Assembly: GCF_002214585.1 (NCBI RefSeq)
Contig: NZ_CP014862.1
Span: 310,001-374,000, forward strand
Source of the DNA: Thermococcus profundus
GTDB taxonomy: Archaea > Methanobacteriota_B > Thermococci > Thermococcales > Thermococcaceae
Direction: 5' to 3'
DNA length: 64,000 nucleotides
Made by a program: the position numbers and the translations under genes. How positions within the stretch are numbered: position 1 is the stretch's first letter; each line of letters starts with the position of its first letter. The notes below the pieces were generated by a model that was given only the letters and a program-made list of their open reading frames with translations, searched no databases and had not been told where the DNA came from. This document shows, in pieces, positions 1 to 64,000 of the stretch.

Positions 1-2
1 CT

Positions 3-545
3 TATGGAAGCAGAACCGGAGAGATCGCGCTGGCGGGAGCGGTCTACCACACCTTTAACCACGCCCTCATGAAGGCCCTCCTCTTCCTCATAGCCGGGGT
101 CGTCATACACGAACTCGGGACGAGGAACCTCAACGAGCTGAGCGGTTTAGCGAAAACCATGCCCAAAACCACTTTCGCCTTCCTCATCGGCGCAGCGGCG
201 ATAATAGGAATGCCCCCGCTGAACGGCTTCGCGAGCAAGTGGCTCATCTACGAGAGCTCTGCTATCTTCAACCCCGTCGTTGGTGCGATAGCGATAATCG
301 GCACTGCCTTCTGTACAGCGGCCTACGTCAGGGTTCTCTACACATTCTTCGGAAAGCCGAGTGGAAAGGCAATGAACGCTAGAGATCCGGAGGCGACAAT
401 GCTCTGGCCGATGATAATCCTAGTTTTAGCCATAATCGTCATGGGGCTCTTCCCGTGGCAGATAAGCGACAGAGTCATGATTCCAGCGGCCAAAGCCCTC
501 GAAAACCAGCTTGGGTACGTAGCGACCATAATGGGGGTGGGATGA
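3..545 (+). CDS. mbhH: Mbh hydrogenase antiporter-like subunit MbhH (5' partial)
   Basis: This is the C-terminal 180 residues of a NuoL/M/N-like proton/cation-translocating subunit; the gene begins before the window and is open from base 3. The segment HTFNHALMKALLFL holds the His/Lys-rich transmembrane helix typical of antiporter-like subunits, followed by about four more hydrophobic helices. In the Mbh complex this subunit sits in the membrane arm and couples ferredoxin oxidation and H2 production to ion pumping. The assignment to Mbh rather than Mbx rests on the downstream genes, whose large subunit keeps both NiFe-binding CxxC motifs. The stop overlaps the next start (ATGA at 542-545). 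Confidence 0.9.
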   Translation, partial: YGSRTGEIALAGAVYHTFNHALMKALLFLIAGVVIHELGTRNLNELSGLAKTMPKTTFAFLIGAAAIIGMPPLNGFASKWLIYESSAIFNPVVGAIAIIGTAFCTAAYVRVLYTFFGKPSGKAMNARDPEATMLWPMIILVLAIIVMGLFPWQISDRVMIPAAKALENQLGYVATIMGVG

Positions 546-892
546 TGTTCGGCTACTGGGATGCCCTCTACTTCGTCTTCGTCTTTATCATCGGGCTCAT
601 CCTGGCTTACCTCCTCGACCAATGGGCAAAGAGGAGCGGTATGGGGACGAGGGAAGTCGGGGACGGAACGAAGATATTCATCAGCGGCGAGGATCCAGAA
701 AAGGTTATCCCGGGCTTCGAACACCTTGAGGGCCACTACACGGGAAGGAACGTCATGTGGGGCCTAACCTACGCCCTCAAGAACTTCTTCACCGTGCTCA
801 GGAGAGACCACACCGGCCTGCTCACCGACTACGTGAGCTACCTAGTGATTACGACGGCCTTCGTGCTCGGTGTTCTGTTGATCTGGGGGTGA
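542..892 (+). CDS. mbhI: Mbh hydrogenase subunit MbhI
   Basis: Small membrane protein of about 116 residues with a hydrophobic helix at each end (residues 7-25 and near the C-terminus), in the place MbhI occupies between the antiporter-like subunit and the NuoB-like subunit. In Mbh this subunit is thought to link the membrane and peripheral modules. Two adjacent ATGs (542 and 545) compete: the first overlaps the mbhH stop as ATGA, while the second has better spacing from the GGGGGTGGG ribosome binding site. A longer reading beginning at 455 lies inside mbhH and is not credible. The function is assigned from position and length more than from motifs. Confidence 0.87.
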   Translation: MMFGYWDALYFVFVFIIGLILAYLLDQWAKRSGMGTREVGDGTKIFISGEDPEKVIPGFEHLEGHYTGRNVMWGLTYALKNFFTVLRRDHTGLLTDYVSYLVITTAFVLGVLLIWG

Positions 893-1429
893 ATGGAGAT
901 GGCAATAACCGTTCCCGCTAACCAAAATAACCAAAAATCGGATCCATCCGAGAGGGAGAGGCTAGAGAGGAGGATAGCCCAGCTCTGCCGCTTTATAGGG
1001 AGATCGCCCTGGGTCTTCCACGTAAACAGCGGCTCGTGTAACGGCTGCGACATTGAGATAATAGCGGCCTTAACTCCACGCTACGATGCGGAGCGCTTTG
1101 GGGTCAAGCTCGTTGGTTCGCCGAGGCACGCGGACATACTGGTCGTTACGGGGCCTGTAACCAACCAGAGCCTTGAGAGGGTGAAGCTCGTCTACGAGCA
1201 AACGCCTGAACCCAAAATTGTCATGGCCGTTGGGGCGTGTCCAACGGGCGGGGGCGTCTTCTACGAGAGTCCCTTCACGAACGCGCCGCTCGATAGGATT
1301 ATCCCCGTTGACGTCTACGTCCCGGGCTGCCCGCCGAGGCCTGAGGCGATACTTCAGGGGGTCGTTTTAGCCCTGGAGAAGCTTGCTAAGATGATTAAAG
1401 GGGAAATCCCCGCGGAGGTGGATGAATGA
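893..1429 (+). CDS. mbhJ: Mbh hydrogenase small subunit MbhJ (NuoB-like)
   Basis: Small subunit of the [NiFe] hydrogenase carrying the proximal [4Fe-4S] cluster, homologous to NuoB. Cluster ligands are visible in GSCNGCDIE, VGACPTGG and VPGCPPRPE. It passes electrons from the ferredoxin-side clusters of MbhN to the NiFe site of MbhL. The ATG at 893 follows the mbhI stop directly; the next in-frame ATG at 899 sits six bases after GGTGA and may be the real start (MAITVPANQ). The stop overlaps the mbhK start (ATGA, 1426-1429), which indicates translational coupling. About 178 residues, usual for the family. Confidence 0.94.
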   Translation: MEMAITVPANQNNQKSDPSERERLERRIAQLCRFIGRSPWVFHVNSGSCNGCDIEIIAALTPRYDAERFGVKLVGSPRHADILVVTGPVTNQSLERVKLVYEQTPEPKIVMAVGACPTGGGVFYESPFTNAPLDRIIPVDVYVPGCPPRPEAILQGVVLALEKLAKMIKGEIPAEVDE

Positions 1430-1998
1430 TGCCCGTTGATGAGGTTCACGATCCTGTTGCTGAAGAAGTTAGGGAGCCGACGAAGGCTGAGGAAGTAGCG
1501 AGGAAAATAGCCGAGCGCTTCCCGAGCGCGAGCGTTGAAGTGAAGACCAACAAATGGGGCAGACAGAGGGTCTGGGTGAGGGTTCCGAGGGAGGACTACA
1601 GGGCACTGATGAGGTTCGTCAAAGAACTCGACCCCGAGGCCCACTACTCGATAGGAATCGAGCAGGACTGGGGGGAGGAGCTGGGTTTTCTGGCTCACCT
1701 CGTACTCCACTACAGGGACGCCCCGGCGGTTTCACTCATCGTTGACGTCCACGCCCCTAAGGATGATCCTGTGATCCCCGACATCAGCGACGTCTTCCCT
1801 ATAGCACTCCAGTTCGAGAGGGAGGGCATGGAGATGGTCGGACTCGACTTCGAGGGCGCCCCCGACAAGAGGAAGCTCTTCCTTCCAGATGATTTCCCCG
1901 AGGGCATTTACCCGCTCCGCCTCGATGATAAGGGCGTTTCTGATGAGATGGCGCACAACGCAGGCCATCCCTACTTGTTAGGGGGTGGGAAGAAATGA
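1426..1998 (+). CDS. mbhK: Mbh hydrogenase subunit MbhK (NuoC-like)
   Basis: NuoC-like 190-residue soluble subunit of the peripheral arm. Residues about 55-135 show the NuoC/30-kDa pattern (RVPREDYRALMRFVKEL, then EELGFLAHLV). NuoC-type subunits carry no metal and hold the large subunit against the small one. GGAGGTG at 1414-1420 is a strong ribosome binding site; ATG 1426 overlaps the mbhJ stop and ATG 1429 is a second possibility. The stop overlaps mbhL by four bases. In Mbh, as here, NuoC and NuoD homologues are separate genes rather than a fusion. Confidence 0.93.
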   Translation: MMPVDEVHDPVAEEVREPTKAEEVARKIAERFPSASVEVKTNKWGRQRVWVRVPREDYRALMRFVKELDPEAHYSIGIEQDWGEELGFLAHLVLHYRDAPAVSLIVDVHAPKDDPVIPDISDVFPIALQFEREGMEMVGLDFEGAPDKRKLFLPDDFPEGIYPLRLDDKGVSDEMAHNAGHPYLLGGGKK

Positions 1999-3275
1999 CC
2001 GAAAAGGTCGAATACTGGGTCAAGATGCCCTTCGGCCCGATTCACCCTGGCCTTGAAGAGCCCGAGAAGTTCATACTCACCCTTGATGGTGAAAGGATAG
2101 TCGACGTGGATGTGAAGCTCGGCTACAACCTGCGCGGAATCCAGTGGATAGCCCTGAGGAGGAACTACATTCAAATAATGTACCTCGCCGAGAGGATGTG
2201 CGGGATATGCAGCTTCTCCCACAACCACACCTACACAAGGGCCGTTGAGGAAGCGGCTGGCATAGAAGTTCCGGAGAGGGCCGAGTACATAAGGGTCATC
2301 ATCGGCGAGCTTGAGAGGATACACTCCCACCTCCTCAACCTCGGTGTTCTGGCCCACGACATAGGATACGATACGTTACTCCACCTAACATGGCTGGCAA
2401 GGGAGAAGGTCATGGACACACTTGAGGCAGTCTCCGGGAACCGTGTTAACTACTCGATGGTCACGATAGGCGGCGTGAGGAGGGACATAGACGAGAAGAA
2501 GAGGAAAGTCATCGAGGAGATGATAAAGTACTACAGGGAGGTCTTCCCGCAGATAGAGGATGCATTCCTCCACGATCCGACGATAGAGGCCCGTTTCAGG
2601 GACACAGCTGTTATAAGCAAGCGCGTTGCCCTGGAGCAGGGTGCCGTCGGACCAACCGGAAGGGGAAGCGGGATAAGGGACGACGCCCGCTGGAGCGAGA
2701 GGCTTGGGGTTTACCCGGATCTCGGCATAAAGCCGGTCATGCCGCAGGACGTAACCGGGGAGAGGCCGAGGGGGGACGTCTTTGACAGGATGGCGGTCAG
2801 GATAGGCGAACTCTACCAGAGCCTCGAACTTATAGAGCATGCCCTTGATGCCATGCCGGCTGGGCCTGTAAAGGCCTTCCCGAAGGACAACGTCCTCTAC
2901 GCCAAGCTTAGACTGATGGTTGACGGAGAGGGAATAGGCAGGTACGAGGCGCCGAGGGGAGAGCTGGTACACTACGTCCGCGGAAAGAAGGGAAGCGATA
3001 AGCCGCTCCGCTGGAAGCCGAGGGAGCCGACCTTCCCGAACCTCTTCTCGGTTGCTAGGGGAGTCATAGGCGACCAGGTGGCGGACTTCGTGGTTGCGGT
3101 TGCCTCAATAGACCCGTGCCTGAGCTGTACGGACAGGGTCGCCGTTGTGAAGGACGGGAAGAAGAGAGTTCTGACCGAGAAGGACCTCCTGAGGGAGTCG
3201 ATAAAGAAGACGCGCGAGATAAACCCCGATATCAAGGGCGACCCGAGCCCGCTTGGAGTGGGGTGTGCGAGGTGA
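1995..3275 (+). CDS. mbhL: Mbh hydrogenase large subunit MbhL ([NiFe] site, NuoD-like)
   Basis: Catalytic large subunit that reduces protons to H2 with electrons from ferredoxin. Both CxxC pairs that hold the NiFe centre are present: Cys69/Cys72 in ERMCGICSFSH and Cys375/Cys378 in DPCLSCTDR. Complex I NuoD and the sulfur-linked MbxL lack one or both pairs, so this is a true hydrogenase. The length of 426 residues fits the family. The C-terminus ends soon after the second CxxC, so the long His-ending extension that is cleaved during maturation of many NiFe hydrogenases is absent, as usual in this group. The start overlaps the mbhK stop (ATGA). Confidence 0.97.
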   Translation: MTEKVEYWVKMPFGPIHPGLEEPEKFILTLDGERIVDVDVKLGYNLRGIQWIALRRNYIQIMYLAERMCGICSFSHNHTYTRAVEEAAGIEVPERAEYIRVIIGELERIHSHLLNLGVLAHDIGYDTLLHLTWLAREKVMDTLEAVSGNRVNYSMVTIGGVRRDIDEKKRKVIEEMIKYYREVFPQIEDAFLHDPTIEARFRDTAVISKRVALEQGAVGPTGRGSGIRDDARWSERLGVYPDLGIKPVMPQDVTGERPRGDVFDRMAVRIGELYQSLELIEHALDAMPAGPVKAFPKDNVLYAKLRLMVDGEGIGRYEAPRGELVHYVRGKKGSDKPLRWKPREPTFPNLFSVARGVIGDQVADFVVAVASIDPCLSCTDRVAVVKDGKKRVLTEKDLLRESIKKTREINPDIKGDPSPLGVGCAR

Positions 3276-3279
3276 TAGC

Positions 3280-4272
3280 ATGGACGTGGTGAGCGGCATA
3301 GTCTACCCGGTCGCGGGCCTCCTCGGCCTCTACGCCTTCGTTTCGCTCGCTTCCCTCGTCTGGGAGGGGATAGACAGGAAGCTGGTCGCTAGGATGCAGA
3401 GGAGGATCGGCCCGCCTATACTCCAGCCGGTTTATGACTTCCTCAAGTTGGCCAGCAAGGAAACCATAATCCCGAACACCGCGAACTACATGTTCAGGGC
3501 TGCTCCAGTACTGGCTTTAGCTACCGCCATAGCGCTCTTAGCCTACACTCCAATGGGATTCACACCGATTTTGGCGAGCAAAGGAGATGTTATCGTCTTC
3601 ATCTACCTCCTAACCCTCATCAGCTTCTTCAAGATGCTCGGTGCGATAAGCTCAGGGAACCCGTACGCCAAGATAGGTGCCGCGAGGGAAGCGACGATAA
3701 TGGTCTCAAGAGAACCCGCGATGATGCTGGCGATATTCACCATAATGTGGCGCATAGGAAAGCTTGGCGTTGATAAGCCCTTCAGCATGGGAACCTTCTA
3801 TCAGCACAACATCTGGGAGATAGGAACGCCTATGAGCTTCGTAGGAGCTGTGATACTCCTCTACGTCTTCGCCGTCTGGCTGGCGAGCGAGATAGAGGTC
3901 GGGTTCTTCAACATACCCGATGCCGAGGAGGAGATAGCGGAGGGACTCCTCGTCGAGTACAGCGGAAGGTATCTAGCCTTGCTCAAGCTGACGCACTCGA
4001 TAAAGGCATTCATATCAGCCTCTCTCGTGGTGGCGATATTCTTCCCCTGGGGGATATCGGGCTACTTCGGGCTTACTGGCCTCTCAGCGAACGCTATAGA
4101 CCTGCTCTTCCACACGCTTAAGGTCTTCGCCCTCCTCTTCGTCGTCCAGAGCATCTTTAGAGCAGTAACGGGAAGGCTGAAGATAACGCAAGCAGTGGAC
4201 TTCCTCTGGAAGAACGTCTTCCTTGCCTCTCTGGTCGGCTCGCTTCTCATGGCGATGGAGGTGATAATGTGA
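3280..4272 (+). CDS. mbhM: Mbh hydrogenase membrane subunit MbhM (NuoH-like)
   Basis: NuoH-like integral membrane subunit of 330 residues with about eight hydrophobic helices; it anchors the hydrogenase module to the membrane arm. Family signatures include RRIGPPILQP near residue 45, KEAT-like and AAREATIMVSREP segments, and the acidic loop EIEVGFFNIPDAEEEIAEG. ATG 3280 is chosen because GAGGTGATAG lies just before it; a reading from 3253 would begin inside mbhL. The stop overlaps the mbhN start. Confidence 0.95.
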   Translation: MDVVSGIVYPVAGLLGLYAFVSLASLVWEGIDRKLVARMQRRIGPPILQPVYDFLKLASKETIIPNTANYMFRAAPVLALATAIALLAYTPMGFTPILASKGDVIVFIYLLTLISFFKMLGAISSGNPYAKIGAAREATIMVSREPAMMLAIFTIMWRIGKLGVDKPFSMGTFYQHNIWEIGTPMSFVGAVILLYVFAVWLASEIEVGFFNIPDAEEEIAEGLLVEYSGRYLALLKLTHSIKAFISASLVVAIFFPWGISGYFGLTGLSANAIDLLFHTLKVFALLFVVQSIFRAVTGRLKITQAVDFLWKNVFLASLVGSLLMAMEVIM

Positions 4273-4691
4273 AAACTCCAATCCTCGTCCCAGTGGTACT
4301 CAGGAACCTCTTCAAGAGGCCAGCGACCAACCGCTTTCCAGAGACGGAGCCGGTGCCAATTCCTGAGGACTTCAGGGGGATGATAACCTACAACGTGGAC
4401 AAGTGCGTCGGCTGTAGGATGTGCGTCAACGTCTGCCCGGCTGGGGTCTTTGTATACTTGCCCGAGATAAGGAAAGTGGCCCTCTGGACCGCCCGTTGTA
4501 TCTACTGCGGCCAGTGCGTTGACGTCTGCCCAACTGGGGCGCTCCAGCTCAGCAAGGACTTCCTCCTGGCAAGCTACGACAACTACGAAGACAGGTTTAT
4601 TCCACTGAAGCCAGAGGAGGTCGAGGAGATAAAGAGGAAGCTCGAGGAGCAGAAGAAGGCGAAGGAGGCCGCGAAGAAGGAAAAGGCTTGA
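4269..4691 (+). CDS. mbhN: Mbh hydrogenase ferredoxin-like subunit MbhN (NuoI-like)
   Basis: NuoI-like protein of 140 residues with two [4Fe-4S] binding motifs, CVGCRMCVNVCP and CIYCGQCVDVCP, that take electrons from reduced ferredoxin and feed the proximal cluster in MbhJ. The last 25 residues form a Lys/Glu-rich charged tail. The start overlaps mbhM by four bases. It is the last gene of the operon; a T-rich run follows and the next gene converges from the opposite strand. Confidence 0.95.
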   Translation: MKTPILVPVVLRNLFKRPATNRFPETEPVPIPEDFRGMITYNVDKCVGCRMCVNVCPAGVFVYLPEIRKVALWTARCIYCGQCVDVCPTGALQLSKDFLLASYDNYEDRFIPLKPEEVEEIKRKLEEQKKAKEAAKKEKA

Positions 4692-4704
4692 CTTTTCTTT
4701 TATT
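4690..4704 (+). terminator. T-rich end of the mbh operon
   Basis: A pyrimidine/T-rich run (CTTTTCTTTTATTC) directly follows the mbhN stop in the eight-base gap before a convergent gene. Archaeal RNA polymerase terminates on such oligo-T tracts. No hairpin is seen. Confidence 0.35.
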
Positions 4705-5185
4705 CTTCAGTGATTCCCATTTTGATTGCCAGGGCCTTCAGGGCCTCATAGTGTCCCCTTTCAGCCTTTGCCAATTTTAGATAGACCTTCTTGAGCTCCT
4801 CGTTCTTGCACTCGTCAGCGAGCTTTCTATATATCGTCTCGGCCAGCTTCTCGCTCTCCATAGCTATTTTGAGGACATCCTCTAGGTCTTCGATCTTCCA
4901 GAACTTTCCGAGAACGTTGAGGGATTCAACATTCGCTATGTTGACTTCAGCCAGCTTGTCTCCATAGTTCTCGCGGTAGACCTTGTACAGCTCGTCGCCG
5001 TGTCTTTTTGACTCATCCCCAAGCCTCTTGAACGTGTCCACCACATCTTTGGGAAGGCCGAGTTCTCTGGCCCTCTTGGCCAGTATCCAGTAGGTTTCCG
5101 CCTCTTCATATTCCCCCTTTATCCAGTAGCTCAACAGCTCCCTCTCGTTCAGCTTCCTTATCTCGTTGAGGATTTCCACGACCAT
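4700..5185 (-). CDS. ferritin-like (rubrerythrin-family) protein 2
   Basis: Four-helix ferritin-like protein of 161 residues, likely a diiron protein for peroxide or oxygen defence or iron handling. Acidic helices include YEEAETYWILAKRAREL and ESEKLAETIYRKLADE, and the C-terminal helix has a canonical ExxH in AERGHYEAL. The first helix pair has ESKRH, where the acidic residue lies four rather than three positions before the His, so metal binding is not certain. The start at 5185 is set by GGTGATTGAA, which overlaps the stop of the upstream paralogue; an upstream ATG at 5206 lies inside that gene. It is the last gene of a four-gene leftward operon. Confidence 0.8.
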   Translation of the reverse strand: MVVEILNEIRKLNERELLSYWIKGEYEEAETYWILAKRARELGLPKDVVDTFKRLGDESKRHGDELYKVYRENYGDKLAEVNIANVESLNVLGKFWKIEDLEDVLKIAMESEKLAETIYRKLADECKNEELKKVYLKLAKAERGHYEALKALAIKMGITEE

Positions 5186-5186
5186 T

Positions 5187-5666
5187 TCAATCACCCAGCT
5201 TTTCATATTCGCCCTTCAGGGCCTCGTAGTGGTTCTTCTCAACCTCCGCGAGCTTGAGGTAGAGTTCTTTCAGCTTCTCGTCCTTCACCTTCTCGGCGAG
5301 AATCCTGTAAACCTTGTGGGCCGTCAGCTCGCTCTCCATCGCCGCCTCAAGAACTTCCTTTATCTGATCTGCCCTCTCGAACTTGCTGAGGACCGGAAGA
5401 ACCTCCACTGGAGGAACGTCCGTCTTCGGTTCCCTTGAAAAGCTCTCCCTGAATATCTTCGTCAGCTCCTCGGCGTGTCTCTGGGAGTCCTTTGAGAGCT
5501 TTTCAAAGACCTTAACGATGCTCTCCCCCAAGCCAAGAGCTCTGGCTCTCTCGGCGAGTTCTTTGTAGAGCTTTGCTTCCTCCTTCTCCCCGCTTATCCA
5601 GTATGCGAGGGCTTCCTCGTAGCTCAGATTTTCCAGTTTTCCTATAACCTCATCAACTTCCATCAT
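5187..5666 (-). CDS. ferritin-like (rubrerythrin-family) protein 1
   Basis: Paralogue of the next gene, 159 residues, with the same four-helix layout: YWISGEKEEAKLYKELAERAR, DSQRHAEEL, MESELTAHKVYRILAE and VEKNHYEAL. The last motif gives a canonical ExxH; the first lacks a Glu at the expected place. Start 5666 (or 5663) follows GGGGATGAT inside the end of the ASCH gene, so the two genes overlap by about 14 bases and are probably coupled. Tandem ferritin-like genes may form a heteromeric shell or act on different substrates; nothing in the sequence decides this. Confidence 0.78.
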   Translation of the reverse strand: MMEVDEVIGKLENLSYEEALAYWISGEKEEAKLYKELAERARALGLGESIVKVFEKLSKDSQRHAEELTKIFRESFSREPKTDVPPVEVLPVLSKFERADQIKEVLEAAMESELTAHKVYRILAEKVKDEKLKELYLKLAEVEKNHYEALKGEYEKLGD

Positions 5667-6012
5667 TTTGATCATCCCCCATCCATCCAACTGGCTCTAC
5701 TTCTATCGCCGCCACACCGTACTTCTTCTCCTTCTCCTCGGAATAAAACCTTCGGTACACAGCAACGCCGTCATCGATGCTCTCAATACCGGGCAGGACG
5801 TTCTCTATGCCCTCCGATTCTAGCATCTCCCTGAAGGACGAGTAGACCCTCAGATCCTTGACGACGCACATGAGCTTGTTTTCGAAGATTATCGTGTCAC
5901 CCGGCCTGATCTTCTGCCTCTTCTCGTCGTAGAGCCTTCCCTCGATTTTCTTTTCCCCCTCGGCTATCGCCTTCAGGTATTCCTCCTGGAGGCCCATTCT
6001 CCACGTTGCCAT
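5653..6012 (-). CDS. ASCH domain protein
   Basis: A 119-residue protein with the ASCH fold, a PUA-like beta barrel. The signature segment is IEGRLYDEKRQKIRPGDTI near residues 22-40, preceded by a GLQEEYLKAI helix. Family members bind RNA or modified nucleosides; some small bacterial ones are amidohydrolases of N4-acetylcytidine and others act as ribonucleases. Which applies here cannot be read from the sequence. GAGGTGATCCC lies right before ATG 6012, a textbook ribosome binding site. It sits nine bases after the flavoprotein gene in the same operon. Confidence 0.85.
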   Translation of the reverse strand: MATWRMGLQEEYLKAIAEGEKKIEGRLYDEKRQKIRPGDTIIFENKLMCVVKDLRVYSSFREMLESEGIENVLPGIESIDDGVAVYRRFYSEEKEKKYGVAAIEVEPVGWMGDDQNDGS

Positions 6013-6021
6013 GGGATCACC

Positions 6022-7134
6022 TCACACCAGCGCTCTTATCAGGCTCGGACTTATCCGCAGGAGCGAGGCCAGCAGGCGGGGCTTCTTTGCAAGGGCCTTG
6101 AAGGTTCTGAGGTGGTCATCGAAGTCCGCGTGGTTCTCTATGACCTCCCTCGCCTCCTCGCTCCCGAGAACCTCAAAGACCCTCTCTATGCCCTCCTGGC
6201 TCATCCCTTTGAAGATCCTCCTGACCTTTAGGCCAAAGGCTATCTGCTTCTTTATCCCCGCGCAGGCCCTCTCGTACTCGCTCAGATCTCCTGACAGTAT
6301 CGCCCTTGCGAGGTGGTGCGCGCAGAGGGCACCAAACACTATCCCCCCGGCGGTTGTGGGTTTTACCTGGAGGGCGGCGTCCCCAAGTAGCGCCACGTTT
6401 TCCCTTACCCACGGCTGCCTCCACCCGAGGCCCACCGAACCCGCCTTGAACTCGATTATTGAGGTCGGTTTCAGCCCCCTATCAGTCAGAAACCTCCTGA
6501 AGGATTCCAGGCTTCCGAATGTTCCGACCCTCGCAACGTCCCCGCTTACGGGCGTTACCCAGAAGAAGAACTCGGGGTTTACCTCTTTGTTTATCCAGAC
6601 CTCCGTAAAGTCTTTATTAAATTCTCCCACAATCTCCGCTTCGTATCCTTTGAGGAACTCGGCCTCGCTTTTCGCCCCAATCCCCTTCGCCACTGTGCTC
6701 GCCACTCCGTCGGCCCCGACGTAGAAATCGGCCTCGATCTCGAATGTCTCGTTGAGGTGCTGGAGCTTTGCCCTCCCGTTTTTGAAGCCCAGAAAAGACG
6801 TGCCCATGAAGTAGTCAACGCCCCTCTTTACTGCCCTCTTCGCCAGTCCCGCTTCAAAGACCTTTCTGTCAACCACGTAGGCCTGGGGCGTCTCCCTCTC
6901 TATCTGGAAGCTCTGGATCTTGGAGTAGAACACCGCCCCGCGGAGCTCGTTCAGCACCGCCTCGCCCGGAAAATCGAGCTTCTCAAAGCTCTCGGCTCCT
7001 ATGATTCCTGTGCAGGCTTTGCCCCCAAAGCTTCTCTTTTTCTCCACGACGGCGACGTCGAGTTTCCTACCGAGGAGCTGTGCAAGATAATTCCCTGCCG
7101 GCCCTCCCCCGATGATGAGAACGTCGTATCTCAT
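6022..7134 (-). CDS. geranylgeranyl reductase family FAD-dependent oxidoreductase
   Basis: FAD flavoprotein of 370 residues. The N-terminus MRYDVLIIGGGPAGNYLAQ is a dinucleotide-binding GxGxxG motif; further FAD motifs are DFYVGADG near residue 145 and VALLGDAALQVKPTTAGGI near residue 270. This is the geranylgeranyl-reductase/digeranylgeranylglycerophospholipid-reductase superfamily. In archaea these enzymes saturate isoprenoid chains of membrane lipids, but Thermococcales have several copies, so the exact substrate is open. A GACTG..CTG pocket signature of the lipid enzymes appears only loosely (KACTGIIG). Start 7134 follows GAGGGGTGAGC; a longer reading to 7308 would cross the divergent pcp gene. 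It is the first gene of the operon. Confidence 0.85.
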   Translation of the reverse strand: MRYDVLIIGGGPAGNYLAQLLGRKLDVAVVEKKRSFGGKACTGIIGAESFEKLDFPGEAVLNELRGAVFYSKIQSFQIERETPQAYVVDRKVFEAGLAKRAVKRGVDYFMGTSFLGFKNGRAKLQHLNETFEIEADFYVGADGVASTVAKGIGAKSEAEFLKGYEAEIVGEFNKDFTEVWINKEVNPEFFFWVTPVSGDVARVGTFGSLESFRRFLTDRGLKPTSIIEFKAGSVGLGWRQPWVRENVALLGDAALQVKPTTAGGIVFGALCAHHLARAILSGDLSEYERACAGIKKQIAFGLKVRRIFKGMSQEGIERVFEVLGSEEAREVIENHADFDDHLRTFKALAKKPRLLASLLRISPSLIRALV

Positions 7135-7155
7135 GCTCACCCCTCTGAGGGTGTG

Positions 7156-7167
7156 GTTTTTTAAGCC
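7156..7167. promoter_or_regulatory. shared divergent TATA region of the flavoprotein operon and pcp
   Basis: The 60-base gap between the two divergent genes holds GGTTTTTTAAGC, which reads as a TATA-like element on both strands. It lies about 28 bases before ATG 7134 on the minus strand and about 32 before ATG 7195 on the plus strand. Confidence 0.5.
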
Positions 7168-7194
7168 TAAAAACCTAACCTCTCCGGTGGTTCT

Positions 7195-7800
7195 ATGAAG
7201 GTGTTGGTTACGGGCTTCGAGCCTTTTGGCGGTGAAAAAATAAACCCTTCGTGGGAAGCGGTGAAGTCCCTCCCCGATGAGATAGAGGGTGCAGAGGTTT
7301 TGAAGCACCGGCTTCCCGTGACGTTCAGGGGCGTCAGGGAGATTCTCCCGAGGCTGATCGTGGAGACAAGACCTGACGTTGTAATCCTCACCGGCCAGGC
7401 CGGCGGAAGGCCCAACATAACCGTGGAGAGGGTTGCGATAAACGTTATGGACTCGACGATGCCCGACAACGAAGGATACAAGCCTGAGGACGAGCCCGTC
7501 TTCGAGGGCGCCCCCGCGGCCTACTTTTCAACGCTCCCCATAAAGGCAATCGTGAACGCCCTGCGGGAGGCGAGAATCCCGGCCGCGGTCTCGAACACCG
7601 CGGGAACCTACGTTTGCAACACCGCCATGTTTACGGCCCTTCACACGATAGCCGTCGCTGGAATGGAAACTAGGGCTGGCTTCGTGCACGTACCCTTCAG
7701 CCACGAGCAGGCCCTAGACAAGCCGAGGCCCTCTATGTCCATGGAAACGATAGAAAAAGCTGTCGAGATAGCCGTCAGAGCATCGATCAGAGTTCGTTGA
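7195..7800 (+). CDS. pcp: pyroglutamyl-peptidase I (pyrrolidone-carboxylate peptidase)
   Basis: Cysteine peptidase of family C15 that removes N-terminal pyroglutamate from peptides in the cytoplasm. The catalytic triad is visible: Glu78 in NITVERVAIN, Cys141 in AGTYVCNT and His165 in GFVHVPF. The N-terminus VLVTGFEPFGG is the family signature. At 201 residues it is close to other Thermococcales Pcp proteins, which are tetramers. ATG 7195 follows GGTGGTTCT. The 3' end overlaps the convergent downstream gene by 14 bases. Confidence 0.96.
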   Translation: MKVLVTGFEPFGGEKINPSWEAVKSLPDEIEGAEVLKHRLPVTFRGVREILPRLIVETRPDVVILTGQAGGRPNITVERVAINVMDSTMPDNEGYKPEDEPVFEGAPAAYFSTLPIKAIVNALREARIPAAVSNTAGTYVCNTAMFTALHTIAVAGMETRAGFVHVPFSHEQALDKPRPSMSMETIEKAVEIAVRASIRVR

Positions 7801-8113
7801 AGTCGATCTCGTATGAAACCGACCCGTTGAAGCTCTGGGCTTCTTTGAACCTTGCTATGAGCGCGCTCAGGGATTCTATAAGCGCCCCCCTGATCTCTCC
7901 CATAATCTTCTCTGCGCTCTCCCTGGTTTGGAGTTCAAAGGACTTTTCCCTGAGCTCCGAGAGTTTAATGTCCTCCCCGTTTATTCTGATGATGGGATCC
8001 AGACCGTTGACAACGTTCCTGAGTTCCTCGTCGAACTCCAGCTCCCTGACGCGGACCCGGTATATCCCGGAGAGGAGGTCGTACTCCTTGTCGAAGACAA
8101 CCCTCATCTTCAT
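7787..8113 (-). CDS. conserved hypothetical protein
   Basis: Charged 108-residue protein without a recognised domain. The N-terminal half (VVFDKEYDLLSGIYRVRVRELEFDEEL) looks like beta strands and the middle like a helix (RESAEKIMGEIRGALIESL). No signal peptide or membrane segment. ATG 8113 or 8107 follows GGTGGTAAC, which supports the minus-strand reading over the antisense one. It is divergent from the DUF460 gene across a short region holding a perfect inverted repeat, and convergent with pcp. Confidence 0.65.
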   Translation of the reverse strand: MKMRVVFDKEYDLLSGIYRVRVRELEFDEELRNVVNGLDPIIRINGEDIKLSELREKSFELQTRESAEKIMGEIRGALIESLSALIARFKEAQSFNGSVSYEIDFNEL

Positions 8114-8134
8114 GTTACCACCATTTCCCTATGT

Positions 8135-8153
8135 GGGTTATCCCAAATAACCC
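8135..8153. repeat. perfect 7-bp inverted repeat between divergent genes
   Basis: GGGTTAT and ATAACCC are separated by five bases. The repeat lies 22-40 bases before the minus-strand start at 8113, over the place where its TATA/BRE would be expected, and about 75-90 bases before the plus-strand gene. It may be an operator; no regulator can be named. Confidence 0.4.
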
Positions 8154-8191
8154 TTTTGGTTTGAACGCCTGACTCTGACCATTCCAGTAAC

Positions 8192-8200
8192 GTTTTAAAA
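8192..8200 (+). promoter_or_regulatory. TATA box of the DUF460 gene
   Basis: GTTTTAAAA lies about 30 bases ahead of the first GTG at 8226, which suggests a very short leader or none. Confidence 0.45.
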
Positions 8201-8225
8201 CCTCCCTGAGACCTCCACTTGAGAG

Positions 8226-10262
8226 GTGGTGGCTATTCTAATCCTCGGCCTTGACATAATAAGCGAGAACCCGAAGAGGTTTGCGGTGGTGAGCTGGTTC
8301 AACGGAATGCTTGAGAGAAAGGGGGAGTTCACCCTCTACCGCTTAATCCGCTTCATCCACGCTAAACGGCCGGACATAATTGCGGTTGACAGCGTTACCG
8401 AGCTTGGGGATGATCTCAGGAAGTTTTTGAGGGCCCTGCCCCCCGGAACTAAGCTGGTTCAGGTTACGGGCAGGCCTGGGGAGCAGAGAAGCCTTCAAAG
8501 CCTAGCCAGGGAGCAGGGCATAAGAACCGGTGACCGCTTCGATCCCTACGAAGAAGCTAAATTAGCCGCCCTTTTAGCGAGTAAAGGAGTTGGCTACGAG
8601 GTTCTGGCTTTTGAGGATGAGGTGGTGGTCAAGGTAACGCGTGGGCGGAGCCCTGGAAAGGGCGGCTGGAGCCAGGATAGGTACAGGAAAAGGGTGCACA
8701 ACCTCGTCCGAGATAAAGTCAGGGAAATAGAAGAGCGCCTCAGGAGGGCTGGTATCCCCTTCGACCTCGAAACTGAGGAAAAGGACTACGGTCTGTCCAA
8801 AGGGGAGTTCCGCGTTTACGCTTCCCGGGAAGAGCTGGCAGGGCTCATAAAGCCGATGAAGGGGGGTGATGTGGAGGTCAGAATTCTGCCCGTCGAGAGG
8901 TCTGAACTCGGGTTTGCTCCCCTAACTGGTGAGGAGGCCATAAAAGAAAGGAGGAGCATTATAGTCGGAATAGATCCGGGGATAACCGTTGGAATAGCGG
9001 CTATAGACCTCAACGGCCGCATCGTCGCCCTCCACAGCGAGAGGAACATGCCGGTTGGGGAGGTCTTCAGGTTCGTGAGCGAGGTGGGGCACCCGATTAT
9101 AGTTGCCACCGATGTTTCTCCGGCCCCGGGTTTCGTTGAAAAGATAGCCCGCTCCTTCAAGGCTCAGCTCTTCGCTCCCAGGGAGAGCCTCAGGGTTGAG
9201 GAGAAGAACGAGCTCCTCCGAGATCTTGGAATAACGGTCGACGACGACCATCAGCGCGATGCCCTCGCGGCTGCCTACAAGGCCTACCTTCGCCTGAAGC
9301 CCAAGCTAGAGCACATAGACGCCCGTCTGCGTGAGGCTGGCTTGAGCAAGAAGTCCGAGGAGGTTAAGGCCCTCGTCATCCAGGGCTACAACCTCGGTGA
9401 GGCCATGCAGAAGGTTTCTCTTAAGGGGAGGCGGAGGAAAGAAATGGAAGAACCTGGGGAAGAGCAGAGGGGCTTTGATGCCGAGCCCTACCTTAGGAGA
9501 ATACGTGAGCTGGAGAGGAGGATAGAGTTCCTGGAGCGGGAGAACGAGGAGCTCAGGGAGATTATCAGGGAGCAGAGGAAGACCATCGGAAAGCTGGAGA
9601 GGAAGATAGCCGACTACGATGACGAGGTCAGGAGAAAGGTTCTGAGGGAGAGGGAGCTTGAGGCCAAAGTAAAGCGCATTGAACTCCTTGAGAAACAGCT
9701 CAAAGAGGCCAAGGCCGTAATCGAGAGGCTGAGCAGGGATTTGGTCCAGGTTAAGAGGATGAACGTGGTTGAGATACGCGGTTCGGCTGTCCCGCTCAAG
9801 GTTCTCAGGGTTCTCAGCTGGCGCGAGCTCCAGAGAATAGAGCGTGAGATCGGTCTCAGAAGGGGCGACGTGCTCTTCGTGGCCAATCCCGCCGGTGCAG
9901 GAAAGGCGATAGCAGAAGAGCTCGTTGAGAAGGGTATAAAGGCCATCATAACCGAGAAGCCGCTACCTGAGGTGGTTGCCAGCGTCTTCCGCGAGGCTCA
10001 CGTTCCATTCTTTACTAGCGAAGAGCTCGACGTCAAGAGGGTCGACGAGTTTGCGGTCGTTGAGAGGGAGACACTTGAGACCGCCATAGAGAGGCTCTTG
10101 GCAAAGTGGGAGGAGGAAGACCGCGAGAGGGAGGCCGAGAAATTAGCCAGGTTGCTTGAGGAGTACAGGATCGAGAGAATCAAGGAGCTGGAGAGAAAGG
10201 CCAGGGAAGAGCTCGAAGAAGAAAAGCGGAAGAAGAGGGGTGGGAAGGATTTTAAGTTTTAA
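8226..10262 (+). CDS. DUF460 RuvC/YqgF-like RNase H-fold coiled-coil protein
   Basis: Large archaeal conserved protein (COG2433 type), 678 residues. Residues 1-150 form a first nuclease-like domain; residues about 240-360 an RNase H-fold domain beginning IVGIDPGITVGIAAIDL, the RuvC/YqgF signature, with DDDHQRDALAAA later in the fold; residues about 415-520 a long Glu/Lys/Arg coiled coil; then a C-terminal alpha/beta domain and a basic tail. The RuvC-like carboxylates suggest a structure-specific nuclease or nucleic-acid scaffold, but the activity is not established. It begins with GTG at 8226 or GTG at 8229 in a nearly leaderless setting. Confidence 0.85.
   Translation: MVAILILGLDIISENPKRFAVVSWFNGMLERKGEFTLYRLIRFIHAKRPDIIAVDSVTELGDDLRKFLRALPPGTKLVQVTGRPGEQRSLQSLAREQGIRTGDRFDPYEEAKLAALLASKGVGYEVLAFEDEVVVKVTRGRSPGKGGWSQDRYRKRVHNLVRDKVREIEERLRRAGIPFDLETEEKDYGLSKGEFRVYASREELAGLIKPMKGGDVEVRILPVERSELGFAPLTGEEAIKERRSIIVGIDPGITVGIAAIDLNGRIVALHSERNMPVGEVFRFVSEVGHPIIVATDVSPAPGFVEKIARSFKAQLFAPRESLRVEEKNELLRDLGITVDDDHQRDALAAAYKAYLRLKPKLEHIDARLREAGLSKKSEEVKALVIQGYNLGEAMQKVSLKGRRRKEMEEPGEEQRGFDAEPYLRRIRELERRIEFLERENEELREIIREQRKTIGKLERKIADYDDEVRRKVLRERELEAKVKRIELLEKQLKEAKAVIERLSRDLVQVKRMNVVEIRGSAVPLKVLRVLSWRELQRIEREIGLRRGDVLFVANPAGAGKAIAEELVEKGIKAIITEKPLPEVVASVFREAHVPFFTSEELDVKRVDEFAVVERETLETAIERLLAKWEEEDREREAEKLARLLEEYRIERIKELERKAREELEEEKRKKRGGKDFKF
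10250..10258 (+). promoter_or_regulatory. TATA box ahead of leaderless membrane-protein gene
   Basis: TTTTAAGTT, inside the end of the DUF460 gene, is about 27 bases before ATG 10281, the spacing expected for a leaderless archaeal transcript. Confidence 0.45.
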
Positions 10263-10280
10263 CGACCAGCTGCCTTGGTG

Positions 10281-10898
10281 ATGAAAATCTCGCGGGAGCG
10301 GTTGGTGATAATCGCTTCGACCTTAGTCATCTTCCTCGGCTTTTTGACCGCAGTCATCAACGGGAGGAGAGACCATATCTACCGCACTCTCGTTGCCATG
10401 ATTAGCCTCTCAATACCGCTGATCCTTCCAAGGAGCCTTCCATATCCACCTAAAAAGCTCTGGCCGTTTCTATCACCAATCTACAATGAGGGAACGATGG
10501 CGATCCTTGCGGTTTTCATAGCAGTTCACGTCTCCCTTGTGAACGTGCCGTTTACCCACTGTGATCTCTTCCATCGAGACTGGAGGAACGCAGATACCAT
10601 AAGCCACTTCTTAGGTGGTCTAACGGTCTGGCTGATCGTCGCTCAGATTTTATCGGGACTTGGTGGGATTGGCATTAGATTCTCCAAAAGGCAGGTTGTC
10701 CTTTACTCCTTCCTCGTCTTCTACGCGCTCTCGATAGGATGGGAAATCGCTGAAAAGCTGAGCGAGAGCGAGATAAGCTTCATTCATGAGAGCTTTGCCA
10801 ACAAGCTCCGTGACCTCCTCATGGACACGCTGGGGGCTTTGTTTGCCCTCTGGATGATAGAAAGAAAGGGGTATCCCTTCAGCCTTGAGGAGGAATAG
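10281..10898 (+). CDS. integral membrane protein, YjdF/DUF2238-like
   Basis: About 205 residues with six to seven hydrophobic helices. Conserved-looking polar segments inside or between helices are DTISHFLGGLTVWL, IGWEIAEKL and DLLMDTLGALFALW, which resemble the His, Glu and Asp residues of the YjdF (DUF2238) inner-membrane family; this match is by eye and the function of that family is unknown. ATG 10281 is chosen over TTG 10275 and GTG 10278 because of the TATA spacing. The 3' end overlaps a convergent regulator gene by 20 bases. Confidence 0.6.
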   Translation: MKISRERLVIIASTLVIFLGFLTAVINGRRDHIYRTLVAMISLSIPLILPRSLPYPPKKLWPFLSPIYNEGTMAILAVFIAVHVSLVNVPFTHCDLFHRDWRNADTISHFLGGLTVWLIVAQILSGLGGIGIRFSKRQVVLYSFLVFYALSIGWEIAEKLSESEISFIHESFANKLRDLLMDTLGALFALWMIERKGYPFSLEEE

Positions 10899-11190
10899 CG
10901 GCCGAGAGCGCCTCCTTCAATGCCCTCATGTACCTTGCCGTCTCTTCCGCGCCTTTCTCCGTTATTCTGACAGCTGTCCTTGGCCTATCGGCGATGACCT
11001 TGTAAACCTCCACGTAGCCAACCTTCTCAAGGGTCTTCAGGTGGGAGTCGAGGTTTCCGGGTGTTACCTCGAGCACTTCCAGGAGGTCTCTGAAGAGGGC
11101 CCTTTCCCTCGGCAGGAGGTAGAGCATTATGGCGAGCCTTATGGGGTTGCCGAGGACGTTGTTGGAGCTCAGCTCCTTGAGGGCTTCCAT
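10879..11190 (-). CDS. winged-helix (ArsR-like) transcriptional regulator
   Basis: A 103-residue DNA-binding protein. Residues 10-75 show the winged-helix pattern: NVLGNPIRLAIMLYLL, LFRDLLEVLEVTPGNLDSHLKTLEKVGYVEV with the recognition helix near TPGNLDSHL, then RTAVRITEKG as the wing. The C-terminal helix may dimerise. ATG 11190 follows GGTGATAAA; the longer reading starts inside the upstream gene. Four bases separate it from that membrane-protein gene, so the pair is an operon and the regulator probably controls its own membrane partner. Confidence 0.85.
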   Translation of the reverse strand: MEALKELSSNNVLGNPIRLAIMLYLLPRERALFRDLLEVLEVTPGNLDSHLKTLEKVGYVEVYKVIADRPRTAVRITEKGAEETARYMRALKEALSAAIPPQG

Positions 11191-11194
11191 TTTA

Positions 11195-11800
11195 TCACCG
11201 CTCGACGGCTTTGAAGGCGGAGTGGAGGTATAGAAGTATTGTTGCGGCAAATCCCAGTGAGACCACGAAGCCGGCCCAGACCATCGCTCCGCTTTTCATC
11301 CTCCACGCCAGCGGTATGGCTAGAGCTGGTATTAGAAACGCGGGAACCATCTCATTCTCGGCTTTGTAACATCTTCTCAGTATTCCCCACTGGCCAAGGA
11401 GTGAGACGCTGATAAAGCTCAAGAAGCCCACGGCAAGACCCGCCTCTTCGTTTACCCCCGGGTTTAATGATGGTACCAGAACCCACCCCAGCATCGCGCC
11501 AGCTATCCAGGCCCCCGTTATTTCCCAGCCGATCTTTTTTCTGGGATCCCTTTTGATCCCGGAGATGATCACTATCCTTTTCCAAACCTTTGACGTGAAG
11601 GCAACCACGAGGATCGTGGCAGTCGCCCAGTATGCGATGCTGAAAGCAGTTCCGCCGTGAAAGAACTTGAGTATAACGTAGAACAGGGTCAGAACAGCTA
11701 GAAACCCCGAAAAGTTCATGGCCGTGTATATTTTCTCAGCCGCTATCAGCTTTCCTTCCACCCTCTCAAGCACATTCTTGAGTTCCCTCACGTCTTCCAT
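11195..11800 (-). CDS. membrane protein paired with ArsR-like regulator
   Basis: About 201 residues. An N-terminal amphipathic helix (residues 1-28, rich in Glu and Lys) precedes five to six hydrophobic helices. No family recognised. Co-transcription with a winged-helix regulator is a common archaeal pattern in which the membrane protein may sense or transport the ligand; that is inference. ATG 11800 is preferred to ATG 11812 because GGTGGTTGAG lies five to nine bases before it. Confidence 0.65.
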   Translation of the reverse strand: MEDVRELKNVLERVEGKLIAAEKIYTAMNFSGFLAVLTLFYVILKFFHGGTAFSIAYWATATILVVAFTSKVWKRIVIISGIKRDPRKKIGWEITGAWIAGAMLGWVLVPSLNPGVNEEAGLAVGFLSFISVSLLGQWGILRRCYKAENEMVPAFLIPALAIPLAWRMKSGAMVWAGFVVSLGFAATILLYLHSAFKAVER

Positions 11801-11830
11801 CTCAACCACCATTGGGAATTGGGAGCTCCC

Positions 11831-11840
11831 CTATTTATAG
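11831..11840 (-). promoter_or_regulatory. TATA box of the membrane-protein/regulator operon
   Basis: CTATAAATAG on the minus strand lies about 35 bases before ATG 11800, leaving room for the GGTGG ribosome binding site. Confidence 0.55.
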
Positions 11841-11890
11841 CGTGGAGTTTCTCTGGATTTCAGAGTGCCAACACGAGTAGGCTGACGATA

Positions 11891-11900
11891 CTATTAAATA
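11891..11900 (+). promoter_or_regulatory. TATA box of the first KaiC-like gene
   Basis: CTATTAAATA lies about 38 bases before GTG 11934; a short leader then carries the ribosome binding site GGTGAG at 11922-11927. Confidence 0.45.
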
Positions 11901-11933
11901 CTCCGATGCATCATAACAGTTTGGTGAGACAGC

Positions 11934-12677
11934 GTGGAGCTTCTGAGTACGGGCATTCCCATCCTCGATGAGGCGTTGGGTGGGGGCCTTCTTGAGGACA
12001 GTAACCTCCTCATAGTCTACGATACTTACTCAAACGGCTGGGCCCTGGCCTTTGAGATGCTCAGGAACCGCATAGGTGAGGGGGACTTCGGTGTCATCAT
12101 AAACTCAGTGATGCCATTCACTCCCCTCAAGATGGAGCTCGGGCTTATAGAGCTTGACATTGAAGAGGAGGGAAGAAAGAACAACCTTGCGATCGTGGAC
12201 ATCTTCTCCTCGTTCTACGGGATAGATTACCCACTGGACTTTGTGTACGTTGCTAAGAACATGGATACCAGTACTTTCATGCCAAAATACAGCTCCCTCT
12301 ACAGACGTCTTCTCACGGAGCGGATCAAAGACAGACGTCCCATTGGGGTGGATTTCACTGTAGATGGCCTGGCGTTCTTATTTGGGGAGGATAACTTTAT
12401 CAGGATGTTCCAGAACCTAATCGCCCTGAAGGAAAAGGCAAGGATCTCAGAGAAGAGAAAAAGGCCCATAAACATTTTTCTCCTGAACAGGGGCAGGGCC
12501 TCGGAAAGGCTCACGGCTTGGATGTCCGCTTATAGCCAGTACGTCATAGAGTTCTGCTCCTCCCCGAACTCTATGAGCGAGAGGATGGTGATCAGAAAGT
12601 CGCCCCTGCCTGGTTTCAGGCCCAGGGACGGCGGCTACAGCTTCCAAGTTGAGGGTGGAAGGATTTATATAGAGTAG
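11934..12677 (+). CDS. KaiC-like RecA-fold protein with degenerate P-loop (1)
   Basis: A 247-residue relative of archaeal KaiC-like ATPases. The N-terminus keeps the KaiC entry signature (STGIPILDEALGGGL) and a Walker-B-like strand (LAIVDIFSS), but where Walker A should be the sequence is VYDTYSNGWALA, with no GxxGxGKT Lys. It is therefore unlikely to bind ATP in the usual way. Clearly paralogous to the protein at 13970 over its full length, including the INIFLLNRGRAS and MVIRKSPLPGF segments. GTG start with GGTGAG four to five bases upstream. Role unknown; pseudo-ATPase signalling is speculation. Confidence 0.75.
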   Translation: MELLSTGIPILDEALGGGLLEDSNLLIVYDTYSNGWALAFEMLRNRIGEGDFGVIINSVMPFTPLKMELGLIELDIEEEGRKNNLAIVDIFSSFYGIDYPLDFVYVAKNMDTSTFMPKYSSLYRRLLTERIKDRRPIGVDFTVDGLAFLFGEDNFIRMFQNLIALKEKARISEKRKRPINIFLLNRGRASERLTAWMSAYSQYVIEFCSSPNSMSERMVIRKSPLPGFRPRDGGYSFQVEGGRIYIE

Positions 12678-12878
12678 CTATCCACCGGCCCGGGCCCTCA
12701 TCAGAAACTTCAGGAACTTCCTCGTTTCCTCCGCTTTGCCTTCAATAAGAACCCTGTTAAGGGGTATCCCGTTTCTCTCGATCTTTCCCGCGAACCTCAG
12801 CTCTATCCCTGATCCACTCCTCAGCAGGATTTCCTCGAGCTCTTTGAGAGGGATTGGGGTTAAGATCTCGCGTTTCAT
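12678..12878 (-). CDS. small conserved hypothetical protein
   Basis: A 66-residue charged protein (MKREILTPIPLKELEEILL...). No motif recognised; the pattern beta-helix-beta-beta-helix (LKELEEILL, IELRFAGKI, VLIEGKAEETRKFLKFL) suggests a compact alpha/beta fold. Start 12878 is chosen because the strong TATA box TTTATAAAT (12911-12919) covers the other possible ATG at 12911, which would be upstream of the transcript. No ribosome binding site, so leaderless or nearly so. It converges on the KaiC-like gene with no gap. Confidence 0.6.
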   Translation of the reverse strand: MKREILTPIPLKELEEILLRSGSGIELRFAGKIERNGIPLNRVLIEGKAEETRKFLKFLMRARAGG

Positions 12879-12910
12879 TTTTAATGCCTGATAGGTATAC
12901 CTTACAGCCA

Positions 12911-12919
12911 TTTATAAAT
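12911..12919 (-). promoter_or_regulatory. TATA box of the small gene at 12678-12878
   Basis: TTTATAAAT about 36 bases before ATG 12878. The palindrome GGTATACC at 12892-12899 lies between the TATA box and the start and could be an operator. Confidence 0.5.
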
Positions 12920-12935
12920 CGTCCTTCAGTAGACT

Positions 12936-13910
12936 TCACTCAACTCGGAAAGTCAGCCCCTTCTCCCTGGCCCTCTTCTCCACCTGGAGCCTGAACTGAC
13001 AGGCCTTGCATATCTCGCCTGTGGTTGGCTGGCCGCATATTTTACAGCGGTTCAGCTCACTGGTCTTCTTTGTGTAGGTTTTCGCTATGAGCGGAAAGAG
13101 CTTGTCGTAGCTTCTCAGGATTTGATACTTCGTTCCTGGGTGCCTCTCCTCCATCTCGTTGAGCCAGTCCCTTATCTCGGCCCTGAAAGCCTCAACGGCG
13201 TAGGGGCACTCGCTTAAATCCACCTCTATGTTGTTCAGAACGGCGTAGAGGACTATCTCCTTCTCCGGAATCTCGCGGAGGGGTTTTATCCTCGGGACTA
13301 GCTCCGGGTGGATCTCCTCGTAGTATGGCCCGGTTCTCCCGAGTCTCGCTATGTCCCCCCTGAGTATGTTCATGATGAACATCTGAACCTCGTCGTCGAG
13401 GTTGTGTCCGACGGCGAGCTTGTCCGCTTCAACGTCTTTGGAGGCGTAGTTGAGGAGCCAGCGCCTCCACACGCCGCAGTAGGAGCAGGCCCCTACCCTT
13501 TCTCCCTTCTCGAAGCTCCCCATTATCTCAACAGTCTCGTCGAGCGTAAAGCCTATGTACTCTTTGAACGAGTATATTCTGTGCTCTATCCCGAGCTTTT
13601 TAGCGTTTCTCTTGGCTATCTCGACGCTTGGGGGCCTGTAGCCGGCTATTCCCTCGTCTATCGTTATTGCCACCAGCTCAAATGGAAACTTCTCGCGGAG
13701 CTTCGCCAAGAGGTGCATTAGGACGACGCTGTCCTTGCCGCCGCTCACTCCAACGGCTATCCTCTCACCCTTTCCTATGAGCCGGTACTTCTTCACAGTC
13801 TCCTTGAACTTCTTCTCGACCATCTCGTTGAAGTGTTTGTGGCAGTAGTACCTTCCTGTGTAGCGGGCGTGATACACCGCTGGCCTTCCGCACTTTGAAC
13901 ACTTCATCAT
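12936..13910 (-). CDS. TtuA/NcsA-family tRNA 2-thiolation protein (paralogue 1)
   Basis: PP-loop ATPase of the TtuA/Ncs6 family, 324 residues, expected to adenylate a tRNA uridine and insert sulfur. It has an N-terminal zinc finger (CSKCGRP...CHKH), the PP-loop VSGGKDS at residues 55-61, the CSYCG cysteines near residue 143 that with a later Cys hold an iron-sulfur cluster in TtuA, GHNLDDE, and a C-terminal zinc finger (CKICGQP...CKAC). A second family member lies at 37071-38009; which one makes s2U54 is not decided here, though the second looks closer to the characterised Pyrococcus TtuA. Start 13910 (or 13907) is leaderless, with TATA at 13931. Confidence 0.85.
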   Translation of the reverse strand: MMKCSKCGRPAVYHARYTGRYYCHKHFNEMVEKKFKETVKKYRLIGKGERIAVGVSGGKDSVVLMHLLAKLREKFPFELVAITIDEGIAGYRPPSVEIAKRNAKKLGIEHRIYSFKEYIGFTLDETVEIMGSFEKGERVGACSYCGVWRRWLLNYASKDVEADKLAVGHNLDDEVQMFIMNILRGDIARLGRTGPYYEEIHPELVPRIKPLREIPEKEIVLYAVLNNIEVDLSECPYAVEAFRAEIRDWLNEMEERHPGTKYQILRSYDKLFPLIAKTYTKKTSELNRCKICGQPTTGEICKACQFRLQVEKRAREKGLTFRVE

Positions 13911-13930
13911 GAATCCCGAATCGCGAATGC

Positions 13931-13939
13931 ATTTAAAAA
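13931..13939 (-). promoter_or_regulatory. TATA box of leaderless TtuA-like gene
   Basis: The minus-strand sequence GTTTTTAAATGC is centred 25 bases before ATG 13910; no ribosome binding site is present, indicating a leaderless transcript. Confidence 0.5.
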
Positions 13940-13969
13940 CTGATTGGCCAAAATTATGCGGGTGAGAGC

Positions 13970-14743
13970 ATGGAGGCGTTACTGGAGAAGTTCAGGCCTT
14001 CCGTTGTAGGCACGGGCATAAAAGATCTCGATGAGATGTTAGGTGGAGGACTCATACGCGGGGGGATCATCCTCTTTGTCTATGACGCATCCTCCTTTGG
14101 GTGGACTGTAGGTGTTCAGATCTTCAGGAGGATAATAGAAGATGGAAATGGTTTTGGAATAGTTACGAGCTACTCCTTCCCTCCCAGTCTTCTTGAGAAG
14201 TACGCGCTTAGCATGAACTATGATGTACTTGAGCACGCCAGCCACGGTGAGCTGGTTATAATAGACGTTCTTGGTTCCCTCTACGATGCCAGGGTTGATC
14301 TGCCCTTCGTTTACTACCCAGGGAAGCTTGATCCAGAGACTTTCCTTGCGAAGCTTGAGGCAACCTACCGGAAGATTTTCTCGGAGAGGCTTGGGGGAAG
14401 GACCCCGATTGAGATCTCCGTCACAATGGATGCTCTGCCAAGCCTCTTCGGTGAGGAAGCGGCCATTAAAATCCTCCGCAGGAGCCTGGTTAACAAGGAG
14501 CTCACACTCGTTAAGGAGGAAGGATGGAGACCGACCAATATCTTTCTCATTAACCGCGAGAGGGCCAGCAGGTACTTCCTGGAGTGGCTTTCACAGTACG
14601 CAGAGCACATCATAGAGTTCCGACCCTCAGAAACCCCTGGGGTTGAGAGGATGATCGTTAAAAAGTCCCTGCTCCCGGATTTCGTCCCCAGAACGGCGGA
14701 GTTCAGGTTTAAGAAAGGGGAGATAGAGATCTTCCCGGAGTGA
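13970..14743 (+). CDS. KaiC-like RecA-fold protein with degenerate P-loop (2)
   Basis: A 257-residue paralogue of the protein at 11934. It keeps GTGIKDLDEMLGGGL and the Walker-B-like ELVIIDVLGSL, but the P-loop is replaced by VYDASSFGWTVG, without Lys or Thr for nucleotide binding. The last third (NIFLINRERAS, MIVKKSLLPDF) matches the paralogue closely. GGGTGAGAG lies before ATG 13970. The two copies flank the small gene and the tRNA thiolase on the opposite strand, which suggests an old duplication with genes in between. Function unknown. Confidence 0.75.
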   Translation: MEALLEKFRPSVVGTGIKDLDEMLGGGLIRGGIILFVYDASSFGWTVGVQIFRRIIEDGNGFGIVTSYSFPPSLLEKYALSMNYDVLEHASHGELVIIDVLGSLYDARVDLPFVYYPGKLDPETFLAKLEATYRKIFSERLGGRTPIEISVTMDALPSLFGEEAAIKILRRSLVNKELTLVKEEGWRPTNIFLINRERASRYFLEWLSQYAEHIIEFRPSETPGVERMIVKKSLLPDFVPRTAEFRFKKGEIEIFPE

Positions 14744-15877
14744 TCACCTGGCGAGGTTCATCAGCGCCGGCCAGAGGTTGAGGGCCAGCAGAAGGAGGCC
14801 GACGCCTATGGTTGCGTACCTTATCGGGTTCGCCACGCCCTCCGGCAGGTACTCCTTGAGGACGTCGTCGAGCATTCTCCCGCCGTCGAGGGGGATGAGC
14901 GGGAAGAGGTTCATCAAGCCTATGCCGAGGTCGAGCACGTAAATCCAGTAGAGGGAGAAGAAGATCGGGAAGAGTATGTTCTCGTGCCCGACCTTCGAAA
15001 CGTAGTGCTGACCGAGGTATATTCCTACAAACGGCTTTGTGGGGTCGCTTTCTCTCGCACCCAGTTTTAGTTTAACGGTCTCCCCCTCCCCGTCCCTGAT
15101 GATGTCGATCGTTATCACGTCTCCGGGCTTTGTCGAGTTTATGACCCTCTCAAAGTCTTTGATGGTTTTTATTGCCTCCCCGTTTATTCCCGTTATAATG
15201 TCCCCCTTCTCCAGGATCCCAAAGGCTGGTGTGTTCTCCACTACCCCCGCCACCTCTATTCCCGCGGGCTGTAGGAGGGGCGTTAAGGCGAGGTTTATTA
15301 TCATGACTGCTATCACGGCGGTGACTATGTTGGCGAGAGACCCCGCCCCGTAGACCCTCAGCCTCGTCCTCAGCGGGGCCTTCTTGAGCTCGTCCTCGTC
15401 GGGTTCAACGAACGCACCAGGGATCACGAAGAAGAGAACCAGTCCCACAGACTTGAGGGGAAGTCCGTCTGCCCTCGCGGTAACTCCGTGGCTGAGTTCG
15501 TGAACCACCATTACCACGGCAAGGCCCACGAGCCCGTACCAGAGGGGTATCGTGAGGCCGGGTATGACGAGCTGAACTCCCGCCTGCTTTCCGTGGGTCT
15601 GAAGGGTGGCCATAGCGGTTTTTAAGAGGGCGTAGAAGACGTAGGCCATTCCCATGAAGCCCAGGGCTATGCCGACGTCGGCGTAAACCTTCCAGAACTT
15701 CCGGGCCTTTCTTGCGAGGTTATCTATAAAGCCCAGCATCCTCTTTGTGCGCCACATCAAGATGAACAGGTCAACTGCCAGTCCTTCCTCCTCATTGCTC
15801 CTGTCCCGGAGCAGTGCGTAAATGATGATCCAGAATGCGACTATCCCGCCCAAAATCACTACCAACGCTGATGCCAT
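14744..15877 (-). CDS. site-2 protease family (M50) metalloprotease with PDZ domain
   Basis: Intramembrane zinc metalloprotease of 377 residues. HELSH at residues 126-130 is the HExxH zinc site inside a helix; the third ligand is the Asp of FPLIPLDGGR near residue 340. A PDZ domain (about residues 205-285, VVENTPAFGILEKGDIITGINGE) lies between the two catalytic segments, the RseP/SpoIVFB group layout. About six membrane helices. Such enzymes release regulators or clip membrane proteins; the substrate here is unknown. GAGGAGATGG precedes ATG 15877. The 3' end abuts the KaiC-like gene. Confidence 0.9.
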   Translation of the reverse strand: MASALVVILGGIVAFWIIIYALLRDRSNEEEGLAVDLFILMWRTKRMLGFIDNLARKARKFWKVYADVGIALGFMGMAYVFYALLKTAMATLQTHGKQAGVQLVIPGLTIPLWYGLVGLAVVMVVHELSHGVTARADGLPLKSVGLVLFFVIPGAFVEPDEDELKKAPLRTRLRVYGAGSLANIVTAVIAVMIINLALTPLLQPAGIEVAGVVENTPAFGILEKGDIITGINGEAIKTIKDFERVINSTKPGDVITIDIIRDGEGETVKLKLGARESDPTKPFVGIYLGQHYVSKVGHENILFPIFFSLYWIYVLDLGIGLMNLFPLIPLDGGRMLDDVLKEYLPEGVANPIRYATIGVGLLLLALNLWPALMNLAR

Positions 15878-15925
15878 ATTCCATCTCCTCTCGCTCTCGC
15901 TTCCTTTTGATTGGAGGGGGCTTTA

Positions 15926-15935
15926 ACTTATAAAC
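15926..15935. promoter_or_regulatory. TATA region between the M50 protease and the glycan locus
   Basis: ACTTATAAAC is about 26 bases before GTG 15957 on the plus strand and also reads as a TATA element (GTTTATAAGT) about 50 bases before ATG 15877 on the minus strand. Confidence 0.45.
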
Positions 15936-15956
15936 CTGCCGACATTAATGTGAACG

Positions 15957-17075
15957 GTGCTCCCAGTGGAGACCCTCAGGATAGCCTTCGTCTACGACGT
16001 GATCTACCCTTGGGTCAAGGGTGGAGTTGAAAAGAGAATTCACGAGCTCGCCATTAGGCTGGCGAGGAAGCACGAGGTTCATATCTACGGCTACAAACAC
16101 TGGGAAGGCGGTAGCTACCTTGAACGCGGAGGTGTTGTTTACCACGGACTCGTTCGCCCGGGGACCCTCTACCTGGCCGGCAAGAGGAGTCCCTTCCCCA
16201 TGTTGAGCCTGGCCACTGCCCTGAGGAAGAGACTTCCCGAGCTTGGGGAGTACGACGTTGTCGACGTCCAGAACCTCTTCTATCCGGGTGCCTTCGTTCT
16301 GAGAAAACTTCCCAACGCGGTTCTAACGTGGCATGAGTTCTGGGGGAGCTACTGGTTTAGATACTTCGGGCCTCTTGGAGCGGCTGGTTTTGCGACTGAG
16401 AATCTCCTGCGCCCCTATAAGGTACATCTGTCCGTCTCATGGAAGACACAGCTCGATCTCCTTAAAGCGGGCGTTTCCTCTAGGGTTGTCCCAAACGGCG
16501 TGGATATAAAAAGAATCAAGCGGATAAAGCCCGCTGAGCTCAGGAGTGACTTTATTTTCGTTGGACGGCTTATGAGGGACAAGAACCTTGAGCTTGCCTT
16601 GGGTGCCGTTTCGACCCTGAGGGAGGACTTTCCTGACGTAGTCTTCACCGTCGTTGGTGATGGTCCTGAGAGGGATAGACTTGAGGCCATCTCCAGGAGG
16701 CTCGGTCTCTCCGGGAACGTGGTTTTCACTGGCAGGTTGGAGGGCTGGGAGGAGGTGATCTCCCTCCTGAAGGCCTCGAAGGTCTTTGCTTTCCCCTCAC
16801 TTCGAGAGGGCTTTGGAATGGCCGTGCTTGAGGCCATGGCAGTTGGAGTCCCTCCAGTTGTTTTGAATTCGCCAATGAATGGAGCGAAATTTCTGGTTGA
16901 TGAAAAGAGTGGCTTGGTGCTAGGAGAGGATAAATTTGCCAATGGACTGGGGCTTCTTCTCTCGGATGAGGGACTGCGGAAAAAGCTTGGAAGAAACGCG
17001 AGAAGGAAAGCTGAGGGGTTTGATTGGGGAGAAATTGCAGGGAGTTTTGAGGACATATTGTTAATGTCAATTTGA
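15957..17075 (+). CDS. glycosyltransferase family 4 (GT-B fold)
   Basis: Retaining GT-B glycosyltransferase of 372 residues, the first gene of the surface glycan locus. The N-terminal Rossmann half begins IAFVYDVIYPWVKGGVEKR with the GGVE acceptor loop; the C-terminal half has FVGRLMRDKNLE and the GT4 nucleotide-sugar motif PSLREGFGMAVLEAMAVG, with the paired Glu residues. It transfers a hexose or similar residue to a lipid-linked or surface glycan in the cytoplasm; donor unknown. GTG 15957 fits a leaderless start; GTG 15966, with GGTG six bases before it, is the alternative. Confidence 0.88.
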   Translation: MLPVETLRIAFVYDVIYPWVKGGVEKRIHELAIRLARKHEVHIYGYKHWEGGSYLERGGVVYHGLVRPGTLYLAGKRSPFPMLSLATALRKRLPELGEYDVVDVQNLFYPGAFVLRKLPNAVLTWHEFWGSYWFRYFGPLGAAGFATENLLRPYKVHLSVSWKTQLDLLKAGVSSRVVPNGVDIKRIKRIKPAELRSDFIFVGRLMRDKNLELALGAVSTLREDFPDVVFTVVGDGPERDRLEAISRRLGLSGNVVFTGRLEGWEEVISLLKASKVFAFPSLREGFGMAVLEAMAVGVPPVVLNSPMNGAKFLVDEKSGLVLGEDKFANGLGLLLSDEGLRKKLGRNARRKAEGFDWGEIAGSFEDILLMSI

Positions 17076-17169
17076 TAAAGCTCCCCTTTATTGTTGAGGT
17101 TTGGGAGTTTTGAAATACCTGCTCGTTATGCTGAGTGAGTCTAGTATTGGGTGGGGTTCATAAACGTCG

Positions 17170-18075
17170 TTAATCTTTCTTAAAATGCAGTATTTTCTTT
17201 ATGTACTCCACTGAACGGGAGTCCAGCGCGAGTTCTATAAGCTTTGCGTAATTCTCTGTGTTAAACGGTGCCATTGCAATGGAGCGGGCAATATATCTTA
17301 GCCCCTTTTCTGCGTTTCCCCCGAAAATGAGAAGGAATCCCATCTGACTTAGATGGATGCTCATTATTTTTGGATTCCTTCTGATGTCGAGATGTTTGTT
17401 GATGAACCTCTCCCTCCCAGGTATGTATTTGTTCATATTGAAAGATATCTGCCTTCCATGAACGTAGTACTTTGCAACTATCTCATTCACGTAGTCGAAC
17501 TTGTAGTGCTTCGCTATCCTGAGCCACATGTCCCAGTCCTGAGAGCTTGTGAGCTTCGGATCAAAGAGCCCCGCCCTTTTGAAGCACTCGCGCCTTATGA
17601 GAAGGGTTGGGCTCCCCACAAAGTTCTCCCTCAGAAATCGTCGGTATACATCCCCACGGAACTGTGGGAGCCTCTTCCCGAGGATCCGCCCATCCTGCTG
17701 CGACACGTAGTAGAAGCCGCCGTAGACTACTCCGAATTCCTCCTCGAGGGCTTCGAACTTTTTCACTTGAACCTCAAGCCTCATTGGGAGCCACTCATCG
17801 TCATCGTCAAGAAACGCTATGAACTCTCCCCGGCTTTTTTTTATCCCTGTGTTCCTCGCAACGGGAGCGCCGGAGTTTTTCTTCAGGCGGAGGTACCTGA
17901 CCCGGCCGTCGTCTATACTTTCGACCACTTCAGGTGTGTTGTCTGTTGAGGCATCGTCTACAACGAGCAGTTCAAAATCTTCGAACGTCTGGTAGAGAAC
18001 GCTATCTATGGCTCTCCTTAGAAGGTCGGCCCTGTTGTGCGTTGGGATTATCACTGAAACAGCTGGGCGGCTCAT
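17170..18075 (-). CDS. glycosyltransferase family 2 (GT-A fold)
   Basis: GT-A glycosyltransferase of 301 residues. It begins VSVIIPTHNRADLL, has the first acidic motif VVDDASTDNT, the metal-binding DDDD at AFLDDDDEWLP near residue 92, and SSQDWDMWLRI near residue 190, typical of the ExD/ED acceptor side. No membrane helices, so it is a cytosolic or peripheral enzyme for surface glycan assembly. AAGGAGGTATGAC precedes ATG 18075 and overlaps the galU stop; it is co-transcribed with ugd and galU. Confidence 0.9.
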   Translation of the reverse strand: MSRPAVSVIIPTHNRADLLRRAIDSVLYQTFEDFELLVVDDASTDNTPEVVESIDDGRVRYLRLKKNSGAPVARNTGIKKSRGEFIAFLDDDDEWLPMRLEVQVKKFEALEEEFGVVYGGFYYVSQQDGRILGKRLPQFRGDVYRRFLRENFVGSPTLLIRRECFKRAGLFDPKLTSSQDWDMWLRIAKHYKFDYVNEIVAKYYVHGRQISFNMNKYIPGRERFINKHLDIRRNPKIMSIHLSQMGFLLIFGGNAEKGLRYIARSIAMAPFNTENYAKLIELALDSRSVEYIKKILHFKKD

Positions 18076-18076
18076 G

Positions 18077-18946
18077 TCATACCTCCTTGGCGAGCTCTTT
18101 AATCACAGTACCTATCTGTCCTTTGAGTTCTGGCCGTAGGAGGCCAAGTTCAATGTTGGCCTTTATAAACCCAAGCTTAGTGCCGACATCGTACCGTTTC
18201 CCCGAGATTCTCTTTGCTAGGATTTTTCTTTCGTTGGCCAGTATCCTGAGAGCGTCCGTTAGCTGAAGTTCTCCTCCCTTCCCGGGAGGTGTTTTTTTCA
18301 GTATATCAAAAATCTCGGGGGGTAAAACGTATCTCCCTATTATAGCTATGTTGCTTGGAGCTTCTTCCGGAGAGGGTTTTTCGATAAGGTCATTCACATC
18401 ATAGAGACCGTCTTCTATTTGGCTTCCGCTGACTACACCGTACCTGCTGACGAGCTCCCATGGAACCTCCTCAACGCCGATAACCGGGGAAGAGTACCGG
18501 CTGGCAACTTCAATTAGCTGTTGTATTCCAGGTTTTTCGCTCACTATTATATCATCTCCAAGCAGTACTGCAAAGGGTTCCCTATTAACGTGTTTTTCAG
18601 CATGAAGAATGGCATCACCAAGGCCGAGCGGTTTTTTCTGCCTAACGTAATAAATGTCGACCATTTCCCCGATTTCCTCAACCTGCTTAAGCTCTTCGAG
18701 CTTTCCCTTCTCCCTGAGATAATACTCGAGCTCAAAGCTCCTGTCGAAGTAGTCCTCAATAGCTCGCTTCCCCTTTCCAGTAATTATCAAAATGTCATCA
18801 ATGCCTGCCCTTATTGCCTCCTCGACGACATAATGGATAACAGGTTTGTCCACGATAGGGAGCATTTCCTTGGGCATTGATTTGGTTATTGGGAGCATTC
18901 TCGTGCCCAAACCAGCCGCTGGGATCACAGCCTTTCTTATTCTCAC
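18077..18946 (-). CDS. galU: UTP--glucose-1-phosphate uridylyltransferase
   Basis: Makes UDP-glucose from UTP and glucose 1-phosphate. The nucleotidyltransferase signature VIPAAGLGTRMLPITKSMPKEML is at the N-terminus; VLLGDDII is the metal-binding Asp motif and EKPSPEEAPSNIAIIGRYVL the sugar-binding loop. The 289-residue length fits bacterial-type GalU. GTG 18946 overlaps the ugd stop as GTGA and has GAGGGGG upstream; GTG 18952 is possible. Next to ugd it supplies the substrate for UDP-glucuronate. Confidence 0.93.
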   Translation of the reverse strand: MRIRKAVIPAAGLGTRMLPITKSMPKEMLPIVDKPVIHYVVEEAIRAGIDDILIITGKGKRAIEDYFDRSFELEYYLREKGKLEELKQVEEIGEMVDIYYVRQKKPLGLGDAILHAEKHVNREPFAVLLGDDIIVSEKPGIQQLIEVASRYSSPVIGVEEVPWELVSRYGVVSGSQIEDGLYDVNDLIEKPSPEEAPSNIAIIGRYVLPPEIFDILKKTPPGKGGELQLTDALRILANERKILAKRISGKRYDVGTKLGFIKANIELGLLRPELKGQIGTVIKELAKEV

Positions 18947-20226
18947 CAGCACACCCCCTCGTAAACCCTTGCAGTCTTTTCGGCGGCCTTTATCCTTCTA
19001 CCATCAATTACAATTTTCCCAGAATAATCCAGCTTCTCGAACTCTCTCCATTCCGTAACTATCAGGATTACATCAGCCCTCTTTAAAACGTCCTCAGCCG
19101 AATTAGCGTACTCTATCCTCTCGCCAACATCTGGATAGAAGCGCTTGAAGTTCTCCATGGCTTGTGGATCATAAGCTACGACACGAGCTTCCTCTTCCAG
19201 GAGATTCTTTACGACGACATAAGCCCTAGTCTCCCTAACATCATCAGTATCCGGCTTGAATGCCAGGCCGAGAACTCCAATGATCTTCCCTTTGAGTTCT
19301 GGAACATGCTTCTTAAGGAGTTCGATCAGTTTGAGGGGCTGCCTCTCGTTGACTTCCACGGCGGCTTTAATGATTATCGGGTCTTCTCCTAATTCTTCGG
19401 CTTTTCTGATGAGTGCCTTAGTGTCCTTGGGGAAGCAGGAACCGCCCCATCCAATTCCCGTTTTGAAAAAGTGCGGGCTTATCCTGTGGTCGAGTCCAAC
19501 GCCCTCGAACACTCTCCACGAGTCGATTCCAAGTTTCTTGCAAATGTTCCCGATCTCGTTTGCAAAGCTTATTTTTGTCGCGAGGAAAGCGTTAGAGGCG
19601 TACTTTATCATCTCAGCAGTTTTAATGTCGGTAAACAGCTTTGGCGCGTTAATGGGGGCGTAAAGCTCTTCGAGAACTTTCTTAGTTCTCCCGTCTTGAA
19701 CACCAATGACTATTCTGTCAGGGTTCAGGAAGTCCTTTAATGCCACTCCCTCGCGGAGGAATTCCGGGTTCATTGCCAGACCAAAGTCTTCGAAAGCTTT
19801 CTTTCCAGAGTATTCTTCAAGAATTGGTTTTACGACTTCTTCAGTTGTCCCAGGTAGGACTGTGCTCTTAACCACAACGATATGATAGGTGCCCTTCTCT
19901 TTAAGAGCCCCTCCGATTTCTTCTGATGCTTTTTTAACGTAAGTTAAGTCCATCGAGCCGTCTTCTCTTGACGGTGTTCCCACTGCAATGAAAGTAACCT
20001 CAGAATTTAGAATCGCTTCTTTGTAATCTCTGGTAGCATAATACCTGCCCTTGTATTCTCTCATTAGTTCTTCAAGCCCTTCCTCGTAAATTGGAGGTTG
20101 AGCATTGTTGATCATCTGGATTTTCCTATCGTCTACATCAACGAAGATGACTTCGTTTCCGAGTTTAACAAATCCAATTCCAGTGACAAGACCCACATAA
20201 CCGGACCCAATTATTGAGATCCTCAT
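18943..20226 (-). CDS. ugd: UDP-glucose 6-dehydrogenase
   Basis: NAD-dependent oxidation of UDP-glucose to UDP-glucuronate. The Rossmann motif is at the N-terminus (ISIIGSGYVGLVTG), the catalytic Cys lies in GWGGSCFPKDT near residue 256, and the C-terminal UDP-binding domain has GLAFKPDTDDVRE. At 427 residues it is of normal length. GGGGGAGTTAAA precedes ATG 20226. It is the first gene of a ugd-galU-glycosyltransferase operon, so glucuronic acid is probably a component of the surface glycan. Confidence 0.93.
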   Translation of the reverse strand: MRISIIGSGYVGLVTGIGFVKLGNEVIFVDVDDRKIQMINNAQPPIYEEGLEELMREYKGRYYATRDYKEAILNSEVTFIAVGTPSREDGSMDLTYVKKASEEIGGALKEKGTYHIVVVKSTVLPGTTEEVVKPILEEYSGKKAFEDFGLAMNPEFLREGVALKDFLNPDRIVIGVQDGRTKKVLEELYAPINAPKLFTDIKTAEMIKYASNAFLATKISFANEIGNICKKLGIDSWRVFEGVGLDHRISPHFFKTGIGWGGSCFPKDTKALIRKAEELGEDPIIIKAAVEVNERQPLKLIELLKKHVPELKGKIIGVLGLAFKPDTDDVRETRAYVVVKNLLEEEARVVAYDPQAMENFKRFYPDVGERIEYANSAEDVLKRADVILIVTEWREFEKLDYSGKIVIDGRRIKAAEKTARVYEGVCW

Positions 20227-20258
20227 TTTAACTCCCCCTTTACCTCTAATCCGCGAAT

Positions 20259-20268
20259 CTTATAAACT
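20259..20268 (+). promoter_or_regulatory. TATA box of the rightward AT-rich glycan operon
   Basis: CTTATAAACT lies about 33 bases before ATG 20296; GAGGGGTG then provides the ribosome binding site. Confidence 0.5.
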
Positions 20269-20295
20269 TCATGCATGTATCCGTGAGGGGTGGGC

Positions 20296-21234
20296 ATGAG
20301 AAGTCTAAAAACCTCAAGCTACATCCTTGTGACGCCTGCGAAGAATGAGGAGGACAACTTACCTCTCCTGGCTAGAAGCGTGATCAATCAAACGATTAGA
20401 CCGAGACTGTGGGTTATTGTCAATGATAATAGCACTGACGGAACGGATAGGATTATATCCTCCCTTGAGTCAGAGTATCCTTGGATAGTGGGATACAAAA
20501 TAGCGGACGGTTTCCTTGAATATGACGCGACTATGAGATATTCTGAAGTTGTGAAAAAAGGTTTTGATATAGCTAGACATCTTGCCTATAATAAAAGTAT
20601 TCCTTATGGCTACATCGGCTTGGTAGATGCGGACTTTATTCTCGAAAGGAGATTTTTTGAGAAGATTATAAATGAGTTTCATAAAGATCCCAGTCTTGGC
20701 ATCGCTAGCGGGGGAGTTTATCTGAAGACACCCAACGGGAAAAAAATCTTCTGGGAAAGGACTAATCCTAAGCATCCTAGGGGAAGTCCTAGACTGTTCA
20801 GGAGGGAGTGCTTTGATGATATTGGGGGCTATCGGCGATTTTATACCCCAGACGTTGTCTCAAATTACCTTGCAAGACTTAATGGGTGGGAAGTGAAACA
20901 GGTTATAAACGCCATAGCTGTTCAGCTAAGGCCCACCCAAAGTAGGGGCGGTGTCTTTAGGGCGTATATTCGGCAGGGTAGAGCAAATTATCACCTTGGG
21001 GTTAGCCCTATGTCTCTACTGGCTAGGGTGATCTTTATGCTTCTTTTTGATAACAGATTAAAAGCCGGGGGTTTGCTAGTTGGATACTTTTCGTCTCTAC
21101 TTCGACGTGAGGATTATTTAATACAAGGAAAATTAAGGGAGTTTGCGAAAAAGGATATGGGCGTATCAAATAATGTTAAGAAAGTCTTATCAATGGTGAG
21201 TACTGGTTTATCGAGGGATTCGCTGAACAGGTGA
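20296..21234 (+). CDS. glycosyltransferase family 2
   Basis: GT-A glycosyltransferase, 312 residues. It has VTPAKNEEDNLPLLARSV at the N-terminus, IVNDNSTDGT as the first acidic motif, and GLVDADFILERRFF as the metal-binding DxD near residue 105. The C-terminal part is basic with a short hydrophobic patch. ATG 20296 follows GAGGGGTG; a GTG at 20290 lies within that site. From here to about 25080 the base composition shifts clearly towards A+T and codon choice with it, suggesting acquisition from elsewhere. First of four rightward genes. Confidence 0.87.
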   Translation: MRSLKTSSYILVTPAKNEEDNLPLLARSVINQTIRPRLWVIVNDNSTDGTDRIISSLESEYPWIVGYKIADGFLEYDATMRYSEVVKKGFDIARHLAYNKSIPYGYIGLVDADFILERRFFEKIINEFHKDPSLGIASGGVYLKTPNGKKIFWERTNPKHPRGSPRLFRRECFDDIGGYRRFYTPDVVSNYLARLNGWEVKQVINAIAVQLRPTQSRGGVFRAYIRQGRANYHLGVSPMSLLARVIFMLLFDNRLKAGGLLVGYFSSLLRREDYLIQGKLREFAKKDMGVSNNVKKVLSMVSTGLSRDSLNR

Positions 21235-21240
21235 AGGATT

Positions 21241-21912
21241 ATGAAACCTAGGATATCCGTAGTTGTGTGTACGAAAAATAGCGAAAGCACACTTGATTTA
21301 ACACTCAGCTCGATTTCACGACTCAACCCCTTTGAAATAATAATAATCGATGGAGGCTCAAAAGACAAAACACTTGAAATCGCAAAAAAGTACACGAGAC
21401 GTATCTATTCTGACAACGGTAAGGGGTTAGCGTATGCAAGACAAATGGGGGCAGTGTTAGCTAGGGGAGATTATGTACTATACCTTGATTCAGACGTAGA
21501 AGTAAATGATCCGTTATTCTTTGAGAGATTATTGGGAGAGATGGAGAGAAGGAACTGGATAGCAGTCCATCCTCAAGTGAAAAGTTTGTCCAAAAACGGC
21601 CTGTGGGAAGATGGTGTGGATTTTTATTTTTCGATGAAATTCAATATTCCAGGAGAACACAGATATCTTCCGCTGATGGCTTGTATGATAAAAAGGGATG
21701 TGCTTTTGGAAATAAGCTTTGATGTCCGATTCAAGGGGGCGGGAGAGGACCATGACTTTTGGGCTAGAGCGTTTCAAAATGGATACCGCTTTGGTGTTGC
21801 CAGATGTTGTTGGGTATTTCATCACCATCGTAGTTCTTTTAAGGAATTTGTCAAACAGAGGATTTGGTATGGGCGGGGCAATGTGTTGCTTTTCTCAAAA
21901 TACAGAGATTAG
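21241..21912 (+). CDS. glycosyltransferase family 2, cut short by an in-frame TAG
   Basis: The 223 codons encode a GT-A catalytic domain: ISVVVCTKNSESTLDLTL, IIIDGGSKDKT, and LYLDSDVEVND as the metal-binding DxD near residue 82, then an AGEDHDFWARA acceptor-site motif near residue 163 and a GRGNVLLFSKYRD tail. TAG at 21910-21912 stops it, yet the same frame stays open for 61 more codons with a basic, hydrophobic C-terminal region of the kind often found in such enzymes. The gene is therefore probably truncated by a nonsense mutation, though the catalytic domain itself looks intact and may still work. GGTGAAGG precedes ATG 21241, seven bases after the previous stop. Confidence 0.8.
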   Translation: MKPRISVVVCTKNSESTLDLTLSSISRLNPFEIIIIDGGSKDKTLEIAKKYTRRIYSDNGKGLAYARQMGAVLARGDYVLYLDSDVEVNDPLFFERLLGEMERRNWIAVHPQVKSLSKNGLWEDGVDFYFSMKFNIPGEHRYLPLMACMIKRDVLLEISFDVRFKGAGEDHDFWARAFQNGYRFGVARCCWVFHHHRSSFKEFVKQRIWYGRGNVLLFSKYRD

Positions 21913-22098
21913 TCAAGGTTGCTTAATCCTCTCGGCACGATAGTTAGTGGAACGCTGTTAAGTTTGCTCTCCAATAAGTTGAGATTCCTGTTTTTCTTTA
22001 TGATATGGGGATTAAGCTTGGGTGCTGGTGAGTTATTAGAAATGTTGGATTTGGTTAGCTTGAAAAATATTAAAAAGGTCAGCATCACAAAGGTTTAA
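21913..22098 (+). pseudogene. in-frame C-terminal remnant of the split glycosyltransferase
   Basis: Read in the frame of the gene before it, this stretch has no further stop until TAA at 22096-22098 and encodes a basic start (SRLLNPLGTIVSG), a hydrophobic segment rich in Leu and Phe (residues 15-40 of the piece) and a short polar end. There is no start codon with a ribosome binding site, so it is unlikely to be translated alone. It looks like the lost C-terminal membrane-associated tail of the 21241 enzyme. Confidence 0.6.
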
Positions 22099-22110
22099 AG
22101 GGTGGACCTA

Positions 22111-23526
22111 ATGAGTTATGGTAAAACTGTTGCTATAATACTGGCAGGCGGAACTGGTTCTCGTGTGGGATGGGACGTACCCAAGCAGTTTGTTAAGATA
22201 GCTGGCAAAAAGGTAATCGAACACACCTTAGATGTGTTTCAAAATCATCCTTTAGTGGATGAGATTTACGTTGTTATAAATCCTAATTATTACGAGTATT
22301 TTAACGAGGTAATTTTGTCGAAATATCCCAAAATCAGGAAAGTTTTAAATGGTGGGAATACTAGGCAGGAATCCTCGAGGATTGGAGTATTTGCCACGGA
22401 GGATGACGTTGAGAATATACTTATCCACGATGCCGTTAGGCCATTAATTACATCGGACATAATCACAAGAGTAATCAAGGCTCTTGAAAACTCTTGTGCT
22501 GTGGATGTTGTTATTCCTGCTGTCGATACAGTTGTGGTATCGGATGGGCATAAAATTCTAAGGATACCTCCGCGAGGATACCTTTATTATGGGCAAACCC
22601 CTCAGGGATTCAAAAGAAAAGTTATACTAAAGGCCCATAAGCTTGCGGAGGAGGAAGGCTTTGACAACGCCACTGATGACTGTTCCTTGGTACTCAGGTA
22701 TGATCTTTGTGATGTTACTATAGTCCAAGGATCAAAGACCAATATTAAATTTACTTATGATGTTGATTACTACCTCCTGGATATTCTATTCCAATTACGC
22801 AATGAGTTTATCTTGGATGAAAATATAACTAGGGACCACATTGAATCGCTTTTGAGCGCACTTAGGGATAAAGTCATAGTAGTCTTTGGAGGGACAAGTG
22901 GCATTGGAGAGAAAATTGTAGATATCTCAAGAGGATATGGGGCTAAAGTGTATCCCTTCTCTAGGAGATTGGGAGTAGATGTCAGTAATCCTCAGGATGT
23001 AGAAAGGGCCATTAAGGAAGTCTACGAAAGGGAGGGAAGAATAGATTATATTATAAACACTGCTGGTATTCTTTATATGGGGCCCATTCAATCGAGAGAG
23101 CTTAAGGATATTCAGAATGAAATAAACGTTAATTATCTCGGATCTATTTATGTCACCAAATTTGGACTGAAGTATCTTGCTCCTAACGGCGCAATAGTGC
23201 TTTTTGGTTCTAGTTCATACACAAGAGGTCGTAGGAACTATTCAGTTTACTCTTCGACTAAAGCGGCTCTAGTTAACTTTGTTCAGGCAGTCTCTGATGA
23301 AATATCGGATAAAGGCCAGAGGATATTTATCGTTGTTCCTGAAAGAACAAAAACCCCATTACGGATCAGGAATTTTGGTTATGAACCGGACGAGACGTTG
23401 TTAATGCCGGAATCTGTTGCTTATGTGACGTTGCTGGCATTGACTTCTGGGATTACTGGAGTTCCAGTTCCCGTGAGAAAAAGTGTTGAAGAAAAAACAC
23501 TTAGAAAACTTGGTTTAATTGACTAG
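22111..23526 (+). CDS. bifunctional CDP-ribitol synthase: cytidylyltransferase + SDR reductase (Acs1/Bcs1-like)
   Basis: A 471-residue fusion. Residues 1-235 form an IspD/TarI-type cytidylyltransferase: IILAGGTGSRVG, KQF, LIHDAVRPL, IPAVDTV and GQTPQGFK. Residues 250-471 form a short-chain dehydrogenase: VVFGGTSGIGEKIV for NAD(P), INTAG, GSSSYTRGR and the catalytic YSVYSSTKAA, then VVPERTKTP. Order, length and motifs match Haemophilus Acs1/Bcs1, which reduces ribulose 5-phosphate to ribitol 5-phosphate and activates it as CDP-ribitol. ATG 22111 follows GGTGG. Together with the next gene this implies a ribitol- or similar polyol-phosphate polymer. The polyol made here has not been tested. Confidence 0.85.
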   Translation: MSYGKTVAIILAGGTGSRVGWDVPKQFVKIAGKKVIEHTLDVFQNHPLVDEIYVVINPNYYEYFNEVILSKYPKIRKVLNGGNTRQESSRIGVFATEDDVENILIHDAVRPLITSDIITRVIKALENSCAVDVVIPAVDTVVVSDGHKILRIPPRGYLYYGQTPQGFKRKVILKAHKLAEEEGFDNATDDCSLVLRYDLCDVTIVQGSKTNIKFTYDVDYYLLDILFQLRNEFILDENITRDHIESLLSALRDKVIVVFGGTSGIGEKIVDISRGYGAKVYPFSRRLGVDVSNPQDVERAIKEVYEREGRIDYIINTAGILYMGPIQSRELKDIQNEINVNYLGSIYVTKFGLKYLAPNGAIVLFGSSSYTRGRRNYSVYSSTKAALVNFVQAVSDEISDKGQRIFIVVPERTKTPLRIRNFGYEPDETLLMPESVAYVTLLALTSGITGVPVPVRKSVEEKTLRKLGLID

Positions 23527-23537
23527 GGGGGGAGATA

Positions 23538-24740
23538 TTGTTCATCTCCCATCATATCAAACGAGAACTGGTTAATATTCCTAATAGATTCCTCCCAAAA
23601 AGGAGTGATGCAGTTTCTGTGATTACTCCTCGGATTGGTGATAATGCATTTTATGTGTTTGATTACCTATCGACTAGCACCGATTATGATGTCAAATTTT
23701 TATTTGTCCAATGGCCAATGCCTTCTAAATTGATGACCACTGTTCTTGAAAATATGAAAACAAAATACGGTGAAGATAAGGTCTTGTTTCTAAGATCTAG
23801 CAGGGGCTTAAAACACTACTACTCCTCGAGCTGGGTATTTAGTGATGGATATGTCGCTGTAACAAAACCTCTTGGAAATCAAAAAGTTGTTCAACTGTGG
23901 CATGGATATATTGGAAAAAGAATAGGCTATCTCAACCCCTCTACACCGGATGAAACTTCACTATTTCGGTGGACTACTTCTGTCTTTACAACTCAATCCT
24001 CGTTTCTTGCTCTTCAATTTATTGCAGAATTTGGATTGTCCCCTAATTCATTTGTCCTAACGTCCTCCCCTAGGTTTGATTTGATACTCCCTAAACAATC
24101 CAAAGATAGGGCGTTTAATGCACTTTCTTCAATGGGAATAGATACTTCATACAAGCATCTCGTACTTGCTGCACCAACTTTCCGTAGGGATAGAATGAAT
24201 AATGTAGACCCTCACTCAAGTTTCAATATAATTTCTCATTATCTCTCTGAGGACGTGGAAAAGTTTCTGGTTGAAAATGATATTCTTCTGGTCCTTAAAC
24301 CTCACCAGACCCTTACAAAATATCCTGAATATCTAAATAAGCTTTCTAAAGAAAGAGAAAATATAGTGTTTATTGATAATTCTATGTTATACTCCAATCT
24401 TCTGGGTATTACTAATATACTACCTGCATTTGATGCTTTAATAACAGATTATTCAAGCGTCTTTGTGGATTACTTACTTCTAAATAGACCTGTTATCTTT
24501 TATGTTCCGGATTATGAGGATGCAATAAAATCTTTGGGATACACTGTAAACTTTGATACGTATACTCCAGGCCCAAAGGTAAAAACAGTGAATGAACTTA
24601 TATCCGCAATTGAGGCTGTATTATTTAGTGAAAAGGATCCATATCTCGAAAAACGAAAATGCATCAGGGATGTCTTAATAGAAAAATGGTACCCAGAGGA
24701 TAATACTAAAATTTTGCTTAAAGATATTGGGTTTCTTTAG
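23538..24740 (+). CDS. CDP-glycerol/ribitol glycerophosphotransferase family protein (TagF/TarL-like)
   Basis: About 400 residues of the teichoic-acid polymerase family, which transfer glycerol- or ribitol-phosphate from CDP-polyol to a growing chain at the membrane face. Family motifs in order: KVVQLWHGYIGK near residue 118, LAAPTFRRD near residue 213, LVLKPHQTL near residue 252, and the CDP-binding ALITDYSSVFVDYLLLNRPVIFY near residue 297. It starts with TTG at 23538 after GGGGGGAG. It directly follows the CDP-ribitol synthase gene, so CDP-ribitol is the probable donor. It could act as polymerase or as a single-unit primase; sequence alone does not tell. Confidence 0.85.
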   Translation: MFISHHIKRELVNIPNRFLPKRSDAVSVITPRIGDNAFYVFDYLSTSTDYDVKFLFVQWPMPSKLMTTVLENMKTKYGEDKVLFLRSSRGLKHYYSSSWVFSDGYVAVTKPLGNQKVVQLWHGYIGKRIGYLNPSTPDETSLFRWTTSVFTTQSSFLALQFIAEFGLSPNSFVLTSSPRFDLILPKQSKDRAFNALSSMGIDTSYKHLVLAAPTFRRDRMNNVDPHSSFNIISHYLSEDVEKFLVENDILLVLKPHQTLTKYPEYLNKLSKERENIVFIDNSMLYSNLLGITNILPAFDALITDYSSVFVDYLLLNRPVIFYVPDYEDAIKSLGYTVNFDTYTPGPKVKTVNELISAIEAVLFSEKDPYLEKRKCIRDVLIEKWYPEDNTKILLKDIGFL

Positions 24741-25079
24741 GGGTTAAGTTTTTTTGTTTACTTCCAGTAATGCTTTGGGAACATATGGGTCATCTAATTG
24801 ATTGAGAGCAATTCTAATAACCGTTCTATCTTTATTTTTGTTTTATGTATGCTTTTTGATACCGTTCTGATCATGTAGGTAGGGATTTAAATTTCAAGAT
24901 TGACAAATGAGCTATTCTCAACCCCACATTAATTTTGAGCTTGAACTGGTCTTATATACAGGCAAACTTTTCGAATTCTTAAAATACCGGTCGATATCTG
25001 AACTATAATTCCCAATTTAATGTAAAGAATCCTTTCTTAACTGTATTCTCGTAATGCCTCTGGTTGGAGTTGTTAGGGT
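24741..25079. other. AT-rich gene-free stretch with decayed-looking fragments
   Basis: No convincing gene in these 339 bases, which lie between convergent genes and share the A+T-rich character of the locus. On the minus strand, 24842-24744 reads as a 32-codon open end (…RIALNQLDDPYVPKALLEV… then stop) that looks like the C-terminus of a lost protein without a start. On the plus strand an ATG at 24907 opens 33 codons to TAA at 25008, with a TATA-like ATTTAAAT about 19 bases upstream; it may be chance. No transposase or terminal repeat seen. Confidence 0.4.
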
Positions 25080-26312
25080 TCAATGTTGATAAATAAGATA
25101 CACCGTATTTAAAACACTTGCCACTCCTTGACTTACCACCGTCGCCACTGCCGCCCCGCTCGCCCCATAATTTAGTATCATAAAGTAATTCAGCATAACG
25201 TTTAGCAAAGCTGTGAACCCTGTTATTTTGGTAAAAGTTAGTTCCCTTCCGGTTGCATTCAAAAAGCTTCCAAATAACGAGTTCATGAACATGAATGGAA
25301 TGGCAAAGGCTAGGATCCTGAGTACCGAGGCACTGTATAGGAAGCCCTCTCCAAACACGATAATGACTCCCCACTCTGCGAGTATGTAATAACCTGCTGT
25401 TCCAGCGATGCCTAGGGCTCCCAAAATCTGAAAGCTTTTCTTTAGCAGGATTCTGAGTGTTTTTCTATCCCTCTCCCAGAGTCTTGCCATAGACGGCATA
25501 GTTGTTGAGACGACGATATTTGGAACGAACAGGGAAACTTCGATCAGCGTGTAGGCTGCCCTGTAGATCCCAGTCTCATAGTCTCCACGCATTAGGCTCA
25601 GCATCACCATATCGGTACGGTAGTAGATGAGGGTGAAGAGACCAATGAGCCAAAAGGGATAGGATTTTCTGAGAAGGGAGAGCCATGCCTCCGGTTTGAA
25701 ACGTATCTTGACTTCATTCGCAAACCGTGAACCCCACTTCATCCTCAGGAGTTCTCTAATTGAGTAGCCCACAAGGAGGGTTATTATGAATGGTCTGAGG
25801 GATTTAGAGAGGTAGAGAACAGCCCCCCCAACGAAAAACGCCCAGAATCTCTCGATGGTTTTTGCAATAGCCTCGTACTTCGTGACTTCATTGGCGTACA
25901 TAAGTCTCACAAACACGTATGAAACCCAAGTGAGCATAGCCTCGGCTCCGGCCAGTATTATGAGAACCTTCATCCAGGCCGGCTTTGGGAGGGGTAGCGT
26001 TAGGATCAGGATTATTCCAAAATTAACTAGCGCCAACACGATCTTGAGTCCTAAGACATCTGGAAGAAGCTCTTCGGCTCTGCCCCTGTTTCTTGCAACC
26101 TCGCGCATAAAGTAGTAACCAACTCCGAGATCCGAAAAAATCCCCAGTAGCCCCACGTAGTAGAAAATGAACGAGTACTGGCCGAGTCCCTCCGGGCCTA
26201 GGGTTCTGCTTAGAATGACGATGATGCCGTAGGCCAATAACTTTGAAATGATCTCGGCACCAAAAAGCCAGCCTGCGTTTTTTATCAGCTTCAATTTTAA
26301 ACTTTCGGTCAT
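25080..26312 (-). CDS. oligosaccharide flippase (Wzx/MATE-like polysaccharide transporter)
   Basis: Integral membrane protein of 410 residues with about twelve hydrophobic helices and the family start KNAGWLFGAEIISKLLAYGIIVILSR. Members flip undecaprenyl- or dolichyl-linked oligosaccharides across the membrane. LSRTLGPEGLGQYSF near residue 35 is typical of the polysaccharide-synthesis flippases. No ribosome binding site; a TATA element at 26336-26346 about 28 bases upstream indicates a leaderless start at ATG 26312. It is the only exporter candidate in the locus. Confidence 0.88.
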   Translation of the reverse strand: MTESLKLKLIKNAGWLFGAEIISKLLAYGIIVILSRTLGPEGLGQYSFIFYYVGLLGIFSDLGVGYYFMREVARNRGRAEELLPDVLGLKIVLALVNFGIILILTLPLPKPAWMKVLIILAGAEAMLTWVSYVFVRLMYANEVTKYEAIAKTIERFWAFFVGGAVLYLSKSLRPFIITLLVGYSIRELLRMKWGSRFANEVKIRFKPEAWLSLLRKSYPFWLIGLFTLIYYRTDMVMLSLMRGDYETGIYRAAYTLIEVSLFVPNIVVSTTMPSMARLWERDRKTLRILLKKSFQILGALGIAGTAGYYILAEWGVIIVFGEGFLYSASVLRILAFAIPFMFMNSLFGSFLNATGRELTFTKITGFTALLNVMLNYFMILNYGASGAAVATVVSQGVASVLNTVYLIYQH

Positions 26313-26335
26313 AGCGACTTCTCAATGGAAACGAG

Positions 26336-26346
26336 AATTAAAAACT
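26336..26346 (-). promoter_or_regulatory. TATA box of the leaderless flippase gene
   Basis: AGTTTTTAATT on the minus strand, centred about 28 bases before ATG 26312, in the 33-base gap after the nucleotidyltransferase gene. Confidence 0.45.
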
Positions 26347-27341
26347 TAATCCCCCCTCTGTATCTTCGCGTGTCCTCCGACCAGGCTCTTCTTCAGCTCG
26401 AGGTTCCTTATCTCGCACTTCTCATCGATTATAGAACGCCATATTGTTGCATTCTTAAGCACGGTGCCCTTGAAGACTATCGAGTCGCTTATATCTGAGT
26501 TCTCTATGACGCAGTCCTCTCCTATGTACGCGTATGGTCCTATTATTGATCGTCCCAGTATTTTCGTACCCCTCTTTATGACCACCGGCGGGATTATCTT
26601 TGAGTAGGGGCTTATCTGGATCTCCTCGATATGGCTCTCCTTTAGGAGCGTCTTGAGGGCCTCGAGGTAGCTGTCAGCGCTCCCGATATCGTACCAGAAC
26701 TCAGAGAAGCGGTAGGCCCGTATCTCAATTCCCCTCCTCAGAAGCCAGCTGAGGAAGTACCCTGGCGCGTCTCTGTGGCCGTTTGCGAGGTATTCATCAA
26801 TGAGCGCCATAACCTCCTTCGGAAGGGCGTAGACACCGGTGCTTATCAGCGTGGACTTCGGCACGGCCGGCTTCTCTTCGAAGTCCACAACCTTGTCTCC
26901 CTCCAGGAGGACAACACCGTATCTCTTGGCGAGCTCTGGATCGCCAACATCGTAGACCGCTATCAGAGGCTTCCCATTATATCTCTGAAGGAAGTCTTGG
27001 AGCGAGAACGAGAACAGGTTGTCGCCGGCGATAATCAGGTAGTCATCCAAACCGACCTCCTCGATTATCTTCTTCAGCGCTCCTATTGTTCCTAGCTTCT
27101 CCTCCTCGTGCAGGGTGTCCTCTACTATGAGTTTGACGCCCCATTTCTCAGCAAACGGCCTGAATCTGCTCTCGAAGAACCTGTTGGTCGAGATGTAGGT
27201 CTCAAGGTCGGTTTCCATAACCTTCTCCATTATGTGATCCAGTATTGTTTTGTCCCCCACCGGCAGGAGGGCCTTGGGGACGTCCTTCGTGATCGGCCAG
27301 AGCCTCGTTGCATATCCCCCGGCCATTATGACAGCCTTCAT
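26346..27341 (-). CDS. sugar-1-phosphate nucleotidyltransferase with left-handed beta-helix
   Basis: A 331-residue enzyme that activates a sugar 1-phosphate. The N-terminal transferase domain has AVIMAGGYATRLWPITKDVPKALLPV, LIIAGDNLF as the metal-binding Asp motif, and DFEEKPAVPKS. From about residue 245 hexapeptide repeats (IIGPYAYIGEDCVIENSDISDS) form a left-handed beta-helix. The Y in GGYATR rather than GGLGTR suggests the archaeal glucose/mannose-1-phosphate group; base and sugar are undecided (dTTP, UTP or GTP). ATG 27341 follows AGGTGATAAC; the GTG at 27350 lies in that site. Confidence 0.88.
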   Translation of the reverse strand: MKAVIMAGGYATRLWPITKDVPKALLPVGDKTILDHIMEKVMETDLETYISTNRFFESRFRPFAEKWGVKLIVEDTLHEEEKLGTIGALKKIIEEVGLDDYLIIAGDNLFSFSLQDFLQRYNGKPLIAVYDVGDPELAKRYGVVLLEGDKVVDFEEKPAVPKSTLISTGVYALPKEVMALIDEYLANGHRDAPGYFLSWLLRRGIEIRAYRFSEFWYDIGSADSYLEALKTLLKESHIEEIQISPYSKIIPPVVIKRGTKILGRSIIGPYAYIGEDCVIENSDISDSIVFKGTVLKNATIWRSIIDEKCEIRNLELKKSLVGGHAKIQRGD

Positions 27342-27371
27342 TGTTATCACCTAACGCCAGCATCATGTCTT

Positions 27372-27381
27372 GTTTTAAATC
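27372..27381 (-). promoter_or_regulatory. TATA box of the nucleotidyltransferase gene
   Basis: GATTTAAAAC on the minus strand about 35 bases before ATG 27341; the divergent epimerase gene has its own TATA at 27411-27420 (CTTATTTAAG). Confidence 0.45.
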
Positions 27382-27453
27382 CTCACGAGCGCTCTAAACT
27401 GTGCTGGAAACTTATTTAAGTTCTTCCCTTTATCCTATCGAGGTGAGATAGAA

Positions 27454-28407
27454 ATGAAAGTCCTAGTTACGGGCGGCGCCGGTTTCATCGGCTCCCACCT
27501 GGTTGACAGGCTTATGGAGAGCGGCTACGAGGTTATGGTCTTGGACAACCTGAGTGCTGGGAGCATCGACAACATAAGGCACTGGATTGGTGACGAGCGC
27601 TTTGAGTTCATAAATGGGGACATGATCGACGGGGAAACTGTGAAACGGGCCCTTGAGGGAGTCGATGCGGTCTTTCACCTTGCGGCCAATCCGGAGGTTA
27701 GAATAAGTGCCCAGAGCCCTGAGAAGCTCTACGAGAGCAACGTGACGATAACCTACAACCTCTTGGAGGCTATGAGAGATTCCGACGTTGAATACCTCAT
27801 CTTCACGAGCTCCTCAACTGTTTACGGCGATGCTGAGATCATCCCCACCCCCGAGAACTATGGGCCTCTCAAACCGATAAGCGTCTACGGAGGGGCCAAG
27901 TTAGCGGCCGAGGCGATAATAAGCGGCTATGCTCACATATTTGGCTTTAAGGCCCTGAGCTTCCGCCTGGCGAACATCATCGGGAAGCGCTCGAACCACG
28001 GAGTTATATACGACTTCATCAATAAACTGCGGAAGAACCCGAACGAGCTGGAAATCCTCGGCGACGGCACCCAGAGGAAGAGCTACCTCCACGTGAGCGA
28101 CACGGTTGAGGGAATGCTTCACATCTTTGATCACTTCAGGAAAAGCGGCGAGACCTACGACGTCTACAACCTCGGCAGCGACGACTGGATAACGGTAAAG
28201 GAGATAGCCGAGATAGTGAGCGAGGAGATGGGATTGAGTCCTAAGTTCCGCTTCACCGGAGGAGTTGATGGCGGAAGGGGATGGAAGGGCGACGTTAAGC
28301 TCATGCTCCTCGATATAAGCAGGGCGAAATCGACGGGCTGGAAGCCAAGGCTCAACAGCTACGAGGCCGTCAGAAAGACCGTTAGGGAACTGCTGGGAAA
28401 GGAGTGA
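27454..28407 (+). CDS. NAD-dependent nucleotide-sugar epimerase (GalE-like)
   Basis: Extended short-chain dehydrogenase of 317 residues. VTGGAGFIGSHLVD binds NAD, FTSSSTVYG contains the catalytic Ser/Thr, and YGGAK (YxxxK) is near residue 148. The whole pattern fits UDP-glucose 4-epimerase or a related UDP-sugar epimerase or decarboxylase; UDP-glucose made by GalU could be its substrate. GAGGTGAGATAGAA precedes ATG 27454. It returns to the GC-rich composition of the chromosome and marks the right edge of the glycan locus. Confidence 0.88.
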   Translation: MKVLVTGGAGFIGSHLVDRLMESGYEVMVLDNLSAGSIDNIRHWIGDERFEFINGDMIDGETVKRALEGVDAVFHLAANPEVRISAQSPEKLYESNVTITYNLLEAMRDSDVEYLIFTSSSTVYGDAEIIPTPENYGPLKPISVYGGAKLAAEAIISGYAHIFGFKALSFRLANIIGKRSNHGVIYDFINKLRKNPNELEILGDGTQRKSYLHVSDTVEGMLHIFDHFRKSGETYDVYNLGSDDWITVKEIAEIVSEEMGLSPKFRFTGGVDGGRGWKGDVKLMLLDISRAKSTGWKPRLNSYEAVRKTVRELLGKE

Positions 28408-28509
28408 TTGATTGGTTTTTACCTCTATCATTTTCTTCGTCTTAGGCATTGTCACTCCTTGGGTATTGAAGACGTTACCCCCGGCATTTTGTACAACTTA
28501 TTAACCGAA

Positions 28510-28519
28510 AATTTTAAAT
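28510..28519 (+). promoter_or_regulatory. TATA box of the TasA-like gene
   Basis: AATTTTAAAT about 50 bases before ATG 28566, leaving a leader of about 25 bases with TTGGTGG as ribosome binding site. The 28408-28509 stretch before it holds nothing recognised. Confidence 0.5.
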
Positions 28520-28565
28520 ATCTTGGATGGTCTATTTTCATGACAACTACTGTTGGTGGTACAAA

Positions 28566-29162
28566 ATGAAACGCGTGTTTGTTGTGGGATTGGTGGCCGT
28601 GCTTGTCTTCCTGGCCGGCGTCAAGTTTGGGGTTTCGTACTTCAGCGACGTTGCAAAGTCAGAAAACAACGAGTTCTCAACGGGTGAGTTCGACATCGGG
28701 ATAAGCAGGGACGGGAGCAGATACTACGATGACTACAGGATCTTCGAGTTTGGGAATCTCCTTCCGGGCGAGGAAAAGACGATCCGTTTCTACCTCAAGA
28801 ACCGCGGCGATTATCCAGTATCCACTATCTCAATGGTTCTTAACGTTACTGACCTTGAGGACGGCTCTCTCTCCAAGGCGGAAGTCCTCGTAGACAACAC
28901 CCCCGACGTTGGAGAGCTGAGCAGGTATCTGGTGATCAAAGATTTCCGGGTAACGTTCAACGGCACCACAGTTACTCTCGATCGGTACAAAGGGAAATCC
29001 CTCAGGGAGCTCAACAACACTCAACTGAATCTCTTTAGCGGTAAACTTCCGAAAAACGGGGCCGTTGAGGTGACGATGACCATCCAGCTCTCGTCCGATG
29101 CCGGAAACGACTGTCAGACCGATACCTCGAAGGTGGCGATGCTCATCACAGCCTCCCAGTGA
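28566..29162 (+). CDS. TasA/camelysin (CalY)-like secreted protein
   Basis: A 198-residue exported protein. Residues 1-25 are a signal peptide (MKRVFVVGLVAVLVFLAGVK) followed by the family start YFSDVAKSENNEFSTGEFDIGI, the 'FSD...NxFxxGxxDL' signature of TasA/camelysin proteins. A beta-rich domain follows (PGEEKTIRFYLKNRGDYPVS; several NxT sites). Bacterial TasA forms biofilm fibres and is processed by SipW; archaeal relatives form bundling pili. A SipW/Sec11-type peptidase is encoded at 41720. ATG 28566 follows GGTGG; a longer reading from 28527 begins before the transcript. Filament formation is inference. Confidence 0.75.
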   Translation: MKRVFVVGLVAVLVFLAGVKFGVSYFSDVAKSENNEFSTGEFDIGISRDGSRYYDDYRIFEFGNLLPGEEKTIRFYLKNRGDYPVSTISMVLNVTDLEDGSLSKAEVLVDNTPDVGELSRYLVIKDFRVTFNGTTVTLDRYKGKSLRELNNTQLNLFSGKLPKNGAVEVTMTIQLSSDAGNDCQTDTSKVAMLITASQ

Positions 29163-29170
29163 GCGGAAGC

Positions 29171-29179
29171 CACTTAAAC
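29171..29179 (+). promoter_or_regulatory. TATA box of C/D guide RNA 1
   Basis: ACTTAAACC lies about 25 bases before the predicted 5' end of the first box C/D RNA. Confidence 0.4.
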
Positions 29180-29199
29180 CCCCTCTCCAATTTTCCCCT

Positions 29200-29256
29200 G
29201 CGATGATGAGTGATGGGCGAACCGACCGGTGAGGAAGGAAAGGTGATCGCTGAGCA
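29200..29256 (+). ncRNA. box C/D guide RNA (1 of 2, tandem)
   Basis: Box C ATGATGA at 29203-29209, D' CCGA at 29222-29225, C' GTGAGGA at 29229-29235 and box D CTGA at 29250-29253 have the spacing of archaeal 2'-O-methylation guides (about 55 nt). The D' guide GTGATGGGCGAA is complementary over nine bases, plus a wobble and one more pair, to UUCGCCCAU, which I recall as conserved in the archaeal 23S A-loop helix (E. coli about 2554-2562). The target of the D guide is not clear. A TATA box lies about 25 bases upstream and no ORF competes. Confidence 0.7.
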
Positions 29257-29259
29257 ACC

Positions 29260-29268
29260 CTTTTAAGC
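29260..29268 (+). promoter_or_regulatory. TATA box of C/D guide RNA 2
   Basis: CCTTTTAAG, about 25 bases before the 5' end of the second guide RNA, so the two RNAs appear to be separate transcripts. Confidence 0.4.
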
Positions 29269-29287
29269 CCCATCTCCTACCTTTTCT

Positions 29288-29343
29288 GGGATGATGAGTT
29301 CAGCCTTGTCCGAGCTGTGACGAGGGAGTGACGGACTGACCGT
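29288..29343 (+). ncRNA. box C/D guide RNA (2 of 2, tandem)
   Basis: Box C ATGATGA at 29291-29297, D' CCGA at 29310-29313, C' GTGACGA at 29317-29323 and box D CTGA at 29336-29339. The D' guide GTTCAGCCTTGT pairs with CAAGGCUGAA of 16S rRNA (fifth base corresponds to E. coli G902). The D guide GGGAGTGACGGA pairs with CCGUCACUCC of the 16S decoding region (fifth base corresponds to U1406). Targets are from recalled conserved rRNA sequence. Both guides hitting 16S rRNA strongly supports a real guide RNA. It ends about 25 bases before the CDF transporter start. Confidence 0.75.
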
Positions 29344-29367
29344 CCAGCTTAGTTCGGAGGGTGGCCT

Positions 29368-30228
29368 TTGGAGGAGCTCTACCGCCCGATATGGGCCTCA
29401 GTAGTTGGGAACGTTCTCCTCGCCCTGTTCAAATTGATGGTGGGTGTTCTCTACTCCAGCATAGCCCTCATCTCCGATGGCGTTCATTCCTTAAGTGATG
29501 TGATTACCAGTGTTATGGGCTATTTTGGGATGAAGGTTTCCTCAAAGCCTCCAGATAAAAGTCACCCCTTTGGACACTCCCGCTTTGAACCCCTTGTGGC
29601 CTTCCTCATGGCTGAAGCGCTCCTTCTCGTGGTCTATGAAATCGGGAGGGATTCAATTTTCAGGCTTCTCCACGGAAATGTTATTGAGGTTAACTCCATC
29701 ATGCTCGCAGTTACGGTTCTGTCGATCCTTGCAAAGGAACTCATGTTCCGCTACTCCCTCCACGTCGGCAGAAAGCTCCACAGCCAGATACTCATCGCCG
29801 ACGCGTACCACCACAGGAGTGACTCGCTGAGCAGCGTGGCTGTTCTGGCTGGCTTAGGTCTCCAGAAGTTCGGCTTCAAGTACGGCGATGCTCTTGCCGG
29901 CCTTTTGGTATCGCTCTTCCTCGTGAAGGTCGCCTTTGAAATTCTTCTGGAAAACCTCGGCTACCTGACAGGTCAGGCCCCTCCCTTTGAGGTGTGCGAG
30001 GAGATAAGGGAGCGCGCCATGGGCGTCCCAAACGTCCTGGGAGTCCACGACCTCAGGGCGCACTACGTTGGAAACAGACTCCACGTTGAGCTCCACATAG
30101 AGGTTCCACCCTATCTGAGCCTGAAAGAAGCGCACGACGTCAGCGAGGAGGTTAAGGAGCGGATCGAGGAGATTCCAGAGGTTGAGAGGGCATTCGTTCA
30201 TGTGGATATAAAGGGTGTTACTGAGTGA
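29368..30228 (+). CDS. cation diffusion facilitator (CDF) metal transporter
   Basis: Six-helix membrane antiporter of 286 residues that exports divalent metal (zinc, manganese, iron or similar) in exchange for protons. Metal-site residues appear as DGVHSLSD in helix 2 (His-xxx-Asp) and HHRSDSLSS in helix 5; HPFGHSRFEPL is the family loop. A cytosolic C-terminal domain (about residues 205-286) has alternating His residues (VLGVHDLRAHYVG, VELHIEV, FVHVDIK). The start is TTG 29368 after GGAGGGTGG. It begins just after guide RNA 2, so the two may share transcription. Confidence 0.92.
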   Translation: MEELYRPIWASVVGNVLLALFKLMVGVLYSSIALISDGVHSLSDVITSVMGYFGMKVSSKPPDKSHPFGHSRFEPLVAFLMAEALLLVVYEIGRDSIFRLLHGNVIEVNSIMLAVTVLSILAKELMFRYSLHVGRKLHSQILIADAYHHRSDSLSSVAVLAGLGLQKFGFKYGDALAGLLVSLFLVKVAFEILLENLGYLTGQAPPFEVCEEIRERAMGVPNVLGVHDLRAHYVGNRLHVELHIEVPPYLSLKEAHDVSEEVKERIEEIPEVERAFVHVDIKGVTE

Positions 30229-31381
30229 TAGTGGCCGTAATTTCTCTCAAGTCCCTCAAAAACTCCTCCAAATGCTTCCGCTTGACGTGAGGCATGACTA
30301 CGATCCTTATGTAGCCTCTATGGGCGCTTATTCCCCATCCCCTCGCCTTAAGCTCTTTTTCGAGCTCTTCGAGCTTTTTTGAGCCAAAGGAGACTATGTT
30401 CAGAACGGGTTCGCGGATGAGGTAAACTCCAGGGATCATCTTCAGCTCCCCCGCGAACCACCTGGCTAGCTCCATCTTCTCCTTGACGATTTCTTTGTAT
30501 CCTTCGAAGCCGAGGTGCTTTATCATTGCCCACACGGCCAAGGCGTTGGCCCCTGGCCTTGTTCCGGTAATGGTTGCCTGCCATATCTTTCCACCGGCCA
30601 GATAAGGCGCTAAAATGCTTATGCTCTCCAAGAATTTCTTCTCACGGAAGATTATGCCTCCAGCCGGGATCGGCACCATGCCCATCTTGTGGGGATCTAT
30701 CGTTATGCTCTTCACTCCCTTGAGCCTGAAATCGAAGTCCGGGATATTGTAACCGAGGGCTTTCGCAAAGGGTATCACAAAGCCTCCAAAGGCTGCATCA
30801 ACGTGAAGGGGGAGGCCGTAATCAAGGGCCAGATCGCTCAATGAGGGGATGTCATCGACGACTCCCAGGCCGGTCGTTCCGGCTATTCCGACGATGCCTA
30901 TCGTGTTGTCACCTATCCTCTCCTCAACCTCCTTCACGTTGACGGTGTAGTCGTCGTTAAGCCTTGCCCAGACGAGCTTCACACCGAGCATCTCGGCGGC
31001 CTTAATGAAAGAGAAGTGGGCGCTCTCCGGTAAAATCAGCTCCGGCTTTTCCACCCCTGCGAGGTTCCTCATTGCCCTCACGGCCAGGATGTTCGCCTCG
31101 GTTCCCCCAGAGACTATATGGCCGTAGCCCTTCTCCAGCCCCAGGAGGCTGGCCAGCATATCAACGGCCTCTTTCTCGATTCTCTGGCTCCCGACGTGAA
31201 GGCCGGGATCGCCCAGATTTCTATCGATGTACCTCATAACGACCTCTACCGCGAAGGGGTGAGGATAAGTGCACATCGAACCCAGGATTTTTCCAGAATC
31301 GAAAGTCAGATCTTCCCCAGTCTTATCTTCAAGCTCTCCAAGGACATCTTCCTCGCTCGCTCCATTCATCGGAAACCTCAT
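30218..31381 (-). CDS. mfnA: L-aspartate/L-tyrosine decarboxylase (MfnA family)
   Basis: PLP-dependent decarboxylase of 387 residues. The PLP Lys is in SITIDPHKMGMVPI near residue 230; VSGGTEANI binds the phosphate and HVDAAFGG carries the Asp that contacts the pyridine nitrogen. In Thermococcus kodakarensis the orthologue acts on aspartate to give beta-alanine for coenzyme A; in methanogens MfnA uses tyrosine. Lacking methanofuran, this organism most likely uses it for beta-alanine. ATG 31381 follows GGTGGGAGA. It overlaps the convergent CDF gene by 11 bases. Confidence 0.92.
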   Translation of the reverse strand: MRFPMNGASEEDVLGELEDKTGEDLTFDSGKILGSMCTYPHPFAVEVVMRYIDRNLGDPGLHVGSQRIEKEAVDMLASLLGLEKGYGHIVSGGTEANILAVRAMRNLAGVEKPELILPESAHFSFIKAAEMLGVKLVWARLNDDYTVNVKEVEERIGDNTIGIVGIAGTTGLGVVDDIPSLSDLALDYGLPLHVDAAFGGFVIPFAKALGYNIPDFDFRLKGVKSITIDPHKMGMVPIPAGGIIFREKKFLESISILAPYLAGGKIWQATITGTRPGANALAVWAMIKHLGFEGYKEIVKEKMELARWFAGELKMIPGVYLIREPVLNIVSFGSKKLEELEKELKARGWGISAHRGYIRIVVMPHVKRKHLEEFLRDLREITATITQ

Positions 31382-31414
31382 TCTCCCACCAGCGTTCCAT
31401 CTCAGTGGGGCAAT

Positions 31415-32602
31415 TTAAGCTTTTGCCCGTGATTTTAACCTTTTGATGTATGCCTTAAAGAGGATCGGCGTCGTGAGGGCGGTGAGCATCGAGACGGTTA
31501 TAACGCTCGCGAATATTCCCTGATCTATTAAGCCGGCGTTGAGACCGAATGTCAGGACGGCCAGCTCCAGGCTTCCCCTTCCGCCCATCCCGATTCCTAT
31601 AAGGGCCGAATCCTCCCAGCTGAGGCCGAAGAGCTTTGAACCGATGCCGCAGCCGAGGAACTTTCCGAGGATGGCCGATGTGTACAGGGCTAGGATGAGG
31701 GTTGCGCTGACCTCCTCTAGTGGTGGGTTGAACATCAAGCCGACGTAGATAAAGAACAGGGGTATGAAGAACTCCGTGAGAACGACTTCGAGATTTTCTA
31801 TGAGCTCGTTGAGTTTTATGCGGGTGACTATCATCGGGTCCTTCCTCTCGCGTAGCCTGCTTATCGTGAGCCCGGCTAGGTATGCGCCTATTATCTGATT
31901 GAGACCCACCCACTCGGCTATTATGGCCAGTGTGAAGGTCAGGATCAGGGTGAAGGTGAAGAACACGTTGAGGTTGCGGACAACGTTCTTGAACCAGCGG
32001 GCGCGTTTGAAGACGTGTTCGGAGATGAGGAGGATTATGGCAATGAACGTGAATATCTTAACAGTCAGCACTCCAAACGCGGCCGCGTTGAGGTTTCCCC
32101 TGGTCATCTCCGTAACGATGCCGATCAGATATACGGCCATTATGTCGTCTGCAAAGGCCGCTCCCATGAGTATTGAGGAGACCTCGCGCTTTACCCTCTC
32201 CTTTACGAGCACCCCGCTGGTTACCTCGATCGCGGTGTTGCCGAGAACGACACCTACGAATATTGCGGCCGTCGTTCCCCTTCCGAAGAGCTCCATCGTG
32301 AGGAATCCGAATACGAAGGAGAAGAGAACTCCCAGGGCCGCTACTACCGTTGCCTTCTTGGTGTTCTGAGCTATCGCCGAGAAGTTGCTAGTTAGCCCCA
32401 TGTAGAGCATCATCATTATGAGGCCGAACTGGGCTAAAACTTCAAGCTGTTCGCTGGGACGGATCGCGTTGAGGATAAATGGCCCCAGAAGTACGCCGGC
32501 GCTGACGTGGGCTATTATGGGGTGTATCTCGGCTTTTTCCATGAGCCACTCCAAACTTTTGGCAACGACCAGCAGAACCGCCAGGGCAGCCAGAAAGTCC
32601 AC
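31415..32602 (-). CDS. cation:proton antiporter (CPA2/KefB-NapA family)
   Basis: Membrane antiporter of 395 residues with about twelve helices. It shows LGPFILN in helix 1-2, the DD pair AAFADDIMAVYLIG near residue 150 that carries the ion-binding Asp residues, and GMGGRGSLELAVLT near residue 340. No cytosolic TrkA-N domain is attached, so it is a plain Na+/H+ or K+/H+ exchanger. GTG 32602 follows GAGGAGGGGATGAC and lies one base after the stop of the small gene upstream; the two form an operon. Confidence 0.9.
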   Translation of the reverse strand: MDFLAALAVLLVVAKSLEWLMEKAEIHPIIAHVSAGVLLGPFILNAIRPSEQLEVLAQFGLIMMMLYMGLTSNFSAIAQNTKKATVVAALGVLFSFVFGFLTMELFGRGTTAAIFVGVVLGNTAIEVTSGVLVKERVKREVSSILMGAAFADDIMAVYLIGIVTEMTRGNLNAAAFGVLTVKIFTFIAIILLISEHVFKRARWFKNVVRNLNVFFTFTLILTFTLAIIAEWVGLNQIIGAYLAGLTISRLRERKDPMIVTRIKLNELIENLEVVLTEFFIPLFFIYVGLMFNPPLEEVSATLILALYTSAILGKFLGCGIGSKLFGLSWEDSALIGIGMGGRGSLELAVLTFGLNAGLIDQGIFASVITVSMLTALTTPILFKAYIKRLKSRAKA

Positions 32603-32603
32603 G

Positions 32604-32849
32604 TCATCCCCTCCTCAGGAGCAGGGTCCCTATTATCCAGAGAACCATCAGAACCACCGCAAGGATCATGGCGAGGGTCGCACCCCTTCCTGTGCCGAAT
32701 ACTATGGGAACGGGGCCTATCATTATCACTCCCCCGCCCTCAACCTGGGAATCGCCCCCGTAGGCTGAGATCAGCGTTCCCACGAAGACCAGCAGGAAAC
32801 CTATGAATATCAGGACGATTCCCCCCAATATCAGAGCCTCTCCCCTCAT
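32604..32849 (-). CDS. small membrane protein, TIGR00304/DUF131 family
   Basis: An 81-residue protein with two hydrophobic helices separated by a loop holding GGVIMIGPVPIVFGTG, the signature of the archaeal TIGR00304 (DUF131) family of unknown function. GAGGTTCAAAGTG lies before ATG 32849, with GTG 32852 as alternative. It is upstream of and nearly touching the antiporter gene, so it may be an accessory of that transporter; that is inference from position. Confidence 0.8.
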   Translation of the reverse strand: MRGEALILGGIVLIFIGFLLVFVGTLISAYGGDSQVEGGGVIMIGPVPIVFGTGRGATLAMILAVVLMVLWIIGTLLLRRG

Positions 32850-32942
32850 CACTTTGAACCTCTTCCCCCAGCTTTTAAAATTAACCCGCCGCCGCTAGCC
32901 TTTTTAACCCCGCCCCCTACCCGGTACAGGTGGAGAACTCCG

Positions 32943-33644
32943 ATGCTGGTCATAGTGGATCTCGATGATACCCTCTGCAACACGTGGGATGCTGGAAAGA
33001 GCGCCCTCCTGAGGCTGGGACTGCATCTCATAAGGAGGAGAAAGTTCAGGATGATAAAATACCTCCTCTTTCAGGGCTACCGTGAGCTTGAGGACGTTGA
33101 GACCCTTCACCGCATGGATCTGGAGGAGATCGCGGAGGAAATATTCCGGAGGGTCTACGGCGAGGTCCCGAGGGAGGAACTTGTGGAGAGCCTCCGTGTG
33201 GTGGACGCGGTCTTCTTTTCCAAACTGCGCCTCTATCCTGACGCACTCCCCTTCCTTGAAAACCTCAGGGGGATGGGTGCCAGACTGGTTCTCGTTACGG
33301 ATTCCTCATCCCGCTGGCAGAGGAGGAAGATAGACTACCTCGGCATAGGGAAGTTCCTCGACGGGATCATAATAAGCGGGGAGACCGGGTATTCCAAACT
33401 CACCCCCCACAACTTCCGCCTTGCCCTCTCAAAGTTTCCGGATGATGAGGTCTATGTGGTGGGGGACCGGGACGATACGGACATGTCTGGCGCGAAGGCC
33501 ATAGGCGCGGTGGGCATACTCGTCAGGAGGGGCTATTTCAAACGGAAGGGGGCTAAAAGGGCTGACTACGTCGTCAGGGACTTAAACGAGGCCTTGGAGG
33601 TGATAAAACGTGAACACGAGCTTAAAAAACGAGCTGAAGCGTAA
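32943..33644 (+). CDS. HAD superfamily hydrolase
   Basis: A 233-residue phosphatase-type protein. Motif I IVDLDDTLCNTW supplies the nucleophile Asp8 and Asp10, motif II is LVLVTDSSS near residue 118, the Lys is in SGETGYSKLTP near residue 147, and motif IV is VYVVGDRDDTD near residue 178. The helical cap (residues 20-90) is a C1 type. The substrate is probably a small phosphorylated metabolite. GGTGGAG precedes ATG 32943 and a TTTTTAACC TATA lies at 32901. The 3' end overlaps the next gene by 35 bases. Confidence 0.87.
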   Translation: MLVIVDLDDTLCNTWDAGKSALLRLGLHLIRRRKFRMIKYLLFQGYRELEDVETLHRMDLEEIAEEIFRRVYGEVPREELVESLRVVDAVFFSKLRLYPDALPFLENLRGMGARLVLVTDSSSRWQRRKIDYLGIGKFLDGIIISGETGYSKLTPHNFRLALSKFPDDEVYVVGDRDDTDMSGAKAIGAVGILVRRGYFKRKGAKRADYVVRDLNEALEVIKREHELKKRAEA

Positions 33645-34236
33645 GGCCCTTCACCTCACGGGACTCAGCGTTCCAATCCTCTATATCTTCACAGACACGA
33701 AGTTCATCCTGACCTTCATTGCCTTGGCCTTTGCCCTCTTCGTTGTTCTGGAGCCTTTCAGGATAATCGAGGAGCTGAGGGACAGGATTAAGGTTCGGCT
33801 CCGCCTTATAAACCCTGAGATGGTGGCGGGGATAGAGGTTCTGGAGAAGCACGTTAAGGACATAGAGCGGACTCACGAGAGGGGCAACGTTGCGGCCCAC
33901 ATATATTTTGCCCTTGCATCGCTCATCGTGGTCTACTTCTTCAGCGAGGAGATTGCCATAGCCTCCGTTACCCTGGCGACTCTGGGAGATGCCCTGGCGG
34001 CCATAATAGGCAAGAACTTTGGGAGGCACAGATTCGCGAACGGAAAGAGCCTGGAGGGCAGCCTGGCCTACTTCGTGACTGGACTCCTTGTCATAACCCC
34101 TCTCCTGGGAATTAAGGCCGCGGTTCTTGGCTCGCTAGTTGGGACGCTCGTCGAGTTCTACGGGGTTCCTCCCGACGACAACTTCTCCAATCAGGTGTGC
34201 GTTGCCCTCGCCCTCTACCTCTTCTCCCTCCTCTGA
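33610..34236 (+). CDS. diacylglycerol/polyprenol kinase family protein
   Basis: Membrane protein of 208 residues in the dolichol-kinase (SEC59)/DGK family (COG0170), with about six hydrophobic helices. The CTP-binding and catalytic loop is ATLGDALAAIIGKNFGRHRFANGKSLEGS near residues 120-148. In archaea this family probably phosphorylates dolichol, which would feed lipid-linked glycan assembly. GTG 33610 follows the excellent site GGAGGTGATAAAAC, inside the end of the HAD gene, so the two are translationally coupled. Confidence 0.85.
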   Translation: MNTSLKNELKRKALHLTGLSVPILYIFTDTKFILTFIALAFALFVVLEPFRIIEELRDRIKVRLRLINPEMVAGIEVLEKHVKDIERTHERGNVAAHIYFALASLIVVYFFSEEIAIASVTLATLGDALAAIIGKNFGRHRFANGKSLEGSLAYFVTGLLVITPLLGIKAAVLGSLVGTLVEFYGVPPDDNFSNQVCVALALYLFSLL

Positions 34237-34245
34237 AGAGCAAAG

Positions 34246-34254
34246 TATTTATAG
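34246..34254 (+). promoter_or_regulatory. TATA box of the 4-alpha-glucanotransferase gene
   Basis: TATTTATAG, 12 bases upstream of a perfect TGM palindrome and about 50 bases before ATG 34300. Confidence 0.6.
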
Positions 34255-34265
34255 CCCAAGTTTAG

Positions 34266-34282
34266 TATCACCTTTAGTGATA
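34266..34282 (+). promoter_or_regulatory. Thermococcales glycolytic motif (TGM) operator
   Basis: TATCACCTTTAGTGATA is an exact TATCAC-N5-GTGATA palindrome, the site bound by TrmBL1/Tgr. It lies downstream of the TATA box, over the expected transcription start, the placement known for repression of sugar-breakdown genes and relief by maltodextrins. Confidence 0.85.
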
Positions 34283-34299
34283 AGTAGGTGGTGGTTGCC

Positions 34300-36261
34300 A
34301 TGGTGAACTTCATATTCGGTATTCACAACCATCAGCCCCTTGGGAACTTTGGATGGGTCATGGAGAGCGCTTATGAGAGATCTTACCGGCCGTTTATGGA
34401 GACGCTGGAGGAGTATCCGAACATGAGGCTTGCCGTCCACTACTCGGGCCCTCTCTTGGAGTGGATAAGGGACAACAGGCCGGAGCACCTCGATCTCCTT
34501 CGCTCGCTCGTCAGAAAGGGTCAGCTTGAGATAGTTGTTGCTGGCTTCTATGAGCCTGTTCTCGCCTCAATCCCCAAGGAGGACAGGATAGTCCAGATTG
34601 AGAAGCTCAAGGATTTTGCTAAGAACCTTGGCTACGATGCCAAGGGCGTCTGGCTCACCGAGAGAGTATGGCAGCCCGAGCTGGTGAAGAGCCTCCGCGC
34701 TGCTGGAATAGACTACGTCATCGTCGACGACTACCACTTCATGAGCGCGGGCCTCTCGAAGGAAGAGCTGTTCTGGCCCTACTACACCGAGGACGGTGGT
34801 GAGGTTATATCCGTCTTCCCGATAGACGAGAAGCTTCGCTACCTAATCCCATTCCGCCAGGTTGATAAAACCCTTGAGTACCTCCACTCCCTTGACGACG
34901 GGGACGAGAGCAAGGTTGCGGTCTTCCACGACGACGGTGAGAAGTTCGGCGTCTGGCCCGGAACCCACGAGTGGGTCTACGAGAAGGGCTGGCTCAGGGA
35001 GTTCTTTGACAAAGTTTCCAGCGACGAGAGGATAAACCTCACCCTCTACTCCGAGTACCTCCAGAGGTTCAAGCCGCGCGGTCTGGTTTACCTTCCGATA
35101 GCCTCATACTTCGAGATGAGCGAGTGGTCCCTTCCGGCAAAGCAGGCCAAGCTCTTCGTGGAGTTCGTCGAAGAGCTGAAGAAAGAGAACAAGTTCGACC
35201 GCTACCGCGTTTTCGTTAGAGGTGGAATCTGGAAGAACTTCTTCTTCAAGTATCCGGAGAGCAACTACATGCACAAGAGGATGCTGATGGTTAGTAAAGC
35301 TGTCAGGGACAACCCGGAGGCAAGGGAGTTCATCCTCAAGGCTCAGTGCAACGACGCCTACTGGCACGGCGTCTTCGGTGGTGTCTACCTCCCGCACCTG
35401 CGCAGGGCCGTCTGGGAGAACATTATCAAGGCCCAGAGCCACGTCGAAACTGGAAGCTTCGTTAGGGACATCGACTTCGATGGTAGAGATGAGGTCTTCA
35501 TAGAGAGCGAGAACTTCTACGCCGTCTTTAAACCAGCTTACGGCGGGGCCCTCTTCGAGCTTTCCTCCAAAAGGAAGGCCGTTAACTACAACGACGTGCT
35601 CGCGAGAAGGTGGGAGCACTACCACGAGGTTCCGGAGGCGGCGACTCCAGAGGAAGATGACGGAGAGGGTGTCGCCAGCATTCACGAGCTTGGGAAGCAG
35701 ATTCCGGAGGAGATAAGGCGCGAGCTCGCCTACGACAACAGTTTGAGGGCTATCCTTCAGGACCACTTCCTTGAGCCCGAAACCAGCCTCGACGAGTACA
35801 GGCTGAACCGCTACGTCGAGCTTGGAGACTTTATCACAGGTGCCTACGACTTCAGCCTCTTCGAGAACGGCATAACCCTTGAGCGCGACGGGAGCGTGGC
35901 CAAAAAGCCCGCCCGCGTTGAGAAGTCGGTTAGATTAACCGAAGACGGCTTCATCGTTGACTACACCGTCAGAAGCGATGCCAGGGCCCTCTTCGGCGTC
36001 GAGCTTAATCTGGCGGTCCACAGCGTTATGGAAGAACCCAGGGAGTTTGAGGCGGAGAAGTTCGAGGTGAACGACCCCTACGGTATTGGGAAGGTTGAGA
36101 TAGAGCTAGACAAAAAGGCAAAAGTATGGAAGTACCCGATAAAGACACTCAGCCAGAGCGAAAGCGGATGGGACTTCATCCAGCAGGGCGTCAGCTACAC
36201 GGTTTTGTTCCCGGTTGACGGAGAGCTGAGGTTCAGGCTCCGCTTTAGAGAGCTCCTCTGA
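34300..36261 (+). CDS. 4-alpha-glucanotransferase, glycoside hydrolase family 57
   Basis: GH57 amylomaltase-type enzyme of 653 residues, close to the 659 of the Thermococcus litoralis enzyme. It disproportionates maltodextrins in the cytoplasm. Signatures: FIFGIHNHQPLGNF at the N-terminus, the nucleophile Glu121 in VWLTERVWQPE, and the acid/base Asp212 in VFHDDGEKFGVWPGTH. The C-terminal half (from about residue 390) is the beta-sandwich DUF1925/1926 region. ATG 34300 follows GTGGTGG; a GTG at 34288 lies in that site. The perfect TGM upstream indicates TrmBL1/Tgr control along with other starch and maltodextrin genes. Confidence 0.95.
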   Translation: MVNFIFGIHNHQPLGNFGWVMESAYERSYRPFMETLEEYPNMRLAVHYSGPLLEWIRDNRPEHLDLLRSLVRKGQLEIVVAGFYEPVLASIPKEDRIVQIEKLKDFAKNLGYDAKGVWLTERVWQPELVKSLRAAGIDYVIVDDYHFMSAGLSKEELFWPYYTEDGGEVISVFPIDEKLRYLIPFRQVDKTLEYLHSLDDGDESKVAVFHDDGEKFGVWPGTHEWVYEKGWLREFFDKVSSDERINLTLYSEYLQRFKPRGLVYLPIASYFEMSEWSLPAKQAKLFVEFVEELKKENKFDRYRVFVRGGIWKNFFFKYPESNYMHKRMLMVSKAVRDNPEAREFILKAQCNDAYWHGVFGGVYLPHLRRAVWENIIKAQSHVETGSFVRDIDFDGRDEVFIESENFYAVFKPAYGGALFELSSKRKAVNYNDVLARRWEHYHEVPEAATPEEDDGEGVASIHELGKQIPEEIRRELAYDNSLRAILQDHFLEPETSLDEYRLNRYVELGDFITGAYDFSLFENGITLERDGSVAKKPARVEKSVRLTEDGFIVDYTVRSDARALFGVELNLAVHSVMEEPREFEAEKFEVNDPYGIGKVEIELDKKAKVWKYPIKTLSQSESGWDFIQQGVSYTVLFPVDGELRFRLRFRELL

Positions 36262-36283
36262 GGCCTTCTTCTTTTATGCTCTG

Positions 36284-36943
36284 TTAAAATCTGACGCAGA
36301 TCCCTTCAAGCTCACTGTTGATGGACTTTATGATGTGGAACTCAATCATTCTTCCCATTTTGGAGGTTCTGATGACGGTAGTTGCCATATCTTCAAGTAA
36401 ATTAAGCACGAATTTGCGGTTCTCTGGAAGGATGTCACTGTTCACGAGGAGTATCGTTATCCTCCTATCGTCCCCTATGTACTTGGCAAGCTGATCGATT
36501 ATGAGCTGGACCGCACGTTCCGAGAGATTCAGGGCGGTGAAGAGCTTCTCAAGCCCGAAGGCGAGGGTTAGAACCTGGCCCTTTTCCTCGGAGAGTACTG
36601 CTCTGTACGCTTCATTGAACTTCTTTGACAGTATAACTGGCTCGGAAATGTCTTTTATCTTAACCCTTACGTTTCCAGCAGTGCTTCCTCCGCCAAGTTT
36701 TATCACATCTACGTTCTCCAAGGAGCTGGTTTCCATTCCCATAAGTTTCATCTTTGAGATCAGCGTTGAATACGCATCCAGTATATCCACAACAACAAGC
36801 TTTATTCCCCTTTTCCGGGCCCAAATTGCCGTGTGATACACCCCGATACCCATACTGCCCTCTCCACTCCTCTCGAAAAGCACAGTCTCCCCGGGTTTTA
36901 CACTCTCCCAGATTGTTATCAAAAACATGTCCCGTAGGTTCAT
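36284..36943 (-). CDS. DUF257 family protein (1)
   Basis: A 219-residue protein of the Thermococcales-specific DUF257 family, paralogous to the one at 55678. It begins VKPGETVLFERSGEGSMG, where KaiC-like ATPases have GETVL followed by the P-loop, then KLVVVDILDAYSTL and VIKLGGGSTAGNV. The usual GxxGxGKT is missing. The later strand ITILLVNSDIL resembles the RINREL-like strands of the KaiC-like pair at 11934 and 13970. No membrane segment. Function unknown. AGGAGGCAG precedes ATG 36943. Confidence 0.75.
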   Translation of the reverse strand: MNLRDMFLITIWESVKPGETVLFERSGEGSMGIGVYHTAIWARKRGIKLVVVDILDAYSTLISKMKLMGMETSSLENVDVIKLGGGSTAGNVRVKIKDISEPVILSKKFNEAYRAVLSEEKGQVLTLAFGLEKLFTALNLSERAVQLIIDQLAKYIGDDRRITILLVNSDILPENRKFVLNLLEDMATTVIRTSKMGRMIEFHIIKSINSELEGICVRF

Positions 36944-37070
36944 TGGAACTGCCTCCTAGTTGGTACTTTATGTGTCCAGACCTTAAATGGATTGCGTCCT
37001 GATTTTCTCTAGATGGAATAATTAGGAAAGCCAGTGGGGGCTATGTTATCATGCCCCTTTTTCTATTGAG

Positions 37071-38009
37071 TTATTTTGTGTTCTCCATTGCGCCTCTGAT
37101 TTTGAAGTCAATAGGCTCCTCCAGCCCCCAGAAGCGGCAGAATGAACACACTTCACCGCTGGATGGCATACCGCAGACCTTGCACTCCCTCAGCTCGGTC
37201 TCCTCAAGTTCGGCCTCGAAGAGGTGCTTCTTTCTCAAATAGCCTTTAACGAAGTTTATCTTCGTCCCGGGCCTCTTCTCCTCCATCTCGTTGAGAATTC
37301 CCTTCCACTCCAGGGTCGTTGCCCCCCTCGCGTGCGGGCACTCGTCTATCTCGTACTCTATGCCGTTAGCTAAAGCGTATGCAACAACCTCCCTCTCCGT
37401 GAGCTCGTAGAGCGGCTTTACCTTCTTGACGAGCTTGCCGTTGAACTGGGACGGAGTTACCGGCCCCTGCTTCGCCAGATACTGCGTGTTCCAGTTCATT
37501 ATGTTGTTGAAGATGAAGCTGGCCTCGTCGTCGAGGTTGTGGCCGGTTGCTACCGCGTCGAAGCCGTTGTCGTAGGCGAACTTGTTGAAGATGTAGCGCT
37601 TGGTTAAGCCGCAGTAGGAGCAGGTAGGCCTCCTCGTCCTTACCTCTCCAATCCCGTGACCCAAAAGCTCCTTTACACGGACGATGTGAAGAGGAGCGCC
37701 TATCTTCTCGCACTGCTCCCTGGCGTAGCGCTCGCCCTTCTCCGAGTACTCACCGATGCCCAGGTTTATGTGGAGGCACTCTATATCGTAGCCGAGCTTT
37801 TTGAGAACGTGGGCGGTAACGGCAGAGTCCTTGCCCCCGCTGACGACGACTAGAACCCTCTCGTCCGGCCTCAGCATCTTGTAGCGCTCTATCGTTCTCT
37901 TCACCTTCCTCTCAAAGTACTCGGTGAAGTGCTCCTCGCAGAGGTACATTTTTGGGTAGTGGAGCTTGATGAAGGCGGGTTTCTCGCAGAACTTGCATTT
38001 CACAGGCAT
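37071..38009 (-). CDS. TtuA-family tRNA 2-thiouridine synthase (paralogue 2)
   Basis: PP-loop protein of 312 residues resembling the characterised Pyrococcus TtuA, which makes 2-thiouridine (s2T/s2U54) in the T-loop of tRNA for heat stability. N-terminal zinc finger CKFCEKP...CEEH, PP-loop VVVSGGKDSAV near residues 51-58, TCSYCGLTKR with iron-sulfur cysteines near residue 130, GHNLDDEASF, ECPHARGAT with the third cluster Cys near residue 222, and the C-terminal finger CKVCGMP...CSFC. Start 38009 follows GGGGGTGAGGGA; a TATA (GTTTTTAAAAC region near 38045) is about 36 bases upstream. Confidence 0.88.
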   Translation of the reverse strand: MPVKCKFCEKPAFIKLHYPKMYLCEEHFTEYFERKVKRTIERYKMLRPDERVLVVVSGGKDSAVTAHVLKKLGYDIECLHINLGIGEYSEKGERYAREQCEKIGAPLHIVRVKELLGHGIGEVRTRRPTCSYCGLTKRYIFNKFAYDNGFDAVATGHNLDDEASFIFNNIMNWNTQYLAKQGPVTPSQFNGKLVKKVKPLYELTEREVVAYALANGIEYEIDECPHARGATTLEWKGILNEMEEKRPGTKINFVKGYLRKKHLFEAELEETELRECKVCGMPSSGEVCSFCRFWGLEEPIDFKIRGAMENTK

Positions 38010-38064
38010 TCCCTCACCCCCGCCCGGTTTCGAAGACGGTTTTAAAAACCCTTTCACCGGAAGA

Positions 38065-38074
38065 CTTTTTAAAG
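38065..38074 (+). promoter_or_regulatory. TATA box of carS
   Basis: CTTTTTAAAG about 33 bases before ATG 38103, with GGTGGAATCA as ribosome binding site in the leader. Confidence 0.5.
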
Positions 38075-38102
38075 CGCCCTCTAACTTCCAGCGGTGGAAT
38101 CA

Positions 38103-38618
38103 ATGGGATGGCTCTCATCACTCCTCTGGGCCTTCTGGTACATCCTTCCGGCTTACTTCGCCAACGCTTCCCCCGTCCTCGTTGGGGGAGGGAGGCCGAT
38201 AGACGGCGGCAGGAAGTGGAGAGATGGAAAGCGGATCCTCGGCGACGGAAAGACTTGGAGGGGCTTCATCGGGGGGGTTCTAATCGGAACAGTCGTTGGC
38301 ATTCTCCAGTACGTTCTAACCCCCAGCTTCTACGGCTCCCTGGGGGAGGCAGTTCTCCTGGCTTTCCTCCTCTCCTTCGGCGCCCTCGTCGGTGACTTAG
38401 TGGGGAGCTTCATAAAGCGCCGCTTTGACCTCCCCAGGGGCTATCCGGCAGTCGGCCTTGACCAGCTCGGCTTCCTCATAAGCGCCATGGCCTTTGCCTA
38501 TCCCGTTAAAACGATATCCTCCGGGCAGATGCTCGCACTCCTAATACTCACCCCTCTGATCCACTGGTCCGCCAACTACTTTGCCTACAAAATGGGCTGG
38601 AAGAGCGTTCCCTGGTGA
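38103..38618 (+). CDS. carS: CDP-archaeol synthase
   Basis: Membrane CTP:2,3-di-O-geranylgeranyl-sn-glycerol-1-phosphate cytidyltransferase, a central step of archaeal phospholipid synthesis. The 171 residues include about five hydrophobic helices and the family signatures NASPVLVGGGRPIDGG, GDGKTWRGFIGG (residues 46-57) and SFGALVGDLVGSFIKRR with the metal-binding Asp. ATG 38103 follows GGTGGAATCA; the GTG at 38094 lies within that site. Confidence 0.95.
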   Translation: MGWLSSLLWAFWYILPAYFANASPVLVGGGRPIDGGRKWRDGKRILGDGKTWRGFIGGVLIGTVVGILQYVLTPSFYGSLGEAVLLAFLLSFGALVGDLVGSFIKRRFDLPRGYPAVGLDQLGFLISAMAFAYPVKTISSGQMLALLILTPLIHWSANYFAYKMGWKSVPW

Positions 38619-38640
38619 TGGCCACTTCTGTCCCCTTAAC

Positions 38641-38649
38641 TTTTTAAGC
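38641..38649 (+). promoter_or_regulatory. TATA box of the leaderless methylthiotransferase gene
   Basis: TTTTTAAGC centred 25 bases before ATG 38670; no ribosome binding site precedes that ATG. Confidence 0.5.
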
Positions 38650-38669
38650 CCATCGTTGAGGCCCCGCCG

Positions 38670-39947
38670 ATGGTAAGGGTTTACGTCGAGAGCTACGGCT
38701 GTACAAGGAACAGGGCGGACGGCGAGATAATGGAGGCCCTCCTTCTCAAAGCCGGCTACGAGTTAGCCGAGACTCCGGAGAATGCCGATTACGTAGTCGT
38801 CAACACCTGCGCCGTTAAGGATCCAACGGAGCACAAGATGGCCAGGAGAATCCGCGAGCTGATAGACTCCGGCAGGAGGGTGATAGCTACAGGATGCCTC
38901 GTCCACGTTAACCCCGACGTTATAGACCCCCGCGTCTCCGGAATCCTCGGGGTTAAGAGCTTGGACCGGATAGTTGAAGCTATAAACGCTGCCGAGCGCG
39001 GTGGAAAGCTGGTATCGGTTGAAGGCTGGCGTGAGAGGAATCCCGACAAGCTCGAACTTCCACGGCTGTGGAAATCGGGGGTCGCCTTCGTGGTGCCGAT
39101 AAGCGAGGGCTGTCTCAACGCCTGTACCTACTGCGCCACTAGGTTCGCCCGTGGAGTTCTCAAGAGCTACAAGCCGGAGCTCGTGGTGAAGTGGGTAAAG
39201 GAAGCTCTCGCAAGGGGTTACAGGGAGATACAGCTCTCCAGCGAGGACACAGGTTGCTATGGCTTCGACATCGGCACGAACTTAGCTAAGCTCCTCGATG
39301 AGATAACGGCGATTGAAGGGGATTTCAGGGTTAGGGTAGGGATGATGAACCCAAACCACGTCCTAAAGTTCCTCGATGAGCTGATAGAGGTCTACCAGGA
39401 CCCGAAGATCTACAAGTTCCTCCATCTGCCGGTCCAGAGCGGGGACGATGACGTGTTGAGACGCATGGGGAGGACGTACACGGTTGAGGAGTTTGAGGGG
39501 ATAGTCCGCGAGTTCCGGGGGAAAATCCCGGGTTTGAACCTCAACACTGACATAATAGTCGGCTTCCCTGGAGAGAGCGATGAGGCGTTTCAGAACACCG
39601 TCGATCTCGTGAGCAGGGTCAGGCCGGACAAGATAAACGTCTCCCGCTACTCACCGAGGCCGGGCACGATAGCGGCGAAGTGGAAGCAGATCCCGGGCTG
39701 GAAGGCCAAGGAGAGGTCGAGGATCCTTCACAGACTCCGCCTCCAGATAGCCTACGAGATAAATCAGGCCTACCTCGGAAGGAAGGTTGAGGTTTTGGTG
39801 CACGGGGCCGGTGAGAAGGGGGGAGTTGAGGGGAGAACGTTCAACTACAAGGACATCATCCTCGATTCTGGCGAGGCTGGTATGCTGGGTGCGGCCGAGG
39901 TGACCTGGGCAGGCTCCACCTATTTAAGGGGCACACTCCTGGGTTAG
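38670..39947 (+). CDS. tRNA t6A37 methylthiotransferase (MtaB/e-MtaB family radical SAM)
   Basis: Radical-SAM methylthiotransferase of 425 residues that converts t6A37 to ms2t6A37 in tRNA. An N-terminal UPF0004 domain supplies three cluster cysteines (ESYGCTRNRADGE, VNTCAVKDPTE, IATGCLVH), the radical-SAM motif is SEGCLNACTYCATR near residues 148-158, the fold continues VGMMNPNHV and LPVQSGDDDVLRRMGRTYT, and a TRAM domain ends the protein (about residues 365-425, KVEVLVHG...). The archaeal/eukaryotic subtype (e-MtaB) is expected. Start 38670 is leaderless. Confidence 0.92.
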   Translation: MVRVYVESYGCTRNRADGEIMEALLLKAGYELAETPENADYVVVNTCAVKDPTEHKMARRIRELIDSGRRVIATGCLVHVNPDVIDPRVSGILGVKSLDRIVEAINAAERGGKLVSVEGWRERNPDKLELPRLWKSGVAFVVPISEGCLNACTYCATRFARGVLKSYKPELVVKWVKEALARGYREIQLSSEDTGCYGFDIGTNLAKLLDEITAIEGDFRVRVGMMNPNHVLKFLDELIEVYQDPKIYKFLHLPVQSGDDDVLRRMGRTYTVEEFEGIVREFRGKIPGLNLNTDIIVGFPGESDEAFQNTVDLVSRVRPDKINVSRYSPRPGTIAAKWKQIPGWKAKERSRILHRLRLQIAYEINQAYLGRKVEVLVHGAGEKGGVEGRTFNYKDIILDSGEAGMLGAAEVTWAGSTYLRGTLLG

Positions 39948-40175
39948 AACGTACTATTCCCCGTTGTCCTCCCTTTCCAGCATCTAGAGTTTCTACGTGA
40001 CGATGATGGTATTTTTGGGATTTCTTCAAGATGTGGCCGACTGGGCTGTAAAATAACCACCTTGTCTTGTTGTTGGTCCAAATATGCCCCGAGATGCCTG
40101 TAAATTGTTTAAGAAACGTTTTTATAGTTCAATTTCCAAAACTGACGTCTGAGGATCTAATTGGAGGTGTGTTAA
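39948..40175. other. intergenic stretch with promoter of the secreted-protein/SipW operon
   Basis: The first 170 bases hold no recognised gene. A TATA box TTTTTATAG at 40119-40127 and a leader of about 30 bases with GGAGGTG serve the gene at 40176. A GATGATGG near 40000 resembles a box C, but no matching D box follows. Confidence 0.45.
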
Positions 40176-40580
40176 ATGCGCAGAAGGGCGAATCAGAAGA
40201 AACTCATCCCGCTTGTTCTGGCCCTGCTGGCAACGATGGTCGGGGCGGCTCTGGCTGTGCCAGCCATTAATGTGAGTGTTCAGGAGCTTGACAAGGGAAC
40301 TGGGGGCTACACTCAGACAGTTTCAAGTGCGGCTGTTAACTGGGAGCTCCAGTTCCAGGGCGGGCAGTACGTAGTTACCGGGGCAATTATACATCTCAAT
40401 CAGGACCCACAGGGCAATGGACATGTGTATGTTGTGATCAATGGCAATAACTATGAAGCTCAGTACGATTCAAACAACGGGTACTATACTGTAGCGTTCA
40501 GTCCAGCCCTCAGTCTTGACGATATCTCCAACATCAACACGGTCACTATAGTCTACCAGGGACAAGAGGTTAACGCGTGA
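40176..40580 (+). CDS. small secreted protein of the SipW-like operon
   Basis: A 134-residue exported protein with a basic start and hydrophobic core (RRRANQKKLIPLVLALLATM) and likely cleavage after GAALA. The mature part begins VPAINVSVQELDKGTGGY, then is rich in Asn, Gln, Gly and Tyr (VVINGNNYEAQYDSNNGYY), a beta-rich composition typical of surface or fibre proteins. The mature N-terminus resembles that of the next protein (VPSISLNVQS...TAGRY). GGAGGTGTGTTAA precedes ATG 40176. It is a plausible structural subunit or substrate for the peptidase two genes on; function not known. Confidence 0.7.
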   Translation: MRRRANQKKLIPLVLALLATMVGAALAVPAINVSVQELDKGTGGYTQTVSSAAVNWELQFQGGQYVVTGAIIHLNQDPQGNGHVYVVINGNNYEAQYDSNNGYYTVAFSPALSLDDISNINTVTIVYQGQEVNA

Positions 40581-40620
40581 TCCAGTATTGCCCTTTTCTA
40601 AATTTCTTCTTCACCTGTTA

Positions 40621-41709
40621 ATGGCCATGACACGCCACCACGTCCCCCTAAAACCCCTTAGTCTCTCCCTCGTGTTCCTTCTCTTCGCCCTAGTCGTAAC
40701 TCCTGCTCTTTCGGTTCCTTCCATCAGCTTGAACGTCCAGTCGATAGAATCCTGCACCGCTGGGAGATACTACATCGACGTCAACATCACCAACCTCGAA
40801 GGAGCTACCCTAGTCAATCAGACCTTCAACGTAACTATCCCCGCGGACAGAATACCTGCCTATTCCCTGCTCAAAGCTGGCAACGTCTACGCCGTCGATG
40901 AAAACGGGAACCCTCTCTACTACTGGGTCATGAGGAGGACATCGAAAGTTTTCACTGTCTTCTTCAGGGTTCCCAGGATAGAAGCCAACGGCTGGAGGGT
41001 TGTAAGGATCTACTACGGCTCCGACAATCCTTACAGGGGTTACAGAAAGCCTGGAAAACTTTTCGTTTACTTCGAGAACTTCAACCGGCTTAAAAACTAT
41101 CCTCACGTGGACACGGGCATCTTCGGTAACTCACAGTCCTTCGCGGATGGTGAGTTGCAGGTGAAGAACGGAAGACTCGCGGTAAATTCCACACTTTCCA
41201 GTGGCACCTCAAAGGAGGCCCAGCTCACCACGCTGACCGTTGATGGTTCATACGAGATAGTCTTTAAGTTCCGCAGGGGATCTGATGCCCAGAACTCCAC
41301 CAGCTATCCCTTTTACATGTTCATCTACGACCCTGATTGGGAAGGCTATGATTACATCGGGATCCGTGAGAAGGGTTCTAGGTTCAAGTTCGAGTTCGGG
41401 AACGACTGGAACGGGAGAAAGATGGGCTCAAAAGCCGGAAAACAGTACTATCTCGGCGAGATACTCGTGACTCCCTACAACAGCACCGGAAGGGTTGAGA
41501 AGTTCTCAAATGGAAAAACTCTGGTCTCCCATGGGTTCGAGAATTACTACGAGTTCTTTTACTCCACCGTCTCGGTGGGCTTCGGTCAGGCCAACGGAGG
41601 CTCTTCCACCGTTAATCTTCTAGCCTATGTGGACTGGGTTTATGTAGTGCACCGTGTTAATTACGACGCTGAAATCGGTGAAATGGGAGTGGAATGCGGC
41701 TGTAATTAG
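40621..41709 (+). CDS. secreted DUF2341 domain protein
   Basis: About 362 residues. The signal peptide (residues about 10-32, LKPLSLSLVFLLFALV) ends near ALS; then a beta domain (VPSISLNVQSIESCTAGRYYIDV) and a DUF2341 region (YYWVMRRTSKVFTVFFRVPRI, ANGWRVVRIYYGSDNP), followed by a concanavalin-like stretch (YFENFNRLKNYPHVDTG…WVYVVHRV). DUF2341 occurs in archaeal surface and adhesion-like proteins. ATG 40621 or 40627; a TATA-like TCTAAATT at 40597 would make it leaderless, while the TTG at 40588 is unlikely. It ends CGC near the C-terminus, with no membrane anchor visible. Confidence 0.75.
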   Translation: MAMTRHHVPLKPLSLSLVFLLFALVVTPALSVPSISLNVQSIESCTAGRYYIDVNITNLEGATLVNQTFNVTIPADRIPAYSLLKAGNVYAVDENGNPLYYWVMRRTSKVFTVFFRVPRIEANGWRVVRIYYGSDNPYRGYRKPGKLFVYFENFNRLKNYPHVDTGIFGNSQSFADGELQVKNGRLAVNSTLSSGTSKEAQLTTLTVDGSYEIVFKFRRGSDAQNSTSYPFYMFIYDPDWEGYDYIGIREKGSRFKFEFGNDWNGRKMGSKAGKQYYLGEILVTPYNSTGRVEKFSNGKTLVSHGFENYYEFFYSTVSVGFGQANGGSSTVNLLAYVDWVYVVHRVNYDAEIGEMGVECGCN

Positions 41710-41719
41710 GTGGTGTTAA

Positions 41720-42301
41720 ATGGTAAGACACCGGATAGGTCTAATCTCCCTGATCTTATACTCTCTCCTTGCGTTTGTCCTCCTAATCGTGGTTTTCCAC
41801 TTCGCCTTCGGCTTTCAGTACGTCGTCATCCTGACGGACTCGATGAAGCCCACCATAAACCCCGGTGATCTCGTGGTTACCAGACCCGTTTCTCCAGATG
41901 AGCTCCACGTCGGCGACATCATCCTCTATCGGGTGACGGTGGGGGATTCCACGTACAGGATAACCCACAGAATCGTCGATGTTAGAACCGACGAGGATGG
42001 AAACCTCTACTACGTCACTAGGGGGGACAACAGAAAATACGCGGATCCCTGGAGGGTTTATCCGGATCAAGTGGTTGGCAGGGTGGTTTTAAGGATCCCC
42101 GGGGTTGGCAACGTTCTTTTGAGGGCTCCGCTCATAGCGGCAGTCTCGTTCATAGTGCTGATGGCTTCTATAGCCTATGAAATCGGAGTCATCCTGACGG
42201 AGGGGGAGGACTCTGAGGAAAGGGAAAAGGCTCTTCTCCAGAAAAATAGAAGGATGTACATGGTGAGGCGGGCCAGGAAGCCGGGGAAGGGTAACCTCTG
42301 A
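41720..42301 (+). CDS. signal peptidase I, SipW/Sec11 (Ser-His) type
   Basis: Membrane peptidase of 193 residues with an N-terminal helix (residues 7-30) and a second helix near residues 140-160. The catalytic Ser41 is in VILTDSMKPTINPGD and the catalytic His83 in YRITHRIVD; the His replaces the Lys of bacterial LepB and defines the ER/SipW type. A GDNRKYADPW box follows. The C-terminal basic tail is cytoplasmic. GGTGGTG precedes ATG 41720. Its place after two secreted proteins suggests a dedicated peptidase like SipW in TasA operons; the TasA-like gene at 28566 is 12 kb away. Confidence 0.88.
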   Translation: MVRHRIGLISLILYSLLAFVLLIVVFHFAFGFQYVVILTDSMKPTINPGDLVVTRPVSPDELHVGDIILYRVTVGDSTYRITHRIVDVRTDEDGNLYYVTRGDNRKYADPWRVYPDQVVGRVVLRIPGVGNVLLRAPLIAAVSFIVLMASIAYEIGVILTEGEDSEEREKALLQKNRRMYMVRRARKPGKGNL

Positions 42302-42655
42302 TTACCACTTCTCCTCTGGGACGGCCTCTTTCTTTGCCGGAATGAGGCATAGGAACTCAAATGTCTCGGTCAGGGCCTTGTAACCGTGGGGCTCGTTGGG
42401 CGGAACGTAGAGAAAGTTCCCGGCCTTGACGTGGACTTCTTCCTTTTCGTTCGTTATTATTCCATCTCCCTTCATGATGAATATCTCGTGCTCCCAGTCG
42501 TGCTGGTGGATCGGTATTTCAGCGTCCTTTTTGAGGACGAAGTACCTCATGGCGAAGTTCTTAGCACCTAGCTTTGGATAGACGAGCCACCTTATAGTTA
42601 CTCCCTCAAAACCTGTGTCCTCCTCCGGAACGTCCGTGTAGTGTCCGACGAACAT
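42302..42655 (-). CDS. cupin domain protein
   Basis: Single-domain cupin of 117 residues. Motif 1 is IPIHQHDWEHEIFIMKGDG, giving the two His and one Glu metal ligands; motif 2 is AGNFLYVPPNEPHGY with the fourth His. The fold is common in sugar isomerases, dioxygenases and sensors; the substrate is not apparent. GGTGATACC precedes ATG 42655. It is convergent with the signal-peptidase gene with no gap. Confidence 0.88.
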   Translation of the reverse strand: MFVGHYTDVPEEDTGFEGVTIRWLVYPKLGAKNFAMRYFVLKKDAEIPIHQHDWEHEIFIMKGDGIITNEKEEVHVKAGNFLYVPPNEPHGYKALTETFEFLCLIPAKKEAVPEEKW

Positions 42656-42688
42656 GGTATCACCGGGGTAATGTGGGAGGGGAAATAT

Positions 42689-43192
42689 TTAAACCTGGCG
42701 GGCCGCTCCAGCTTCGACCGCGGCGTTGTAGAGAGTGAGGAGTCTTTCGTAGGCATCTTCTTTTATCTCGGCCAGCTTCCCGAACAGCTCTGCAACTTTC
42801 TCCTCGCCCGTGAGCCTCTTGAGCTTTCTGTAGACGTCCCTGCCTATCATCTCCGACAGCAGGGCCATCCCAATGGCCTCTTCGACGCTTCCCACCTTGA
42901 GCATTTCACGGCACACCGGCAGGGTGTCTAGGGGTGGGGCGTTGAACTTCAGCGGTTCCATGCCGGGATAGAGATCCTTGAATAGCCCCCTTATCTGCTC
43001 CGCGTGCTTCCTCCTCTCCCGGGCCAGGGTCATGAACTCGGCGGCCAGGGCCCCCTCCACGTGATCCGCGAGCCACTCGTAGGTTTCCGCACCGCACTCC
43101 TCGTTGCATATTGCGTAGCTCAGGAGTTCGTAGCCGTTGAGGTTCTTCAGGAACGTCTCCACGTCTTGTATAATATCAACGTCTATCGCCAT
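42689..43192 (-). CDS. ferritin-like protein 3, with altered C-terminal metal motif
   Basis: A 167-residue four-helix protein related to the two at 4700-5666. Helices NEECGAETYEWLADHV, ARERRKHAEQI and LLSEMIGRDVYRKL are similar, but the last helix reads AEIKEDAYERL where the relatives have ExxHY, so the C-terminal His and Glu ligands are lost. It may be a non-catalytic or differently liganded member. Start 43192 follows GGTGGTGAAA; the TATA GTATATAC lies about 38 bases upstream (43226-43237). No operon partner. Confidence 0.75.
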   Translation of the reverse strand: MAIDVDIIQDVETFLKNLNGYELLSYAICNEECGAETYEWLADHVEGALAAEFMTLARERRKHAEQIRGLFKDLYPGMEPLKFNAPPLDTLPVCREMLKVGSVEEAIGMALLSEMIGRDVYRKLKRLTGEEKVAELFGKLAEIKEDAYERLLTLYNAAVEAGAARQV

Positions 43193-43294
43193 TTTCACCA
43201 CCGTATATGGGTAGATTTTTTGTTGTATATACCATTTTCTTTGGGTTTGTTTCAATGAGAGTTTAAGCAATAGGAAAGCTTAAGTAGTGTAACC

Positions 43295-43660
43295 GTGCCC
43301 GTGAACGGTACTGTGATTCTTACGGGATTAGTTTTTCCGCGGGAGTACACAGTTTCGTCCGCCGGCGGTAGTGTGCGAGGTTATTACGGCGGGAGGGTTC
43401 GGATTAGGGCTTATCTCGGTGATGACGGGCTCCCCGATGCTTGGAGTGGTGTTGCACCGAAGCTGGAGCCGATATCCGGGATCGCCGTGAGTATAACGCC
43501 CGAGGTGCTCGACGTGGTTCCGGGGAGTAACGGGACCTTCGAAATTAGAATCTCGGCGGGAAGTGCAGCCTTCCGTGGAGTTTACCCCGTTTACATTGTT
43601 GCCTTGGGGGAGGACGGCTGGAGGGGATGGGCGGTCGTGGACGTGAAGGTGGATGGGTGA
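43295..43660 (+). CDS. small protein with extracellular-type beta domain but no signal peptide
   Basis: A possible 121-residue protein starting at GTG 43295 or GTG 43301, about 30 bases after a TATA-like GTTTAAGC. It is Gly/Val rich with repeated short strands (VRIRAYLGDDG, VSITPEVLDVVPGSNGTFEIRISAG, VYIVALGEDGW), like domains of archaeal cell-surface proteins (NxT and 'VVPGSNGTFEI' style), yet lacks a signal peptide. It may be the surviving C-terminal domain of a decayed secreted protein or a divergent cytosolic one. The antisense reading is weaker. Confidence 0.5.
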   Translation: MPVNGTVILTGLVFPREYTVSSAGGSVRGYYGGRVRIRAYLGDDGLPDAWSGVAPKLEPISGIAVSITPEVLDVVPGSNGTFEIRISAGSAAFRGVYPVYIVALGEDGWRGWAVVDVKVDG

Positions 43661-43778
43661 GCACAGTCTTCTGGGGAATTTTTGCTTTCCCAGCCAAAAA
43701 GTTTTTATTTGGTTTTTCCTTTCCCCCACCAGAAACGGTTTGAGTGCCTGTTCTAAAAAGAGGAGAGGGGTAAGAGCG

Positions 43779-44684
43779 ATGCCAACGGTCAAAGTGGATC
43801 CAGAGGAAATAAAGAGGATCAAGAAGGAAATTGAGGCCCTGGAGAAGGAGAGGAGCGAAATCCGGGCCAAGCTCGACGAGCTCGAAAAGGAGCTCCAGAG
43901 CTGGATTCAAAAGAGGGACGAGAAGAACAAGGAGGTTCAGCAACTTCGCCAGAAGGGCAGGGAGTACAAGGCCAAGAGGGATGAAATCAATGCCCAGATA
44001 CAGGCCCTTAAGAAGAACCGTGAGGAGATCAACGCGAAGCTTGACCTTCTCTATCAGGAGATACTCGAATATAGAACCAAGAGGGACGAGTACAACCAGC
44101 TTAGAAGGCTCAACATGCCAGCGGAGAAGATCCAGGAGAAGATCGAGAAGCTCGAGTGGGAGCTCCAGACCAACCCGAAGATAACCCCCGAGAGGGAGAA
44201 GCAGATCGTCGACCAGATCCAGGTTCTCGCGACGGAACTCGAGATAATCCAGCAGGCGGACAGGTTCCATAAGAAGCTCGTGGAGACCAGGAAGAAGGTC
44301 GACCAGCTTAAGAAGGCCAGGAGGGCCATAAGCCTCGAGATTCAGAAGTTGGCAAACCAGAGCCAGCAGTTCCACGAGATGATGATCAAGGCCTTCAACC
44401 AGGCGGACGAGGTCAAGAAGGAGGCCGACGAGTACCACGCCAAGGTCGTCGAGCTCCGCGACAAAGTCAGGGAGGTCAGGAGGCAGCTCAGGGAGCTTGA
44501 GAGGAAGATACGCGAGTACGACGACAAGCACAAGGAGCTCATCGCATACAGGCTCGTCGCCAGGATGAGGGCCAAGAAGGACAACAGCTTCGAAAAGGCC
44601 GTCGAGGCCCTTGAGAAGTTCAAGAAGGGAGAGAAGCTCACCCTCGACGAGCTGCTGCTTCTCCAGAGGTACAACCTCGTCTGA
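43779..44684 (+). CDS. archaeal coiled-coil protein (COG1340 type)
   Basis: A 301-residue protein that is almost wholly Lys/Glu/Arg/Gln coiled coil from residue 8 to about 265 (EEIKRIKKEIEALEKERSEI and similar heptads), with a globular-like end (ARMRAKKDNSFEKAVEALEKF and LTLDELLLLQRYNLV). Widespread in archaea and of unknown role; structural or RNA/chromosome-associated roles have been guessed. ATG 43779 follows GGAGAGGGG; a TATA GTTTTTATTT lies at 43701. Nine bases separate it from arcS, so both are probably co-transcribed. Confidence 0.85.
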   Translation: MPTVKVDPEEIKRIKKEIEALEKERSEIRAKLDELEKELQSWIQKRDEKNKEVQQLRQKGREYKAKRDEINAQIQALKKNREEINAKLDLLYQEILEYRTKRDEYNQLRRLNMPAEKIQEKIEKLEWELQTNPKITPEREKQIVDQIQVLATELEIIQQADRFHKKLVETRKKVDQLKKARRAISLEIQKLANQSQQFHEMMIKAFNQADEVKKEADEYHAKVVELRDKVREVRRQLRELERKIREYDDKHKELIAYRLVARMRAKKDNSFEKAVEALEKFKKGEKLTLDELLLLQRYNLV

Positions 44685-44693
44685 GGCCTCACC

Positions 44694-46400
44694 ATGGAAG
44701 TTATCAGGCACGAGGGGCCCGGAAGGCTGGGCCTCGTTCGGCTGGGGGAGCACTCGTTCAGAACCCCCGCACTGGCAGGGGTAGACTTTACACTCTCCCC
44801 GTTCAACTCCTTCTTCCATCCCTCTGATCCCGGTGATTACGACTTCAACCTATCCCCCTCAATTCCCCTCGGCTTCTACACGCCGGAGGAGGTCATTCAG
44901 AAAGCAATTGGAAGGCTCTGGAGCATTGACTATGAAGGCTTCAACGCATTCTACCTTCCCGCCCTTAGGAGGACGGAGTATCTGGATGAGTTCTTCAAGA
45001 TAATCGAGAGATACAACTTCGAAGCCGTCTACCTTGGCAACTCAAAGATCATCATCAAAGAGTACCGCTACTTCGTGAGAATTCTGAGGGAGCTTCGCGA
45101 GAGGTTCCCGAACGTCATGATCATAGCCGATTTGGAGCCCTTCTTCTATCCCCTCGCCGTTTATCTCGGCGTTGACGCCTTCGACACGCGCTCGCTCAAG
45201 CTCTACGACTTTGAGGGCAAGGGCTTCACCCAGTTCTCGCCCTTCGTCTGGAGCGATACCCCAAACTCCTTCGACTTCGCTCGCAAAACCATACTCGAGG
45301 TCAGAAAAGCCCTCGAAAGTGGAAAGCTCCGCTATCTCGTGGAGAACTTCTTCCCGACCCAGTATAACGCGGGAATCCTCAGGATAGCCGACCTTGAGCA
45401 CTCGGATTACCTTGAGAGGTACACTCCGATTCAGAAGGAGACCGTCTATTTCATCAGCGACGCCTCCATAAGGAGGCCCGAGGTGAAGAGGTGGCACGAG
45501 CGCGTTGCTGAGCGGTTTGTCCCATCCAAGAATGCCGAGCTGGTCCTCCTATTTCCCTGCTCGGCCAGAAAACCCTATTCGTTCTCCCGCTCCCACACCC
45601 TCTACAGAAAGGCAGTTAAGGATGCTCTGGGTTCAGGAGTATTCAAAGTTCATGAACTCATCCTCACTTCTCCTTTCGGCGTCGTCCCAAGGGAGTGGGA
45701 GTGGTTAGCTAAGTACGACATAGTTGTTACGGGCCACTGGGGCGAGGAAGAGATAAAGCCGGCCGCGGAACTCTTAGCCAAAACTCTCGAAAAGTACCCG
45801 AAGGACGTGCCGGTGATAGCGCACCTAGATGAGGCCTACGTCGAGATCGCTAAGCTTGCCTCCGAGCTCTCCGGAAGGGAGATAATCTTCACCCGCGTTG
45901 AGAACGGGACGACGAGCAGTGAGAGCCTCCGCTCGCTCACTGAAACACTGAAGGAGTTCGAACTTCAGGCCACCAAGGAAGATAGAACCTACCGCTACTT
46001 CGAGAACATCAGGAAGGTCTTCGACTTCTACTTCGGAGCGGGAGCTGGGGAGGCGGTTCTCCCTGGGAATGGACAGGTTAAGGGCTCGAAGATGCTCCGC
46101 CTCCTCATCGACGGCCAGCAGACCGGGACGTTCAAGGACGGCGTTATAAGCGTCACACCCTTTGGAATGCAGCGTATATACGACGCTCTCAACTCCTACT
46201 GGGTGAAGGTGGACTTCGAGCTCCGCGGCGACGTCTTCGCCGTTGGGGTTGAAGAGGCTGATCCAGTAATCAGGCCGGACGACATCGTTGGAATAATCCG
46301 CGATGGGAAGGTTGTTGGCGTAGGAAAGGCAGTGCTCAGCGGCGAGGAAATGGTTAGGACGAGGAAGGGAGTGGCAGTTAAGGTGAGGAAGAGGGCATGA
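44694..46400 (+). CDS. arcS: archaeosine synthase (ArcS/TgtA2)
   Basis: Enzyme of 568 residues acting on preQ0 at position 15 of tRNA to give archaeosine (with RaSEA in Thermococcus, via a lysine adduct). The N-terminal half is a degenerate TGT-like barrel; the ArcS signature PCSARKPYSFSRSH starts at Cys289; a PUA RNA-binding domain occupies about residues 480-568 (VLPGNGQVKGSKMLRLLIDG, DDIVGIIRDGKVVGVGKAVLSGEEM). The tRNA-guanine transglycosylase TgtA1 is not in the window. ATG 44694 follows the coiled-coil gene; the 3' end overlaps a toxin gene by 23 bases. Confidence 0.94.
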   Translation: MEVIRHEGPGRLGLVRLGEHSFRTPALAGVDFTLSPFNSFFHPSDPGDYDFNLSPSIPLGFYTPEEVIQKAIGRLWSIDYEGFNAFYLPALRRTEYLDEFFKIIERYNFEAVYLGNSKIIIKEYRYFVRILRELRERFPNVMIIADLEPFFYPLAVYLGVDAFDTRSLKLYDFEGKGFTQFSPFVWSDTPNSFDFARKTILEVRKALESGKLRYLVENFFPTQYNAGILRIADLEHSDYLERYTPIQKETVYFISDASIRRPEVKRWHERVAERFVPSKNAELVLLFPCSARKPYSFSRSHTLYRKAVKDALGSGVFKVHELILTSPFGVVPREWEWLAKYDIVVTGHWGEEEIKPAAELLAKTLEKYPKDVPVIAHLDEAYVEIAKLASELSGREIIFTRVENGTTSSESLRSLTETLKEFELQATKEDRTYRYFENIRKVFDFYFGAGAGEAVLPGNGQVKGSKMLRLLIDGQQTGTFKDGVISVTPFGMQRIYDALNSYWVKVDFELRGDVFAVGVEEADPVIRPDDIVGIIRDGKVVGVGKAVLSGEEMVRTRKGVAVKVRKRA

Positions 46401-46860
46401 CCTCTTCAAGTCTCTTTATTGGAGCGTAAAAGCCCTTCTTGAGCATTTCATTCAATATATTGTTTGCATCTTCCAGCTCAATGATGCCTCTTTTGACGCC
46501 AAGAACGAGGACTCCTATGGTGCCTGAAACCTTGACACCGAGCAATCTCGCTTTCTTTCTCGCGTCGTAGTCGTCACTGAGCAGAATTCCATTCCTAAAC
46601 TTTGCAATGGCTATGCACGAGGCCTCTCCTTTTCCAAGACTTTGATTGAGAAGGTTGTAGAGTTCTCTCTCCGCCTCAGTAAGTTCGAGGACTTTTAGTG
46701 GAATTTCGAGATTTGGATATCTCCCTCGTTTTACCCCTACCTTGAACTCATCCACCACTTGGGGCGTTGTGACGCCATCTTTCCCCAGGATTGCTTTCAT
46801 CAGGTCAAGGGACTCCGTCTTGGCGAAATTTGAAATAACTGTTGTATCCACTACAAACAC
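46378..46860 (-). CDS. DUF3368 PIN-like toxin
   Basis: A 160-residue VapC-like protein. The PIN-fold acids are visible in VVDTTVISNFA (Asp5), DEFKVG (Glu/Asp near residue 38), GKGEASCIAIA and LLSDDYDARKKA (Asp near residues 96-100). Such proteins cut RNA and are held in check by an antitoxin. GTG 46860 overlaps the antitoxin stop by ten bases, so the pair is translationally coupled. The downstream end overlaps convergent arcS. Confidence 0.87.
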   Translation of the reverse strand: MFVVDTTVISNFAKTESLDLMKAILGKDGVTTPQVVDEFKVGVKRGRYPNLEIPLKVLELTEAERELYNLLNQSLGKGEASCIAIAKFRNGILLSDDYDARKKARLLGVKVSGTIGVLVLGVKRGIIELEDANNILNEMLKKGFYAPIKRLEEVMPSSSP

Positions 46861-47123
46861 CCTATCGCCTCCACCTCGGAAGCAATGTCGTCTCTGTCCG
46901 GCGTTCTTATGGGGATCCCTCGGCGCTTAAATTCTTCTACGACTTCCTCTCTGGTAACTCCAAGAACTTCGGCGGCTTTTCCAAGACTTATCAGCCCATC
47001 AAGATACGCGGAAATAATAATCTCCATAAAGAGTTCCTTATCTTGTTTTATTAGGGATAAGGCCCTCCTTGGCATAAGTTGGGCAACTTTTTCAAACTCC
47101 TTCAGTATCCAGACCTCTTCCAT
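46851..47123 (-). CDS. UPF0175 antitoxin
   Basis: A 90-residue protein of the UPF0175 family, the usual partner of DUF3368 toxins. A helix-turn-helix-like segment GLISLGKAAEVLGVTREEVVEEFKRRGI (residues 40-67) fits the family, followed by a short acidic tail that may cover the toxin active site. GGGGAGAAGC precedes ATG 47123; TATA-like GCTTAAGTT lies about 35 bases upstream (47154-47162). Confidence 0.85.
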   Translation of the reverse strand: MEEVWILKEFEKVAQLMPRRALSLIKQDKELFMEIIISAYLDGLISLGKAAEVLGVTREEVVEEFKRRGIPIRTPDRDDIASEVEAIGCL

Positions 47124-47203
47124 GCTTCTCCCCGGTCTATATCTGAGTAACTGAACTTAAGCATTGCGCAATATCTAAAAATCCTCCTTTTCTTATCCCT
47201 ACC

Positions 47204-47503
47204 ATGCCCAAGCACTTCAAGCGCGGAGTCAAGAGGGAGCATCATTTCCTCAAGGGCCTTGAGAAACCCCTGGAAGAGATAGCCGGCATTCCCGGAGTGA
47301 AAAAGGTAATCCCCGGGAGGATATACGCCAGCGATTCCAGGGGCTTTGAGATAAAGGTCACACGGGAAACACAGACCGGACTGAAGCTTGTCGCCAAGAG
47401 CGATGGGAGCGTTCAGGAGGTCTTCTTGGTCGTTGATAAAGCGGACAGGGAAAGGGTGAGGGTAGAGATAGAGAGAATCTCAGAGCGCTGGAAGAGGAAT
47501 TAA
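47204..47503 (+). CDS. DUF2103 family protein
   Basis: A 99-residue conserved archaeal protein (DUF2103), beginning KHFKRGVKREHHFLKGLEKPLEEI; His residues at 4, 13 and 14 have led to its description as a putative metal-binding protein. IPGVKKVIPGRIYASDSRGFEIKVT suggests a small alpha/beta fold. Function unknown. ATG 47204 has no ribosome binding site and lies about 27 bases after the TATA-like ATCTAAAAAT at 47171, so it is leaderless. Confidence 0.82.
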   Translation: MPKHFKRGVKREHHFLKGLEKPLEEIAGIPGVKKVIPGRIYASDSRGFEIKVTRETQTGLKLVAKSDGSVQEVFLVVDKADRERVRVEIERISERWKRN

Positions 47504-47578
47504 ATCCCTGCTCATGGCTTCATGGATGTGCCCCATAGTGAGGCCGAAAAAGTGAAATAACTTGAATCTATGGAAATA

Positions 47579-47586
47579 TTTTTAAG
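47579..47586 (+). promoter_or_regulatory. TATA box of the small gene at 47617
   Basis: TTTTTAAG about 35 bases before GTG 47617, followed by GGTGG at 47607-47611. Confidence 0.4.
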
Positions 47587-47616
47587 CCAAAAATCTAAAA
47601 ATCTGCGGTGGTGTGA

Positions 47617-47766
47617 GTGATCTCTATAAAGCGAGTTCTCAGGGGGATACTCAGGATCAACGCAGGTTTTGCCGTGGTCAGGATACGCTCCCTTGGCATC
47701 GTATGGCCGAAGAAGACCGACGTGGATCTGATTGAAACGATGGAGAGAAAATTCGGGAGAAACTGA
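47617..47766 (+). CDS. 49-residue small basic protein
   Basis: GTG 47617 to TGA 47764-47766 encodes a 49-residue basic protein (ISIKRVLRGILRINAGFAVVRIRSLG, then IVWPKKTDVDLIETMERKFGRN). A TATA box and GGTGG are correctly spaced ahead, codon choice fits the chromosome, and the gap is otherwise empty, which supports a real gene. No family recognised. Confidence 0.55.
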   Translation: MISIKRVLRGILRINAGFAVVRIRSLGIVWPKKTDVDLIETMERKFGRN

Positions 47767-47804
47767 TTACTCCTCGAACTTGAGGCAAGCTGGACTTTCT
47801 CTTT

Positions 47805-48440
47805 TCACAGCTCCCTCTTCCCTTCGAAGAACTCAAGCAGTTCCTCGTCGCTTATCTCCTCCTCGGCTTCGGTATATCCAAGCTCCCTTTTCTGGAGGTC
47901 TATTAAACCCGGCGTCAGGAGGAGCTTTCCGTCAAGCTTTGGAACCGCATAGTGAAGCGTTATCTCGCTGAATTCGTCGAGCCTGATGGTTGGATTCTCC
48001 TCGTATTCTATCTCATCCAGCCGTTTTCCGTTAGCTATGAGCTTGGCCACTATTGAGGCCCCGTCTATCGAGTACTGGGGCTTCCCGATGTGTCTGACCT
48101 TCACCCCCTCCATCTTTGATGTTATGAACTCCCTCGTCCTCCCGCGCGGAACCGCATCGCCGAGGATCCCACCGACGACTATCATGGTGTCCTCCTCTAT
48201 ATCCTCTGGCTTCAGCTCCTCCTTCGCCTGGAGGTCGAGGACTATGAGCTTCGAGCGGTCGAATGGGAACTTCGTAACGCTCTCAGTAATGACGCTACCA
48301 AGCTTCGCGAGTTTTTCCCTCTCGTCCTCGCGGACGTTCGTGAAGATGAGCTTGTTTCCCCACCACTGGACGACGTGGGAGTACTCCAGCCAGAGCCACT
48401 CGCTTACCTCCTCAAGGTGCTCGATTATCAGGTACGGCAT
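47805..48440 (-). CDS. DUF431/SFM1-like SPOUT methyltransferase
   Basis: A 211-residue protein of the archaeal DUF431 family (COG2428), a SPOUT-fold SAM-dependent methyltransferase related to yeast SFM1, a protein-arginine methyltransferase of ribosomal protein Rps3. Segments: PYLIIEHLEEVSEWLWLEY at the N-terminus, LIVLDLQAKEEL, the knot-region TMIVVGGILGDAVPRGRTREFI, and RHIGKPQYSIDGASIVAKLI. Whether the archaeal substrate is protein or RNA is not known. Start 48440 follows GGGGTGGTTCC. Confidence 0.82.
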   Translation of the reverse strand: MPYLIIEHLEEVSEWLWLEYSHVVQWWGNKLIFTNVREDEREKLAKLGSVITESVTKFPFDRSKLIVLDLQAKEELKPEDIEEDTMIVVGGILGDAVPRGRTREFITSKMEGVKVRHIGKPQYSIDGASIVAKLIANGKRLDEIEYEENPTIRLDEFSEITLHYAVPKLDGKLLLTPGLIDLQKRELGYTEAEEEISDEELLEFFEGKREL

Positions 48441-48526
48441 GGAACCACCCCTAAGGGCTTCAGGCTCCGCCATAAAACTCTTTCCATTGACCTGCCGGTG
48501 GAAAAATTTTGAAAGAATAAGAGGCT

Positions 48527-50452
48527 TCAGCGCCTCCTCCTGAGGAGCGGCGACAATGCGAAAAGGCCTATAACCCCAGGTCCGCAGATCGAGGTTATTC
48601 CTGAGTTACTAGTTGTCGTGTTCCCTTGCTCGCCCGGGGTACTCGTGGTAGTTGGTTCCACAGTGCTTGTGCTGTTTGTCGGGCTGAGCGGGTTCGTCCA
48701 GGTTACCCCTGGGCTTGAGTTCACCTTCATCAGGAAAACGCCGGCGCTCTCCCTGGCGTACTGGTAGAATATCATGGCGTTCTCGATTCCTTCGGTGGTG
48801 TTCTCCTTCTCGTAGCTCTCGGCGAACTCGTAGTATGCTATGGCCAGGAGGGGCGTTATCCCCTTGGTCTGGGCCAAGCCTATGGCCGTCTTCGCTGCGG
48901 ACTTCATGCTTTCAAGCTTGTCCTTCAGAACCGTGGTGTTGTCTATGGCGAGGGTGTCAAGGAAGACCTCCCCCCTGACCCTTGCCTCCATGGCAGTGAA
49001 GATCGCCGCCGAGTACTTTCCGTCGTCGTAGTACTCCTCCGCCTTCTGAATAGCGTCGCTCAGGGAGTTTCCGACCACGTTTCCGTACATTGACTCAATG
49101 TACGTCGCTATGAGGCTCGACTCGTCTATGTAGTTCCTGGCCGTGTCCCTGAGCTCCTCCCTCTCGATGACGTCGCCCTTTGCAAAGCGCTCACCCAGAT
49201 TGGCCCAGAAGCGCGCGGTGTCTGCCCTCTCATATGCGTAGGCCGCGTTGCCAACGGCGTCCCAGTAGTCGGCGTTGTAGAAGTCTTTCCACGCGTCCTG
49301 GAGTAGGCTTTTGGCCTCCTCGATCCTCTCCTCGGCCGCGGCTACTGCCTGGAGCATGGTTACACCCCTGATCTGCTTGCTTGAAACGAGTTCTTCCGTT
49401 TCGTTTATGTACGAGTTCACCCTGGTGAGGAGGTTGCTGACGTCCTGGACGCTCTGAACGCTCATGTACCAGTCCACGTGCCTTATGACGATCCTTGCCT
49501 GGAAGTCCTTGCTCAGCGTGGTGTAGTACATTCCCCCGTCGAGGCTCTTCTTAGCCTGGTCCAGGATCGACTTGGCCTGATCGAGGGCCTCCTTCAGTGA
49601 GGTGTAGGTGGAGTAGTCGACGTTGCTTTCCTTGAGCTTGTTCAGGACTTCGCTGTAGTAGTCGGTTGTGTTCTGGTAGTCTTCCCTGGCGTCCCCCTCG
49701 AGGAAAGAGGTATCTATCTTTATCACGTCCGGGACTTTGGGCTTCTGGAGCCTGTGCCCGGTGAAGTAGTAGACCGCGTCGTAGATGTCCCTCACCTCCT
49801 TGACCTCGAGGCCCCACCTGTCTTTGGCGTACTGGGCAACGTCGACCTTCTCTGTCTTGGTGGTTATCTGGACGATGCCCCCTATGCTCTTCCGCTGGCT
49901 CTCCTGAACCACCTGAATCCTCTGGCCCTCGGGGATGAGGAAGAGCTTTGCACCGACGGAGGCGGCGGCGCTGGCCTTCTCAAGGATTCCGCCGACTGGC
50001 CCTATGGTGCCGTCCGGGTTTATCATGCCCGTCATCATAACGTCGCTCTTTACGTTCCAGCCCTCCAGGGCCGCGATTATTCCAACCGTCATTGTTCCTC
50101 CAGCCGAGGGACCGCCTATGATGGGTGAATCAGCCCTGACCTGGATGAACACGTCGTATTTGCTCATGTCCTTGCCCGTCACTTCTCCCGCTATCTGAGT
50201 GGCCAACCTTGCGCTGGCCTGCATGTCAACCTCCGCCAGCGGCCATGTCTCCAGGTAGACGTGCCCGCTACCTGGGGCGACGGTGACGACGAAGTCTGTT
50301 GCCACTCCAACGAACCTTCCGTCGGGCGTCCTTGACACTGCCGGGGCCTTTAAGACGACGGTGTGCCCTTCGCTGGGGCACTGGGCGCCCACTGCTGGAA
50401 TGAGGGATAGGATGAAGATTAAAACTGCGGCGATGCTGTATAATTTTTTCAT
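48527..50452 (-). CDS. secreted Lon-type (S16) protease with CGP-CTERM tail
   Basis: Exported protein of 641 residues. A signal peptide (residues 1-23, ending VGA) precedes a Lon proteolytic domain with the dyad Ser116 in IIGGPSAGGTMTVG and Lys159 in GPVGGILEKASAAA. No ATPase domain is present. Residues about 270-570 are helical with many Tyr/Ala repeats (LLQDAWKDFYNADYWDAVGNAAYAYERAD), then a Thr/Ser-rich linker and the CGP-CTERM end ICGPGVIGLFALSPLLRRRR, which anchors Thermococcales proteins outside the cell. GGTGGTGGGA precedes ATG 50452. The substrate is unknown; it probably handles surface proteins. Confidence 0.88.
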   Translation of the reverse strand: MKKLYSIAAVLIFILSLIPAVGAQCPSEGHTVVLKAPAVSRTPDGRFVGVATDFVVTVAPGSGHVYLETWPLAEVDMQASARLATQIAGEVTGKDMSKYDVFIQVRADSPIIGGPSAGGTMTVGIIAALEGWNVKSDVMMTGMINPDGTIGPVGGILEKASAAASVGAKLFLIPEGQRIQVVQESQRKSIGGIVQITTKTEKVDVAQYAKDRWGLEVKEVRDIYDAVYYFTGHRLQKPKVPDVIKIDTSFLEGDAREDYQNTTDYYSEVLNKLKESNVDYSTYTSLKEALDQAKSILDQAKKSLDGGMYYTTLSKDFQARIVIRHVDWYMSVQSVQDVSNLLTRVNSYINETEELVSSKQIRGVTMLQAVAAAEERIEEAKSLLQDAWKDFYNADYWDAVGNAAYAYERADTARFWANLGERFAKGDVIEREELRDTARNYIDESSLIATYIESMYGNVVGNSLSDAIQKAEEYYDDGKYSAAIFTAMEARVRGEVFLDTLAIDNTTVLKDKLESMKSAAKTAIGLAQTKGITPLLAIAYYEFAESYEKENTTEGIENAMIFYQYARESAGVFLMKVNSSPGVTWTNPLSPTNSTSTVEPTTTSTPGEQGNTTTSNSGITSICGPGVIGLFALSPLLRRRR

Positions 50453-50538
50453 TCCCACCACCGGAGAATGTGGAGGGAGTGTTGTTAAATGGGTTTCGGT
50501 TTGCTGAACGCTTTCTGAACCATCGGTTCTGACCAAAA

Positions 50539-50547
50539 GGTTTAAAT
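50539..50547 (+). promoter_or_regulatory. TATA box of the Usp/permease operon
   Basis: GGTTTAAAT about 32 bases before ATG 50575. It is too close (14 bases) to the ATG at 50557, which argues for the later start. Confidence 0.45.
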
Positions 50548-50574
50548 CTGCTTCATATGTCCCCCCCGCCGGGG

Positions 50575-51132
50575 ATGGACATGGACATATTCAACCGGAT
50601 CATATCGAGGAAGTTCAAGAACATCGCTGGAGACAGGTACGAGCAGATAGCAAAGCGCTATCGTGAGTTCCTCCTCCTGCCGGAAGAGCTCGTCCTGCCG
50701 GAGGTTCGCTCGATCCTGTTCCCCATAGATAGGTTCTCCCTTGATATCCCCGACGAGCTGTTGGAGACGCTGAGTGCCTATTCCGGTGCCTTCGTCAAGC
50801 TGGTCTACGTATCAGAGGAGCGGACGCTCCGTCTCATCGAGCAGACCCTAGGCGAGGAGGAGGCAGAAAAACTCAGGATGGAGAAGATCAGGTTCGCCCG
50901 CCAAACTGTCAAGGACTTCGCTCCGAAGCTTGAGCGGCTCGGGCTTTCAGTGCTCAAGGAACCGATCATAGGGAGCAAGAGCGATGACGTCATAGACATG
51001 ATGTCCGCCCAGGATTTCGATCTCCTCGTCATCTCCAGGAGCTTTGGGGCGGAGCCCACCAAGACGTCTCCCACCAGCCCCGTCGTCCTCAAAATCCTTC
51101 AGCATATAGAGAAGCCGGTGATAATCTACTGA
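50575..51132 (+). CDS. universal stress protein (UspA)-like protein 1
   Basis: About 185 residues. An N-terminal helical extension (residues 1-45, DMDIFNRIISRKFKNIAG) precedes a Usp fold: RSILFPIDRFSLDIPDELLETL, KLVYVSEERTLRLIEQTL, and the C-terminal DFDLLVISRSFGAEP...SPVVLKILQHIEKPVIIY. The ATP-binding G-2x-G-9x-G(S/T) loop is altered (RSFGAEPTKTSPTSPVV), so nucleotide binding is doubtful. It lies 14 bases before the permease gene and is probably its cytosolic regulator. ATGs at 50557 and 50581 are alternatives. Confidence 0.78.
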   Translation: MDMDIFNRIISRKFKNIAGDRYEQIAKRYREFLLLPEELVLPEVRSILFPIDRFSLDIPDELLETLSAYSGAFVKLVYVSEERTLRLIEQTLGEEEAEKLRMEKIRFARQTVKDFAPKLERLGLSVLKEPIIGSKSDDVIDMMSAQDFDLLVISRSFGAEPTKTSPTSPVVLKILQHIEKPVIIY

Positions 51133-51146
51133 GGAGGTGAGAGTTC

Positions 51147-52427
51147 ATGGATGTTCAGCTCGCAGTGGCGGTCCTCGTGTTCCTCTTTACGTACGCCCTC
51201 ATAATAAGCGAGAGGGTTCACAGAACGGTAGCTGCCCTCTTCGGCGCGGCGGTGGTCCTTTTTCTGAAGGTGGTGCCGTGGGAGGCCATTCCTGAGTACC
51301 TTGATCTGGACACGATATTCCTCCTCATAGGCATGATGATAGTCGTCAACACGGCGAAGGAGAGCGGGCTCTTTGAGTACATCGCCATAAAGACCGCCAA
51401 GCTGGCCAAGGGGAGCCCCATGAAGGTGCTTCTCCTGTTCTCCGTGGTGACTGCCCTGGTCAGCTCGATACTCGACAACGTGACCACGGTTCTCCTCCTC
51501 ACGCCAATGCTGATCTACATAACCCGCCTGATGGAGGTGGATCCCATACCCTTCCTCCTCTCCGAGGTGTTCGCCTCGAACATAGGAGGAACCGCGACGC
51601 TGATTGGGGATCCCCCCAACATCATGATCGGCTCAGCGGCGGGACTGAGCTTCAACGACTTCCTGATCAACATGGGGCCGATAGCTTTCCTCGATCTGTT
51701 CATAACCGTGCTTATAATCTACCTCGCCTACAGGGGAGAGATGAGGGTGAGCCCGAAAAGGCGGGAGAGACTGCTGTCGATCATAAACGGCCTTAAGGAA
51801 GAGGACGCCATAAAGGATCCCTCCCTCTTCAAGAAGTCTCTGGTCGTTATACTGTCAGTCGTGGCACTCTTCTTCATCCACGACAGACTGGGACTTGAGC
51901 CGGCCGTTGTGGCCCTCAGCGGCGCTTCTTTCCTGCTCCTCTGGAGCAGGCAGGATCCGGAGCACATACTCGAAAAGGTCGAGTGGACGGCGATATTCTT
52001 CTTCGTTGGTCTGTTCATAATAGTTGGCTCCCTCGTTGAGACGGGGGTCATCAGCGACGTCGCGAGCTGGATGATGGGCTACGTCCACTCAACCGGGGAG
52101 GCCATACTGATAATAACGTGGTTCTCGGCCATATCATCCGCCATAGTCGACAACATACCCCTCACGGCCACCATGATCCCTCTGATAAAGGCCATGGGGA
52201 CTTCGATAAACACCTACCCGCTCTGGTGGGCCCTTTCCCTTGGGGCCTGTCTAGGAGGCAACGGAACTGCAATAGGTGCCAGCGCCAACGTTGTCGTCAT
52301 TGGTATAGCAGGGAAGGAGGGGATAAGGATAACCTTCAACGACTTCCTCAAGATCGGCCTCACGATTATGTTCGCCACCGTGGCGGTTGGAACGGGTATT
52401 CTGTGGCTTCACTATGTGGGGGTGTGA
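51147..52427 (+). CDS. ArsB/NhaD ion-transporter superfamily permease
   Basis: Membrane permease of 426 residues with about eleven helices in two repeats. Each repeat has the family re-entrant signature: SSILDNVTTVLLLTPMLIYI with GGTATLIGDPPNIMIGSA, and SAIVDNIPLTATMIPLI with GACLGGNGTAIGASANVV. This family includes ArsB, NhaD Na+/H+ antiporters, CitM and the P-protein; the ion or anion moved is not evident, and an arsenite role is not favoured since no ars genes are near. GAGGAGGTGAGAG precedes ATG 51147. It is between two Usp genes. Confidence 0.88.
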   Translation: MDVQLAVAVLVFLFTYALIISERVHRTVAALFGAAVVLFLKVVPWEAIPEYLDLDTIFLLIGMMIVVNTAKESGLFEYIAIKTAKLAKGSPMKVLLLFSVVTALVSSILDNVTTVLLLTPMLIYITRLMEVDPIPFLLSEVFASNIGGTATLIGDPPNIMIGSAAGLSFNDFLINMGPIAFLDLFITVLIIYLAYRGEMRVSPKRRERLLSIINGLKEEDAIKDPSLFKKSLVVILSVVALFFIHDRLGLEPAVVALSGASFLLLWSRQDPEHILEKVEWTAIFFFVGLFIIVGSLVETGVISDVASWMMGYVHSTGEAILIITWFSAISSAIVDNIPLTATMIPLIKAMGTSINTYPLWWALSLGACLGGNGTAIGASANVVVIGIAGKEGIRITFNDFLKIGLTIMFATVAVGTGILWLHYVGV

Positions 52428-52430
52428 AGA

Positions 52431-52886
52431 ATGAGCGTTAAGATACTCGTCCTCATAGACGGCTCCAAGTGGAGCCAGAAGGCGGCCCTCCATGCGATTG
52501 CCGTGGCCAAGAAAAAGCGGGGCAAGGTCATCCTCTTCTCGGTCCTGGACAGGAGGGAAGCGAAGGCGATGGCCTTCAACCTGAGCATGTTCAGCGAGAG
52601 GCTCGACCACATAGAGCAGTTCGAGGAGGAGATATGGAGGGACATGAAGAAGGGCATCAAGAACATAATGACGACCCTCATGGAGCTCTGCCAGGAGGAG
52701 GGCGTCAACTGCTCCTTCAGGATAGTGGAGGGGCTGGCAAAAGAGAAGATACTGGAAGAGGCCAACTCCGGGAACTACACCATGGTGGTCATGGGCGCCT
52801 ACGGGAGGAGCGGGAAGACCAGGATAGGCTCGCTCCTCGAGGAGGTCGTTGGAATGATCCACATTCCGACGATGATAGTTCGCTAG
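52431..52886 (+). CDS. universal stress protein (UspA) 2
   Basis: Usp fold of 151 residues: KILVLIDGSKWSQKAALHAI at the N-terminus, KVILFSVLD, and the C-terminal nucleotide loop VVMGAYGRSGKTRIGSLLEEVVGMIH, close to the G-2x-G-9x-G(S/T) ATP-binding pattern. It follows the permease stop by three bases and may control that transporter according to energy or nucleotide state, as some Usp proteins do. The 3' end overlaps convergent tldE by four bases. Confidence 0.88.
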   Translation: MSVKILVLIDGSKWSQKAALHAIAVAKKKRGKVILFSVLDRREAKAMAFNLSMFSERLDHIEQFEEEIWRDMKKGIKNIMTTLMELCQEEGVNCSFRIVEGLAKEKILEEANSGNYTMVVMGAYGRSGKTRIGSLLEEVVGMIHIPTMIVR

Positions 52887-54196
52887 ACTATCCTCAGCTC
52901 TGAAGCCACCCTTGGGCCGTAGAAGGCCCCACTTCTTTCCATCTCTTTTCCGACCCTTGATACCCTCTTTAGAACCTTGAAAACGTTCCCGGCTATCATG
53001 TTGCCCCTGAAGGGCGTTATCTCTCCGTTCCTGACTGAATAACCCAGCTCGACGGTGAGGGAGAAGTCCCCTGACACTGGGTTGGCCGTGTGCTCCCCGA
53101 AGACCTTCGAGACGATAACTCCATCCCAGTCCTCTAGGCCCTCCTCCCCAGGGCCTACTAAGATGTTGCTCGTCCCTATGTGGGGTACCGTTCTGAAGTC
53201 CCTGACTGCGTTTCCCGTTGATCCCAGTCCCAGAAGGCTTCCGTACGTGTGGTCGAGGAGGAAGTTTCTTAACTTTCCCCCGCTGATAAGCTCCTTCCCC
53301 CTTCCTGGAGAACCCTCTCCGTCGAACGGATAGCTTCCGGGGGAACCCTCCACCGTGGGGTCGTCGATTATGGTGAGCTTTTCTGATGTTACTTCATCTC
53401 CGATGTTCTCCGTGGAGAAGCGCGAACGGCCGTAGTAGACGCTCTCCCCGTAGAGGTTTTCAAGGAAGAGGTATACAAGGCTCTGAAGGGTATAATGCTC
53501 GATTAGGACCTCCCCTGAGAAAGGTTCGAGCTTTTTAGCTGAATAGCTTGCATCCGCATCATCGAGGGCCTTCGTTATGATTTTCCCCGCCTCATCGAAG
53601 CCGTCTATACCCGTGTAGCTCTGGGAGTGGTAGCCGTTTCCAGACCCGTTTCCCTTTCTGACTGCGTACGCCCAGAGGGAGAGGCCCGTCTTCCCGTCCC
53701 CTACTTCCACCCCGTTGGAATTCACCAGACCCCTTTTCACGAAGGCGAGGCCCAATCCGCCTGAGAACGTGTACTCCCTTCCTTTCTTCTCCTTTAACTC
53801 GGCCATCATCCCCGAGTACTCCTCGGCCATTTCATAGGCTTCCTCAAAGGGCATCTCCTCTATTCTGCTGTCGTAGAGCCCCTTAATCGCTGGAAGCTTT
53901 CCCTCCACACTTGGAAATCCCCTGAACGGGACGGAGCCTACTTTGGCGAGCTTCTCCGCCCTCTTGACGAGCCCTTCCAGGGTTTCCCTATCGTGGGTGA
54001 GGCCGGTCACGTATGAGAAGCCGGTTCTCCCGTTGATACCGACCCTAAGTCCGATCCCGGAGAAGAACTTCCTCTGGGATCTCTCAAGCCTCTCCCGCTC
54101 TATCCTGAAAGATCCGCTCCTTCCGCTCTCCCAGTAGATCTCCCACTCCAGGTTTTTCCTTTCGAGTATTCCTATCAGAGCATCAACGGCCTCCAT
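52883..54196 (-). CDS. tldE: TldE/PmbA-family metallopeptidase partner
   Basis: A 437-residue protein of the TldD/PmbA family lacking the zinc-binding HExxxH of its neighbour. In Pyrococcus and bacteria TldD and TldE form a heterodimer that degrades unfolded peptides, TldD holding the zinc. Motifs: GIGLRVGINGRTGFSYVT near residue 50, VNSNGVEVGDGKTGLSL, IIDDPTVEGSPGSYPFDGEG near residue 280, and GDFSLTVELGYSVRNGEITPFRGNMIAGN. Start 54196 follows GAGGTGATGGGA, which overlaps the tldD stop, so translation is coupled. Confidence 0.88.
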   Translation of the reverse strand: MEAVDALIGILERKNLEWEIYWESGRSGSFRIERERLERSQRKFFSGIGLRVGINGRTGFSYVTGLTHDRETLEGLVKRAEKLAKVGSVPFRGFPSVEGKLPAIKGLYDSRIEEMPFEEAYEMAEEYSGMMAELKEKKGREYTFSGGLGLAFVKRGLVNSNGVEVGDGKTGLSLWAYAVRKGNGSGNGYHSQSYTGIDGFDEAGKIITKALDDADASYSAKKLEPFSGEVLIEHYTLQSLVYLFLENLYGESVYYGRSRFSTENIGDEVTSEKLTIIDDPTVEGSPGSYPFDGEGSPGRGKELISGGKLRNFLLDHTYGSLLGLGSTGNAVRDFRTVPHIGTSNILVGPGEEGLEDWDGVIVSKVFGEHTANPVSGDFSLTVELGYSVRNGEITPFRGNMIAGNVFKVLKRVSRVGKEMERSGAFYGPRVASELRIV

Positions 54197-54201
54197 TCCC
54201 A

Positions 54202-55566
54202 TCACCTCAGCCCTCCAACTACTGCCCTCGTTAGGACGTGCGGCCCGCCGTCGTCCACGGGAACCCACTGGCCTTTGCCGCAGTAGCCCGGGAAGCTCAC
54301 CTCGACGTCCCTTCCCACTGCCCTTATGTTCCTCAGCACTTCAAGCAGGTTCCCGGAGAGCGAGACATCTTTTACGTGGGTCTTGATCTCCCCGTTCTCT
54401 ATTATGTATCCCTCCCGGGCCCCGAAGGTGAAGGTGCCGCTCGCGACGTCGACTTCTCCCCCCTTGTCCCCTATCATGTAGAGGCCGTGCTTCACCTCTT
54501 CGAACATCTCCTCAGGTTTCCAGCTTCCAGCTTCAACGTAGGTGTTGCTCATCCTGACGAGGGGCTGGTGGGCGTAGCTCTGGGCTCTCCCGTGTCCGTT
54601 GGGCTCCAGACCGAGAACTGCCGCCGTTTCCCTGTCGGTCATGTACTCGCTGAGGATCCCTTTCTTGATGATCTCGACCCTCCTTCCTTTTATTCCCTCG
54701 TCGTCGTATGTGTAGGATCCGAACTTTTCTGGTAAAGTTGGATCGTCCACAACCGTTAGCTCGTCGATGCCCACCCTCTCACCTAGCTTTCCGATGAATA
54801 TGCTCTCCCCGTTCTTGATTGCGTCCGCCTCTGCCGCGTGGCCAACGGCCTCGTGGATGAAAACACCAGTGAGTTCCGGATCCATGATAACGTCGAACTC
54901 ACCAGAGGGGGGAGCTTCGGCTTTCAGGAGCTCTCTGGCTTTTCTGGAGACGAAGTCCGTCCACTCCTCAACGTCTACCCTCTCGATGATCTCCCAGCCC
55001 CCGGTTCCTCCGAAGGCCTTCCAGTACTCTTGCATGCTCCCGTTCTCCATCGCCGTTGCCGTGAGCCTGAGCCTCACCCGGGAAGTCAGCGTTCTTATCT
55101 CGCTCCCCACGGAGTTGAGATAGAGCACCTCTTTCGTTCCCTCCCCATAGCTCGTGCCCCTGTTCTTTATTTTCTCCCCCTGAAGGAGCTTATCTGCTTC
55201 TTTCACAAGTTTGAGCTTCTCTTCAAGATCGACGTCCTCCAGTTTTATCCTTCCCGCGAGCTCGGCTCGATCTTCAACAGGGTCCCCCTTGTATATCCCT
55301 GAGTTTCCCTTTGAGAGCTTGGCTATCTTCATGGCGGTCTCTATGACCTTCTCCGCCCTGGAAAGGTCGTTGGCCGATGAGAAACCCCAGCCGTTTTTGA
55401 AAGCCCTCACGCTTATTCCCCTTTCGAGGTCGCTTGAAAGGCCCTCCAGCTGGCCGTTCTGCATCGATACCGAAACCGCGCTGACCCTCGCTATTCGGAT
55501 CTCAAAGTACTCAACCCCGTGTTTGGCGGCCGCTTTCTCCGCCATCTTCAGGATTCTCTCCTCCAT
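54202..55566 (-). CDS. tldD: TldD metalloprotease
   Basis: Zinc metalloprotease of family M103, 454 residues. HEAVGHAAEAD gives the HExxxH zinc site (His238, Glu239, His243), and the third ligand is a Cys in the FPGYCGKGQWVPVDDGGP segment near the C-terminus. The GPHVLTRAVVGG end is conserved. It works with TldE encoded downstream, with which it is coupled. GTGAGAGG precedes ATG 55566. Related pairs also mature microcin B17 in bacteria; here a general peptide-degrading role is more likely. Confidence 0.93.
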   Translation of the reverse strand: MEERILKMAEKAAAKHGVEYFEIRIARVSAVSVSMQNGQLEGLSSDLERGISVRAFKNGWGFSSANDLSRAEKVIETAMKIAKLSKGNSGIYKGDPVEDRAELAGRIKLEDVDLEEKLKLVKEADKLLQGEKIKNRGTSYGEGTKEVLYLNSVGSEIRTLTSRVRLRLTATAMENGSMQEYWKAFGGTGGWEIIERVDVEEWTDFVSRKARELLKAEAPPSGEFDVIMDPELTGVFIHEAVGHAAEADAIKNGESIFIGKLGERVGIDELTVVDDPTLPEKFGSYTYDDEGIKGRRVEIIKKGILSEYMTDRETAAVLGLEPNGHGRAQSYAHQPLVRMSNTYVEAGSWKPEEMFEEVKHGLYMIGDKGGEVDVASGTFTFGAREGYIIENGEIKTHVKDVSLSGNLLEVLRNIRAVGRDVEVSFPGYCGKGQWVPVDDGGPHVLTRAVVGGLR

Positions 55567-55677
55567 CCTCTCACATCCTACAATTTTGAACTACCGTGAC
55601 CCCATCATCAACATCACCCTCGATCGAAAGGAAACATTAATAACTGTTGTCGTCTATTATGTTCCTGGGTGGGAGCC

Positions 55678-56334
55678 GTGCCTGAGGATCTATCGTCGTT
55701 CTTCTCTGGCCTGAAGTTCGGGGAGACGGTTATAATTGAGTATCAGTCGACGTCATATCCCGAAGTGCTGTTTCACCTGCTTCAGAACTTCTGCTCGGCC
55801 AACTCCATGCAGGTTCTCATCGATGACATCGTAGATACCTATCCCCAGTTCGTCAGCGGCATGAAGGCCCTCGGTTTCGAGCCTGGAAGTGCGCTCGTTA
55901 TAAAGATCGGCGGGGGAAAGATTGAGGCGGGAACGGTCGTGGAAAGACTGGACGTGGACAAGTACTCTATCCCTGTGAACCACTACCGGAACGTGGTCGG
56001 CAGGATTCCCAATCTGAGGGAGGAGTACATAAACCCCGTTCTGGGGGTCCACAAGTTCCCCCTGCTCCTCACTAAGAGGGAGTTGCTGTCTTTCCTTGCC
56101 ACGGTCTCCACGTTCGTTGGCGACACCTCCAGGATAGCCGTCTATTTCATAAATCGGGACGTTGTGGATGCGATTGAGCCCAGCTTCCTCCCGATGTTCG
56201 AGGAGATAGCCACCACGGTGGCCGAGTGGTACAGGGATGGCTCGGACTTCGTTCTCAGCGTTATCAAGGCCGCCAATCCGGAGCTCCTTGAGAAGGAGTA
56301 CAGACTTAAGGTTGAGGAAGTCCTGAAGGGATAA
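55678..56334 (+). CDS. DUF257 family protein (2)
   Basis: A 218-residue paralogue of the protein at 36284. It begins LKFGETVIIEYQSTSYPE in place of a P-loop, then MQVLIDDIVDTYPQFVSGMKALGFEPGS, VIKIGGGKIEAGTVVERLDVD and RIAVYFINRDVVDAIEP, mirroring the first copy strand by strand. No nucleotide-binding Lys is seen, and there is no membrane segment. GTG 55678 follows GGTGGGAG; GTG 55669 lies upstream. A TATA CATTAATAAC (55635-55644) is about 38 bases ahead. Function unknown. Confidence 0.75.
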   Translation: MPEDLSSFFSGLKFGETVIIEYQSTSYPEVLFHLLQNFCSANSMQVLIDDIVDTYPQFVSGMKALGFEPGSALVIKIGGGKIEAGTVVERLDVDKYSIPVNHYRNVVGRIPNLREEYINPVLGVHKFPLLLTKRELLSFLATVSTFVGDTSRIAVYFINRDVVDAIEPSFLPMFEEIATTVAEWYRDGSDFVLSVIKAANPELLEKEYRLKVEEVLKG

Positions 56335-56341
56335 AGTTAAA

Positions 56342-56349
56342 CTTTTAAC
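56342..56349 (+). promoter_or_regulatory. TATA box of the secreted GH13 gene
   Basis: CTTTTAAC, about 11 bases ahead of a degenerate TGM and 37 bases before ATG 56382. Confidence 0.5.
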
Positions 56350-56359
56350 CCCCTTTCTC

Positions 56360-56376
56360 TACCACCCTCGGTGATA
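56360..56376 (+). promoter_or_regulatory. degenerate Thermococcales glycolytic motif (TGM)
   Basis: TACCACCCTCGGTGATA differs from TATCAC-N5-GTGATA at one base. It is downstream of the TATA box, the repressing position for TrmBL1/Tgr, in front of a starch-converting enzyme, matching the perfect site at 34266. Confidence 0.65.
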
Positions 56377-56381
56377 CTTAG

Positions 56382-58682
56382 ATGGGAAAGAGACTTGGGG
56401 TGTTCCTCCTGCTCTTTTTGCTGACTGGCTTCCTCGCGCCCGTGAGCGCTCAGTACTCCGTTCCCGAGCGTGGGGTCATCTATCAAGTCATGGTGGACAG
56501 GTTCTACGACGGAAACCAGAGCAACAACGAGCCCTTCTACGATGCATCGCACACGGACTATCGTATGTACTGGGGCGGAGACCTGGAAGGTCTGATCCAG
56601 AAGCTTGACTACATAAAGAGCCTGGGGGTTGATATGATCTGGGTGTCCCCGCTGAACGACAACATAAACAAGATGGCCTACGCCTCGGCACCGTACCACG
56701 GCTACTGGCCGCAGGACTTCAAGAGGATCGAGGAGCACTTTGGAACCTGGGAGACGTTCAGGAAGCTCGTCGAGGAGGCGAGAAAGCGCGGGATATGCGT
56801 CATAGTAGACTACGTCCCCAACCACTCCAACCCCGCCACCGCCGGTTCCTACGGGGCCCTCTACGACAACGGCACAAGGGTGGCCGACTACCTCCACGAC
56901 GAGGATAGGGCCAAGGTAAACCCGTATACTGGTAGCAAAGAGCACATCTACCATCACAACGGCGACATAGGCGAGTGGTACGGCTTCCAGCTCAAGTACG
57001 CGAACCTCTACGGCCTGGCCGACTTCAACCAGCACAACCCGTGGGTTGACGGCTACCTCAAGGAGGGCGCTGAACTGTTTGCCGATGCCGGGGCCTGCGG
57101 CTTCAGGGTCGATGCAGTGAAGCACATGGACCTCGGCTGGCTGGAGACCCTTTACCTATCCCTCTACAGGAAGGGGCCCCTCTTCATCTACGGTGAGTAC
57201 TACAACACGAAGCCCGATGAAACGGACGACCTCTTCTACTTCTACCAGTACTCCAACGTTACCCCGCTCCTCAGCATCCCCATCAGGGAGACCTTGGCCA
57301 ACACCTTCGCCTATGGAGGGAGCTTGAAGCGCCTTTCCAAGACCCTCACCGGCTACTACTCCCGCTTTGTGTATCCGAACAAGGCCATCAACTTCCTCGA
57401 CAGTCACGACCTCGTCAGGTTCCTCAACATGAACCGCAACAGGGACAGGTTCCACATGGCCCTCGCCCTCACCATGACGCTCCCGGGGATCCCGGTGATC
57501 TACTACGGCGACGAGAGCTACCTCGTCAGCAAGGATGGCCAGGGCGACCCATACAACAGGCCCATGATGGTTTTCAACAACACGACGGAGGCCGCGAGAA
57601 TAATCAGAACCCTTGCTGAGCTCAGAAAGGCCAACGACGCCCTCGCCTTCGGTGACTTCAGAACGCTCTACGCTGACTATAGAATCTGGGTCTTCGAGAG
57701 AACCTTCGGGAACCACTCCCTCCTGGTGGCGGTCAACAAGGGGAATGAGAAAGAGCTCAACCTGACCCTCAACTGGCCGGATGGAAACTACACCGATGCC
57801 CTCTACGGTGTGGGAATGGAGGTCAGAAATGGAACGGCGTCCCTCAGCATACCTTCCAGCAAAGTGCTCGTCTTCCACAGGGAAGGGAGGCAGGAAAAGC
57901 CCCTCATCGGTTCAATAACGCCCTACGCGGCGGAGCCCGGGGACGAGATAGTCCTGGGAGGAGCCGCGTTTGGGGCTGGAGGGGAGGTCTTCGTTGGAGG
58001 AGTGAAGGCCAACGTCACCCATTGGGGCAACGGGACTGTTGCGTTCATCCTTCCCGAACTTAAGAACCCACAGGGATGGATTGACGTCTACATACGCACC
58101 CCGGATGGCGAGAGCAACCACGTAAAGCTCAGGTACTATTCAGGCAACGAGATTCCGGCCCTCATAGCCATCCCCGCCGGCGACCTCAAGGGCTACCTCT
58201 GGATAAAGGGGAACCTCCCGGAGCTCTCGGAGCCGAGACCCCTCCTCAAATCCGACACCGGCTACTACTTCACCGTTGCCCCCCTGCCCAACGGCACCTC
58301 CTTCGAGGTCGAGCTATACGACGGCCTTCCCTGGGAGGAGCTTGAGCCGACCGGAAGGATCTACCACGGAACGGCCAACTGGACGACAGTCCTTGAGCCC
58401 GGGCCGCTCCCGAGGCCAACGGCCACGACAACCACAACGACTACAACCACTTCCACAACGGCAACAACGACTGCAACAACTACGACTATCAGTGTGGGAA
58501 CAGCCACAATGGCAACCACGACTACGACCACGACTGCAACGACTCAGGAAACGACCCCGAGCACGACCGCAACAACCACGACGACTCCAACAACAACGTC
58601 TGCATCAGAAAAAGGTGGGATATGCGGGCCCGCCTTCATCGCGGGGCTCCCGTTGCTGGCGCTCTTCCTCAAGAGGCGTTAA
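56382..58682 (+). CDS. exported GH13 cyclodextrin glucanotransferase/alpha-amylase with CGP-CTERM tail
   Basis: Secreted GH13 enzyme of 766 residues. A signal peptide (1-23) is followed by the TIM barrel with PNHSNP, nucleophile Asp244 in GFRVDAVKHMD, acid/base Glu272 in LFIYGEYY and Asp340 in NFLDSHDLVRF; a C domain; a TIG/IPT domain from about residue 508 (ITPYAAEPGDEIVLGG); and a CBM20-like region (about 590-670). This A/B-C-D-E layout is that of Thermococcus cyclodextrin glucanotransferases. Residues 680-741 are almost all Thr, probably O-glycosylated, and the end ICGPAFIAGLPLLALFLKRR is CGP-CTERM. Starch outside the cell is converted for uptake; the TGM upstream fits that. Confidence 0.9.
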   Translation: MGKRLGVFLLLFLLTGFLAPVSAQYSVPERGVIYQVMVDRFYDGNQSNNEPFYDASHTDYRMYWGGDLEGLIQKLDYIKSLGVDMIWVSPLNDNINKMAYASAPYHGYWPQDFKRIEEHFGTWETFRKLVEEARKRGICVIVDYVPNHSNPATAGSYGALYDNGTRVADYLHDEDRAKVNPYTGSKEHIYHHNGDIGEWYGFQLKYANLYGLADFNQHNPWVDGYLKEGAELFADAGACGFRVDAVKHMDLGWLETLYLSLYRKGPLFIYGEYYNTKPDETDDLFYFYQYSNVTPLLSIPIRETLANTFAYGGSLKRLSKTLTGYYSRFVYPNKAINFLDSHDLVRFLNMNRNRDRFHMALALTMTLPGIPVIYYGDESYLVSKDGQGDPYNRPMMVFNNTTEAARIIRTLAELRKANDALAFGDFRTLYADYRIWVFERTFGNHSLLVAVNKGNEKELNLTLNWPDGNYTDALYGVGMEVRNGTASLSIPSSKVLVFHREGRQEKPLIGSITPYAAEPGDEIVLGGAAFGAGGEVFVGGVKANVTHWGNGTVAFILPELKNPQGWIDVYIRTPDGESNHVKLRYYSGNEIPALIAIPAGDLKGYLWIKGNLPELSEPRPLLKSDTGYYFTVAPLPNGTSFEVELYDGLPWEELEPTGRIYHGTANWTTVLEPGPLPRPTATTTTTTTTTSTTATTTATTTTISVGTATMATTTTTTTATTQETTPSTTATTTTTPTTTSASEKGGICGPAFIAGLPLLALFLKRR
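58419..58608 (+). repeat. ACN codon repeat encoding the Thr-rich wall linker
   Basis: About 60 codons of ACA/ACG/ACC/ACT with a few GCA, GTG and TCA, forming an imperfect trinucleotide repeat inside the GH13 gene between the catalytic part and the CGP-CTERM signal. The length of such tracts is prone to vary. Confidence 0.8.
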
Positions 58683-59296
58683 ATTTTTTCGAGGAGCTTT
58701 TTCCTCTTTTCTTCGTACTCCTCCTGACTTATGACGCCCATGTCCAGAAGCTCCTTGAGCTTCTTCAGCTGCTCCATTGGGTCTTCCTTCTCCACCTGAA
58801 CGGGGGCCTGGGCCGGCTGATAAGCCGGCATCGTCCTCGTTATGAATTCTTTCGGCTTCTTGAGAACCCACGTCTCACTCGTGAACCTCTTGTTGACCTC
58901 TATCGACACGGGTTCAACTGCTATCGCGTTAAGGGCGTCCTTTATGGCGTTTATGGCCTTTCTTGCCTCCTCCTTGTTCATCCAGCCCAGCTTGAGCGTT
59001 ATCTCCTCCTCCCCCTGGATTATGAACTCCGAACTCATGACCCCGAGCTTTACCGTTACCTGCTCGAGCTTCTGGTATGGGAGGGCCTTGAGGTCGTACC
59101 TCCCGAAAACCTTCTCATCGAGGTATATTATCCTTCTATCGGTAACGAGAAGCCACTTCGGCTTTTCGAGGCTTATCTTCTTTCTGATCGAGAACAGCAC
59201 CCTTTCGTTTGGTTCAAGGTGTCTCAAAACTGACTTTGGTAGTTTGGGGTTTTCCTCAAGTCCCATCTCCTTCACCTGGATACCCTTCGCGCTCAT
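58679..59296 (-). CDS. PH-domain protein with C-terminal SHOCT motif
   Basis: A 205-residue cytosolic protein. Residues 25-120 are a bacterial-type PH-like domain (LEPNERVLFSIRKK, WLLVTDRRIIYLDEKVFGRYDLKALPYQKLEQV, EEITLKLGW). The last 35 residues are a SHOCT motif (DPMEQLKKLKELLDMGVISQEEYEEKRKKLLEKI type), a short oligomerisation or binding element. Function unknown. ATG 59296 lies about 26 bases after a TATA (ATAATTAAAC, 59318-59327), with AAGGTAGA as a weak ribosome site. The 3' end overlaps the GH13 stop by four bases. A related PH-like start is seen in the last gene of the window. Confidence 0.82.
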   Translation of the reverse strand: MSAKGIQVKEMGLEENPKLPKSVLRHLEPNERVLFSIRKKISLEKPKWLLVTDRRIIYLDEKVFGRYDLKALPYQKLEQVTVKLGVMSSEFIIQGEEEITLKLGWMNKEEARKAINAIKDALNAIAVEPVSIEVNKRFTSETWVLKKPKEFITRTMPAYQPAQAPVQVEKEDPMEQLKKLKELLDMGVISQEEYEEKRKKLLEKI

Positions 59297-59357
59297 CGTA
59301 TATCTACCTTCCGGCAGGTTTAATTATCCCGGCGGATACGTTAGAGGTGGTGATAGC

Positions 59358-60143
59358 ATGGACTTCGAGAGAAAGCCCCTCATAGGGATGGTTCACCTAA
59401 AGCCCCTTCCCGGCTCGTACCTCTACGATGGGGACTTTGATAGCGTGATAGAGGCCGCTCTGAGGGACGCGAGAACGCTGGAGGAAGCGGGCTTCGACGC
59501 GATCATGGTGGAGAACTTCGGCGACGTTCCGTTTCCAAAGTACGCCGACAAAACCACTGTCGCCGCTATGGCAGTGGTGGCGAAGGCTATCCGCGATGAA
59601 ACGTCCATCCCCCTGGGCGTAAACGTCCTCAGGAACGACGGGATTGCCGCTTACTCAATAGCCTACGCAGTAAAGGCGGACTTCATAAGGGTGAATGTCC
59701 TCAGTGGCGTCGCCTACACCGACCAGGGAGTAATAGAGGGCATAGCCCACGAGCTTGCGATGCTGAGGAAAAGACTGCCCTCAAAGATAAAGGTATTCGC
59801 CGATGTGCACGTGAAGCATGCGGTACACTTCGGTGACTTTGAGGACGCCCTCCTCGACACCGTTGAGAGGGGCTTGGCGGATGCAGTTGTGGTCAGCGGG
59901 AAGGCAACTGGAAGGCCTGTTGACGTTGAGAAGCTCGCGCTCGCGAAGAAAATCTCGCCAGTCCCGGTGATAGTGGGATCGGGAACGAGCTACGACAATC
60001 TCCCTGCCCTCTGGCCACACGCCGACGGCTTCATTGTGGGCACGTGGATAAAGCGTGAGGGGAAGGTGGAGAAAGAGATATCTCTGAAGCGGGCAGGAAA
60101 GCTGGTCGAGCTGGCCGATAAACTCCGGAGAAATTCTCTGTAA
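59358..60143 (+). CDS. BtpA/SgcQ family protein
   Basis: TIM-barrel-like protein of 261 residues in the BtpA family. Signatures are KPLIGMVHLKPLPGSY at the N-terminus, GFDAIMVENFGDVPF, PLGVNVLRNDG, KVFADVHVKHAVHFG, and ADAVVVSGKATGRPVDVEKL. In cyanobacteria BtpA affects photosystem I stability; the archaeal role is unknown, and the fold suggests a sugar- or nucleoside-phosphate enzyme. GAGGTGGTGATAGC precedes ATG 59358; a longer reading starting at 58842 runs antisense through the PH-domain gene and is rejected. Confidence 0.88.
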   Translation: MDFERKPLIGMVHLKPLPGSYLYDGDFDSVIEAALRDARTLEEAGFDAIMVENFGDVPFPKYADKTTVAAMAVVAKAIRDETSIPLGVNVLRNDGIAAYSIAYAVKADFIRVNVLSGVAYTDQGVIEGIAHELAMLRKRLPSKIKVFADVHVKHAVHFGDFEDALLDTVERGLADAVVVSGKATGRPVDVEKLALAKKISPVPVIVGSGTSYDNLPALWPHADGFIVGTWIKREGKVEKEISLKRAGKLVELADKLRRNSL

Positions 60144-60342
60144 TTTCTCCTTTTTATCGAATTTTATTTTGCGAAATGCTTATTACCCAGAAGTGCGTAA
60201 CTTGTACAAAAGGAACCTGTCCCGCTTTTCTATTTCGCGGGTGGTTTCTTGGGAAGGCGATGGATGTGAAGAATGTGAACTACTTTGGGCCTTTCGGGCC
60301 CCTTTTGAGTGTTCCGTTCTGGTTCATTGAGAGGTGTGGAAA
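60144..60342. other. leader/promoter region of the secreted-protein operon
   Basis: 199 bases without a gene. GGGCC and GGCCC arms (60287-60301, five-base loop) form a small hairpin followed by CTTTT about 40 bases before the next start; it could be a terminator of the BtpA gene or an RNA element in the leader. GAGGTG at 60331-60336 is the ribosome binding site for 60343. Confidence 0.4.
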
Positions 60343-62271
60343 ATGAGACGTGAGGTTCTTGTTTTTCTCATCATGGCACCGTTGCTTTTGAAAATTCCAC
60401 CGGCGGCTGGCACTTCAAGCGCGTGTCTTACGGCCGATGAGACGAGGGTGTACTTTCCCACTGTCTCAGAGCTGGCCGCGCTGGGTTTATCCGGCATTCA
60501 GGCGAGTGAAGACCTCGGCTGGGAGGACTGTCCATCCCACGAGGCCAAAATGGAATACACCGGAATCTACGGTGGAGTCGCTAAGGTATACGTCAGCGTG
60601 ATGGTTCACATCGTTAGGGGGTTTTCGGAGCCCTCCCCTGCCTTTTCGGTGTACAAGTTTACCGTCCCCCAGGCTGGTGAGAACTGTCATCTTCAGGGTG
60701 ACGAGATGGCCTATACCCTTGAATGCCCAACCGACAGGAGGGACAACATAACCTACCCCAATGGGGGCATGACCGTTCTGGTGGAGCACGAGTCCACTTA
60801 CACAGCGGGAAAGATAATCGGCGGCTATTCATGCGCCGACGATCCGTCCTACATGTGCTCCTCGGGAAGTCCAGTTGTCAAGGTCTGGGTGTACGTCTAC
60901 AGCAAGGACGAGGACAACACGACCTTTGACACCGCCCTCGTTCTGGGCCCATCCATATACAACCTAGTTCTCCAGAAGGTATCGGGAGTCCCTTCCGCCA
61001 ACGTCACCGAGACAGAGACCGCGACGACTTCTCCGGCCGGCCCGCCGGAGGTTTCCATCCTCTCCCCTGCGGACGGCCAAACGATCTACTTCGAGCCGGG
61101 GAAGCCCCTGACGTTCGAGATACGGGTCAAGGTCACCGACGGCGACCTGACCTACGCGGGGGCGCACTACGAGAGCGGCTCTCCGAAGGTGGTGATGGTC
61201 GGCGGGGAGCTCCAGCCAAAGCTCGGGAGGAACGGTGGAGTTGGATCCGTAACCGTGACCTTAGGGCCCGGATACCTCGGGAACGTTACCGGCGTTGTAA
61301 AGGCATACGCCAAGGATGAAGCGGGAAACGACGTTGAGAGGAGCATAACCGTATACCTCAGGGAGAAAACTTCAAGCCCCAGCGCGCCCCCGACATCTTC
61401 CACCGGCACCTCTGGGGGGTTTGGCACATCCTCGGGCCAACAGTCGGGTGGAGAGGTAACGGCCGGCGATCCATCGAAGTTTGGAAACCTCTTCAAGGGC
61501 ATTAGGAGTGGCCCCGTTCTCAGCGGCCCAGCGAAGCTCAGGATGAAGGCAACCCTTGACAGGCTCAAGGGAATAGGGAGCGCTGAGGGCCTTGAAGCCG
61601 TTGAGATCAAAACTCCCTACGGAAAGGACGTCAAGGTTTTCCAGAAGGACGAGAACGTGAAGGCCAAGAAGGGCTCCTCCCTGTGGTTTAAGCTCAAATA
61701 TTACACCGGCAAGGCCCTTGACAACGTCATTGACTCGGCCTCGGGTGCCCTCGACAGTTTAGTGGAGAAGGTCATGCCTTCCCCGGTCGGCCTCTTTAAG
61801 GACTACGTCAAGGCCTACAAGGATTCACAGATCTTCCAGGGGGATTCAGCAACGCAGAAAACCATGAGCGACCTGCACGTTAGCAAGGGGAGTGCAGAGA
61901 GCTACAACGAAATGTCTGGGATAGAGGACAGGGAGCTATCCCTTTCCCCCTACAAGAACGCGGTTCCCTCAAGCCCCGTAACCAAACCGCTGGAGCTCAC
62001 GATAGGGGCTCTCGGAACCGGCTTCAAGAAGTGCCTCGCCCACGACTACGAGTGGGAGTTCAGGAAGACGGCCGAGAGGGCTCTATTCTACAAGAAGCTC
62101 GGCATGAAGTACAGGGACATCATACTTAGAACCATAGCGGACGTTGAGGAGGAGACGAGCTACGACCACAAGGTTCAGACGATGAACGCCCAGTCCAAAG
62201 GGGACTACAGAGACCAGGAGACGAGGATACGCTACTACATCAACAGGCTCTACGGGGAGGGTAAGATATGA
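60343..62271 (+). CDS. large secreted protein of unknown function (1)
   Basis: A 642-residue exported protein. Signal peptide residues 1-25 (VLVFLIMAPLLLKI... ending AAG), then a Cys-bearing domain (residues 25-205, six or more Cys: SACLTAD, WEDCPS, NCHLQ, LECP, YSCADD, MCSS), a Thr/Pro linker, an Ig-like domain (about 235-345, PPEVSILSPADGQTIYFEPG), a second Ser/Thr/Gly linker (350-375) and a helical C-terminal domain (380-642). Disulfides are plausible outside the cell. No enzyme motif is recognised. GAGGTGTGGAAA precedes ATG 60343. Its stop overlaps the next gene as ATGA, so the two are translated together. Confidence 0.75.
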   Translation: MRREVLVFLIMAPLLLKIPPAAGTSSACLTADETRVYFPTVSELAALGLSGIQASEDLGWEDCPSHEAKMEYTGIYGGVAKVYVSVMVHIVRGFSEPSPAFSVYKFTVPQAGENCHLQGDEMAYTLECPTDRRDNITYPNGGMTVLVEHESTYTAGKIIGGYSCADDPSYMCSSGSPVVKVWVYVYSKDEDNTTFDTALVLGPSIYNLVLQKVSGVPSANVTETETATTSPAGPPEVSILSPADGQTIYFEPGKPLTFEIRVKVTDGDLTYAGAHYESGSPKVVMVGGELQPKLGRNGGVGSVTVTLGPGYLGNVTGVVKAYAKDEAGNDVERSITVYLREKTSSPSAPPTSSTGTSGGFGTSSGQQSGGEVTAGDPSKFGNLFKGIRSGPVLSGPAKLRMKATLDRLKGIGSAEGLEAVEIKTPYGKDVKVFQKDENVKAKKGSSLWFKLKYYTGKALDNVIDSASGALDSLVEKVMPSPVGLFKDYVKAYKDSQIFQGDSATQKTMSDLHVSKGSAESYNEMSGIEDRELSLSPYKNAVPSSPVTKPLELTIGALGTGFKKCLAHDYEWEFRKTAERALFYKKLGMKYRDIILRTIADVEEETSYDHKVQTMNAQSKGDYRDQETRIRYYINRLYGEGKI

Positions 62272-63584
62272 AGGGAAAGGTCATCTTCCTGCTCCTACTC
62301 CTGATTGCTGGATACCTCTACTTCAATGGCTATATCGAAGTCCCCGACAACAACCCCTATTCCGGAAGCTCAGGTTCAGGGAGCTTCAGCAACGGGCTCA
62401 CACCCGGCGATGCCCAGAACCTCAGGCAGTCGGTCATCTCAATGGGTGCGTCGGATGCCTACGTATCGCTGTCGAGCGGGAGAACCCTCGTCCAGTTCGA
62501 GGCCCCGAGCGTAGGCGAGGCCCTGATGGGGATGGCCTACGAGATAGCCAAGAAGGCCTACGAGGCAAATCCGGTCGATGACGTTAGGGTCGAGGCCTAC
62601 TATCTCGGCGAGCCGATTTTGGGGTTGACCATAGACAACGGCGACTTCGACAACCCCGAATTTGAGGATATAAGAAGACCGGAGTTCAAGGTCGAGTCCG
62701 ACCTCTGGATATTCGATGTCATAGTCGAGGACGTCACGATCACCAACGAAACCGCCAGCGTCACACTTGAGTACCTCGCCGATGGGGACGGCTTCTGGAG
62801 GGACTACTTCGGGATGGGCTTCCTCATCCTCGAGGATGCCCCTTGGGTTGAGGAGATCTCAATAACCTACCTCGCCGACAACGGGAGCTTAACAGTGTCC
62901 ACTTCAAGCGACGACCTACTGAAGCTCCATTCGGGAGAAATCACGACAGATGAACTTCCCAGCATAGTCCACGTAAGCGTTGGGAATGCCGGTAAAGATA
63001 GCGGGTCCAAGTGCGCCCCAAGCAAGGAGGAGGCTTACAAGCTCTTCGTCCAGGCCTACAACAACGTCACCTCCCTCCAGGCAAACAACGCGAGCGATGA
63101 GAAGATTCAGGAAGCCTACGCAAAATACCAGAAGGCCAGGGCCTGCTACGAGTCTTTCCAGAGCTCAACGACCTCCGCGGCTTCCAGCGGGGAGGTGGGA
63201 GAAATCAGAAATGCAACCCTCGACACCAATGGGGCGGTGGCGATAAAGTTCTCCACAGGCGAGGTGAAGGGCTCCGACGAGATAGGAGCTGACATGTGGA
63301 AGGACGTTGACGTGGCCGTGGAACCGTGGTGCGTTGATTATCCGGCTTTGCTCGGCCACTGGATTGACTTCGGTGAGGGGAGCCTCGATACCCTGGACCC
63401 GAACATGGTGCCGACTTCAGGTTATCCAGTGAACGAAGTGAGCGGCGAGATAAAGGCGGGACACCTCTACGTGAACCTCAACTCCGACGGAACGCTTACC
63501 GCTTTTGAGCTCATATCCCATGAGCAAATCGGCGACTGCTCCCACAGAATAACCATAAGGTACGCAAACTTTGGAGGGGGCTGA
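62268..63584 (+). CDS. secreted or membrane-anchored protein of unknown function (2)
   Basis: A 438-residue protein with an N-terminal hydrophobic helix (GKVIFLLLLLIAGYLYF) without an obvious cleavage site, so probably an anchor. After a Ser/Gly linker come an alpha/beta domain (residues 45-120, LTPGDAQNLRQSVISMGASDAYVSL), acidic beta-rich stretches (WIFDVIVEDVTITNETASVTLEY), a helical pair with Cys at each end (CAPSKEEAYKLFVQAYNNV...ARACYESF) and a C-terminal beta domain with two Cys. Asp/Glu-rich overall. No family recognised. It is coupled to the preceding secreted protein, suggesting a surface complex. Confidence 0.73.
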   Translation: MKGKVIFLLLLLIAGYLYFNGYIEVPDNNPYSGSSGSGSFSNGLTPGDAQNLRQSVISMGASDAYVSLSSGRTLVQFEAPSVGEALMGMAYEIAKKAYEANPVDDVRVEAYYLGEPILGLTIDNGDFDNPEFEDIRRPEFKVESDLWIFDVIVEDVTITNETASVTLEYLADGDGFWRDYFGMGFLILEDAPWVEEISITYLADNGSLTVSTSSDDLLKLHSGEITTDELPSIVHVSVGNAGKDSGSKCAPSKEEAYKLFVQAYNNVTSLQANNASDEKIQEAYAKYQKARACYESFQSSTTSAASSGEVGEIRNATLDTNGAVAIKFSTGEVKGSDEIGADMWKDVDVAVEPWCVDYPALLGHWIDFGEGSLDTLDPNMVPTSGYPVNEVSGEIKAGHLYVNLNSDGTLTAFELISHEQIGDCSHRITIRYANFGGG

Positions 63585-63711
63585 GACGGAACCCCTAACC
63601 GGACTCCACGTCTTCGGCCCGCTTCTGGGCCTTTTCCTTCTTTTGGTAGCGTTAGCTCTCCTTGTTTTGTTTGCAAAGCTGGCTTTAATGCTCATTAGGA
63701 GGCTTGTTTGA
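63571..63711 (+). CDS. 46-residue single-helix membrane protein
   Basis: TTG 63571 to TGA 63709-63711 gives a 46-residue protein with a polar start (EGAETEPLTGLHVFGP), one strong hydrophobic helix (LLGLFLLLVALALLVLFAKL) and a basic end (MLIRRLV). It overlaps the previous gene by 14 bases, and AAGGTA lies about nine bases before the TTG. The very hydrophobic, clean reading in an otherwise empty gap supports a real gene, but the start codon is uncertain. Possibly a membrane partner of the operon. Confidence 0.5.
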   Translation: MEGAETEPLTGLHVFGPLLGLFLLLVALALLVLFAKLALMLIRRLV

Positions 63712-63744
63712 TGAGATTGGAAAGAAAATGGGAAGGTGTTTGAT

Positions 63745-64000
63745 ATGGAGAAAGTGGTTTATGTTATACCCAACCTGGAGTACCACAAGGGCTTCCTGAA
63801 GAACGCTCTTGTAAACCTTGTTGTCACAGACCAGAGGATAATCATCGCCCACGTGAAGAAGGAGATGATTCAGAAGGCGAGAGAGGAGGCGAAGGCGAGG
63901 GGAGACGGCTTCTTCAAGAGAATCTCTTCCGGCTGGACGATGCACGAGCGCTATTACGAGATGTCTCCCGAGGACATAGCCAGTGAGGCCTCTGAGAACT
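63745..64000 (+). CDS. PH-like protein of the secreted-protein operon (3' partial)
   Basis: ATG 63745, seven bases after AAGGTG, opens 85 codons to the window end without a stop. The segment FLKNALVNLVVTDQRIIIAHVKKEM resembles the start of bacterial PH-like domains (compare WLLVTDRRIIYLDEK in the protein at 58679). A charged helix (QKAREEAKARGD) follows. It appears cytosolic, with no signal peptide. It lies 33 bases after the small membrane protein and is probably in the same operon; the rest of the gene is outside the window. Confidence 0.65.
   Translation, partial: MEKVVYVIPNLEYHKGFLKNALVNLVVTDQRIIIAHVKKEMIQKAREEAKARGDGFFKRISSGWTMHERYYEMSPEDIASEASEN

Follow-up and report, generated by a model that had tools for sequence, protein, structure and literature searches.

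Gene organization of the locus

The window, a 64,000-nucleotide stretch of the Thermococcus profundus genome, contains a glycan island that is low in GC, variable, and O-antigen-like, and that encodes a Wzx-type flippase. Two forward-strand genes of this island encode a predicted CDP-ribitol synthase, i.e., a bifunctional cytidylyltransferase–SDR fusion (22111–23526), and a PF04464 polyol-phosphate transferase of the TagF/TarL/CroT type (23538–24740). Such a fusion, followed after 11 bases by a TagF/TarL-like transferase, had been described in an earlier note; the open reading frames and Pfam searches bear out its coordinates and domain calls, and the intervening gap spans 23527–23537.

The fusion can be read from a GTG at 22102 (22102–23526, 474 aa) or an ATG at 22111 (471 aa), of which the ATG fits better given a Shine-Dalgarno-like GGGTGG (22100–22105, forward strand) shortly upstream. 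Its first domain (22123–22803) matches the IspD/TarI cytidylyltransferase family (5.6e-48, residues 10–225) and contains the motifs LAGGxGxR, PKQ, HDAVRP, IPxR…GQTPQ, TDDC, and NIKFT. The second domain (22855–23526), a predicted D-ribulose-5-phosphate reductase, matches adh_short (4.6e-26, residues 291–421) and keeps both the GGxxGIG motif, here GGTSGIG, and the catalytic N-S-Y-K tetrad. Domain order and length, previously likened to Haemophilus Acs1/Bcs1, agree with those of 73 fusions from bacteria, which are 440–480 aa long, with E. coli fusions serving as stand-ins for Haemophilus. An AlphaFold model of the fusion (pLDDT 89) matched human ISPD best, with alignment over both domains, followed by IspD and TarI.

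The transferase open reading frame encodes 400 aa from a TTG start that follows GGGGGGAG, and matches PF04464 over residues 30–379 (1.1e-40). The codons of H122-G-Y-I125-G-K127 (23901–23918, forward strand) correspond to the H96…G99…K101 loop of CroT. In an alignment of 34 relatives, the catalytic residues H122 and H256 (equivalent to CroT H96 and H233) and K127 are invariant. The best PDB matches of its structural model (pLDDT 88.7) were Bcs3-CroT, TagF, TarL with CDP-ribitol, and Cps3D, which the structure search set clearly apart from other GT-B folds. For the structure work, alignments were used from which plasmid and E. coli rows had been left out.

Two GT2 glycosyltransferases (20290–21234 and 21241–21912) neighbor the pair on the same strand. 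Beyond them, the locus contains a forward-strand GT4 glycosyltransferase (15957–17075) and, on the reverse strand, a further GT2 (17170–18075), a GalU UTP–glucose-1-P uridylyltransferase (18077–18952), and an AglM/TuaD-like UDP-glucose 6-dehydrogenase (18943–20226). Elsewhere in the Thermococcales, TagF–cytidylyltransferase pairs are followed by a GT2 that shares 45–47% identity with this reverse-strand GT2. On the other side of the pair lies the flippase (25080–26312, reverse strand), which shows 75–82% conservation across glycan loci of other Thermococcales, and then two conserved locus flanks: a sugar-1-P nucleotidyltransferase (26346–27350, reverse strand) and an NAD-dependent sugar epimerase/dehydratase (27454–28407, forward strand). 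GC content declines gradually from the conserved flanks toward the fusion (0.40) and the transferase (0.357), compared to 0.526 for the window. We read the low GC content as acquisition into a variable locus, though a drop in GC is by itself no proof.

Several other features were observed in and around the island. The GT2–GalU–UDP-glucose dehydrogenase block (17170–20226) is 76–83% identical to a block in genome G083 (L055:2–2566), where a divergent 523-aa PF04464/epimerase-2-like protein adjoins it. A Camelysin/TasA-like secreted protein (PF12389; 28527–29162), 52–67% conserved in two sister genomes, lies beside the glycan locus, with two close C/D-box guide RNAs downstream (Rfam sR1 and sR60; 29199–29255 and 29287–29341). 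These RNA families, together with "Pyrococcus" DUF257 genes, point to the Thermococcales. Near the edge of the locus are two related KaiC/RecA-like ATPase-type proteins (11934–12677 and 13970–14743); only the second has a Pfam match, a weak one, and relatives of it adjoin sister loci. Elsewhere in the window are a secreted protein with a C-terminal Lon (S16) protease domain and a hydrophobic, arginine-ended tail resembling a surface-sorting signal (48527–50536), and two adjoining large proteins that look secreted and match no Pfam family (60334–63584).

Predicted product of the fusion

The fusion resembles the Bcs1/Acs1 proteins of Haemophilus influenzae and the RefSeq "bifunctional cytidylyltransferase/SDR family oxidoreductase" proteins of E. 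coli and Parabacteroides in domain order, length, the catalytic residues of both halves, the TarI signature, and a PF04464 or LicD neighbor. It differs from these bacterial synthases in its archaeal host and in its sequence (43–52% identity). Bcs1 converts ribulose-5-P to CDP-ribitol, which is used by CroT, a TagF-like domain (PMC10299916). Human ISPD/CRPPA likewise supplies CDP-ribitol for ribitol-phosphate transfer onto a glycan, CDP-ribitol being the substrate of FKTN/FKRP (PMC4873967). ISPD is 17% identical to the fusion. FKTN and FKRP are LicD-like, whereas the transferase of the window belongs to PF04464. Characterized ribitol-phosphate transferases thus occur in both families.

At the sites that separate related cytidylyltransferases, the fusion contains IPxR, GQTPQ, and TDDC. 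Canonical TarI shares these residues and so, with minor changes, does every sampled bacterial fusion; IspD proteins instead have AQTPQ and TD[DE][AS] at the aligned positions, neither of which is found in the fusion. The nucleotide-binding residues are also kept. The TarI signature is imperfect across TarI-like proteins, in that three Gram-positive plasmid copies vary. Among 84 bacterial and plasmid loci, neighboring genes, mostly the next gene, encoded PF04464 in 26, LicD in 39, and either in 62, proportions that are rough since the loci include two TagF-chosen reference loci without a fusion and some end at contig edges. The fusion occurs with LicD in E. coli O118/O151 and in Parabacteroides, and with an ABC exporter and PF04464 in an E. 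coli K-capsule locus; the O118/O151 O-antigen contains ribitol phosphate. The 2.04-Mb genome also carries RpiA and a fusion of HPS-PHI length, so ribulose-5-P should be made. IspF (PF02542) is absent from the whole genome, while the same search was positive in 9 of 14 control genomes. Together, the TarI-type signature, the bacterial relatives beside TagF or LicD, the lack of IspF, and the genes for ribulose-5-P supply make CDP-ribitol synthesis likely, and we consider it very probable that the fusion yields CDP-ribitol or a very close CDP-pentitol. The earlier proposal of a ribulose-5-phosphate reductase and CDP-ribitol synthase followed by a polyol-phosphate transferase is thus well supported, at the level of homology, signature residues, bacterial neighborhoods, and substrate supply.

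Two other identities for the fusion were weighed. It might be an isoprenoid-type IspD, with the pair having no role in glycan synthesis, and the sole curated NCBIfam model that it passes is indeed TIGR00453 ispD (188 vs. 181 bits); the absence of IspF, the fused SDR, the TarI signature, and the position in a glycan locus all argue against this identity, which we rejected as exceedingly improbable. Alternatively, the fusion could start from xylulose-5-P or a similar ketose phosphate and yield another CDP-pentitol, such as CDP-D-arabinitol or CDP-xylitol; the transferase would then transfer the corresponding polyol phosphate. Specificity for D-arabinitol or xylitol may be compatible with the sequence, as similarity at the family level leaves stereochemistry unfixed, and the isoleucine in the transferase pocket (see below) is unlike the ribitol-type glycine. 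The full IPxR–GQTPQ–TDxC signature, common to canonical TarI and all sampled bacterial fusions, and the HPS-PHI and RpiA genes in the same genome point instead to ribitol, and we regard another pentitol as unlikely.

Donor and acceptor of the PF04464 transferase

The transferase shares with CroT of Bcs3, TarL, and TagF its fold, the two catalytic histidines, the lysine at position 127, and a TDYSS motif. In contrast to these enzymes, to which it is 17–18% identical, it stands alone as a 400-aa protein outside any multi-enzyme polymerase. The CroT pocket position three residues after the first histidine is reported to hold glycine in ribitol-phosphate transferases and proline in glycerol-phosphate transferases (PMC10299916). 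The window transferase has Ile125 (HGYI) where CroT has glycine and TagF proline; the ribitol-type glycine is therefore absent. In line with the rule, HGVG is found in most TagFs that neighbor bacterial fusions; the E. coli K-capsule fusion partner (HGDS) is an exception. The transferase beside the only other archaeal fusion found, in genome G078, has HGLP, and other Thermococcales have HGLP or HAVP. Ile125 is neither the ribitol-type glycine nor the glycerol-type proline, which makes the donor less certain. Based on adjacency, we nevertheless think it probable that the transferase uses the product of the fusion.

The same pocket lends something to the reading that the transferase moves glycerol phosphate from CDP-glycerol made elsewhere, with the fusion serving another enzyme or being a passenger: related Thermococcales TagFs have the glycerol-type proline, and archaea make glycerol-1-P. 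This seems quite improbable, however, given that the genome encodes no other PF04464 protein, that this gene lies 11 bases from the fusion, and that the fusion adjoins TagF in both archaeal genomes that carry it. A different question is whether a processive TagF builds poly(ribitol phosphate) chains on the cell, i.e., a true teichoic-acid-like polymer. In its favor, the TagF/TarL family includes polymerases, and the transferase resembles TarL and TagF in fold. Against this, the transferase has a single domain of 400 aa, no TagA/WecG homolog (PF03808) was found in the whole genome, and no ABC exporter, including TagGH, was present at 8–40 kb of the window among the open reading frames and families examined around the locus. 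Moreover, the Wzx flippase and GT2/GT4 layout is like that of bacterial repeat-unit loci in which the fusion supplies a decoration. A polymer of this kind is accordingly doubtful. To our knowledge, archaea lack murein peptidoglycan.

Without TagA in the genome or an exporter near the locus, a classical teichoic acid pathway is unsupported. The earlier note had called the module teichoic-acid-like while remarking that its only exporter is of the Wzx type. The latter remark holds and the enzyme-level reading is well supported, but the teichoic part is weaker, in view of the missing TagA/WecG and nearby TagGH, the resemblance of the island to Wzx/O-antigen or N-glycan loci, and the lack of a pocket glycine. 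No Wzy-like polymerase was recognized in the locus, and AglB-type proteins are encoded elsewhere in the genome. These absences (TagA/WecG, Wzy, and an ABC exporter), together with the flippase-type locus and the AglB-type proteins, favor ribitol-phosphate decoration of a lipid-linked glycan over poly(ribitol phosphate); between a flipped glycan that is decorated and a long polymer, we incline somewhat to the former.

Distribution and origin of the fusion

We surveyed other genomes for the fusion. Among 94 Thermococcales genomes, a full fusion was found in only one other, G078, which belongs to a different genus (73% identity over 467 aa); a phylum sample of 115 genomes contained no further full fusions. 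A pattern search of GTDB genome contigs yielded 80 fusion loci that were kept, all bacterial by title, full-length, and 41–52% identical to the window copy. Their hosts include Bacteroidales, Thermotogaceae, Gastranaerophilales, Actinomycetota, and others. The nearest bacterial fusion by identity is a Thermotogaceae copy (51–52%), and full fusions occur in 4 of 103 genomes of its phylum (46–51% identity). With such identities to a second genus and to Thermotogaceae, and with invariant catalytic residues, the fusion is far beyond chance; this conservation rules out a chance open reading frame or artefact.

In the fusion trees, the two archaeal copies pair (100/100) and nest within the bacterial fusions. 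Their group is mixed and includes Thermotogota; the E. coli O118/O151 and K-capsule copies fall in the other group. The full-length tree puts the archaeal pair within a mixed group of eight rows and gives no finer donor placement. One row of the fusion tree is a Proteus plasmid-labelled record (L059) that lacks annotation at the fusion and was also used as a DNA query. The fusion seems to have come from bacteria and to have been combined with a transferase system that is archaeal.

A wider PF04464 system in Thermococcales

PF04464 is encoded in 18 of the 94 Thermococcales genomes. An IspD/TarI-family cytidylyltransferase is present in 15 of these 18, and no genome has the cytidylyltransferase without PF04464 (hypergeometric p about 9e-15, relatedness ignored). 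In 13 of the 15 (L041–L051, L053, and L056), the cytidylyltransferase is a protein of about 229 aa without an SDR half, the full fusion being that of the other two. Wherever the contig allows, this short enzyme adjoins TagF or sits one gene away, and in most genomes a GT2 follows the pair. The 13 modules share the TagF lineage of the window (up to 36% identity) and, as in the window, have a donor enzyme next to TagF; several also share flippase/nucleotidyltransferase/epimerase or site-2-protease flanks. Unlike in the window, their donor enzyme lacks GQTPQ and TDxC as well as the SDR half, and their TagF has the pocket proline. The short cytidylyltransferases have EAPT or KSPV for QTPQ and PHD or ESD for TDD; with the ribitol signature lost, they probably act on the phosphate of an alcohol other than ribitol. 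Among archaea, TagF with the 229-aa cytidylyltransferase is probably more common than the fusion.

All analyzed Thermococcales TagFs form one set in the TagF tree (95/95). The window copy joins a group that partners the short cytidylyltransferase (99/98, long branch) and the G078 copy joins a different group, and thus each fusion lies beside a different native TagF lineage. Since the transferase lineage usually pairs with a different cytidylyltransferase, the fusion appears to have been swapped in as donor enzyme. The simplest reading, which we offer tentatively given the long branches, is that a bacterial CDP-ribitol synthase may twice have become the donor enzyme of native transferases.

Two further loci were recorded. 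In G085 (L054:7940–9243), a TagF fragment at a contig end has a 266-aa NTP_transferase beside it in place of an IspD/TarI-type enzyme, which may represent a third type of donor partner. On a Halorussus aquaticus plasmid (L060:7020–9056), a PF04464 gene comes after one for an NTP transferase, indicating that pairs of a similar kind exist in haloarchaea.

Proposed pathway and implications

In the pathway that we propose, the SDR half would reduce D-ribulose 5-phosphate to D-ribitol 5-phosphate, which the cytidylyltransferase half would convert with CTP to CDP-ribitol. The PF04464 enzyme would then transfer ribitol-5-phosphate, or a few such units, from CDP-ribitol to an outer sugar of a lipid-linked oligosaccharide assembled by the GT2 and GT4 enzymes of the locus. 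The Wzx-type flippase would flip the product, which may end up on surface proteins (via AglB) or in a surface glycolipid. A fusion of bacterial derivation would have been joined to a transferase of a Thermococcales lineage.

We hold this explanation as a whole, i.e., CDP-ribitol synthesis, PF04464 transfer to a lipid-linked glycan, flipping, and bacterial acquisition of the fusion, with moderate confidence, tempered mainly by the missing pocket glycine. It is grounded in the gene structure, family membership, catalytic residues, model folds, co-location, precursor genes, and low GC content. What we infer is that the polyol is ribitol and that TagF uses it, along with the acceptor, the transfer of single units, and the final carrier.

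In the literature searched, no ribitol-phosphate glycan was found in archaea and no teichoic-like glycan in Thermococcales. So far as we know, ribitol phosphate on sugar chains has been limited to bacterial walls and capsules and human muscle glycans. A related archaeal precedent is mru_1079 of Methanobrevibacter ruminantium, annotated as a CDP-glycerol:poly(glycerophosphate) glycerophosphotransferase (PMC5816558). CDP-ribitol is reported to be commercially unavailable and to have broken down when isolated (PMC10299916), and the pair, if our reading is true, would provide two thermostable enzymes for its production.

The proposed pathway would also bring ribitol phosphate into archaeal surface-glycan chemistry, and virus attachment and cell charge might be affected. 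More generally, the presence of PF04464 in a subset of Thermococcales, mostly beside a cytidylyltransferase, argues concretely, and in a way that can be tested, for polyol-phosphate glycans among the Thermococcales. It is conceivable, though we put it forward only tentatively, that these glycans form a hitherto unrecognized family in which transferases of an archaeal PF04464 lineage are supplied by donor enzymes that can be exchanged. In most cases the donor enzyme would be the divergent 229-aa cytidylyltransferase, acting on a different alcohol phosphate (in archaea, sn-glycerol-1-phosphate would be the obvious candidate), whereas in the window a bacterial CDP-ribitol synthase would have taken its place. 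If so, archaeal surfaces would carry variable teichoic-like phosphate groups.
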